This document shows, one piece after another, positions 1-35,639 of a stretch of DNA of 35,639 bases. The stretch comes from an uncultured Lachnospiraceae bacterium. Lineage in GTDB: Bacteria; Bacillota; Clostridia; Lachnospirales; Lachnospiraceae. The position numbers and the translations under genes were made by a program. Where the stretch lies: NCBI GenBank assembly GCA_946615865.1, contig CAMOIJ010000001.1, positions 1-35,639 on the forward strand, written 5' to 3'. The first letter of the stretch is position 1; each line of letters opens with the position of its first letter. The notes beneath the pieces are model-generated. The model made no database searches. It saw only the letters and a program-made list of their open reading frames with translations, and was not told the DNA's origin.

Positions 1-664
1 CGCGGGTGATCGCGCCGGGGCAGCGTACGCCGAGGCCCGGGCCCGGGAAAGGCTGGCGGTCAACCATGCTTGCGGGAAGGCCGAGCTCTCTGCCGACCAT
101 GCGGACTTCGTCCTTGAAGAGGATCTTGACGGGCTCAACGAGTTCGAAACGGGAAGCGATATCTTCCGGAAGGCCGCCTGCGTTGTGGTGCGCCTTGATG
201 CCGGCTTCGCTCTCGAGAATGTCGGGCCAGATGGTTCCCTGTGCAAGGAACTTCACGCCGTCGAGCTTTCTTGCTTCGTCAGCGAATACGTCGATGAACT
301 CCTCGCCGATGATGTGTCTCTTCTCTTCGGGATCAGAAACGCCTGCGAGTTTGTCAAGGAAGCGGTCTACCGCGTCGACATAGATGAGGTTCGCGTTCAT
401 CTCGTCGCGGAAAACTCTGATGACCTGTTCGGGCTCGCCTTTGCGAAGAAGGCCGTGGTTTACGTGAACGGAAATCAGCTGCTTGCCGACTGCCTTGATC
501 AGAAGCGCTGCTACTACAGAGGAATCAACACCTCCGGACAGTGCCAGCAGTACCTTGTTATCGCCGATCTGCGCGCGGAGCTCTTTAACCTGCTCCTCAA
601 TGAATGCCTGCGCGAGAGCGGGAGTCGTAATTCTTTCCATATTTTCGGGTCTTCTCTCTGTCAT
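1..664 (-). CDS. guaA: GMP synthase ATP-pyrophosphatase domain (partial, no N-terminal glutaminase)
   Basis: The 221 visible codons match the ATP-pyrophosphatase part of GMP synthase, which adenylates XMP and aminates it to GMP in the cytoplasm. The PP-loop SGGVDSS is at residues 43-49, followed by [11 protein letters not shown], then [10 protein letters not shown] and, near the window edge, [12 protein letters not shown], all hallmarks of GuaA. The start is well placed: AGGAGG at 671-676 sits 6 bases before ATG 664. In ordinary GuaA this domain begins near residue 200, after a class I glutamine amidotransferase domain. Here the protein starts directly at the pyrophosphatase domain and the 220 bases upstream do not encode a glutaminase. 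It is therefore a split-type enzyme needing a separate GATase subunit or free ammonia, or the GATase lies C-terminally beyond the window. The 3' end runs off the window at base 1. Confidence 0.93.
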
Positions 665-711
665 TGATTCCTCCTGTATTAGAATTAATCTTCTATCAAC
701 TATATTGCAAC

Positions 712-740
712 ATTTTAACCGCTCCGAGGGCTTCGCACAA
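712..740 (-). promoter_or_regulatory. possible sigma-70 promoter of guaA
   Basis: On the minus strand a -35 like TTGTGC (735-740) and a -10 TAAAAT (712-717) are 17 bases apart, leaving a leader of about 40 bases before the guaA start. The match is moderate. No purine riboswitch core is recognisable in 665-884. Confidence 0.35.
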
Positions 741-884
741 TTCAAAATATTGACAATATTGCCGCTCTGAAACAGCAATAAACTGACAGATTTTGCAGTA
801 TTTTCCCACATTGGCATGATTGTGCGCCCGGTTCCGGGATCACAGCTTCCCTATCACCGGCAGTTTATGTCCCCGGCCTCGTGA

Positions 885-2405
885 TCACAGCCCGTAGAGC
901 TCGGAATATTTTGCCTCCAGATAGTCCAGGAAGTCGACAGGTGTGAACTCGCGCCCGGTGATGTCTTTGATCCACTCCTTGGGCGAGAGTCTGTCCGCCT
1001 TGTTAAAAACATGCCCGATCATCCAGTCGTTGAGCGGCGCGAAGTTTCCTTCGCGGATCGCGGCGCTTACATCCACCTCCTCCTTGAGGCGGTTGTAGTA
1101 CATGGCGTTGTAGAAGTTGCCGATGGCGTAGGTCGGGAAATATCCGAAGCCGGAAGTCCAGTGCACGTCCTGAAGGGCGCCCTCTCTGTCGGAAGAAGGG
1201 CACACGCCCAGGTATTCCTGATATTTCCTGTTCCAGAGCGCAGGAATATCTTCCACCGTGATCTCGCCCGCGAAGAGCGCTTTCTCGATCTCATAGCGGA
1301 TGATGATGTGGAATGTGTAGGTGAACTCGTCCGCCTCAGTGCGGATCAGCGAAGGACTGACCGCGTTCACCGCCTCGTAAAACTCCCTCTCGGAGACATC
1401 TGCCATCACCTGCGGGAACACCTCGCAGACCTTGGGATAGACGAAGTGCACGAAAGCTTCAGACCGGCCGATCCTGTTCTCATAGAAGCGGGAGACCGAC
1501 TCGTGCATACCCAATGTTTTGCCGCCTATGATGAAGTGGTCGTGGTTCTCCTGGGGCTGGTTCTGGTCGAACAGCGCGTGCCCGCCCTCGTGAATGGTCG
1601 AATACATCGAGGACAGGAACATGGTCGGATAATAGTGCGTCGTGATACGGGTGTCGAACCGTCCCATACTCGCTGTAAAGGGATGCTCTGAGGTCGTGAA
1701 CGCGCCTCGGTTGAGATTAAAGCCCATCTGTGTGAGGAGCCATTTTACCATCTTCGCCTGCTGCTCGTCCTCCACGCGGCGGCTCAGGAAGTCCGTGCGG
1801 ATCTTCTTGGGACTCTTGCGGATTTTCTCGAGCAGCGGGATCAGGCGCTCCTTGCACGCGCCGAAAGCCTCGTCCAGCACGTCCGAGGTCATGCCTCTCT
1901 CATAGTCGTCCAGCAGCGTATCATAAGCAGTGTTGCCCGCAGCGTCCGCTCCGCGAAGCTCGATCATGCGCCGGTTGGTGTCCGCCACTTCCTTCAGCGA
2001 AGGCGCAAACAGGCTGTAGTCGCCCGCTTCTCTCGCCTTGCTCCAGTTCACGAAAGCGCGGTTGAAAGTCAGCATGAACTCGTGCTGAAGTTCAGGCGTC
2101 ACATTTTTGCTCTGCAGGTAATTTCTGTGAAGCTGCTCCGCCATTACGCGGTCAAGCTCCTCCAGATCACTTCTGTGCTCGTACAGGTACTCCGCCGCCT
2201 CGATAAAAGCAGGATCTTTGATCAGCTTATAGGACTGATTGTTGAGAAAAGCCCAGACTTCGCCTTGCTCCTCCATCGCGTCGATGGGGCAGATCGTCTC
2301 CTGGTCGTAGCTCAGGACGTTGACCGCGTGGTCGTATTTCTCGGCGAGCGCTAGGGTCTGTTTTACATGCTGCAGTTTCTGTTCCAGTGCTGTGTTTTGT
2401 GTCAT
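885..2405 (-). CDS. M32 family metallocarboxypeptidase (carboxypeptidase Taq type)
   Basis: A 506-residue protein, the usual size for M32 carboxypeptidases, which remove C-terminal residues from peptides in the cytoplasm using a metal ion. The zinc site is HEGGH at 272-276, with the third ligand Glu in HESVSR (301-306). The family HPF motif is at 241-243, and the Tyr- and Arg-rich substrate region DTRITTHYYP follows at 251-260. There is no signal peptide. Start ATG 2405 is preceded by AGGAG at 2414-2418. It is the last gene of an apparent operon with the DUF89-GNAT gene (51 bases upstream) and the beta-lactamase-fold gene. A 31-bp tandem duplication lies in the gap just before it. No convincing intrinsic terminator was seen downstream. 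Confidence 0.93.
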   Translation of the reverse strand: MTQNTALEQKLQHVKQTLALAEKYDHAVNVLSYDQETICPIDAMEEQGEVWAFLNNQSYKLIKDPAFIEAAEYLYEHRSDLEELDRVMAEQLHRNYLQSKNVTPELQHEFMLTFNRAFVNWSKAREAGDYSLFAPSLKEVADTNRRMIELRGADAAGNTAYDTLLDDYERGMTSDVLDEAFGACKERLIPLLEKIRKSPKKIRTDFLSRRVEDEQQAKMVKWLLTQMGFNLNRGAFTTSEHPFTASMGRFDTRITTHYYPTMFLSSMYSTIHEGGHALFDQNQPQENHDHFIIGGKTLGMHESVSRFYENRIGRSEAFVHFVYPKVCEVFPQVMADVSEREFYEAVNAVSPSLIRTEADEFTYTFHIIIRYEIEKALFAGEITVEDIPALWNRKYQEYLGVCPSSDREGALQDVHWTSGFGYFPTYAIGNFYNAMYYNRLKEEVDVSAAIREGNFAPLNDWMIGHVFNKADRLSPKEWIKDITGREFTPVDFLDYLEAKYSELYGL

Positions 2406-2424
2406 TATGTCGTCTCCTTATCTG

Positions 2425-2483
2425 TTCAGCCCTCCAGCGGCTTAACCATCTCTTATTCAGCCCTCCAGCGGCTTAACCATCTC
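2425..2483. repeat. 31-bp tandem duplication over a gene end
   Basis: Two identical 28-base blocks (2425-2452 and 2456-2483) repeat with a period of 31. The right copy encodes the last residues of the DUF89-GNAT protein (MVKPLEG and stop). The left copy is an untranslated echo of that gene end, including its stop codon, between the gene and the M32 ribosome binding site. Confidence 0.9.
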
Positions 2484-3857
2484 ATGCCAGCTCCCGCCGC
2501 CCCACGTGGAATCCGAGATTCCCAAATCCGTAAAGCCGAGCTTCTCGTACAGCCCGACTTTCTCCTCGTGCGCCGTCAGGACCATGCGGTGCTTTCCCTT
2601 CACCTGGCTCCAAATACCATAGAGCTTCATAAGTTCCCTCGCAAGTCCCTGACCTCGATACTCGGGCAAAATATCGAGTCCCAGAAGGTACACAGTCTGC
2701 GCCGCGGGATCATTGAGCGACAGATCTGTAAAGAATTCGTCCTTAAATCGCGCCTCATCTGAGGAAATCCCGCACAGGAACCCGGCGACTTTCCCGGTCC
2801 CGCGGTCCACTGCCACAAGAAACTGCTCCGGGGCCTTCTCGACGAATCTGCACATGATCTCCATCGGTTTGGCCTCTTCCGGCGGAAAGCAGATTCTGTC
2901 CATCTCTCCGGCCTGCGCGCCCTCCTCGGGGAGGATCTGTCTGAAGCGATAGCGCTTGAGGAGCGCCTCATCCGCATATACATTAAACAGGATCTCCGGA
3001 TCCTCATAGGCCAGAATCCCCGTGAACTGCGGCACCTTGAAGCGGTCCATGAACAGCATGCACTTGCACATGAAGATGAAGAAAATGTTATACCCGCAGC
3101 CGTAAAGCGTTTCGTAGTTGGCCTGCCCCTTGGCAATGACCACGTCTGCGTGCGCGATTGCTTCCCGCGCCTCGCGGGACACCGTTCTGAGCACCGTTCC
3201 ATCTGTCGCCGTACCATTGCCTATGCAATGTCCAAGCTTTGTAAGGCCGACCTGCTCCGCGTCCTCCAGTGTCGCGTCGTTGGCGACCGGCGCCCCTCTT
3301 ACAATCACGGTGATCGACAGATCCGAGTTCATGCTAAGAAACTGGCGGAGCAATATTTTGTCCATAACAATTTCGCCGCAGTTATCGGTGATGAGGACCA
3401 GTGTGCGGGCTGTCTCGGCTTGCTCCCGCAGCTGCTCCAAGACGTCCTCGTCCACGGTGATGTCCGGGGCACGGTCGATCAGCTCCATGAGCTTGCTCTC
3501 CTCGACCTTGTCCAGCGCGGCAAAATCGATGAAATTACCCATCATCGCGTACTGCACAGCGCTCTTGAGCGGATCCTCCGCGGCCTTTACGCGGCTCTCC
3601 AGCTCCGGTTCGATCTCCAGCATCAGCGCGTTAAAATGACGTTTGATCTGCGCGTAATCCATCTCTCCCTCGCCAAACAGGCGCTTCCTCAGCGCCTTGA
3701 CCTCGTAGAAAACTTCCGGCCCGGTGGGCACCGCTCCCGTCTGATCTGTGAGTCTGACCAGAGTCTCCCGGTACTCCCTGACCAGTTCCTCCGGAGCATC
3801 CTCCGGATAGTTATTAATGTGCTTGTTCAGCATACAATCTTTACATGTGCTGTTCAT
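2457..3857 (-). CDS. DUF89 (damage-control phosphatase-like) and GNAT acetyltransferase fusion
   Basis: A 466-residue protein in two parts. Residues 1 to about 290 look like a DUF89 / ARMT1-type protein: a CxxC at 5-8 (CKDC), TDNCGEIVMDK at 157-167 with the Asp-Asn pair used for metal binding in this fold, and AKGQANYETL at 242-251. The family includes metal-dependent phosphatases thought to remove damaged sugar phosphates. Residues from about 295 to 466 form a GNAT acetyltransferase, with DILPEYRGQGLARELM as the acetyl-CoA binding segment and a C-terminal YEKLGF. Its ATG at 3857 overlaps the stop of the upstream gene by one base (TAATG), which indicates translational coupling. The substrate of either half is unknown. 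The DUF89 call is firm, and the fusion is a single uninterrupted frame. Confidence 0.85.
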   Translation of the reverse strand: MNSTCKDCMLNKHINNYPEDAPEELVREYRETLVRLTDQTGAVPTGPEVFYEVKALRKRLFGEGEMDYAQIKRHFNALMLEIEPELESRVKAAEDPLKSAVQYAMMGNFIDFAALDKVEESKLMELIDRAPDITVDEDVLEQLREQAETARTLVLITDNCGEIVMDKILLRQFLSMNSDLSITVIVRGAPVANDATLEDAEQVGLTKLGHCIGNGTATDGTVLRTVSREAREAIAHADVVIAKGQANYETLYGCGYNIFFIFMCKCMLFMDRFKVPQFTGILAYEDPEILFNVYADEALLKRYRFRQILPEEGAQAGEMDRICFPPEEAKPMEIMCRFVEKAPEQFLVAVDRGTGKVAGFLCGISSDEARFKDEFFTDLSLNDPAAQTVYLLGLDILPEYRGQGLARELMKLYGIWSQVKGKHRMVLTAHEEKVGLYEKLGFTDLGISDSTWGGGSWHEMVKPLEG

Positions 3858-3937
3858 TATTTCCTCTTATATCCCGTTATCATCGTCATGACAAAGCATG
3901 CCACCGTTCCCCATGCAAAAAATTTATGCCATTTCAT
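3857..3937 (-). CDS. possible internal-start 26-residue membrane peptide
   Basis: Within the 3' end of the beta-lactamase-fold gene, in the same frame, AGGAGG (3947-3952) lies 9 bases before ATG 3937. The resulting 26-residue peptide, MKWHKFFAWGTVACF and on, is a single hydrophobic helix between His/Lys and basic ends (GYKRK). It resembles small one-helix proteins encoded alone in related Firmicutes. The Shine-Dalgarno bases are read in the long frame as Arg-Arg-Arg. Either the two were fused by loss of a stop codon and the site is a relic, or both forms are made. Confidence 0.45.
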   Translation of the reverse strand: MKWHKFFAWGTVACFVMTMITGYKRK

Positions 3938-4939
3938 GTAGTCTCTCCTCCTCTTTTGCGCCGTTTTGGCGGTTTCTGAACTCTTTATTGATTGTGCTGT
4001 TGCGGGTGATGAATTCTTAGAAGCTTCTGTGTTTTTTGCCGGCTCTGAATCCTGTGACTGATCCACTTTCTCACGAACACTCCACACGATCCTATCAATT
4101 CCAGTGCGGATCCTGATCTCATCTCCGCTGTGTACATAGTGCAGCTGATTTCCCATCAGCTTCTTCATGGCGTTGTAAGGCTCGACGCCTGTGCAGTGGC
4201 CGGTATAGAACACTGTTTTATACTGCCTCAAAGCCAGCGCCGTGTCGATGATCATGTTGATATCTTCGTCGGAATAATTGTGCTTCTTCATCATGTGGAA
4301 GCCGCTGATCACAAAGTCCGGTTCTTCACCAAAGAGCTCACAATACCTGTCCATGATATTGAGAATTCCGTGATGGGCGCAGCCTGAGAGCAGCACTTTT
4401 TTGACCCCCTCGCTGATCACGAGGCACTGCTCGTGAGCGAAGTCATCCTGGACAAATCCATCTTCCGTTTTCTTCTTCAGGCGCTGATTGGTGGACGGAA
4501 CGGCGTGCTCGCTGCCGATCCCGGAGAAGAGGGAGAGTTCGTCGTCGATACGGTAGATCTCTTCTTTCGTACTTACTGTCACTGCCTGCGGCAGCTCCTG
4601 AATCTCCTTCGCAAGCCCGATATAATGCGGCTCGCCGGCCTTATTCATAGAATAATACTCTCCAAAGGCCGCTTCCGGAACATAAATCTTCGCAGTCGGA
4701 TTGATCTTTGCAAACGGAAGGATCCCGCCGCCGTGATCGTAGTGTCCGTGGCTGAGCACGACTGTATCCACCTGAGTCAGGTCGACGCCAAGTTTCTCCG
4801 CGTTCTCGAGCAGAAGATCCGTCTGTCCGGTGTCCATAAGAAGCTTGTGTTTCTCTGTCTCAATATAAAAGCACAGACCGTGCTCTACTCCACAGCCGGA
4901 TGCACCTTCTGTGTTTTCAACAAGATTGATTATGCGCAT
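3857..4939 (-). CDS. metallo-beta-lactamase-fold hydrolase with C-terminal linker and membrane segment
   Basis: A 360-residue protein. The N-terminal 280 residues are a metallo-beta-lactamase fold with HGHYDHG at 65-70 (metal ligands of HxHxDH), SGCAHHGILN and SGFHMM further on, and GHCTG near the end of the fold. This pattern is that of the COG1237 group, annotated as related to methanopterin phosphoribosyl steps but of uncertain function in bacteria. The preferred start is ATG 4939 with AGGAGGT at 4944-4950; an in-frame ATG at 4966 lacks such a site. After the fold comes a Ser/Ala/Lys/Thr-rich linker, then a basic patch and one hydrophobic segment, KWHKFFAWGTVACF onward. The tail has its own internal ribosome binding site and may be a separate peptide (next entry). 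The gene is first of an operon with the DUF89-GNAT and M32 genes. Confidence 0.85.
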   Translation of the reverse strand: MRIINLVENTEGASGCGVEHGLCFYIETEKHKLLMDTGQTDLLLENAEKLGVDLTQVDTVVLSHGHYDHGGGILPFAKINPTAKIYVPEAAFGEYYSMNKAGEPHYIGLAKEIQELPQAVTVSTKEEIYRIDDELSLFSGIGSEHAVPSTNQRLKKKTEDGFVQDDFAHEQCLVISEGVKKVLLSGCAHHGILNIMDRYCELFGEEPDFVISGFHMMKKHNYSDEDINMIIDTALALRQYKTVFYTGHCTGVEPYNAMKKLMGNQLHYVHSGDEIRIRTGIDRIVWSVREKVDQSQDSEPAKNTEASKNSSPATAQSIKSSETAKTAQKRRRDYMKWHKFFAWGTVACFVMTMITGYKRK

Positions 4940-4994
4940 TGGTACCTCCTTCTGATCTTCTTCCATGTAGCAACTGTGAGGCTCTTTTCGCCTG

Positions 4995-5023
4995 TAATTA
5001 CCTACTAATCAAGTGCAAATCAA
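4995..5023 (-). promoter_or_regulatory. likely promoter of the beta-lactamase-fold/DUF89/M32 operon
   Basis: On the minus strand, TTGATT (5018-5023) and TAATTA (4995-5000) are separated by 17 bases, about 55 bases upstream of ATG 4939. It abuts the 70-bp repeat array on its upstream side. Confidence 0.45.
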
Positions 5024-5069
5024 TAGTATCAAAACGGCGGAAGGGGTGCAAGGGGAGGGGCATGGGGCA

Positions 5070-5650
5070 CTCAAACAGCAGAAATGGTTCAAATCAAGTT
5101 TATTGCCGCTGTAATGCCCCTGGAGGTGCTCCAGCGGCACTCAAACGGCAGAAACGCCACAAATCAAGTTTATTGCCGCTGTAATGCCCCTGGAGGTGCT
5201 CCAGCGGCACTCAAACGGCAGAAGACAAGCAAATCAAGCAAATTGCCGCTGAAGTGCCCCTGGACAACCTCCAGCGGCACTCAAACGGCAGAAGACAAGC
5301 AAATCAAGCAAATTGCCGCTGAAGTGCCCCTGGACAACCTCCAGCGGCACTCAAACGGCAGAAGACAAACAAATCAAGTTTATTGCCGCTGTAGTGCCCC
5401 TGGAGGTGCTCCAGCGGCACTCAAACGGCAGAAGACAAGCAAATCAAGCAAATTGCCGCTGAAGTGCCCCTGGACAACCTCCAGCGGCACTCAAACGGCA
5501 GAAACCAAACAAATCATGCTTATTGCCGCTGAAGTGCCCCTGGACAACCTCCAGCGGCACTCAAACGGCAGAAGACAAGCAAATCAAGCAAATTGCCGCT
5601 GAAGTGCCCCTGGACAACCTCCAGCGGCACTCAAACGGCAGCAAATCCCC
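5070..5650 (+). repeat. 70-bp palindromic tandem repeat array, 8 units
   Basis: The block AAATCAAG recurs at 5091, 5161, 5231, 5301, 5371, 5441, 5511 (AAATCATG) and 5581, always exactly 70 bases apart, with a decayed copy at 5651. Each unit holds a nested inverted repeat: an inner stem like AGTGCCCCTGGA paired with TCCAGCGGCACT, and outer TGCCG and CGGCA. Two unit versions alternate irregularly (loop GGTGC with TTTATTG, or loop CAACC with CAAATTG). Most of the array is open in all three forward frames because 70 is not a multiple of three and the unit lacks stops. I do not consider the resulting 172-codon frame a gene. The same family appears in reverse orientation at 16486-16857 and once at 18121-18170. 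Confidence 0.93.
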
Positions 5651-5673
5651 AAATCATTCCAAAACCTCCAAAC

Positions 5674-5723
5674 CGGTTGAACAACTATAAGAAAAGATAT
5701 TTGGCGTCATTATGTGATGCCTG
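5674..5723 (+). repeat. conserved 50-bp element, copy A
   Basis: This 50-base stretch matches 16986-17035 at 44 positions without gaps. It contains two small dyads, GTTGAACAAC and GGCGTCA with TGATGCC. Both copies lie between a 70-bp repeat array and a PD-(D/E)XK-type gene. Function unknown; it could be an element end, a regulatory site or a structured RNA piece. Confidence 0.8.
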
Positions 5724-5754
5724 TTCTTTTCCTGTATGCCGCCAGTGAAGCGCC

Positions 5755-5811
5755 TTGACTTTTACCTGTTCCGAGACTATGTTATTTTTATCGGAGCAGT
5801 TTCTTTGCTCC
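5755..5811 (+). promoter_or_regulatory. sigma-70 promoter and leader hairpin of the Rpn-type nuclease gene
   Basis: TTGACT (5755-5760) and TATGTT (5778-5783) are 17 bases apart. A small hairpin, GGAGCA with TGCTCC (5793-5811), begins close to the predicted transcription start. The leader to ATG 5954 would be about 165 bases and holds no recognisable riboswitch. Confidence 0.6.
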
Positions 5812-5953
5812 ACAGCAGAAAATTCACTTCTTACATCCTATCTGATATTTCCTGCTGACAACAACCATTCACACCAGGCAGGGAATACCGGATTTGCATG
5901 TATTTGACATGTCGACTCCCTGTCTGTCACACATCCCAGTCAGGAGGTACGAC

Positions 5954-6901
5954 ATGAGTTTCAACAATCAGTATTTTGACACCGTCGATGGTTCTTCTAA
6001 CAGGAGTTCTTCCCTTTCCAAGTGGGAAAACCTGACGATAAAGGACCGCTTTCTTTTTGCTAAGGTGATGGGACAGAAAGAAAACTGTCTTCCCCTTCTG
6101 CAAAGGCTTTTCCCCGAACTCCAGATTACAGATATCCGATACGTCGAAGCAGAAAAGACTGTAGAAGGCTCCATTGACTCCAAAGCAGTCCGCCTCGACG
6201 TTTACGTGAGGGATTCTGACCAGCGCGCTTTTACGCTGGAAATGCAAGTATATGAAAAAGGGAATCTTCCCATGCGAAGCCGTTACTATGGTTCAATGAT
6301 GGATGAAAACCTGCTCGGTACCGGGCAGGATTACGACGAAATCATGCCGGCTTACGTCATCTTCATCTGTCCCTTTGACTTGTTCGGGAAAGGATTTCAT
6401 CGCTATACTTTCATGAATTTCTGTAAAGAGGATCTCTCCCTTCCGCTTGGAGATGGTTCTGCCAAAATATTCCTCAACACGAAAGGGACTGCAAACGATG
6501 TGTCAAAAGATGTTCTGGCATTTCTAAATTATGTTAATGGAATTGATGCACCTGATGATGAATATGTTTTGCTGCTCGATCAGGCTGTAAAAAGGGCCAG
6601 AAAGAATTCTGTATGGAGGCGTGAGTTTATGAATTACGAGATGGAAATGAGATACGAGAGGAAAATGGCAAGAAAAGAAGGGCTCGCGGAAGGTCGTGCG
6701 GAAGGTCGTGCAGAAGGTGAACAGCTTAAACTGATTCAGCTTGTTGCAAAAAAGGTCCTGAAAGGAAAGAGTCTTTCAGTGATTTCATCTGAACTGGAAG
6801 AGACAGAGGATTCCATCAAGCCAATTTACGATTTGCTGGTTTCAACCCCCGGAGCAGCTCCGGAAGAGATTCTTGATCGCTTACAGGAAAAGATGTGTTA
6901 A
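5954..6901 (+). CDS. Rpn-family PD-(D/E)XK nuclease (recombination-promoting nuclease / transposase-like)
   Basis: A 315-residue protein of the Rpn/YhgA-like group, DNA nucleases that promote RecA-independent recombination in E. coli. The N-terminal part reads LTIKDRFLFAKVM, the usual opening of the family. The catalytic core is seen as LDVYVRD with Asp82 and LEMQVYEK with Glu96 and Gln98, the D..ExQ form of the PD-(D/E)XK site. Next comes a typical RSRYYGSMM. The C-terminus has a charged EG-repeat hinge, EGLAEGRAEGRAEG at about 242-255, built from a 12-base DNA repeat, then a helical tail. ATG 5954 is chosen because AGGAGG at 5942-5947 precedes it; an upstream in-frame ATG at 5894 has none. 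The gene sits beside the 70-bp array and the 50-bp element, with the unknown gene 48 bases downstream. Confidence 0.9.
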   Translation: MSFNNQYFDTVDGSSNRSSSLSKWENLTIKDRFLFAKVMGQKENCLPLLQRLFPELQITDIRYVEAEKTVEGSIDSKAVRLDVYVRDSDQRAFTLEMQVYEKGNLPMRSRYYGSMMDENLLGTGQDYDEIMPAYVIFICPFDLFGKGFHRYTFMNFCKEDLSLPLGDGSAKIFLNTKGTANDVSKDVLAFLNYVNGIDAPDDEYVLLLDQAVKRARKNSVWRREFMNYEMEMRYERKMARKEGLAEGRAEGRAEGEQLKLIQLVAKKVLKGKSLSVISSELEETEDSIKPIYDLLVSTPGAAPEEILDRLQEKMC

Positions 6902-6949
6902 AGGCCTGTTGTACCGGCCGCTGCCAATTTGATCAAGGGAGATATCCAA

Positions 6950-7753
6950 ATGAGTACCTACGATCTGAAACGACTTGAAGTCGCCATCCAATATATCCGG
7001 CGCATGTCAGACGGCAAAAACCCCGTCACCAACAGGCCCGCCCCGGAAAATGAAGTTCTTAACAACATGAACGTACACCGCTGCCTGAAGTTCATCGACG
7101 AAGTGCTGTCCGACGTCCACAAAAGCGGCGGAACTGTCGGCATGGTCTCGCAGCGCGCCCTCAAACAATCAGTCTCAGAAATCTTTCCTTACGAGGCATT
7201 GGTGCAGTACCGGTATCTGCAAGACCAGCAGATCTCCTACTTCCTGAAACAGCTTGAGGAATATCTGCCGGAAGGTCAAAAAATACCCGTCCCCGCCACA
7301 ACGATCACTTTGTGGATGCGCGAAAACGGATATCTGGAGAAAAAAGTGCTTAATGACACCGGCAAGGAAAACTCCGTTCCCACCGAAAAAGGTGAGAAAC
7401 TCGGACTCTATACGGAGAAAGCCGGCGCCTATCCCAATGAGTACTACCGCGTCTTCTATAATGAGAACGCTCAGCGCTTCATCATTGACAACTTCCGCCG
7501 TATTCTGACCGAATCCGAGGAAATCCGTGAGCGAAACCGCAGAGAGAAGAAAAAAGATGGATCACCGCGCAGCGCACGGCAAAGTGCAGGCAATGTAACT
7601 CAGGAAAATGCTCCAAATAAGCAAAGCGTAGACAATTCATCGCCTCATGGCTTTGAGTCCTCAGAACCTGCTCCTGTGGAAGACCTCCCTCAGGAATACT
7701 ATGATATGCTCAGAGATGGATGGGAAACTTCAGACAATGGAGTGCCGTGGTGA
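6950..7753 (+). CDS. hypothetical protein, possible winged-helix-like middle
   Basis: A 267-residue soluble protein that I do not recognise. ATG 6950 follows AAGGGAG (6935-6941) by 8 bases. The first 190 residues look folded and mostly helical. The central TTITLWMRENGYLEKK, then PTEKGEKLGLYTE, then a Tyr-rich strand and AQRFIIDNFRRIL, recall a helix-turn-helix or winged-helix arrangement, but this is only an impression. Residues after about 200 are polar and probably disordered (KKKDGSPRSARQSAG onward), ending in an acidic-aromatic tail, EYYDMLRDGWETSDNG. It is 48 bases downstream of the Rpn-type nuclease and upstream of a strong terminator, so the two are probably co-transcribed. No membrane segment or signal peptide. 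Confidence 0.75.
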   Translation: MSTYDLKRLEVAIQYIRRMSDGKNPVTNRPAPENEVLNNMNVHRCLKFIDEVLSDVHKSGGTVGMVSQRALKQSVSEIFPYEALVQYRYLQDQQISYFLKQLEEYLPEGQKIPVPATTITLWMRENGYLEKKVLNDTGKENSVPTEKGEKLGLYTEKAGAYPNEYYRVFYNENAQRFIIDNFRRILTESEEIRERNRREKKKDGSPRSARQSAGNVTQENAPNKQSVDNSSPHGFESSEPAPVEDLPQEYYDMLRDGWETSDNGVPW

Positions 7754-7800
7754 GCGAATTTATTATTCTGTTTTCCGACATTCAAAGCGAGAGACAATAG

Positions 7801-7840
7801 AAAAACGCACAGAAGATAATCTTCTTCTGTGCGTTTTTTT
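7801..7840. terminator. bidirectional intrinsic terminator
   Basis: A perfect 12-bp stem, ACGCACAGAAGA (7805-7816) with TCTTCTGTGCGT (7823-7834), 6-base loop, flanked by A5 on the left and T7 on the right. It closes the nuclease operon on the plus strand and the convergent lipoprotein operon on the minus strand. Confidence 0.92.
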
Positions 7841-7855
7841 CATTCATTGCGTCAC

Positions 7856-9166
7856 CTAATAAACTGCATTCACTGCATATTCTGCCTGTGCGTGTGTAAA
7901 ACCCTCGAACTCGAGTTGTTCTACCAATCCGCTTCTGGAGAAAGAGGAATAATCCAAGTACTGCTTCGCCTTTTTAACCGCCTGCTCATTCCAATCGGCA
8001 CCGCAGTGATCCGCCGCATAAACAGCTTCGGAGTGAGAATAGCCTTCAAATTCGAGCTGCTCGATCAAACCTGTATATGAAAAAGCGGAATAGTTCAAAT
8101 ACTGATATGCTTTTTCAAGAGCATTTTTCTCTCCGAAAGATGCAGAACCGATATCCGATACAGAAGATGATCCAGATGAATTCCCTGCGTGATAGCTTTC
8201 CGAATTTGCTGATGACGAAGACGAAGTTGAGCCTGACAAACGATCCGCATAATTATACTTTACTGTTCCATTGTGAATCCATAAGATATAATCACTCTCA
8301 GTATATGAATGGCTAATGTTTAAATGATCTACCCAGAAAATATTAGCATTCTCAGCATTTCCTCCGATCTTTACAACAGCCAATAGTGATTCACTGATAG
8401 ATTTCATGGAATCCACAAGTTTCTGCCAAGAATCATTCAGTTTGGAACTCCTAGTATCCAAAGCCTCCCTAAGGTTGTCCGGCGCTTGAAAATAAACATT
8501 GAGTTCACTTTTTTCTTTAACATAGACAATCTCATGTTCATAATCTGCGAAGTTTTCATCCATGAGTTTCTCTATTTTTTTGAAAGTCTCTGATTCTTCG
8601 AAAGGAGCTTTATAATCTTCTACAGATTCCACCGAACCGTCTCCGCGATCCAACACATAATCACAGTTTTCAGCCCACATAATGTGCAGCTTATCTTTAC
8701 CAAAACAGAGATGAAAATCCTGCTCATTCCCATACAGATTCCCTTGTGGTTCCGATTCAAACAGATATCCTTCCTCATTTGAGTCTCTTACTTCACCGTC
8801 CCCAATCTCTCCCATGTAACCGGAATAAGTGACTGTGCTGTATACTATACCCCCGGAAAGGTAAAACGAAACGTCCGCACTGTAAACATTCCCTCTTTCT
8901 GTAATATTTGCGAACTTGCCGCTGCAGTCATTAAGATCTTTCAGCCTCTGAATGAATTCTGTCTGTTCCGAATTTATGGATGGATTGTTCTTTAACTTTT
9001 CATAAGCCTTATCAATCGGCAGATTTTCAGAAGTCATTATTTCTGTGTAAAGAGTATTATTTTCCGCTGTCTTACCGGAACTGCTGCACCCCGGTACAGT
9101 CAACAGACAAAACATCAAAGCCATAACAATTATCATTCTTTTTATGTGGATAGGATTTGTAGTCAA
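7856..9166 (-). CDS. lipoprotein with two C-terminal Ltp-type repeats
   Basis: About 436 residues. The N-terminus has a basic stretch (HIKR), a hydrophobic core and a lipobox ending TVPGC (Cys27), so it should be lipid-anchored outside the membrane. The middle 300 residues are acidic and not recognised. A Ser-rich linker leads to two similar blocks of about 45 residues, each with a YL..S.FS..GL motif, then EQLEFEG and a final A.YA. They match the host cell surface-exposed lipoprotein (Ltp) repeat, found in phage superinfection-exclusion lipoproteins and in many Firmicutes surface proteins. No good ATG exists: GGTGGTGA at about 9174-9181 best fits TTG 9166, although TTG 9172 is possible; an earlier TTG at 9229 overlaps the upstream gene. 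It follows the lipoprotein gene ending at 9195 by 28 bases. Confidence 0.8.
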   Translation of the reverse strand: MTTNPIHIKRMIIVMALMFCLLTVPGCSSSGKTAENNTLYTEIMTSENLPIDKAYEKLKNNPSINSEQTEFIQRLKDLNDCSGKFANITERGNVYSADVSFYLSGGIVYSTVTYSGYMGEIGDGEVRDSNEEGYLFESEPQGNLYGNEQDFHLCFGKDKLHIMWAENCDYVLDRGDGSVESVEDYKAPFEESETFKKIEKLMDENFADYEHEIVYVKEKSELNVYFQAPDNLREALDTRSSKLNDSWQKLVDSMKSISESLLAVVKIGGNAENANIFWVDHLNISHSYTESDYILWIHNGTVKYNYADRLSGSTSSSSSANSESYHAGNSSGSSSVSDIGSASFGEKNALEKAYQYLNYSAFSYTGLIEQLEFEGYSHSEAVYAADHCGADWNEQAVKKAKQYLDYSSFSRSGLVEQLEFEGFTHAQAEYAVNAVY

Positions 9167-9194
9167 ATGCAATTCACCACCTGTACATTGAGTA

Positions 9195-10874
9195 TTATTT
9201 GTAGAAATCAAACGCCGAAATGACATCAACTTTTACTTCGCCATTTTCATATGTGAACGGTATCTCGATTTTTCCGTCAATATCATTAGTGCAGATAATA
9301 TATCCGTTCTTTACTTCATATGTTCCGCCGCTTGTATTGAACGACGTCCTCAGTTCATACTCATTGGGCTCCCAGAATTCTATCTGATATTTCATGTTGT
9401 TCGCATTGACATCCCACTGATAGCCGTTGATCTCTTCCTTAACCGCTGCAACCACTTCATTGTCAGCATCCTCAAGAGCCCACATCTCTTCTTCATAACC
9501 TTCAGGATCTGCCTTTTCTGCCACTTCCTCGGGACTATCGCAGAAAATTATCTCATCCGTTGTTAATCTGACCTTGTCCGCATCGGGTATTTGTGATTTA
9601 GATATGCTAATAGTTCTGCCGGCTTCGAGATCTCCTTTAGGAACTTCGAAAGTCTCGACAAATTTTCCTTCTTCGCCTACATATACTTCTTTCAAATAAG
9701 CACCATTATGATAATTCCTTAAATATCGGCTTTCCTTTTTTGACCTTACGGCTTTATAAGTATTTGCATCGTTTATCTTCACATTCATACTCTTGCTGTC
9801 GATCTTAAGATTCTGATCCTTTGTGTGAGCAGTATAGAATATATACAGAAACCGCATGTTTTCATTGTCTTTGGTCGAATAAGAATTATCGACATATACT
9901 CCATCAATAGTCATATAGTCGGTTTCTTTAACCGCGGATCCTCCTTTATTGTCCCCTGATGCTGTCTCCACCGTTCCGTTTACTGCGTCATTAATGTTGA
10001 TCCTGTATTCTTCTCTGCCGATATACTTATCCCCATCGCTGATGGAAATCTGAATTTTGGCATCCAGTGTGTACAGATCTTCCAAGGAGTCCAATGCAGT
10101 CGGATCTGGGCTTGTATTATAGTAAATATCATAAGTATATGTTTTTGTTTTCCCGGGAGCAGGACCAGAATTACCGTCCTGCATTGATGCAATAACACTT
10201 TCGTCCTTAATATAAGCATCCTGCAAATTGAAAAGGTATTCCTTATCACTGTTATTGTGGACTTTCAGCGTTATATATTTTTCTATTTGAGGTTCTCTTC
10301 CAGCCCAATTCACTTTCTTTTCAAAGAATTGTGTCAACTCTACTGTCACATATTCATTATCAAGAAGGATCGTGTCAGTGAATTCTGTTTTTTTGTTTTC
10401 CTCAGTCGATCCTGCTGCCGATGTATCCGTTTGGGATGTTGGTAAAGCGGCTGCTGTCTCTGCCTTTTCTTTGTATTCCTTAAGCTTATCCTCACTGAGT
10501 CTTGCAAAGGTTATACCATTAACCTCAAGGGTCTCATTATCTCCTTCTTTTTTCTTTACATAAGGATATTCTGCCTCAGCGACCTTTATCTTAACAGTTT
10601 CGGCATCTTCCTCCCATTTGACATCTGACTTATAAGCCCAGGGTAAATAATCCGGTATATTCTCTCCTTCATATTTCACTTCACTCAGTGTTATCCCTGA
10701 ACCGCCTTCTTCTAAAATTAAAATGGCCCCTTCTTCTGCCTTCCATCCTCCTACACCAGAAAACGGCCCGACATTCGCTGTTCCGGCGCCGCCGGTACCA
10801 GAACTGCTTCCACAGCTGCAGAGTATTCCTGCTAACACCAATAACATGGCAAGGATCGTAATTCTTTTTTTCAT
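9195..10874 (-). CDS. large lipoprotein of unknown function
   Basis: 559 residues starting at ATG 10874 after a G-rich ribosome binding site. The signal peptide MKKRITILAMLLVLAG ends in the lipobox ILCSC (Cys21), followed by a Gly/Ser spacer. The rest is acidic, Tyr-rich and strand-rich, with no recognised catalytic motif. Pieces such as YITLKVHNNSDKEYLF and DTILLDNEYVTVELTQF resemble the immunoglobulin-like DUF4352/DUF5067-type modules common in Firmicutes lipoproteins, and the end reads like a small beta-domain. It probably forms an operon with the downstream Ltp-type lipoprotein. Both are divergent from the ribbon-helix-helix gene, across a palindromic AT-rich region. Confidence 0.8.
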   Translation of the reverse strand: MKKRITILAMLLVLAGILCSCGSSSGTGGAGTANVGPFSGVGGWKAEEGAILILEEGGSGITLSEVKYEGENIPDYLPWAYKSDVKWEEDAETVKIKVAEAEYPYVKKKEGDNETLEVNGITFARLSEDKLKEYKEKAETAAALPTSQTDTSAAGSTEENKKTEFTDTILLDNEYVTVELTQFFEKKVNWAGREPQIEKYITLKVHNNSDKEYLFNLQDAYIKDESVIASMQDGNSGPAPGKTKTYTYDIYYNTSPDPTALDSLEDLYTLDAKIQISISDGDKYIGREEYRININDAVNGTVETASGDNKGGSAVKETDYMTIDGVYVDNSYSTKDNENMRFLYIFYTAHTKDQNLKIDSKSMNVKINDANTYKAVRSKKESRYLRNYHNGAYLKEVYVGEEGKFVETFEVPKGDLEAGRTISISKSQIPDADKVRLTTDEIIFCDSPEEVAEKADPEGYEEEMWALEDADNEVVAAVKEEINGYQWDVNANNMKYQIEFWEPNEYELRTSFNTSGGTYEVKNGYIICTNDIDGKIEIPFTYENGEVKVDVISAFDFYK

Positions 10875-10937
10875 CTGCGCCCCCTATCATAAGATTTAAA
10901 AATTCATTCACGTCATTACACAACGTCTTTTAAAATA

Positions 10938-10981
10938 TAGTATATTATACTACTTTTAACTACTTAATACTACTTTATAAT
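10938..10981. promoter_or_regulatory. candidate operator/promoter between lipoprotein operon and RHH gene
   Basis: TAGTATATTATACTA at 10938-10952 is a palindrome around one base. It is followed by direct repeats of ACTACTT-like blocks (about 10949-10975) and TATAAT at 10976-10981. The divergent intergenic region of 130 bases is very AT-rich. Ribbon-helix-helix proteins usually bind short repeated sites like these, so autoregulation and control of the lipoprotein operon are plausible. Confidence 0.5.
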
Positions 10982-11004
10982 CTGTCCTCAGGAGAATCTT
11001 TATA

Positions 11005-11187
11005 ATGAGAGACATGAATACACAAAAGCCATTAAAAACCAAAGTGAGCATAACGCTTGACGAAGATGTGATCAGAAGAATCAGAGAACTGGCCGAAGCA
11101 GACGACCGCAACTTCAGCCAGTATATTAATCTTGTGCTAAAAAAACATCTGGAAAAGAAACATACCGATGATCATAAGCCGGAATAA
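11005..11187 (+). CDS. ribbon-helix-helix (CopG/Arc-type) DNA-binding protein
   Basis: A 60-residue protein. KVSITLDEDVIRRIRELAE followed by DRNFSQYINLVLKKHL has the beta-strand, helix, turn, helix layout of the MetJ/Arc/CopG fold, which binds DNA as a dimer through the paired strands. AGGAG at 10990-10994 precedes ATG 11005; a second ATG lies at 11014. No toxin gene follows (the next gene is convergent), so it is more likely a stand-alone regulator than an antitoxin. Confidence 0.85.
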   Translation: MRDMNTQKPLKTKVSITLDEDVIRRIRELAEADDRNFSQYINLVLKKHLEKKHTDDHKPE

Positions 11188-11219
11188 GCATTCAGTGCAG
11201 CCGTCAGAATACTTACAAG

Positions 11220-11840
11220 TCAAAGGTCCAAAAGCTGTTTCTTCTTACTCTCAAATTCTTCCTGTGTCAAAACTCCATTGTCCAAAAGTTCTTTATACTT
11301 TTTCAGTTGATCAGTTACGTCAGAAGTACCGTTATTTTCAGGAACTGCTTCCGAATTATCTGTCAACATTCCTTTGATTCCCAACACGCTGATGACGCAA
11401 ACCACTGTCAAAAGCGCACACTCAATATAAAAACCCCACGTAGGTACATATTCGTAATGCCCGTAGTATCCCCAGGTAGCAGTTCCACCCGGCTCACCGT
11501 TCGGAACAGTAGACACTATATCCATACAGCTTATGAGCGCGAATAATACCGTAACTGCCAATGGGGCAAAATAGCAGAACATAGTCAGTTGATTTCTGAT
11601 TTTCAAGCTCTGCATGACCAGGATCGTTATGCTCATTGCAGCAGCTGCTGCAATGAGCAAGGCAAGCCACAAATACCGGGAATAGAGGCTGACACCTTCA
11701 GACCACGCTTTAGTTGCATGGCCAACTCCCGGTGCCTCATTTTTCCAGTAGTTCATTGTGAATATGACGGGCATAAAAGACAACAGCAAAAAAATGCTGA
11801 TGGAAGCGATTGATATCAGATTTGCATGACTCTTTTTCAT
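11220..11840 (-). CDS. four-helix membrane protein with C-terminal SHOCT domain
   Basis: 206 residues. Four hydrophobic segments are visible: about 8-30 (LISIASISIFLLLSF), 55-76 (YLWLALLIAAAAAM), 84-108 and 133-155 (FYIECALLTVVCVISVL). Between segments 3 and 4 is a Gly/Tyr-rich loop (GGTATWGYYGHYEYV). The last 30 residues, DQLKKYKELLDNGVLTQEE and on to KKKQLLDL, are a classical SHOCT domain, a short helical hairpin thought to mediate oligomerisation. The function is unknown. It is convergent with the RHH gene. ATG 11840 follows an AAAGGA-type ribosome binding site. Confidence 0.85.
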   Translation of the reverse strand: MKKSHANLISIASISIFLLLSFMPVIFTMNYWKNEAPGVGHATKAWSEGVSLYSRYLWLALLIAAAAAMSITILVMQSLKIRNQLTMFCYFAPLAVTVLFALISCMDIVSTVPNGEPGGTATWGYYGHYEYVPTWGFYIECALLTVVCVISVLGIKGMLTDNSEAVPENNGTSDVTDQLKKYKELLDNGVLTQEEFESKKKQLLDL

Positions 11841-11862
11841 GGTCCTTTCTCCTTATCACGCG

Positions 11863-11898
11863 AAAAAATACCTGCAGGATTAAACTCCTACAGGTATT
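11863..11898 (-). terminator. intrinsic terminator of the kinase gene
   Basis: Read on the minus strand, AATACCTGTAGGA pairs with TCCTGCAGGTATT (one mismatch) and is followed by T6. It lies about 45 bases past the kinase stop codon and just upstream of the SHOCT gene. Confidence 0.85.
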
Positions 11899-11941
11899 CT
11901 AATAAACACTGATCTGCCTTTGGTGGGCTCTGCGCCCACTC

Positions 11942-14179
11942 CTAAAACTCCGTACTGATCATTCCCTCCCAGTATCCGATCTGCTCGCCCCCGTCCGCGT
12001 AGACCCATATTTTGTATGACCGGTCGAACAGATTATAGCTGCTTTCTTCTTCGGAATAATTCACCTCAGCTGTGTCTCCGCTCTTGTATTCCTTTCCGTC
12101 GCTCCAGGTATCAGAATCATTTCCGACGGGGTCGTCAATACGGAACGTAACTGTAGTCGTGGCATCCGGAGGGCCGCCGCTCAGCTTTGCTCTTATATAG
12201 GCTGACTGCATGGAGCCGAAAGAATATGCCATACCGGTGCTGATAGAGGCGCGCCATTTGTAAATCTCGTTCTGCAGATCCTCCGCACCCTCGTAATTGC
12301 TGTCAACCAGTTCCTCGATATATTTATATGTCGCAGAAGTCGGCTCTTCGCATGTGCTCTCGCAATAGCGATATTTTGCCTCCGCTCCACGCTCGTCTGC
12401 ATCCTTATATCCTGAAATGCTTTCAAAGCTTGTCACCGCAGCCTGGAAGCTTCCGTTTTCTGCCTCCCTTACTGCTTTGAGATAGATACTCTCCTTGTAT
12501 TTTTCCGCGGCGTCCTTATAGTCTCCTAGCTCGCTGTATCTTTTCGAAGATTTATCATATTCTTTCCCGGCAAAAGCCGCTTCCGCCTCTTCATAGAGAG
12601 TCTCCTGCTTCAATAAAGAGAGCTCATCGCTGTCTCCGACACCTGCATCCAGCAAAGCGTCATAAATCAGCGACGCCTTGTCCCAATGCTGTGATTCCCG
12701 CTCACCAGCCGCGCTTGTAAGGAGTTCTTTGTAAATGTCATCAAGCTCACTATCCGAATCAGTATCGTATTTTTCAAGTGCGTTAAGGGCATTTGCAATT
12801 ACGTGAATTCCTGCAGCGCTTCCGGTCTCCCTGAAGTCCTCCATAGCTTTTCTGGCTGCACTCAATGTATGGTCAACACCGGCCTCCCAATGCCGCTGTG
12901 CATCCACTGCCTCTTCTTCCCTGAGCTTATACAGCGCACTCAGTCCTTCTTCAAAAGATTTCCTTGCAATTTCCGCCTCGGCTTTTCCGTAAAGGCTTAT
13001 GGCCTCCCAGGTTGTCTCCTCCCCGTAATATCTTGTCAAAATATCCCTGATCGCATCAGCATTTTCCGTATTTCCTGCCAGATAGCACCGTTTCTGTGTA
13101 TCTGCTATTTCGTCGCGAACGGACTGCTTCTGCTCCGCCGTCATCTTGCTGTAGGGATGCTCCTCCGCAAACTTTTCGACCACGGTCTGGATCTTCTCGT
13201 CTGTGCCCTTTATCTGTTCAATGGCCGAAAGCTCCGCGCGGATCGCCTCCTCCTGCCGCGCCGGGTACACGATGAATCTCCATCCTGTCCCTGTCAGGAT
13301 CAACACTGCTGCAACGACAGCCGCTGCCAGCGCGATCCTTGCCCTGATCCTGTGGCTCTTGTTCATCGGGTCAAAGCCCGGGATCTTCTCAAATTTTTGA
13401 TCAAGGGCCGACGTGTGCTCCCTGATCCTCAGGATTTGCGCCTTCATCTGAGCGGCAGAAGTATAGCGCTTCTTCGGATCCATTTCCGTAGCCTTCTTCG
13501 CGATGCGATTTGCATCAACGTTCCCAGGCAGCATGCGCTCAATCAGCTTACCAAGGGCATACAGATCCGTTCTGACATCTGACTGGGCAAAGCCATACTG
13601 CTCAGGAGCAGCAAGACCCTGCGTGCCGATCATCATGGTGTCCTTGTCCTGGCCGGTTATGTATATTTTGGCAGCATCGTAATCAATGATCTTGACAATT
13701 CCATCGTCTGTCACCATGATATTGGAGGCCTTGATATCGCGGTGGATGATCGGAGGATCAGCACTATGCAGAAACTCCAGTCCGTCACAGATCTGCGAGA
13801 GGATGTCGATGCGTTCGGAAAAGGGAAGCCCCTGGGAGATACCGGCACTCTCGGATTCCGTCCTGCCTATACCTGAGGTTTCTGTTTCGCCGCTGCCGGA
13901 AGCCTCCGACGCCCGAAGGATCTCGTCAAGCGTCCGGCCCTGAATAAGCTCCTCGATGACAACAAGGCTCTCACCATCTTTCCAGAAAGCCTGTACAGCA
14001 GCCACATTGCGGTTTTTGTGATCCCGCAGAAAGGCGTAAACATGTTCATTGTAGACATCGAGTGTCTTTTTAAAATATAATTTCCCTGTGGGGACATCCC
14101 TGACGACAGATTTGCCGTCTTCCAGGATTTTTATTTCATCATAGAGCGCGTTTTCGCACAGTTTCTCAAGTTCTGTCAT
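11942..14179 (-). CDS. membrane Ser/Thr protein kinase with extracytoplasmic helical repeats
   Basis: 745 residues. The N-terminal 270 are a Hanks-type kinase: Lys37-Lys38 in YFKK as the ATP lysine, HRDIKASNIM at 146-155 as catalytic loop, DYDAAK at 166-171 in place of DFG, and APEQYG at 191-196. The glycine-rich loop is not recognisable, and an insert rich in Ser/Glu/Gly (about 92-117) follows the hinge. One membrane segment spans about 281-303. The extracytoplasmic part is helical with TPR-like repeats (AEAAFAGKEYDKSSKRYSEL, FQAAVTSFESISGYKDA) and ends in a beta-rich domain. ATG 14179 has a GGGGGAG site. It is divergent from an HTH gene with 62 bases between, and that protein may be its substrate. 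Activity is expected but the degenerate loop leaves some doubt. Confidence 0.88.
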   Translation of the reverse strand: MTELEKLCENALYDEIKILEDGKSVVRDVPTGKLYFKKTLDVYNEHVYAFLRDHKNRNVAAVQAFWKDGESLVVIEELIQGRTLDEILRASEASGSGETETSGIGRTESESAGISQGLPFSERIDILSQICDGLEFLHSADPPIIHRDIKASNIMVTDDGIVKIIDYDAAKIYITGQDKDTMMIGTQGLAAPEQYGFAQSDVRTDLYALGKLIERMLPGNVDANRIAKKATEMDPKKRYTSAAQMKAQILRIREHTSALDQKFEKIPGFDPMNKSHRIRARIALAAAVVAAVLILTGTGWRFIVYPARQEEAIRAELSAIEQIKGTDEKIQTVVEKFAEEHPYSKMTAEQKQSVRDEIADTQKRCYLAGNTENADAIRDILTRYYGEETTWEAISLYGKAEAEIARKSFEEGLSALYKLREEEAVDAQRHWEAGVDHTLSAARKAMEDFRETGSAAGIHVIANALNALEKYDTDSDSELDDIYKELLTSAAGERESQHWDKASLIYDALLDAGVGDSDELSLLKQETLYEEAEAAFAGKEYDKSSKRYSELGDYKDAAEKYKESIYLKAVREAENGSFQAAVTSFESISGYKDADERGAEAKYRYCESTCEEPTSATYKYIEELVDSNYEGAEDLQNEIYKWRASISTGMAYSFGSMQSAYIRAKLSGGPPDATTTVTFRIDDPVGNDSDTWSDGKEYKSGDTAEVNYSEEESSYNLFDRSYKIWVYADGGEQIGYWEGMISTEF

Positions 14180-14241
14180 GGATACTCCCCCTCGGCTTTC
14201 GCACAACCCGATTATAACATGAACTTACGGGGAGATATATC

Positions 14242-14676
14242 ATGGACGAGACAACCACTAAAAAGCTGACTGATGTACTGTCAAACATCGACAACACGCG
14301 GGATATGGAGAAGTTTATGGAGCAGCCCAAAGTCGCGGACAGTTTCAAGAATTTCCCCGACTACTATCGCTCCCTCCCTGCCGTACAACAGGCTGAGAGC
14401 GGAGAACTCATCCAGAAGAGCGGCTTGGAGCGTTCCTACTACTACCAGGTTATGAAAGGCACCCGGAGCCCAAGCCGTGACAAAGTACTTCGCCTGTGTA
14501 TTGCAGCCAGACTGAGCCTTCGGGAGACGACCCGCGCTCTGGAGCTGAGCGGCAATGCCCCTCTGTACCCCAAGAATCGCCGTGACATCATCCTTACTGT
14601 CGCGATCAACCAATCCGCTTCTGTGGACGATGCCAATCTCCTGCTATTCAAATATGGGGAGGAGCCTCTTGCCTGA
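14242..14676 (+). CDS. small HTH (XRE-like) protein divergent from the kinase
   Basis: 144 residues. Residues about 45-105 look like an XRE-type helix-turn-helix: SGELIQKSGLERSYYYQVMKG, then SPSRDKVLRLCIAARLSLRE, the phage-repressor-like arrangement. The N-terminal 40 residues are polar and rich in Thr and Asp (MDETTTKKLTDVLSN), a form common in phosphorylated regulatory tails. The C-terminal part (NRRDIILTVAINQS) is probably for dimerisation. ATG 14242 follows GGGGAG. The shared promoter region with the kinase suggests joint regulation. A terminator follows at 14726. Confidence 0.8.
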   Translation: MDETTTKKLTDVLSNIDNTRDMEKFMEQPKVADSFKNFPDYYRSLPAVQQAESGELIQKSGLERSYYYQVMKGTRSPSRDKVLRLCIAARLSLRETTRALELSGNAPLYPKNRRDIILTVAINQSASVDDANLLLFKYGEEPLA

Positions 14677-14725
14677 GAATTTCTGTCCGGTATTAACAAG
14701 ATATTGTTTTCTTAACACTTGACGC

Positions 14726-14763
14726 AAAAAGCCGCCGAACCCCTCAAAAGGTCCGGCGGCTTT
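14726..14763. terminator. bidirectional intrinsic terminator
   Basis: AAAGCCGCCG pairs with CGGCGGCTTT around the loop AACCCCTCAAAAGGTC, with A and T runs on its two sides. It serves the HTH gene on the plus strand and the DUF362 gene on the minus strand. Confidence 0.9.
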
Positions 14764-14796
14764 AATCATGCCATTATCCTATCTTTTTTCCGTCTC

Positions 14797-15801
14797 TCAC
14801 CCCACAAACGGCACCACATGCGTCACCGCATCCGCGGGCCGGATTCTGCACTCGTCATTGTCCAGATCGATCAACACATACTTGTTGTTGCCCATGCCGA
14901 GCTCCTTCATGTAGCTGAGCTGGCGATGCCCGTGTCTGGTCTCGATTCTCTCCACCAGATCGTGGTGATCTTCTTCCTTGAGCGCGTATACGAGGTCTAC
15001 GCTGGCTGTGTCGATCGCGCAGATATCCAGAGACGCAACGATTCCGATGTTAGGGGTCACGACAGGTGCTGCCGCCACGCCTTCACAGTCACAGGAAACG
15101 GACATGTTGCGCAGAACGTTGATGTACGCGATACTTCCGGCAAAATAGTCAATGGTCGCCTTCGTCGACTCTGCCATGCGCTCCATCAGCTCTTCCATGG
15201 CGATGCCCCACTGATTTCCGGAATCCGCTTCGTGGATCCACTTCTTGCCTACCTTGCCGTCCGCGCAGCCGATGCCGATGTTCTTGTTGGAACCGCCAAA
15301 GCCGCCCATCACGTGACCTTTGAAGTGGGTCAGCGCGAGGAAAGAATCATAGTCCGGCAGAGATTTGCCGACAGACATCTCAGTGAACCACTTGCCGCCT
15401 TTGACGGGGAGTGTTGTCGTTCCGAACTCGTCCGTGATATCCACGTCAGCAAAAGTCCATCCATTCACTTCCAGCGTCTTGCGGTGCTTCTCGGTCGTGT
15501 CGCGGTCGCCCTCATAGAAAGTGTTCGTCTCGATGATCGTCGCGTCGTCAAAGATACCCAGCTCTTTCTCAAACAAATTCTTCACCCAGGGTCTCGGAAT
15601 GATGTTCGGTCCGTGCTGCTCACCAGTGTGGAGCTTGATCGCTACTTTGCCATGCAGAACGCCGCTCACCTTCTTGTAGATCTTCTGAAGGCCTGCCGCG
15701 GAAAGATCTCTTGTAAAGTAGACGATGGACTCGCATCCGGTTCTGTTCTCATAAGGGACATAAAATTCGCCGCCCTTACCGGCTGTCATTCTCACTGCCA
15801 T
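14797..15801 (-). CDS. DUF362-domain protein without ferredoxin domain
   Basis: 334 residues matching DUF362, a family of unknown function common in anaerobes: KVAIKLHTGEQHGPN near the start, then DDATIIETNTFYEGDRDTT, LALTHFKGHVMGGFGGSNKNI with the conserved His and Gly run, and GIVASLDICAIDTASVDLV. Many DUF362 proteins carry a CxxCxxC ferredoxin segment between the halves. Here that insert is absent, and only scattered Cys (CADG, CDCEG) remain. Soluble, no signal peptide. AGGAGGGAACT precedes ATG 15801. The cupin gene lies 156 bases upstream on the same strand, with GC-rich hairpins between, so co-transcription is uncertain. Confidence 0.85.
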   Translation of the reverse strand: MAVRMTAGKGGEFYVPYENRTGCESIVYFTRDLSAAGLQKIYKKVSGVLHGKVAIKLHTGEQHGPNIIPRPWVKNLFEKELGIFDDATIIETNTFYEGDRDTTEKHRKTLEVNGWTFADVDITDEFGTTTLPVKGGKWFTEMSVGKSLPDYDSFLALTHFKGHVMGGFGGSNKNIGIGCADGKVGKKWIHEADSGNQWGIAMEELMERMAESTKATIDYFAGSIAYINVLRNMSVSCDCEGVAAAPVVTPNIGIVASLDICAIDTASVDLVYALKEEDHHDLVERIETRHGHRQLSYMKELGMGNNKYVLIDLDNDECRIRPADAVTHVVPFVG

Positions 15802-15957
15802 AGTTCCCTCCTGTTTTGGTCAAAAGATCGATCGGCCCGACTCCCTCAGTTTAGAAGCAAGTTTATCCGGCTTCCTATGCCGGGAGCAGGAATTTGTTAG
15901 CTCCGCTCGGTGCGGAGATTTAAGTTTCTCGCCCCTTCTGTCAGGAACAGGGAGTTC

Positions 15958-16308
15958 TCAAGCGTAGACGATCACTGCCACAAGCTCGACAACTTCGTTA
16001 GTCTTGTTGGCAATGCCGTGGCCCTGTCCTGTAGGGCAGATGGTCACGTCGCCCGCTTTCACAATGCGGATCACGTTGTTGTCATTGTACTCTGCGGTAC
16101 CTTTCATAATGTAGAATAATTCCGCATCCTTCTCATGAATATGATAACCGATACTGCAGCCGGGGTTCAACGTTATTTTGGCAAACAGTCTGCCCTTTTC
16201 GTTGAGTTCTGCCGGTCCGGTAATAAAGTTTGTGATCTGTACGGTTCCTTCGCCGTCACGCATATGTTCGCGGTATTCCACCTGGCATTCGTGTTCTGTT
16301 CTGATCAT
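15958..16308 (-). CDS. small single-domain cupin protein
   Basis: 116 residues, a full single-domain cupin. The metal site of motif 1 is GYHIHEKDAELFYIMKG (two His, one Glu) at about 54-70; motif 2 is GDVTICPTGQGHGI, with the last His ligand, at about 87-100. Such proteins bind a divalent metal and act as isomerases, dioxygenases or sensors; nothing here fixes the substrate. There is no DNA-binding domain. ATG 16308 is preceded by a weak GGAGAA site. The divergent upstream region also carries a small plus-strand unit (16404-16445). Confidence 0.88.
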   Translation of the reverse strand: MIRTEHECQVEYREHMRDGEGTVQITNFITGPAELNEKGRLFAKITLNPGCSIGYHIHEKDAELFYIMKGTAEYNDNNVIRIVKAGDVTICPTGQGHGIANKTNEVVELVAVIVYA

Positions 16309-16403
16309 GATAGTTCTCCATTTCTCTGCTTTCTTAGTTTAAGCAGGTCTGTACATTGTTAACTTGTTTCAAATACGGGTATTATACTACATTGGAGCAA
16401 GTG

Positions 16404-16445
16404 ATGGAACTAAGAAAGAAAACCGGCATTAGCTGTTTGCTATAG
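16404..16445 (+). CDS. tiny ORF, MELRKKTGISCLL
   Basis: Thirteen codons, with GGAG (16394-16397) 6 bases before the ATG and a stop within the terminator hairpin. Basic then hydrophobic composition. There is no independent support beyond the ribosome binding site and its placement. Confidence 0.3.
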   Translation: MELRKKTGISCLL

Positions 16446-16457
16446 CCGGTTTTTTTA
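16420..16457. terminator. intrinsic terminator at the left edge of repeat array 2
   Basis: AAACCGGC (16420-16427) pairs with GCCGGTTT (16445-16452), with further pairing of TTAGC and GCTA inside, followed by T-rich sequence on the plus strand. On the minus strand it is followed by a weaker T run. Confidence 0.75.
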
Positions 16458-16485
16458 TTTGAGTGGCTGTGAGTTTTTGGTTTTC

Positions 16486-16857
16486 CTGCCGGTTGAGTGC
16501 CCCTGGAGCTTCTCCAGCGGCACTTCGGTGGCAATTTACTTGATTTATGGGCTTTCTGCCGGTTGAGTGCCCCTGGAGCTTCTCCAGCGGCACTTCGGTG
16601 GCAATTTGCTTGATTTATGGGCTTTCTGCCGGTTGAGTGCCCTTGGAGCTTCTCCAGCGGCACTTCAGCGGCAATTTGCTTGATTTATGGGCTTTCTGCC
16701 GGTTGAGTGCCCCTGGAGAGGCTCCAGCGGCACTTCAGCGGCAATTTGCTTGATTTTTAGACATTCTGCCGGTTGAATGCCGCTGGACGCACTCAAAAGG
16801 CACTCAACCGGCACCCACGCGGCAGAAGACAAACAAATCAAGTCAAAGCCGGCAAAA
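16486..16857 (-). repeat. 70-bp palindromic tandem repeat array 2, inverted relative to array 1
   Basis: GGTTGAGTGC recurs at 16491, 16561, 16631 and 16701, and as GGTTGAATGC at 16771, again exactly 70 bases apart. The unit is the reverse complement of the unit at 5070-5650, with the same nested palindrome (GTGCCCCTGGAG and CTCCAGCGGCAC). The right end (about 16790-16850) switches to the other orientation, giving inward-facing ends. Confidence 0.92.
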
Positions 16858-16873
16858 AGCACCTGTACTCCTC

Positions 16874-16902
16874 TTGTTTTTATTATCAGAGAGTGCTATC
16901 TT
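16874..16902 (+). promoter_or_regulatory. possible promoter of the second PD-(D/E)XK gene
   Basis: TTGTTT (16874-16879) and TATCTT (16897-16902) are 17 bases apart. A short dyad, CATGCCT with AGGCATG, follows at about 16917-16934. Confidence 0.4.
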
Positions 16903-16985
16903 TGTCTCATGTTTCATGCCTTGTCAGGCATGGACCACTTCTTTAAGAATCTGAAATTCATTGCGATTTCCGCAAAGTCCCAACA

Positions 16986-17035
16986 CGGTTGAGCAACTAT
17001 AAGAAAAGTCTTTTGGCGTCAATTTGTGATGCCTG
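16986..17035 (+). repeat. conserved 50-bp element, copy B
   Basis: 44 of 50 positions match 5674-5723, without gaps. Here the element contains the first in-frame ATG (17029) of the following PD-(D/E)XK gene, so it overlaps the coding start. Confidence 0.8.
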
Positions 17036-18087
17036 ATTTGTCATTTCAAAAAGGGGGGAGGCCTATTACTATTAATGAATTATTGAATGAGCAGGAAACC
17101 CTGCGGCAGATCCGGAAACATCATATGCAGAAGCTTTTTGCCTGGGATAATCCGCCGGGAATCCTTCTGTGCCACAAGCATGGAAATTGGATCCGGTGGC
17201 AAAAAAGGGAGTTCAAGAACGGTCATGCCATCACGACAGATCTTCGCAAAACTGAGACCGAACTCGCCGAAAAGCTGGCTGTTAATCTGTATCGCATCAT
17301 CTGCATCCAAACCATTCAGAAGCAGCTGAATGATCTTGATAAGTTGATCAGAAGTCGATACTCCAATCGGCAGAGCAAGCTGGATGATATTGCACAAGAA
17401 GAATCTCAATCGGAACCTGCAGATATGGCAAAAAATAGTCCGGGCGCCAGTATTTTGGCAGAGGGGGCAATTCGCAAGCTGTTTTACAGGGTTCGGAATT
17501 GCCCCGGCGAACCTGCAGATTTCTTTCATGTAGATTCGCCTTACAGGCAGCTCATTATTCATTTCCTGCGAAGAGAATATGCCGGTGTTATTGATTGGTA
17601 TAATGGAGATTTTCCGCAGAACCAAGAGCATCCGGAGAACTTACTGTATGAAGTGAAACTCGGGTACAAAGTACGCTCCAAATCCGAAGTGTTGATCGCT
17701 GACCGCTTGTATGATGAAGGAATTCTCTTTCATTATGAAGAGCTGCTTTACCTGACCGAGAGTGATCCTTATCCTGACTTTTATATTCTATTTTCGCCTT
17801 TGAAGAAGTATATCTGGGAGCATTTCGGGGCAATGGACAAAAACAACTACTTCCATCGCACCAAGGGAAGAGTTCTTAATTACATGGATAGTAAGTGGTT
17901 TCCGGGGATCAATATGGTTACAACCTATGAGACAAAAGGAAATCCTCTAGAAGCATCGCAGGTCGATCAAAAGGTGAGCATGCTAAAAACCTTGTATCGG
18001 CTTGCATTCCCTGATCTGCCGCCGGATGAGTCTTTTAATATGTATGATCTTGCGGATTATGCTAAGCTCTACGAGATGGAAGATTGA
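17029..18087 (+). CDS. PD-(D/E)XK endonuclease-like protein
   Basis: 352 residues from ATG 17029. The C-terminal half has a PD-(D/E)XK-like pattern: YKVRSKSEVLIADRLYDEG (SKSE at 217-220), YPDFYIL (Asp250) and YIWEHFG (Glu264), then FPGINMVTTYETKGNPL. This layout is seen in uncharacterised restriction-like proteins of Clostridia. The N-terminal 120 residues are helical and charged, with an HGNWIRW strand. The start is uncertain. ATG 17029 has no ribosome binding site and lies in the 50-bp element, while a strong GGGGGGAGG at 17053-17061 is followed only by an in-frame ATT at 17071. A non-AUG start or a mutated start codon is therefore possible. The gene is flanked by 70-bp family repeats on both sides. 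No partner methylase is nearby. Confidence 0.78.
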   Translation: MPDLSFQKGGRPITINELLNEQETLRQIRKHHMQKLFAWDNPPGILLCHKHGNWIRWQKREFKNGHAITTDLRKTETELAEKLAVNLYRIICIQTIQKQLNDLDKLIRSRYSNRQSKLDDIAQEESQSEPADMAKNSPGASILAEGAIRKLFYRVRNCPGEPADFFHVDSPYRQLIIHFLRREYAGVIDWYNGDFPQNQEHPENLLYEVKLGYKVRSKSEVLIADRLYDEGILFHYEELLYLTESDPYPDFYILFSPLKKYIWEHFGAMDKNNYFHRTKGRVLNYMDSKWFPGINMVTTYETKGNPLEASQVDQKVSMLKTLYRLAFPDLPPDESFNMYDLADYAKLYEMED

Positions 18088-18120
18088 AGGCTGGTTAAGT
18101 TTCTTGTCTTGTATGGTTTG

Positions 18121-18170
18121 TCGCCGTTGAAGTGCCCCTGGAGATGCTCCAGGGGCACTCAAATGGCAGA
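18121..18170 (+). repeat. single 70-bp-family unit, perfect hairpin
   Basis: GTGCCCCTGGAG (18132-18143), loop ATG, CTCCAGGGGCAC (18147-18158), flanked by TCGCCGTTGAA and TCAAATGGCAGAA as in the arrays. It sits between the stop codons of two convergent genes. It may act as a stem-only transcription barrier, but it has no T tract. Confidence 0.85.
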
Positions 18171-18175
18171 ATTAA

Positions 18176-19702
18176 TCACTCGCCGGGTTTTGCAGGCGGC
18201 TCGCTTCCACTTCCGGGCTTTTCAGGCGGTGTGCCACCGCCGTTTCCACCTTTACCACTATGGTTGTCATGGCCGCCATGGCTGCCGGAAGAAGTAGTCT
18301 CCACCACGATCGCTTCGCCTTCGGAAGCAGTGCCTTCGGCATACTCCTCTCCGTTCACGTACAGCTTGTGACCATTTAAGTTGATGCTGCCTGCGCTGCA
18401 GGTAAGACTTGTGATATAGCTGTCGCCGGTAAGCGTCCAAGTTGAACCGTCCTCGATCTCTACATAGACATCACCGCTTGTGCCGTCAGAATTGATCGCG
18501 CCGCTGAAGCTGCTGTTGTCCTTCAGATACAGGTTCAGGGAGGAAATTTCGTCCACGATCATGTCGCCGTCAATGTTTTGGCCCGAGGCGTTCATTGTCA
18601 CATGGCCGCCGTTGCTGCCTTCGCTGCCCCAGCCTGCTGCCGCTGCGCGCAGGAATACGCCTTCCGAATCTTCGTTGACAATTGTCGCGCCGGTCAGGTC
18701 GATCGTCGCCGTCGTATTGTTGACGAAGAAAATGTCTCCGTTCAGGTTCGTGAGCGTTCCTCCGTTCATGGCAAAAGATGCAAGCCCCTCGTCTGCGTCG
18801 CCCGACATGGACTGGTAGATCATGACTGCCTGGTACCACTCAGACTTGTTGCTGTTCTTCGTAACATTGCTGGCTGTCAGGTTCACGTTGTTGAGGGTGA
18901 CTGAATTTTGGCCCTCTACTACTACACCCTGGGATGCTGTGGATTCCATCACCGCATCACTTACTGTGATGTCCGCAGTGGAGTAGATGACCGGGGATCC
19001 GGTTCCTTCTGTCGTATAGCTTCCGCCGGTCACATTGACGGTTCCGCCGCCTCTGTCGGAGCGGATCGCCGCGGAGCTGTTGCCTGTTGTATGGATCAGC
19101 AGGTTGCTGGCATTCATTGTGCCGCCTCCGGTGGTCATCAGGCCGCCCGAGCAGTTGCCGCTGGTCTCGATCACGGAGTCGGAAATCGTAACCGTTGTGC
19201 CCTCGCCGTAGCTGAACACGCCGTTTGCGTGCTTGCCATCCGTGCTGACTGTAATCTCACTCAGCGTCAGCGACCCTCCGTTAGTTGCAAAAATCGCCGC
19301 ATTCGCGCCGTAGAAATCTGCCTCGTCGCCTTCCGCGTCACCTGTCTTGACCACCGCAACATTTGAATAAGATGCTTCTTCGCCATCTGCTGTGATCGCG
19401 TGCTCTTCGTCAGTGTTGTTCTCAATAGTCTCTGTGATCTCAATTTCCTCTGCCGAGGGAACCTTTGCAGTTGTTGAATCGGATGTTGTCTCGGTTTGTA
19501 CTGCGGTGTCCTGTGCCGCATCAGCCTGCTCTGCGCTGTCCTGCGCCGCGTCGGTCTGGACTGTCTCGGTCTCTACCTGCGTCTCCGCTTCCGTTTCTAC
19601 TGCAGCGGTTGCTGCTGTCGCCGCACTTGTCGTTCCGCATCCGCCGAGCACCAGACTCATGATCATAAAGCTTGCTGCCATCATTGCTGTTGTCTTCTTC
19701 AT
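18176..19702 (-). CDS. surface lipoprotein with right-handed beta-helix-like repeats
   Basis: 508 residues. ATG 19702 follows AAGGAAAAG. The signal peptide MKKTTAMMAASFMIMS ends in the lipobox LVLGGC (Cys22). Residues about 25-95 are a low-complexity Ala/Thr/Glu/Gln linker. The body (about 110-450) is a run of short Gly-, Asn-, Thr- and Ser-rich strands such as GGTMNASNLLIHTTGNSS, GGTVNVTGGSYTTEG and SVTLNNVNLTASNV, the look of a pectate-lyase-type beta-helix, as in many Clostridia surface proteins. The C-terminus is Gly/Pro/His-rich (SHGGHDNHSGKGGNG, then PPEKPG). No catalytic residues can be assigned; adhesion or carbohydrate binding is a guess. It is transcribed alone. Confidence 0.82.
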   Translation of the reverse strand: MKKTTAMMAASFMIMSLVLGGCGTTSAATAATAAVETEAETQVETETVQTDAAQDSAEQADAAQDTAVQTETTSDSTTAKVPSAEEIEITETIENNTDEEHAITADGEEASYSNVAVVKTGDAEGDEADFYGANAAIFATNGGSLTLSEITVSTDGKHANGVFSYGEGTTVTISDSVIETSGNCSGGLMTTGGGTMNASNLLIHTTGNSSAAIRSDRGGGTVNVTGGSYTTEGTGSPVIYSTADITVSDAVMESTASQGVVVEGQNSVTLNNVNLTASNVTKNSNKSEWYQAVMIYQSMSGDADEGLASFAMNGGTLTNLNGDIFFVNNTTATIDLTGATIVNEDSEGVFLRAAAAGWGSEGSNGGHVTMNASGQNIDGDMIVDEISSLNLYLKDNSSFSGAINSDGTSGDVYVEIEDGSTWTLTGDSYITSLTCSAGSINLNGHKLYVNGEEYAEGTASEGEAIVVETTSSGSHGGHDNHSGKGGNGGGTPPEKPGSGSEPPAKPGE

Positions 19703-19877
19703 TTTGTCTTTTCCTTTCTGTATTTTGTCATCTATTCGGAGTTGTTCTTTCCTTGTTATGCAAGAATCATATATCCTCAAACTTAGGTGAAACTTAGAAA
19801 AGTCAAAATATAGAAAAATTGTGTTATGATAGGCAGGTATTCCGCATTAATCATCAAACAGCATCAGAGGTCAACAA

Positions 19878-20504
19878 ATGAGCGAAAACAGAGAGATCAA
19901 TACAGATATGGATAAATCAGCGGCAGATCAGAATCTGGCCTGGGAAGAAGTGAGCGTCGAGCACATCGTGCAGGACAAGTGGATCGACTTTCGCAGGGCT
20001 GCTTACCGCTTTCCGGATGGCACTACTTTCTCCCCCTACTACAATTACAGCCGGAGGAGCTATGTCGTGATCGTGGCCTCCGATGAAGAGGAGAATTATC
20101 TCTGCGTCCGGCAGTACCGGCATGGGATCGGCCAGGTTACAACGGAGTTTGTGGCGGGCGGCATTGAAAGCTCGACAGGCCGCGAGTATATTACAGCGGA
20201 CGACGCCAGGACAACCCACGAGGACGCGCTGACAGCCGCTAAGCGCGAGCTGGAGGAGGAAACCGGCTACACCAGCAATGAATGGGAGCACCTGATCACA
20301 ATTCCCTCCGCTGCTACGGTTGCTGACAATTACGCCTATATTTTCAGGGCGAAAAATTGCCGCCGCACAAGCGAGCAGCACACGGACAGCACGGAGTTCC
20401 TGCGCATGGTGAAGCACAGTGCGGAGGAAATTGAGGAATTGATCGCGTCAGGAGGATTCCAGCAGGCGATGCATGTCATGGCGTGGCTTCTGGCGCAGAG
20501 GTGA
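19878..20504 (+). CDS. NUDIX hydrolase (ADP-ribose pyrophosphatase-like)
   Basis: 208 residues. The NUDIX box is at the ALTAAKRELEEETGYTSNEW segment (about 115-134), with the REL.EE core that binds magnesium. Upstream are EENYLCVRQYRHGIGQVTTEFVAGG, typical of the ADP-ribose/nucleoside-diphosphate-sugar branch, and a following SNEWEHLITIPSAATV. An insert (SSTGREYITADDARTT) separates the beta-strand Gly-Gly from the box. Cytoplasmic. AGAGG precedes ATG 19878. Its last 57 bases overlap, in the opposite direction, the end of the truncated BglG-type gene. Confidence 0.88.
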   Translation: MSENREINTDMDKSAADQNLAWEEVSVEHIVQDKWIDFRRAAYRFPDGTTFSPYYNYSRRSYVVIVASDEEENYLCVRQYRHGIGQVTTEFVAGGIESSTGREYITADDARTTHEDALTAAKRELEEETGYTSNEWEHLITIPSAATVADNYAYIFRAKNCRRTSEQHTDSTEFLRMVKHSAEEIEELIASGGFQQAMHVMAWLLAQR

Positions 20505-20879
20505 CGCCACTCTGCGCACCGTGTCGCCCTCGAGCAGGGAATAGATCCCGCTGTCCGCGGCGTCAAGGAGCGCCTCCGCAAAGATCTCTCCGGTGATATC
20601 GCCGCTGCTGTATGCGTCTGAATGACCCGCTGTCTCCTCTATAAAGCGGCGCATCGCCTCGCGGTAGTCTCTCTCATCACCCTCGAGGATAACGCCGTAT
20701 CCAGGCCTCCTGACGATGCCCAGATGGCTCTCTTCCAACCAGTCGCAGAGCGAGTCCATATCGCTGCCGGCCGTCGCCTCGCTGACGCCCAGTTCCTCAG
20801 CGATCTCCTGCTTGCCGATCGGCGTTCCGTTGGCCAGCAGTATCTTCAGGATTTGTGAAATTCTGGGTGTAAATTCCAT
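20448..20879 (-). pseudogene. truncated BglG/MtlR-type transcriptional regulator
   Basis: 143 residues from ATG 20879 (GGGGGAA ribosome binding site). The N-terminus, PRISQILKILLANGTPIGKQ then EIAEELGVSEATAGSDMDSL, is the first winged helix of BglG/MtlR/LicR-type regulators. It continues with RRPGYGVILEGDERDYREAM, the typical wing, and IYSLLEGDTVRRV, which would begin the second part. The reading frame then runs antisense into the 3' end of the NUDIX gene and stops. Family members are 270-700 residues long, with PRD and often EIIB/EIIA domains, all absent here. The gene has probably lost its 3' portion by deletion. Whether the remaining DNA-binding fragment is made is unknown. Confidence 0.75.
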
Positions 20880-21054
20880 GTGTTCCCCCAACTCAAAAAT
20901 ATTACATTTGTCATGTTCCCTATAAAACCTTATCAAATTATTCCATGTAATTGAAGAAAAACAAAATGAATAATTGTCACTTTGGATATGGACAAAAGTT
21001 GAGCAGTGCTGTATTTTTAAGTGTGAATATAAAATCTTTATAAATCTGGCAGAA

Positions 21055-21093
21055 GGGCTGTGTACGATTTGGCATCGTGTGCGGCCTTTTCTT
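21055..21093 (+). terminator. possible leader terminator/attenuator upstream of the HAD gene
   Basis: GGCTGTGTACGAT can pair with ATCGTGTGCGGCC (13 pairs including four G-U) around the loop TTGGC, followed by TTTTCTT. It lies about 25 bases before ATG 21118 and could attenuate it. No riboswitch fold was recognised upstream. Confidence 0.4.
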
Positions 21094-21117
21094 AATCCTG
21101 ACGCGGGAGGGCGCTCT

Positions 21118-21846
21118 ATGCACTGTGATATGCGCTATAAAGCAGTTATTTTCGATATGGACGGCACGATCCTTGACACCTCTGAGGACCTTGCGGCGGC
21201 TATCAATTACGCTCTGGCAAAATTCGGACACCGCGGCGATTTTCCTGTGGAGGACGTGTGTCTCTTTTTTGGGAGCGGTGCGCACACAGCCGTTCAGCGG
21301 GCCCTGGCCCGGGAAGCCGGCATGAGCCGGGAGGATATCCTGGAAATCGGCTCGGCGGTAAACGGCGCGGTCCCCGGCATTGACGAGGAAGAGGTACAGA
21401 GAATTCTTGAGGTCTACCAGCCCTATTACAAAGCGCACAATGCCATCCGCACCTGCGCGTATCCGGGGATTAAGGAGCTTCTGATCAAACTCCGTGAGGC
21501 CGGCGTCCTCACAGCGGTAGTCTCCAACAAGCCGGACAACTCGGTGACACAGCTGGCCGAGGACTATTTTGGCGGATTATTCGATCTGGCAATCGGCGAG
21601 ACGGAAGGCATTGCGCGCAAGCCGGCGCCGAACATGAATTATCTGATCCTGGACAAGCTCGGTGTGAGAGCCGCTGACGCAGTATACATCGGAGATACGG
21701 AGATCGACATTGCCACAGCCCGCAACACCGGCATGGACCTGATCATGGTGAGCTGGGGCTTTCGGCCTGTCTCCTATCAGAAGTCGCTGGGCGCCACGAC
21801 GATCGTGGACAGCGCCGATGAGATATTTGCGCTGGTGTCCGGCTGA
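21118..21846 (+). CDS. HAD hydrolase, phosphoglycolate phosphatase-like
   Basis: 242 residues. All four HAD motifs are visible: VIFDMDGTILDT (nucleophile and acid Asp) at about 8-19, VVSNKPDN with motif II Ser, RKPAPN with motif III Lys, and YIGDTEIDIATARN with the motif IV acids. A helical cap follows motif I. This is the PGP/Gph branch of class I HADs, which dephosphorylate 2-phosphoglycolate or related small phosphates. GGGAGG (21105-21110) is 7 bases before ATG 21118. The frame stays open upstream to 20974, but that extension covers the leader hairpin and does not look like protein. Confidence 0.9.
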   Translation: MHCDMRYKAVIFDMDGTILDTSEDLAAAINYALAKFGHRGDFPVEDVCLFFGSGAHTAVQRALAREAGMSREDILEIGSAVNGAVPGIDEEEVQRILEVYQPYYKAHNAIRTCAYPGIKELLIKLREAGVLTAVVSNKPDNSVTQLAEDYFGGLFDLAIGETEGIARKPAPNMNYLILDKLGVRAADAVYIGDTEIDIATARNTGMDLIMVSWGFRPVSYQKSLGATTIVDSADEIFALVSG

Positions 21847-22029
21847 AGCGGGCGATACTGTTCTTAGAATCGAGTAGGATACTCCTCGATTGACTGTTGG
21901 CCGTCAAATGCATCTTCGTGCAAGCACGAGATGCGCTTGACGGCTTATTGCACAAAAGCAAGGCTGCCGGCATTGAGAAAAAGGATTGGTAGTACCTGCA
22001 CTTCTTTGTGCTATTTCTCCATCTTTTTA
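21847..22029. other. intergenic region with large imperfect hairpin
   Basis: A 7-bp dyad, AATCGAG with CTCGATT (21868-21891), follows the HAD stop. Next, 21900-21944 folds into a long imperfect stem: GCCGTCAA and CTTGACGGC outside, CGTGC and GCACG inside. GCCGTCAAAT also occurs in the 64-bp repeats at 28860-29100, so this may be a derived unit. No T tract and no ORF with a good ribosome binding site. Confidence 0.5.
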
Positions 22030-22520
22030 GTGAGTATTTATTGTTGGATGGAGCCTATATGGCGTTTAATGCCATGGCATCCATCGAATACGCGTGTGGC
22101 TTGAAAAGGATGGGACCTATCTAAGCACTTCTGGCTGTACCCTACATCCATACAAGAAAATTTCTTATTTGGTTGGAACCTTTATATGCGCTTCTGGCTA
22201 CACCCTACATCCTTACAGAGAAAGCTTCCTAATGGATGGAGAGTTTTAAATCAGACATGCTTAACAGCCCATCCGATTTAACGCAAAGCCGGAAGTCGAT
22301 GGGCAGTTTATCCCAAACAAGCTTTTTACAACCCATCCGATTTAACGCAAAGCCGGAAGTCGATGGGCAGTTTATCCCAAACAAGCTTTTTACAACCCAT
22401 CCGATTTAACGCAAAGCCGGAAGTCGATGGGCAGTTTATCCCAGACAAGCTTTTTACAACCCATCCGATTTGACGTAGACTCGGAAGTCGATGGACTGTT
22501 TATCCCAGACATGCTTTAAT
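22030..22520 (+). repeat. 64-bp palindromic tandem repeat array 1
   Basis: CCCATCCGATTT starts at 22268, 22332, 22396 and 22460, exactly 64 bases apart. Each unit pairs CCCATC with GATGGG around about 23 bases and carries an AAGCTT in the spacer. To the left, 22030-22260 holds more diverged copies with the TTCTGGCT block at 22129 and 22192. The unit is the reverse complement of that at 28860-29285 (shared AAGCTTG, GCACAAAC-like and GATGGG blocks). Confidence 0.88.
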
Positions 22521-22603
22521 TGCACCATCGATTCAATAAGAATTTCTGTAAGGATGGCCCCCACACACTACCGTCCCAATCATCCAAACAAGTCAACCTA
22601 ACT

Positions 22604-22645
22604 AAAATCAGGGCTGCCGCATGTAAATGCGGCAGCCCTGATTTT
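22604..22645. terminator. bidirectional intrinsic terminator of the siroheme/MscS operon
   Basis: AAAATCAGGGCTGCCGCAT (22604-22622), loop GTAA, then its exact reverse complement (22627-22645): a perfect 19-bp stem with A/T ends on both sides. It is 14 bases past the stop codon of the MscS-like gene. Confidence 0.93.
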
Positions 22646-22658
22646 CTTGAATTTCTTT

Positions 22659-25658
22659 TTACCTCACCGGAACGTTGTTCTCACGCAGAGCAAGCAGTAC
22701 CTCTCTGATGAGCGCTCTCTCCACCTTGTGATAGTTGTCCTCATTGCACTCCGCTATGATCGAGAGCACCGCAAAGCCCATCTCCACAGACAGGACGCCT
22801 TTGTAGAAAGGCCCGCTGATAATCTCGGGGTGCTTGGCCGCGATCTGGGGAAGGGTGTTCTTAATGATCTCTTCCGCGTCTCGAAGCGCATAGTTGACGT
22901 CTACCTTGATCGTTACGGCGACCCAGGAATTCATCTTGGTGAGGTTAGTTACGCTCTTGATGTCCTTGTTGCCGATAACCTTGACGTTGCCGCCTCTGCC
23001 GACGAGTCTCGTGCTGCGCACGCCGACCTCCTGGACCATCCCTCTGTAGCCGTCAATGTTGACGATGTCGCCAACCTGATACTCGCCCTCGAAGATCATG
23101 GACACGCCGGCGAAGATGTCGGCGATGAGGTCCCTCGCGCCCATGGAGACGCCGATACCGATGACTCCGACGGAGGCAAGGATCGCGTTCGTATCCACGC
23201 CCAGATAGGACAGCGAGTAGTAGATAAACACCAGAATACCTATGTAGTTGATCAGGTTGGAGAACAGCCTGCAGATCGTCTTTCCTCTGGAATTGAGCAT
23301 CTTCCCGAGTGTATTCGCGACGAATCGGACGAACAGCATCACAAGCACCAGTCCGCAGAAGAGCATCACGATACTGGTCAGCGAGAATATGTTCAGGCCC
23401 CTGTTCCACTTTCCTGTCAAAATATAGTTGAACACCAGATCCGACTGCTCGCCTTTGGCCCGCAAACTGAACAGCATGCTGATAAGGGACAGGCCAATCA
23501 TGGTCTCGAACGCAACGATCGCTTTTCTCTCCGGCGTGGCGTTTTTGCTCAAATGCCTGATAATGGACATCAGCCGGCTGCGAGAAAGAATATTTTCTTT
23601 CTTACTGCCTTCGTCCTCCTTTGTTTTCTCTGACTGCTCGACTTTTTCGATCATCTTGGTGTTGTAACCGAAAATCAGATACAGGAACAGCACTGCGAAA
23701 ACGAATATGAATCCTACCGAACAGATAAAGCCATATCGGAATCCCCTTCTGAACACCAGGTCATTAGGCGTGCATATATAAATGATATCGCCATCCTCTG
23801 CCATCTTGGAGATGCACAGGTGTTTTTGTCCATCGATCCGCGCAAAATCGGCAACGCCGTCGCGGAGCATGTTGTCGCTAAACCCAATATCCTTTGCGTC
23901 GTAAATGTAATACGCGAATTCATCTGATGAACTGTTGGAGATCTCAGCTTTTTCATGATCGATCATAAAGCTGACCTTTCCGGTAGGCGTAAGGCTTCTG
24001 AGGGTCCTGTTGACAGACTCTCTCGCGTCTTGATTTTCCGCCGGCTTCACCGCCAGAAGCAGGATGCCGTATTGTCCCGAATTCGGGTCGATCATGCGAA
24101 CGCCGTACTGCTCCAGCGTTCTTCCCGTAACTTCATCTGTAAAAGCGCTGTGCGCTATGCCGGGAACGCCATTCAGGATCCGTCTGAAATCAGCGCTGGA
24201 AACCGGATGATCCGGATCTTCATGCGCCAGTTCCATATTGATATAGTCTGAACTTGTCCCTATCTCCTTGCCATCCGAATCATAGAGCATGATGTATTCT
24301 GACCCGATGATCCTGTTGAGAGCATTCAGATCCTCTTTATTATTGAGCTGCGGGTTCTTCTCTATCAGTTCCGCTGCGCGCCTTGCGTATTCCAGATAAA
24401 GCGCTTTTCTCGCGTCGCTCCTCTTTTTCAGATGTCCTTCATTAGCATTAATTTTGGAGTTGATCACTCCCAGTGTGCCCTGATCCCTCGTGATCTCAAT
24501 ATAGATCGAATTCAAGGAACGGAAGAACAAGCTGGATCCGAACACGATGATCGCTCCTATGATCCCGTAAGACAGGGCAATCAGTCTGATCCTGGCCGGA
24601 GCGTACATTTCCTTTTTCTTGTCTGTGATAAGGCCCGTTGTCATTTCCCCGTAAACGGAAGAAATCCATACGATAAATGCAAAAGTCAGGATTATGATCA
24701 CAAAGACTCCTGCGCCTGTCTCGTCGACAGCCTGGTCCAAGGCGTGCCAGTCATTCGTAATGATAACAAGAACGCAGTCCAGTTCCGGTACTTCCCTGAC
24801 AAGGAAGCTTTGCGCTTCCTCCGGATTGCCGGTGGCCACCTGCCCGTTGAGAGCCAGGAGTTCCTCGCGGGTGGAGGGAATCCCGAAATCCGCCGTGCTT
24901 CCACCCTCTTCTACATTGAAACTCACCGGGAAATAATACACGAGATCAGTAGGCAGGTTATAGAAGTACTTGCTGTTTTCTCTGTCCGGACACACAAGCG
25001 CAAGCTCAACTTCATAGGCAGCCTCTATACTCATGAGTTCATCTACGTAGTCAACATATTTATCTACATAATCGAGTATCTCTCTGCCGTCAACGATCTC
25101 CACATAGTAATAAGGTCCTTTGATGCGGCTGTAGACCAGTGTATCTCTTCTGCTTCCGTTCATTGTCGGGGTAACATAATCAAACATCCCCCCGCTGTTT
25201 GCGGCCATTTCCGGATAATTCCTGATCCCCCATCTCATCCCGTCGCCGAGCGTGACTTCGCCATTCTCTATTTTGACAATACCGCCTTTGCCCAGTTTGC
25301 CAATGGCGGCGTCTCCCTCCTCGGAAACTCTGTCATAACATGCTCTTGCGGACAGGTCTGCCTTTCGCTGGCACTGGTTGAAATACTCTGAATTTGCCTC
25401 ATCGATATTATACGCGATCTCCTCAGCTGTCCTGAATATTCCTTCATACCGCATATCCGAGATCGTTTTATTCGTCGTGCCGATTTCGTTGGTCAAAAAA
25501 GCTACGTAATTGGAACCTTCCTGTGTCGACAGAATATTGATGACCAGCATTATCATCCACACAATAATGCTCAGGACCGCCGCGATTATCATACCTGTCA
25601 CGCATTTCCGGACCGGATTTATAATTTTGATCTCCTTGCTCTCCGCTTTTGCCTTCAT
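22659..25658 (-). CDS. large MscS-family mechanosensitive channel with two extracytoplasmic sensor-like domains
   Basis: 999 residues. The C-terminal third is MscS: the pore helix region AILASVGVIGIGVSMGARDL (about 825-844), then IFEGEYQVGDIVNIDGYRGM and VIGNKDIKSVTNLTK, the beta-domain hallmark. Before it are membrane segments at about 714-733, 758-780 and 800-820. The N-terminal part is unusual: a membrane segment at 20-43, an extracytoplasmic domain of about 270 residues, segments at 316-336 and 357-378, a second domain of about 260 residues (380-640) that reads like a Cache-type sensor (YIMLYDSDGKEIGTSSDYI), and a segment at 643-664. ATG 25658 is chosen for its GGAGAG site and because it overlaps the cobA-hemD stop as ATGA. 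It is the last gene of the siroheme operon. Confidence 0.88.
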   Translation of the reverse strand: MKAKAESKEIKIINPVRKCVTGMIIAAVLSIIVWMIMLVINILSTQEGSNYVAFLTNEIGTTNKTISDMRYEGIFRTAEEIAYNIDEANSEYFNQCQRKADLSARACYDRVSEEGDAAIGKLGKGGIVKIENGEVTLGDGMRWGIRNYPEMAANSGGMFDYVTPTMNGSRRDTLVYSRIKGPYYYVEIVDGREILDYVDKYVDYVDELMSIEAAYEVELALVCPDRENSKYFYNLPTDLVYYFPVSFNVEEGGSTADFGIPSTREELLALNGQVATGNPEEAQSFLVREVPELDCVLVIITNDWHALDQAVDETGAGVFVIIILTFAFIVWISSVYGEMTTGLITDKKKEMYAPARIRLIALSYGIIGAIIVFGSSLFFRSLNSIYIEITRDQGTLGVINSKINANEGHLKKRSDARKALYLEYARRAAELIEKNPQLNNKEDLNALNRIIGSEYIMLYDSDGKEIGTSSDYINMELAHEDPDHPVSSADFRRILNGVPGIAHSAFTDEVTGRTLEQYGVRMIDPNSGQYGILLLAVKPAENQDARESVNRTLRSLTPTGKVSFMIDHEKAEISNSSSDEFAYYIYDAKDIGFSDNMLRDGVADFARIDGQKHLCISKMAEDGDIIYICTPNDLVFRRGFRYGFICSVGFIFVFAVLFLYLIFGYNTKMIEKVEQSEKTKEDEGSKKENILSRSRLMSIIRHLSKNATPERKAIVAFETMIGLSLISMLFSLRAKGEQSDLVFNYILTGKWNRGLNIFSLTSIVMLFCGLVLVMLFVRFVANTLGKMLNSRGKTICRLFSNLINYIGILVFIYYSLSYLGVDTNAILASVGVIGIGVSMGARDLIADIFAGVSMIFEGEYQVGDIVNIDGYRGMVQEVGVRSTRLVGRGGNVKVIGNKDIKSVTNLTKMNSWVAVTIKVDVNYALRDAEEIIKNTLPQIAAKHPEIISGPFYKGVLSVEMGFAVLSIIAECNEDNYHKVERALIREVLLALRENNVPVR

Positions 25659-27124
25659 CTTTCTCTCCACGTCTTCACACGCTGTCGGATTCCTTCCACG
25701 CTGCACAAATCCGGAGTGACGGCTTTCTTCCCGGTCAGCCGCTCCAGCTCCGCCGCCGTGAGAGCGCCGATACACAGGGGCTGCATGCTGCCCAGCTCGT
25801 TGTTCTCCAAAAAGGCGCGCACGCCTCCCGCGCTTCCGAATATGATCAGGTCTGCGTCTTGCGTTTCGGACTGTATGTACTGCGTCCGGTAAACTGCGCA
25901 GTCCTTATATAGAATTTTCTCATTTTCCAGTTTATTTGTCAGCAGTGGATTTCCCTCCGCCGCCCGCAAAATCAAAACTTTTTCGTCCTTTCGGACGTTT
26001 CGGGTCAGCGCGCCGGCAAGTGCTTCGGTGGTATATTCTTCCGGTACCAGGTCCGCGTACAGGCGGGCCTCTTCCAGCGCTGCTGCTGTGCCCGGCCCGA
26101 TGCAGGCGATCTTCATCTTCGCAAAGTTCCTGACGTCCGCTCTCCTGCGATCGATCTCCTCCAGAAAAGCCCTGACTCCGTTGGCGCTGGTAAAGACCAG
26201 CCAATCGTACTCCTTCAGTTCCTTTTCTTCCGGGATCTCCTCCCTCTGCGGGATCACTTCGATGCAGGGGAACTCCCTTGCTGCGGCTCCGTCCTCCCGA
26301 AGGGCCGCTGCCACTTTTCGTGTGAAGGAGCGGGTACCGACGATGAGGGCTGTGGGTTGCGCGTTCTTGCTGAAATAATCGCCTGCAGACGTTTCCTCTC
26401 CTGTGATCTCAGGCGACTTCAGGTGCATCGAAGCCGTCTTTCCGATCACGATCACGGCCGGCGCCTGCACTTCCTTTGCAATGTCTCCGAGGTTTCCGAG
26501 CGTCCCGTCCACCCGCTTCTCATCCGCCATATAGGCGCGCGAGAGCACGCTCGCCGGCGTTTCCGGGTCCTTCCCCGCCTTCACGAGGCCTTCCGCGATC
26601 TCACCGGCTTTGCTGTGTCCCATTAAGAAGATGAGCGTACCCCGAATCCCTGCCAAAGTATTGAAGGATTCCGCTGTTTTGCCGGCCCCGTGTCCCGTCA
26701 CTACGGTAAAAGAAGAAGCCAGCCCTCTGTGCGTCACCGGAATTCCGAAGTGCTCAGGCGCGGAAATGCAGGTGCTGATGCCGGGGACCATCTCATATGA
26801 AAGGCCGGCCTCCTCAAGAGCCAGCGCCTCTTCGCCGCCTCTGCCAAAGACCGTCGGATCACCCCCCTTGAGGCGCACGACCCGGAGACCTCTTCGCGCG
26901 CGGTCAATCAGGAGTTCGTGGATCTCTTCCTGCTCCTTCTTGTGGGAATTCTTGCGCTTGCCCACGCAGATCAGCTCACAGCCGGCGGGCGCTTCCTCAA
27001 GCAGGGCCCGGTCCAAAAGATCGTCATAAATGATGACCTGCGCGCTGCGCACAGCCTCAAGCCCCCTCACTGTGATCAGCCCCGCCTCGCTCCCCGCGCC
27101 GACGATCCACACTTTTCCGTTCAT
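25655..27124 (-). CDS. cobA-hemD: uroporphyrinogen-III C-methyltransferase / uroporphyrinogen-III synthase fusion
   Basis: 489 residues. Residues 1 to about 245 are SUMT (CobA): VWIVGAGSEAGLITVRG at the start, VVRLKGGDPTVFGRGGEE as the S-adenosylmethionine loop, VPGISTCISAPEHFGIPVTH and GTLIFLMG. Residues from about 255 are HemD: TALIVGTRSFTRKVAAAL, DWLVFTSANGVRAFLEEI and LIIFGSAGGVRAFLEN. One polypeptide thus closes hydroxymethylbilane to uroporphyrinogen III and methylates it to precorrin-2. This fusion is common in Clostridia. ATG 27124 follows GAGGGG. The stop overlaps the MscS start (ATGA). It lies 51 bases after hemC. Confidence 0.94.
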   Translation of the reverse strand: MNGKVWIVGAGSEAGLITVRGLEAVRSAQVIIYDDLLDRALLEEAPAGCELICVGKRKNSHKKEQEEIHELLIDRARRGLRVVRLKGGDPTVFGRGGEEALALEEAGLSYEMVPGISTCISAPEHFGIPVTHRGLASSFTVVTGHGAGKTAESFNTLAGIRGTLIFLMGHSKAGEIAEGLVKAGKDPETPASVLSRAYMADEKRVDGTLGNLGDIAKEVQAPAVIVIGKTASMHLKSPEITGEETSAGDYFSKNAQPTALIVGTRSFTRKVAAALREDGAAAREFPCIEVIPQREEIPEEKELKEYDWLVFTSANGVRAFLEEIDRRRADVRNFAKMKIACIGPGTAAALEEARLYADLVPEEYTTEALAGALTRNVRKDEKVLILRAAEGNPLLTNKLENEKILYKDCAVYRTQYIQSETQDADLIIFGSAGGVRAFLENNELGSMQPLCIGALTAAELERLTGKKAVTPDLCSVEGIRQRVKTWRER

Positions 27125-27175
27125 AATACCCCTCGTTTATATCATTACTCGTTTTGAATTTGCAACGGCGCAGCG

Positions 27176-28006
27176 TCATTCTTCGTACATGAGCAGCAGG
27201 TTTGCGCTGTTTTGACTGATCCGAGCGTATATGCCGACCGCCGAACGGCAGTCGCACCGGAAGCGGCAGAAAATCCCTCTCTCAATCTCATAGCGCAGGT
27301 AGTTCTCCGGCGGCGTGATCCGGTCCAAAAGCGCCCTCATCTCCGCGTCCGATTCTCTGCACTCGCACGCCAGCATCCCCTGCCCTACAGCCGGGATCAT
27401 CTCCTCCGGCTCAAGGATCCTGACTTCGAGCCCGCTCAGGTCCGCTCCGATGCGGTCCAGGCCTGCTTTGGCAAGCACGATCCCGTCGTACTCGCCGCGG
27501 CGCAGTTTGTCGAGCCTCGTTGTGATGTTGCCGCGGATATCTTTGAACTGCACCTGCATGCCGAGCTTGCCGCTCAGGGTCCTTAGCTGGCTGATACGGC
27601 GGGGGCTGCCTGTGCCGATGACAAAAAGATTTTCTGAGGCTTTCCCGATCGCCGACGCTTCTGCGGCTTTTTTGCCTGAACCCGGCCGCAGGATCAAACA
27701 ATCTCGGGGGTCCGCCGCGTCCGGCATTCCCGCGATGCACAGCCCCGGCGCCATTTCGTAAGGCAGATCTTTGACACAGTGAACCGCGATGTCCGCCTCT
27801 TTCGACAACAGCGCCTTCTCCACATCCCGCACAAAGGGCCCGTTTCCGCCCAGCGCCGTGACGCTGCTCTTTCTGTCCCGGTCGCCCTTTGTACTGACGG
27901 TCAAAATATTGACTTTATAACCTTCATTCTCAAGCAGTTTTTTGACAAGCTCGTTCTGGGCCATAGCCAGCCGGCTTCCTCTGCCTGCAATACATAATTC
28001 TCTCAT
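27176..28006 (-). CDS. hemC: hydroxymethylbilane synthase with shortened C-terminal domain
   Basis: 276 residues, making hydroxymethylbilane from four porphobilinogens. Present are IAGRGSRLAMAQNELV, VSTKGDRD, GPFVRDVEKALL, ADIAVHCVKDLP, TGSPRRISQL, DIRGNITTRLDKL and IPAVGQGMLACECR. The cofactor Cys is probably Cys253 in CDCRSAVGIYA, although the usual Gly-Gly-Cys is replaced by RGIFCRFRCDC. Only 23 residues follow that Cys; in E. coli HemC about 70 do. Domain 3 is therefore mostly missing, and the 51 bases to cobA leave no room for it in another frame. ATG 28006 overlaps the sirC stop (ATGA). The frame continues upstream to 28342, but that part is only antiphase sirC sequence. Confidence 0.9.
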   Translation of the reverse strand: MRELCIAGRGSRLAMAQNELVKKLLENEGYKVNILTVSTKGDRDRKSSVTALGGNGPFVRDVEKALLSKEADIAVHCVKDLPYEMAPGLCIAGMPDAADPRDCLILRPGSGKKAAEASAIGKASENLFVIGTGSPRRISQLRTLSGKLGMQVQFKDIRGNITTRLDKLRRGEYDGIVLAKAGLDRIGADLSGLEVRILEPEEMIPAVGQGMLACECRESDAEMRALLDRITPPENYLRYEIERGIFCRFRCDCRSAVGIYARISQNSANLLLMYEE

Positions 28007-28677
28007 GTGTGCTCTTCTGTGTTTTGCCCTACTATTCGCTGTTCTTCTGCGTTTCGTCTTATTATCCGGCTGATTTCTTCGTCGCTCAGATGATTCTCGC
28101 TCGCGATCATTTCTGCAAGAAGCTGTCTGTACGCGGCTGCCCGCGCTTTCTGGTCCGGGATCCGCGCGCTGACTTCGCTGCGGAGGCTGCCCATCCGGGT
28201 CAGGATCGGGCCGATCTGGTCGGGAAGAATCTGCTCGATTTCTTTGCGCAGCTGCATCGCATAGGCGGGGCTTGTGCCGGAGGTGGAGATTGCTATAGTG
28301 AGGCTGTCTCTTTTGACAATGCTCGGGAAAATAAAGTCGCAATACTCCTGATCGTCCACCACGTTGACCGGGACGCCGCGCCTGCGGCAGTCTGCGGCGA
28401 CCTTGCGGTCCACTTCCCGGATACCGGTCGCTGCCACCACAAAATCACCCAGCACCAGATCTTCTTCGCGGTACTCCCTGCACAGGATCTGCACCTCGCC
28501 GGCTCCCTTTTGGGGCTGCGCGGTGCGAGTGCCCTTGATCTGCGTCTGCGGAGCGATCACAATTATATCTTCCGTAAAACGGCGGAGCCGGCTCACCTTC
28601 TCCAGTGCGACCGGGCCTCCGCCGATGATCAGAAATGTCTTATTGGTTATATCTAAGAATAATGGGAAATAGCTCAT
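28003..28677 (-). CDS. sirC: precorrin-2 dehydrogenase / sirohydrochlorin ferrochelatase (CysG N-terminal / Met8-like)
   Basis: 224 residues. FPLFLDITNKTFLIIGGGPVALEK carries the NAD-binding GGGxVA. VVAATGIREVDRKVAADCRRRG, PVNVVDDQEYCDFIFPSIV and LTIAISTSGTSPAYAMQLRK are the classical motifs of the Met8/CysG-B/SirC family, including the substrate-binding Asp. The enzyme oxidises precorrin-2 to sirohydrochlorin, and many members also insert iron. The C-terminal 60 residues are helical and charged. AAGG precedes ATG 28677. It is the first gene of the operon sirC, hemC, cobA-hemD, MscS-like. hemA, hemB and hemL are not in this window. Confidence 0.92.
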   Translation of the reverse strand: MSYFPLFLDITNKTFLIIGGGPVALEKVSRLRRFTEDIIVIAPQTQIKGTRTAQPQKGAGEVQILCREYREEDLVLGDFVVAATGIREVDRKVAADCRRRGVPVNVVDDQEYCDFIFPSIVKRDSLTIAISTSGTSPAYAMQLRKEIEQILPDQIGPILTRMGSLRSEVSARIPDQKARAAAYRQLLAEMIASENHLSDEEISRIIRRNAEEQRIVGQNTEEHT

Positions 28678-28767
28678 TCCTTGGACCTTTGCTGTAACAA
28701 CACGAAACTGTGCGGTAAGTTGCTTTACTTATTCTACCATTAATGCGGGGATGCGTCTATTGCGGGT

Positions 28768-28840
28768 GCAGGGGACCTCTGGGGGGTGCAGGGGACCTCT
28801 GGGGTAGTTTGCACTGGTGCAGGTGAGCTCTAGGGTAGTT
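28768..28840 (-). repeat. cluster of the 22-bp family, three partial copies
   Basis: ACCTCTGGGG-type copies at about 28775 and 28795 and a diverged GAGCTCTAGGGTAGTTT at 28824-28840, all in reverse orientation, with GTGCAGG spacers. They lie about 90 bases upstream of sirC. Confidence 0.75.
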
Positions 28841-28859
28841 TAAGTCTTGTCTGGAACAA

Positions 28860-29285
28860 ATTTTCCATCCACTTCTTACTTGTCGTCAAATCCGATGGAG
28901 CTTGAAAAGCTTGTCTGGCACAAACTCCCCATCCTCCTAGAGCTTGCCGTCAAATCCGATGGGGCCTGAAAAGCTTGTCTGGCACAAACCCTCCATCCAC
29001 CTCCGGTTTGCCGTCAAATCCGATGGGGCTTGAAAAGCTTGTCTGGCACAAACTCTCCATCCTCCTAGGGCTTGCCGTCAAATCCGATGGTATGTGAAGA
29101 GTTCCAGGCACAAAAATCGCTCCAGCCAATATGGCTTTTCCTTTTGTCCGATGGAGGTTCTATTCATGACCGCACAAATTGGTCCATCCATATCCCTGTC
29201 CAGACAAATCCGATGGTGCAACTCACGCGAAACGCTTGAACTGGCTCCATCCAATCCAAGGCTTCAGCCGAGTTCGATGGGCCGG
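28860..29285 (-). repeat. 64-bp palindromic tandem repeat array 2, seven units
   Basis: CCGATGG recurs at 28892, 28956, 29020, 29084, 29148, 29210 and (as TCGATGG) 29274, giving spacings of 64, 64, 64, 64, 62 and 64. Units pair CCATC with GATGG and include GAAAAGCTTGTCTGGCACAA in the first four. Copies decay toward the right. The unit is inverted relative to 22030-22520. No ORF with a good ribosome binding site was found in 28678-29381. Confidence 0.88.
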
Positions 29286-29317
29286 AGGTCCCCGACACAT
29301 GGTGTCTGCCAGCAAAA

Positions 29318-29400
29318 GCACCCAGAGGTCTCTCATACACAGGTGCAAAGCCACCCCAGAGGTCTCTCATACAGGTGCAAACTACCCCAGAGGTCTCTTA
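29318..29400 (+). repeat. cluster of the 22-bp family, three copies, supplying the bioY 3' end
   Basis: CCCAGAGGTCTCT occurs at about 29321, 29355 and 29387 in forward orientation with CATACA-CAGGTGCAA spacers. The third copy overlaps the bioY stop codon. Confidence 0.88.
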
Positions 29401-29993
29401 GACAAGTTCTCCTTCAAGATCACAGGGCGCAGCCGCAGCGCCGCTCCGGCCGCCAGCACGCACAGGATGAAATCCGGAATGACTGTTGACAGAAACCACA
29501 CAGACACCAGCTCGACAAAACCTATGCCAACGTCTTTGGATACCACGAAGTTGAACATGAAGTAATAGTAAACAAGCCCGCACAGATAGTAAGCCATCTC
29601 TCCCCAGAAGGCGGCGAAAAGAAGCTTAAAATAGCCGTTGCCGGGGATGGTCTCCGCTATTTTGCCTGCGACGTATGCTGCCGCGGCGAAGCCGATGAGA
29701 AAGCCGAAAGTAGGCTTCATCAGGTACATGAGTCCACCGCCGTGGGCAAATACAGGCACGCCTGCAAGGCCGATCAGCAAGTAAACGCCTACGGCGGCTA
29801 AGCCGCGCTTGGAGCCGAGCAGAAAGCCGGCCAGCAGCGCAAAGAAAAATTGCAGGGAGAAGGTCACTTCCCAGATGCCGATGGGAATCATGATCTTGAT
29901 GAAAGCGCCAACGGCCATTAGGCTGGCGAACATACCGCAATGCACAATATCAGCAGCGCTGATTCTGCCGGCTCTGTTCTTTTTATCGTTCAT
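29382..29993 (-). CDS. bioY: BioY biotin transporter S component
   Basis: 203 residues, six hydrophobic segments. Family marks are MFASLMAVGAFIKI, IPIGIWEVTFSLQFFFALL, LIGLAGVPVFAHGGGL and PTFGFLIGF; these belong to BioY, the substrate-binding membrane subunit of ECF-type biotin uptake. No EcfA or EcfT gene is nearby, so it would use a shared ECF module or act alone. ATG 29993 follows AAGGAG. Just upstream, AACCAAC occurs twice ten bases apart on the minus strand, of unknown role. The last residues KRPLG and the stop codon are encoded by a copy of the 22-bp repeat, so the native C-terminus was probably replaced. Confidence 0.92.
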   Translation of the reverse strand: MNDKKNRAGRISAADIVHCGMFASLMAVGAFIKIMIPIGIWEVTFSLQFFFALLAGFLLGSKRGLAAVGVYLLIGLAGVPVFAHGGGLMYLMKPTFGFLIGFAAAAYVAGKIAETIPGNGYFKLLFAAFWGEMAYYLCGLVYYYFMFNFVVSKDVGIGFVELVSVWFLSTVIPDFILCVLAAGAALRLRPVILKENLSKRPLG

Positions 29994-30112
29994 AGGAAAA
30001 CTCCTTGTTGGTTTGTGTTGGTTCGATAGTCATTATATTACCATTTTTCGTTTTGCGCGTCTGTTGCGCAGGCAACCTGGAAAGACAGCCCCTTCGGCGG
30101 TAAAGCCGACAA

Positions 30113-30276
30113 AGAGACCTCTGGGGTAGTTTGTCCCTAGGCAACCGCAGGCAAAGCCGGCAATGAGACCTCTGGGGTAGTTTGTCCACACCTGTGGACA
30201 AACTACCCCAGAGGTCTCTTGCATATTCCCCCCGTTCAGTTAGAATAAAAATGACAAACTACCCCAGAGGTCTCTT
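30113..30276. repeat. 22-bp family: four copies including a 54-bp perfect palindrome
   Basis: Reverse copies lie at 30113-30134 and 30165-30186, forward copies at 30198-30218 and 30254-30276; the core is CTACCCCAGAGGTCTCT. The middle two form an exact inverted repeat with 26-bp arms (30165-30190 and 30193-30218) around CC. The last copy ends 5 bases before the ABC exporter start and contributes AGAGGT as its likely ribosome binding site. Confidence 0.92.
30219..30246 (+). promoter_or_regulatory. likely promoter of the ABC exporter / HypB genes
   Basis: TTGCAT (30219-30224) and TAGAAT (30241-30246) are 16 bases apart, between two 22-bp family copies and 35 bases before ATG 30281. The -35 begins at the end of the palindrome's right arm. 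Confidence 0.5.
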
Positions 30277-30280
30277 AAAA

Positions 30281-32020
30281 ATGAAAAAAGACTACTCCCG
30301 CTCCAAACTGGCGATTTTCGCCTCCTATATAGTGCCCCACAGGAAAGCCTTCGCCATTGATATGGCGCTGTCCGTCGGGATTGCTGTTGTGGACCTGATC
30401 TTTCCGTATGTGTCGAGATGGTCTATGCGCAACCTGCTGCCCGAAGGAATATTTCGGACATTTTTCATCGTGATGGCGATCATGTTCGCGGCGTATATAC
30501 TGCGCGCGGTGTGCCAATATTTTGTCACGGTGATCGGACACCGGATGGGAACCCTGGTCGAGGCCGACATGCGCCGCGACGTGTTCACGCATATGCAGTC
30601 GCTGTCGTACAGTTTCTTCGACAGGAACAGGACCGGCGTACTGCTCGCCCGCGTCACCAACGATCTGTTCGAGATCGTAGAACTCGCCCACCACGGTCCC
30701 GAGAACATCCTTACCTGCTCCATCACCATCATCGGTGCGCTCGTCATTTTGCTGACGATCAACCCGCTGTTGACCTCGGTCCTCATAATCATGCTGCCCG
30801 CCTGTGTCATTTTCGGCATGCGCCAGCGCCTGAACATGCAGGCCGCCAACCGTGAGGTCAAAAAGCGCACCGGCGAGATCAACGCTGCCATCGAGAGCGG
30901 CATTTCCGGTATCCGAACCTCTAAGGCTTTTGCCAACGAGGAGGCGGAGGACGCGAAGTTCGACGAGGCCAACGAAGCCTTCAAGGCAAGCAAAGTATCT
31001 TTCTACCGCGCCATGGGCCTCTTCAACGCGGGCGTCGAGGGCACGGTCGGCCTGATGCAGGTCGCTGTCATCTCCGCGGGCGGTTTTCTGATCATGCGCG
31101 AACGGATGAACTACATCGACCTCGTCACTTTCACCCTTTACGTCTCTACTTTTACAGCGCCCATCCGCAAACTTATGCAGTTCATGGAGATCTACACGCA
31201 GGGAATGTCGGGTTTTGAGCGCTTCGTGGAACTGATGCGGACCCAGCCCGAGATCCAGGACGCCCCGGATGCCAAAACATTGACCGACGTCAAGGGCGAC
31301 ATCTGCTTCGAAGATGTGTCATTCTCCTACAACGACGGGACAGAGGTCCTCGACCACATCAATCTGCGCATCGCACCCGGCGAGACAGTCGCGCTGGTGG
31401 GCGAATCCGGCGGCGGCAAGACCACCATGTGCCACCTGATCCCGCGCTTCTACGACGTCACCGGCGGCCGTGTAACAGTGGACGGAAATGATGTCCGGGA
31501 TCTCACCCAGGAGAGTCTTCGCAGGAACATCGGCATCATACAGCAGGACGTCTTCCTCTTTGCCGGCACTGTCATGGAGAATATCCGCTACGGAAGGCCA
31601 GACGCCTCCGACCGCGAAGTCGTGGAAGCAGCCGTACGCGCGCGGATCCACGATGATATCATGCAGATGCCCGACGGATATGACACCTTTGTAGGCGAGC
31701 GCGGCGTGGTGCTCTCAGGCGGGCAGAAGCAGCGTGTTTCCATCGCGAGAGTCTTCCTCAAGAATCCTCCCATCCTGATCCTGGATGAGGCAACTTCCGC
31801 CCTCGACAGCGTCACCGAACGGCAGATCCAGGACAGCCTGGACGCCCTTAGCCAGGGCAAAACCTGCATCGTCATCGCCCACCGCCTCTCCACCGTCCGC
31901 GGCGCGGACCGCATCGCTGTCGTCGACGGCATGCACATCACCGAGCAGGGATCCCGCGACGAACTGATGGCGCTGGACGGTGCTTACGCAAGACTGGAAA
32001 GAGCACAAGAACTGACATAA
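30281..32020 (+). CDS. type IV ABC exporter half-transporter (MsbA/LmrA-like)
   Basis: 579 residues with a six-helix membrane domain (about 1-310) and a nucleotide-binding domain. Walker A is GESGGGKTT, the Q-loop is IGIIQQDVFLF, the signature is LSGGQKQR, Walker B is ILILDEATSALD and the H-loop is IVIAHRLSTV. It should work as a homodimeric exporter of lipids, peptides or drugs; the substrate cannot be told. ATG 30281 is chosen: the frame is open upstream to 30182, but that extension is translated 22-bp repeat. The likely ribosome binding site AGAGGT (30266-30271) lies within a repeat copy. A second repeat palindrome begins 9 bases after the stop, and hypB-like genes follow. Confidence 0.9.
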   Translation: MKKDYSRSKLAIFASYIVPHRKAFAIDMALSVGIAVVDLIFPYVSRWSMRNLLPEGIFRTFFIVMAIMFAAYILRAVCQYFVTVIGHRMGTLVEADMRRDVFTHMQSLSYSFFDRNRTGVLLARVTNDLFEIVELAHHGPENILTCSITIIGALVILLTINPLLTSVLIIMLPACVIFGMRQRLNMQAANREVKKRTGEINAAIESGISGIRTSKAFANEEAEDAKFDEANEAFKASKVSFYRAMGLFNAGVEGTVGLMQVAVISAGGFLIMRERMNYIDLVTFTLYVSTFTAPIRKLMQFMEIYTQGMSGFERFVELMRTQPEIQDAPDAKTLTDVKGDICFEDVSFSYNDGTEVLDHINLRIAPGETVALVGESGGGKTTMCHLIPRFYDVTGGRVTVDGNDVRDLTQESLRRNIGIIQQDVFLFAGTVMENIRYGRPDASDREVVEAAVRARIHDDIMQMPDGYDTFVGERGVVLSGGQKQRVSIARVFLKNPPILILDEATSALDSVTERQIQDSLDALSQGKTCIVIAHRLSTVRGADRIAVVDGMHITEQGSRDELMALDGAYARLERAQELT

Positions 32021-32027
32021 TCAAAAC

Positions 32028-32113
32028 AAGAGACCTCTGGGGTAGTTTGTCCCCAGTTGGGGTCAAACTACCCCAGAGGTCTCTTGCACACGAACAAACT
32101 ACCCCAGAGGTCG
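32028..32113. repeat. 22-bp family: near-perfect 54-bp palindrome plus an extra copy
   Basis: A reverse copy and a forward copy form an inverted repeat at 32030-32083 (20-bp arms, one mismatch, then CCCC/GGGG and the loop AGTT). A third copy at 32094-32113 diverges after AGAGGTC. The palindrome starts 9 bases after the ABC exporter stop, so the exporter is bracketed by two such palindromes. Confidence 0.9.
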
Positions 32114-32136
32114 ATTACACATCAAAGGAGCCCTCC

Positions 32137-32829
32137 ATGGCAAATATCTACACTGACCCCGTAAAAATCATCGAACTCAAAGAATCCGTCCTCGAAGATA
32201 ACAACAAGGACGCCCAGGATCTCCGCAGCGAACTGAAAGCCCAGAAGACCTGCCTCCTCAACCTGATGTCCGGGCCCGGAAGCGGCAAGACCACCACTCT
32301 CCTCGCCTTGGACAAATACCTCAGAGGTCGCCTCAAATGGGGCGTCATGGAGGCCGACATCGACTCCGACGTGGACGCGAGGACAATCCTGGCCGCAGGC
32401 ATTCCCGCGGTCCAGCTGCACACGGGCGGAATGTGCCATCTGGACGCCGACATGACGAGGCAGGGCCTGAAAGCCCTCTTTGAGAGCACCGATGAGCATC
32501 TGGATCTTGTTGTCCTCGAGAACATCGGCAACCTTGTCTGCCCCGCCGAATTCGACACCGGCGCGGCCATCAAAATGACCATCCTCAGCGTTCCCGAAGG
32601 CGACGACAAGCCGGCCAAGTACCCCCTCATGTACAAGGAATGCGACCTGATGGTCGTCAACAAGATCGACGCGCTGCCGGTCTTCGATTTTGACAAGGAG
32701 AAGGCGGAACGCTTTGCAAAACATAGAAACCCCGACATCAAAATATTCTACATCTCCGCCCGTACAGGCGAGGGCGTGGAAGCGCTTGCCGAGGAGATCA
32801 TAAGACGAGTTGAGGCTTGGAACGCATAA
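32137..32829 (+). CDS. hypB: HypB-like nickel-metallochaperone GTPase, copy 1
   Basis: 230 residues. Walker A is GPGSGKTT (46-53). The metal-binding Cys-His is at 100-101 (GGMCHLDADM) and the second Cys at 135 (NIGNLVCPAEFD), as in HypB dimers that bind nickel between subunits. VVNKID is the base-recognition motif. The high-affinity N-terminal CxxCGC site and the His-rich stretch of some HypBs are absent. HypB inserts nickel into NiFe-hydrogenase or other nickel enzymes. AAAGGAG is 6 bases before ATG 32137. The start of copy 2 follows 11 bases after this stop. No hypA, other hyp genes or hydrogenase genes lie in the window. Confidence 0.88.
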   Translation: MANIYTDPVKIIELKESVLEDNNKDAQDLRSELKAQKTCLLNLMSGPGSGKTTTLLALDKYLRGRLKWGVMEADIDSDVDARTILAAGIPAVQLHTGGMCHLDADMTRQGLKALFESTDEHLDLVVLENIGNLVCPAEFDTGAAIKMTILSVPEGDDKPAKYPLMYKECDLMVVNKIDALPVFDFDKEKAERFAKHRNPDIKIFYISARTGEGVEALAEEIIRRVEAWNA

Positions 32830-32840
32830 AGGAGACAATC

Positions 32841-33536
32841 ATGGGAACTGTTCGAACTATCAAAATAGAGGAAAGCGTTTTTGCGGACAACACTTCCTCG
32901 GCTGAAGCCATCCGCCGCATGCTCACAGACAAGAAAACCACCATGCTCAATTTCATGTCCAGCCCTGGCAGCGGCAAGACAACACTGCTGACCGCCCTGG
33001 TGAACAAACTGAAAAGTGAACTTACGATCCGCGTCATGGACGTCGATATCGAGTCCACCCTGGATGCCCAGCGCGTCGCGGACGCCACGGGCGTCGAAGC
33101 CCTGCAGATCCACAACGGCGGCCTGTGCCACATCGACGCGGACATGGTGACTCGCGCGCTGAGCCAGTTCGCACCGAAGGAGTCCGGAGTGCTCGAAGAG
33201 ACCGATCTGCTCATCCTCGAGAACATCGGCAACCTTGTCTGTCCGGCCGAATTCGATACCGGCGCCCACAGGAACATCATGATCCTCAGCGTCCCTGAAG
33301 GCGATGACAAGCCCCTCAAATATCCTCTTATGTTCAGTGTCAGCGACCTGGTGCTGATCAACAAAATGGACACTTTGGATTATTTTGACTTCGATCTCGA
33401 TAAGGCAAAAGAGCGAATCCTCCGCCTCAATCCAAACGCCGAGATCCTGCCCGTCAGCGCCAAGACCGGCGAGGGAATCGACGCTGTCTGCGACTGGGTG
33501 AGAAATGTTGTGAAGGTGAATGGAGTGAGGCAGTGA
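32841..33536 (+). CDS. hypB: HypB-like nickel-metallochaperone GTPase, copy 2
   Basis: 231 residues, clearly homologous to copy 1 (shared ENIGNLVCPAEFDTGA, LSVPEGDDKP, KYPLM) but diverged, so not a recent duplicate. Walker A is SPGSGKTT (41-48), Cys96-His97 lies in GGLCHIDADM, Cys134 in NIGNLVCPAEF, LINKMD is the G4 motif, and SAKTGEG is G5. All nickel-site residues are kept. AAAGGAG (32828-32834) overlaps the copy 1 stop, so translation should be coupled. An intrinsic terminator follows. The pair could form a heterodimer or serve two nickel enzymes. Confidence 0.88.
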   Translation: MGTVRTIKIEESVFADNTSSAEAIRRMLTDKKTTMLNFMSSPGSGKTTLLTALVNKLKSELTIRVMDVDIESTLDAQRVADATGVEALQIHNGGLCHIDADMVTRALSQFAPKESGVLEETDLLILENIGNLVCPAEFDTGAHRNIMILSVPEGDDKPLKYPLMFSVSDLVLINKMDTLDYFDFDLDKAKERILRLNPNAEILPVSAKTGEGIDAVCDWVRNVVKVNGVRQ

Positions 33537-33549
33537 TACGACAAAACAA

Positions 33550-33606
33550 AGAGCTGTGAAGGCTTTGGGATTTCAATCGTCCCTGGCTTTCACAGCTCTA
33601 TTTTTA
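33550..33606 (+). terminator. intrinsic terminator after the HypB pair
   Basis: AGAGCTGTGAA pairs with TTCACAGCTCT around a loop of about 31 bases that has its own short pairing, followed by a T run (33601-33605). Confidence 0.88.
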
Positions 33607-33666
33607 TTGCTTTAGATTATTCTGCCGGTATTATCGCACCGCGAGAAGTAGTTATCTATAACAGCA

Positions 33667-33890
33667 TCACGGAATCCACTTACCATCAGCTCCTACATAG
33701 TATTTACCGATCCAGGTGCTCGTAGCCATAACTCCGCTTCCGGTCAGGTAATAATCACCAACCCATTTGTTGGTCACCATGGCTCCGCTTCCATCGAAGT
33801 AATACCACTTTCCGCTGCAAATGCAGGGCAAACGGAAGTAAAGCAAAGCGCAAACGCCAGTATTAGCGCGATTACAGATTTGTTCTTCAT
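33667..33890 (-). pseudogene. frameshifted secreted protein with cell-wall-binding repeats
   Basis: ATG 33890, preceded by AAAGGAGATG, starts a clear signal peptide (MKNKSVIALILAFALC through VCPAFA). The frame then stops after about 38 codons. From just after the signal peptide another frame reads GKWYYFDGSGAMVTNKWVGD, then YYLTGSGVMATSTWIGK and YYVGADGKWIP with a stop at 33667. This is a choline/cell-wall-binding repeat (CW_binding type) tail. One frameshift near 33811-33816 separates the two. The normal middle part is also missing, so an internal deletion probably caused both. It sits directly downstream of the gene ending at 33904. Confidence 0.8.
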
Positions 33891-33903
33891 ACTCATCTCC
33901 TTT

Positions 33904-35639
33904 CTATTTCAGCCGGATCGAATCCGCGAATGTCCGCATCTCGTCCTTTGTTGCGGATATGTAGATATAACTCGGCTCGTTACCGCTGTAAGTGACTTTG
34001 TAATCGTATTTATCCGCCATTTTCAGCACGAACAGCGCCTCGATCATATCGTCGATCTCTTCCTTGCGCTGCGCGGCTGCGGCCGTCATTCTGATCCGGC
34101 TGCCGCCTGCGCCATCTCCGCCAAGCTGCGCAGGAACCGGGGCGACTTGGCAGAAGTTTCCCTGCTCCGCGTCCCGCTGCAGCCTGTATTCAAACATCCT
34201 GTCTTCCGACCAGGGTGATTCCGCGTCCGCGTAATAACTGCTGTAAACCGCATAATCACCGATTACTGTGAACGCAACACCATGCTCTTCTTCCCACTCG
34301 CTCTCTCCCAGGATCACATAAGCGGGGAGCTCCTCGCTCACTGGCTTCATAACCGCCACTCTGTGGGGGTGGAAATGAGACAATATTTTCTCTGTGACCA
34401 CGTCCTCGTCGGGCAGGTCTTCCGTACAGAATTCCTGCAGTTCCTGGGCGAGCGCCATGCCCAGCTTTCCGCCCATGTTTTCATAGGCGTCCGCGCACAT
34501 TTGCACATATCCGGACGGCGTGCCGGACTCATAGAGCAGTACCGCTTCGGTGTCAAAATATCGCGCGCTCAGTCTCCTCTTGTCCTGCCGCAGTTCTTTC
34601 TCATCGATCCCGCCGCCTATAAGTTCAAGATATCTTTGGTCCAGGATCTGTGACAGTTTATGAAAACTATCCCTGTTAAAGTCCACGCAATAATACCTGG
34701 GCACATCGAAGCGGCTGCACACCGCTCTGTAATAGTCAAAGAAATACTTGTGAGTACTGTGCTTAAAGGCGCTGTGTGCGCTGCGTTTGTTTAAGCTTCC
34801 TGTTTCCCCATCGTCGTAATAGAGATACATAAACCGGTGTGCCTTCGGATCGATGTCGTCTCTCGCCAGCACGTAGTCCAGGTCCCTGAGCACTTCCACG
34901 GGTGACTGTGTCCCGTCCTTTACGGCCTGCAGCAGCTCTGGGCCGAGGAGATTACGGAATTCGTCGCTTAGCAGGTCTCTGTCAATAAGCCAGCCAAGAA
35001 AATAGGAAATCGGCATGCCGGCATAATCGTAAATCTTGTCCGTCTCACTGTCCTGCATGGCGCTGATCCTGTCCTGAAATTCCTTTTTCTGCCCGCTGTC
35101 ATTCAGGTCATAAAGGGTTCCCCGCAGCCGGAAGTACTCGAGAGCGGCGTCCTCCCAGGCCCATTCCGCCTTGTCCGCGCGAAAAGCAGGGGGCTCCACA
35201 GCCTTTCCGGCTTGTTGTTTCGCCTGTGAACCTCTCCCGGCTTGCGGACCTGCTCCGGCCTGTGAACCTCTCCCGGCTTGCGGACCTGCTCCGGCCTGTG
35301 AACCTCCCCCGGCTTGCGAACCGGCTCCGCCCTGTGGGCCTGCACCGGCTTTCGCATAACTCCTGGCCTGCAGGTCTCCCGAAAATTTGGGAAAGAAATA
35401 GAGAAGCGCGCCCAGTCCGGCAGCGAGGACAAGCATGATCCAGCCCGCTTCCGGAATTTCCAGAGAAAACCAGGTGGCGCTTAGTACCAGCATGACTGTC
35501 ACGGTCTTCCAGAAAACGCCGTACAGCACGGGCAGTTTTTTGCCTTTGGCGGTTCTGAAGAAGCTCCAAATGGTCAGCCCGAACAGCGCCACAGCGCCAA
35601 GTGTCCAGGACACGACCATCGCGACCGGAACGCCCGGAT
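33904..35639 (-). CDS. membrane protein with Gly/Ala/Gln repeat linker, unknown function (5' end beyond window)
   Basis: At least 571 residues; the frame stays open to the window edge, and the first visible residues already belong to a membrane helix (VPVAMVVSWTLGAVALFGL), so the true start is probably outside. Two more hydrophobic segments follow (KTVTVMLVLSATWF; WIMLVLAAGLGALLYF). Next is a low-complexity linker of 12-residue units such as GAGPQAGRGSQA. The C-terminal 430 residues are soluble, rich in Tyr, Asp and Glu, with no recognised motif; the last 30 (YIYISATKDEMRTFADSI) read like a small alpha/beta end. No catalytic site was identified. The downstream pseudogene ribosome binding site begins right at its stop. 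Confidence 0.7.
   Translation of the reverse strand, partial: PGVPVAMVVSWTLGAVALFGLTIWSFFRTAKGKKLPVLYGVFWKTVTVMLVLSATWFSLEIPEAGWIMLVLAAGLGALLYFFPKFSGDLQARSYAKAGAGPQGGAGSQAGGGSQAGAGPQAGRGSQAGAGPQAGRGSQAKQQAGKAVEPPAFRADKAEWAWEDAALEYFRLRGTLYDLNDSGQKKEFQDRISAMQDSETDKIYDYAGMPISYFLGWLIDRDLLSDEFRNLLGPELLQAVKDGTQSPVEVLRDLDYVLARDDIDPKAHRFMYLYYDDGETGSLNKRSAHSAFKHSTHKYFFDYYRAVCSRFDVPRYYCVDFNRDSFHKLSQILDQRYLELIGGGIDEKELRQDKRRLSARYFDTEAVLLYESGTPSGYVQMCADAYENMGGKLGMALAQELQEFCTEDLPDEDVVTEKILSHFHPHRVAVMKPVSEELPAYVILGESEWEEEHGVAFTVIGDYAVYSSYYADAESPWSEDRMFEYRLQRDAEQGNFCQVAPVPAQLGGDGAGGSRIRMTAAAAQRKEEIDDMIEALFVLKMADKYDYKVTYSGNEPSYIYISATKDEMRTFADSIRLK
35213..35360 (-). repeat. in-frame 36-bp minisatellite in the membrane protein gene
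   Basis: CCTGTGAACCTCTCCCGG followed by CTTGCGGACCTGCTCCGG repeats with a period of 36 from about 35223. Two near-identical units are flanked by diverged ones. The length keeps the frame, and each unit encodes 12 residues of the linker, so length variation between strains is expected. Confidence 0.85.

What the first reader, a model, noticed from the sequence alone, without database searches (positions are those of the whole stretch)
5070..7753. 70-bp palindromic arrays and a shared 50-bp element beside both PD-(D/E)XK-type genes
The sequence shows two arrays of the same 70-bp unit, in opposite orientation, at 5070-5650 and 16486-16857. After each comes a 50-bp element (44 of 50 identical) and then a gene with a PD-(D/E)XK-like site (5954-6901, Rpn family; 17029-18087). 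A single unit also lies right after the second gene. Established knowledge: RAYT transposases (HUH fold) are tied to REP palindromes, and Rpn proteins promote recombination. Inference: these nucleases may recognise or spread the repeats, forming a repeat-nuclease system not based on HUH chemistry.
Basis: partly seen in the sequence, partly recalled or inferred. Interest (0 to 1): 0.8.

Follow-up and report, generated by a model that had tools for sequence, protein, structure and literature searches.

The report
Nuclease genes with palindromic repeat arrays
A family of nuclease-like proteins in gut and rumen bacteria often sits beside tandem arrays of palindromic DNA, with different arrays for different branches of the family, which looks like a gene-and-repeat partnership built on a different enzyme from the one known case.

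Summary
The arrays, shared element and lone unit are real. The Rpn link is incidental: two sister genomes have that gene in place without array or element. The link to the second gene ("pd", 17029-18087) holds. Array 2, promoter, leader, pd and lone unit form a 1,689-bp block (16483-18171) bounded by inverted units and missing as one piece in relative G068. The 50-bp element is the 3' part of a ~140-nt leader found before pd-family genes (all 10 full-length matches in the genus); the copy before Rpn is a truncated stray. Among 80 pd-family loci, tandem arrays lie within 500 bp upstream of pd in 20 of 67 testable loci against 4 of 268 neighbouring genes (p=5e-12); two thirds show none. Units differ between pd branches; the window's unit recurs beside one pd homologue only 39% identical. 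Units are also dispersed: 12 places in the own genome, other contigs in 5 of 10 other genomes. Best reading: a PD-(D/E)XK, homing-endonuclease-like protein paired with its own palindromes, working like REP/RAYT without HUH chemistry. Binding, cutting and spreading are inferred, not shown.

The parts
16483..18171 (+). pd block: inverted units at both ends, absent as one piece in G068
   Evidence: own aligns to G068 up to 16482 and from 18172, one extra base in G068; present in G003 and G070
16486..16813 (-). array 2: five 70-bp palindromic units, the last degenerate
16874..16902 (+). probable promoter TTGTTT-17-TATCTT, conserved before paralogues
   Evidence: read; alignment
17029..18087 (+). 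pd gene: nuclease-like protein with invariant RSKSE, D250, E264-H265 (true start uncertain, 17026 to 17065)
18123..18171 (+). lone unit, right border of the block
5090..5641 (+). array 1: 7.9 units of 70 bp, no pd gene beside it; absent in G070 and G068
22264..22517 (.). 64-bp array whose unit family also flanks the own pd paralogue on contig C10
28846..29090 (.). 64-bp array of the same C10-type unit family, inverted to the one at 22264

Best explanation
The pd family is a group of PD-(D/E)XK-type, homing-endonuclease-like proteins, branches of which are paired with their own palindromic unit. The unit is kept as a tandem array beside the gene (mostly directly upstream, in a few loci as inverted arrays on both sides) and in several genomes is also dispersed through intergenic regions. 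Shown here: the association and its enrichment, unit types that go with pd types, dispersed gene-less arrays, an empty site exactly at unit borders, changing unit number at orthologous sites, and single units inverted on the 70-bp grid. Inferred: the protein recognises and cuts its own palindrome as a hairpin or cruciform, and repair of the break from another copy expands, homogenises and inverts units and now and then seeds a new array or carries the gene block along, a homing-like and REP/RAYT-like cycle with hydrolytic instead of HUH chemistry. The leader, in the pd mRNA between promoter and start, most likely tunes expression of the enzyme.
Confidence: 0.5

Rival explanations
1. Passenger or hot-spot: the arrays are ordinary hairpin tandem repeats that grow by replication slippage in non-essential intergenic gaps, and pd genes are accessory cargo that happens to land or survive in such gaps.
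For: Two thirds of pd loci have no array. Most window-type arrays are gene-less. Copy number varies as slippage would give. Other repeat families fill the same gaps in relatives.
Against: The excess holds against genes of the same loci and against gaps of similar length. Rpn homologues, also accessory nuclease genes, show it in 2 of 20 loci, both the window locus, and Y1 genes in 0 of 12. The window's unit recurs beside a pd 39% identical.
Confidence: 0.25
2. RNA-controlled toxin, like type III toxin-antitoxin: the upstream tandem hairpins are transcribed as an RNA that restrains a toxic nuclease.
For: Tandem repeats directly upstream of a nuclease-type gene is the type III layout (PMC4627078, passages). 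Many arrays end 4-180 bp before the start codon in one orientation. PADLOC similarity to defence candidates.
Against: Arrays also lie downstream (6 of 67), on both sides inverted and scattered without the gene. Single units are inverted within arrays. The fold differs from the known type III toxins (recalled).
Confidence: 0.13
3. Operator or binding-site cluster: pd binds the units only to control its own gene or to organise DNA, without cutting or spreading them.
For: Arrays beside the promoter side of the gene; 70-bp grid kept within +/-1-2 bp across loci; conserved stem pattern.
Against: Invariant nuclease-type residues argue for catalysis. The empty site at unit borders and the gene-less dispersed arrays are not explained.
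Confidence: 0.12

Closest known systems
REPtron: RAYT (TnpA-REP) with REP/BIME repeats
   Same: Intergenic imperfect palindromes with conserved stem mismatches, combined in direct and inverted orientation, dispersed through the genome and tied to a gene that they flank (PMC8266576, passages).
   Different: The protein is not a Y1/HUH enzyme; no GTAG beside the palindrome in the unit consensus; longer units in strict tandem arrays. True Y1 genes occur in these genomes, and two of ten RAYT-length ones have another palindrome nearby.
Homing endonuclease I-Bth0305I (EDxHD type)
   Different: Not in an intron; the presumed target is a repeat; cutting of an empty site is untested.
Type III toxin-antitoxin (ToxIN, CptIN, TenpIN)
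   Same: Tandem repeats directly upstream of a nuclease-type gene (PMC4627078, passages).
   Different: Other fold (recalled for the toxins), longer units, arrays also downstream, on both sides and gene-less in the genome.
PADLOC candidate defence proteins PDC-S68 / PDC-S69
   Same: Their nuclease end matches pd residues 199-318; 81 of 81 homologues match PDC-S68.
   Different: Those PDC-S68 models are about 1,200-1,270 residues long; pd is a small protein with another N-terminal part.
Rpn family (TIGR01784/PF12784)
   Same: Gene 5954-6901 of the finding is a member.
   Different: Not linked to the repeats; Rpn proteins are reported as toxin-antitoxin/anti-phage genes (PMC10327210, start of abstract seen in the listing).

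Membership tests
REPtron (RAYT/REP) | Y1/HUH transposase as the repeat-linked protein | tested here: not met
   pd has no Pfam hit, invariant RSKSE/D/EH pattern, PD-(D/E)XK-type matches; Y1 genes of these genomes are elsewhere and without the unit
REPtron (RAYT/REP) | GTAG-like tetranucleotide beside the palindrome | tested here: not met
   48-nt consensus of 135 units read by eye, no GTAG
REPtron (RAYT/REP) | Imperfect palindromes, dispersed in intergenic regions, in direct and inverted combinations | tested here: met
REPtron (RAYT/REP) | Gene accompanied by its own repeats | tested here: met
   window block; family-wide only 20 of 67 upstream
Homing endonuclease (EDxHD) | Catalytic-domain fold | tested here: inconclusive
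Homing endonuclease (EDxHD) | Cuts the empty target site | not testable with these tools
   needs purified protein
Insertion sequence or transposon | Terminal inverted repeats | tested here: met
   inverted units at both borders of 16483-18171
Insertion sequence or transposon | Target-site duplication | tested here: not met
   none visible against G068, by eye
Type III toxin-antitoxin | Toxin of a known type III family | tested here: not met
   no Pfam family at E<=1 for the window pd and none shared by more than 9 of 81 homologues; PD-(D/E)XK-type matches instead
Type III toxin-antitoxin | Upstream repeats transcribed and processed as antitoxin RNA | not testable with these tools
   no expression data
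Rpn family (TIGR01784/PF12784) | Profile score over the curated cut-off, gene 5954-6901 | tested here: met
   114.1 bits against 52.1; 52.1 against 27.4

The most novel reading that the evidence does not exclude
A second, independently evolved kind of REPtron: a free-standing homing-type nuclease that recognises its own palindrome as a cruciform or hairpin and, through break repair, grows, flips and spreads those palindromes and at times its own gene block. In the genus of the window it has a dedicated structured leader RNA that acts as regulator, or even as an RNA partner of the enzyme.
Probability: 0.3. Interest if true: 0.9.

Novelty: categorically new. Interest (0 to 1): 0.78.

Why it matters
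REP sequences are the known case of bacterial palindromes tied to a dedicated enzyme, and the enzymes of that case are, as far as I recall, all HUH transposases. A PD-(D/E)XK, homing-type family with its own palindromes would mean that such gene-repeat partnerships arose more than once. It would give a testable cause for tandem hairpin arrays in gut and rumen Lachnospiraceae, and a set of natural enzyme-palindrome pairs, different in each branch, for work on structure-specific cleavage.

Tried and rejected
RAYT as owner of the 70-bp unit: Y1_Tnp genes occur in all 4 genomes searched, but the unit profile gives only chance-level hits in the 23 loci around them. Of ten RAYT-length loci, two (G070, G003) have the palindrome GACCTCTGGGGTAGTTTG near the gene and a third (own) a related one; the first type also lies in the window at about 30099-32121.

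Rpn as part of the system: rejected. G045 has arrays but no Rpn match at 1e-10.

50-bp element as promoter, terminator or mobile element: rejected in favour of a pd leader fragment. At locus 1 it lies upstream of what reads as the Rpn promoter (TTGACT-17-TATGTT), which is intact in G070 and G068.

Rfam: nothing at gathering score in the window, chance-level hits for the leader. Leader model over the 80 family loci: all five loci of the window's genus match, the other 75 only at E 0.13 or worse.

Single hairpins upstream of pd: slightly longer than before control genes (mean 9.4 against 8.7 bp, Mann-Whitney p=0.002) but no clear excess of strong ones (11 of 70 against 26 of 321 at 12 bp or more, p=0.07). 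The association is with tandem arrays.

Leader hairpins: against shuffles the 5' hairpin reaches p<0.05 in 3 of 10 sequences and the 3' one in 1 of 10; fold z-scores of five leaders are -1.1 to -2.8. No formal covariation count was run, so the RNA structure is suggestive only.

PDB by sequence: only chance-level rows. Foldseek: none at E<=0.001. The N-terminal part of pd was not predicted or searched alone.

Literature: no paper linking such arrays to a PD-(D/E)XK-type gene was seen in the listings (open-access PMC only; capped lists). This does not prove absence.

Full report
WHAT IS IN THE WINDOW. Array 1 (5090-5641, 7.9 x 70 bp) and array 2 (16486-16813, 4.3 units plus a degenerate one) carry the same palindromic unit in opposite orientation. 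A lone inverted unit follows the second gene (18123-18171), and a 56-bp element occurs twice (86%). The first gene (5954-6901) is an Rpn-family gene. The second (17029-18087, 'pd') has no Pfam or NCBIfam family. The genome is a 2.68-Mb draft in 106 contigs, 88% complete. Relatives G003, G070 and G068 have the contig lengths of the Lachnospiraceae MAGs RUG14002, RUG13037 and RUG12657, so the host is an uncultured Lachnospiraceae, probably from the rumen (the meaning of RUG is recalled). The names cupin, azlC, trpA and ComEC below are recalled from the sequence and were not searched.

THE 50-BP ELEMENT IS A LEADER FRAGMENT. The pd paralogues own_C43 and G003_C50 (52% aa) share with pd a promoter region and a ~140-nt leader with a nearly invariant core, TGCGATNTCCGCAAAGTYCCA..ACG. 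A covariance model searched over 62 genus genomes gave 12 matches in 6 genomes. Ten are full leaders, and all ten precede a pd-family gene: the window pd and its orthologues in G003 and G070, six genes 51-55% identical, and one in G007 45% identical. The other two are the locus-1 copies in own and G003. The locus-1 copy resembles only the 3' part and lies upstream of what reads as the Rpn promoter, so it is a stray. Outside the genus no leader was found. The 5' hairpin keeps pairing with changed sequence (for example CATGCC/GGCATG, TTCTTCTT/AAGAAGAA, CTCTTC/GAAGAG; read), which is suggestive but was not tested formally; shuffle tests are weak.

RPN IS INCIDENTAL. G070 and G068 have the same Rpn gene in place. 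Where the window has array 1 plus the leader fragment (about 680 bp) they share 38 bp of other sequence. Of 20 Rpn-homologue loci, 2 have a tandem array within 1.5 kb, both this locus.

THE PD BLOCK HAS AN EMPTY SITE AT UNIT BORDERS. In G068 the cupin-like gene and the next gene are adjacent. Own sequence aligns up to 16482 and again from 18172, with one extra base in G068. The missing 1,689 bp begin and end with inverted copies of the unit and hold array 2, promoter, leader, pd and the lone unit. No target-site duplication is visible, and gain against loss is not proven. Own, G003 and G070 carry the block with 5, 5 and 2 units on the left and 1, 5 and 1 on the right.

DISPERSED GENE-LESS ARRAYS. 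The unit lies at 12 places on 9 contigs of the own genome, two of them the borders of the pd block. In the genus it is found in 5 of 62 genomes: own, G003, G045, G070 and weakly G007. Orthologous sites hold different numbers of units: 9 (own), 1 (G003), 6 (G045) and 2 (G070) at the C34 site; 5 (own), 3 (G070), 1 (G045), 1 (G068) and 0 (G003) at the C9 site. Spacing stays close to 70 bp even where a unit is inverted. Of nine array flanks, six had a match in G068; five of these six sites have no unit there and one has a single diverged unit. At the C56 site G003 and G068 have a RAYT-type palindrome instead. In 135 units, stem pairs 9-41 and 10-40 are usually mismatched (Watson-Crick in 0.34 and 0.20) between neighbours paired in 0.89 and 0.90; pairs 6-44, 7-43, 17-33 and 20-30 are also weak (0.43-0.64). 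Units are 85% alike within and 74% between loci.

OTHER PD GENES HAVE OTHER ARRAYS. Own_C43 (at least two units, then the contig ends) and G003_C50 have a 72-bp array of GAGCCCCTAGA-N6-TCTAGGGGCTC downstream. G068_C64 has a 71-bp array upstream. G070_C131 has about two units upstream at a contig end. G065_C18 has a unit just downstream and an array about 0.9 kb upstream of the leader. Own_C10 has 63-bp arrays about 0.7 and 1.9 kb away on either side, inverted to each other, and own_C1:118k has 62-bp arrays upstream. Own_C34 and own_C17 have none by TRF. The C10 unit family is also that of the window arrays 22264-22517 and 28846-29090. At the azlC-pd-trpA locus the own/G003 allele has the C50-type array downstream. 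The G068 and G070 copies (99% identical to each other) are another allele: in G070 trpA follows directly, and G068 has its own array upstream; the corresponding other side is cut by a contig end in each.

FAMILY-WIDE TEST. 36 of 80 have a TRF array (period 45-110, at least 1.8 copies) within 1.5 kb of pd or touching it, and 8 of 80 have one further out. I left out the five loci of the window's genus, two short ORFs and loci with too little flank. Arrays then lie within 500 bp upstream in 20 of 67 pd genes against 4 of 268 other genes of the same loci (p=4.6e-12), and downstream in 6 of 67 against 3 of 268 (p=0.003). With array-free gaps of at least 200 bp it is 13 of 47 against 1 of 53 (p=2e-4). 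The loci are not independent: at 45% aa identity they fall into 24 clusters, one of 42 members with arrays in 14; 12 of the 24 clusters have arrays in at least half of their members. Genus controls by the same rule within 1.5 kb: pd 9 of 24, Rpn 2 of 20 (both the window locus), cupin-like 5 of 30 (two of them the window block), Y1 0 of 12. The window-unit profile hits 3 of the 80 loci: the two window-type ones and L206 (UBA3692), where six copies lie directly upstream of a pd 39% identical. L220 has inverted arrays of one 51-bp unit on both sides of pd. Most arrays are upstream only and in one orientation. In ten genomes tested for dispersal, listed copies on other contigs appear in five (UBA3863 six contigs; UBA3692 ten and four for its two units; RGIG8055, RGIG406 and SRR5666654_bin.8 two each). 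In the other five only the home contig is listed; the list was cut at about E 1e-6.

READING. The gene-repeat association, its enrichment, the match of unit type and pd type, and the empty block are shown. Action of the enzyme on the repeats is inferred. I favour a homing/REPtron-like cycle with hydrolytic chemistry (0.5) over passenger arrays (0.25), an RNA-controlled toxin (0.13) and pure binding sites (0.12). By membership it is not a RAYT/REP system (HUH protein and GTAG not met), though its layout works like one. 'Categorically new' rates the pairing of palindromic arrays with a non-HUH nuclease family; only open-access PMC was searched.

LIMITS. Draft metagenome assemblies can collapse or break at tandem arrays, and several pd contigs end in or near arrays. 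Control genes are simple ORF picks. About two thirds of the family show no array by TRF.

Noticed in passing
window 28764-28841, 29321-29398, 30099-30223, 32015-32121: Palindromes of the type GAGACCTCTGGGGTAGTTTG, the kind that lies near two RAYT-length Y1 genes in relatives: a probable true REP/RAYT system in the same genus.
   Followed up: partly
window 17053-17076: A strong ribosome-binding site (GGGGGGAGG) is followed in frame by ATT where paralogues have TTG; pd may start at ATT 17065 (read).
   Followed up: no
window 7754-14726: About 7 kb present in the window's genome but missing at the same place in G003 and G070.
   Followed up: no
L220 4612-5446 and 6488-7959: Very long arrays around a pd gene: 8.2 x 102 bp upstream and 28.9 x 51 bp downstream, inverted to each other.
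   Followed up: partly
L251, L265, L266, L268, directly upstream of pd: In one pd branch the units are GCGGGGTA...TACCCCGC-type hairpins; the gene before the array looks ComEC-like by eye (name recalled).
   Followed up: no
L284 (G068:C167) about 1340-1440; L307 (G068:C46): Where own has 70-bp units, G068 has other short repeats in the same intergenic gaps, as if gaps are filled by different repeat families.
   Followed up: no
window 6686-6718; L135 (G068); G003:C22 6182-7174: The Rpn gene has a 12-bp coding repeat (AEGR) that differs in length between species; the G068 copy matches in pieces with in-frame stops.
   Followed up: no
window 32047-33536: Two adjacent HypB-like GTPase genes share a 203-bp stretch at 73% (family name recalled).
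   Followed up: no
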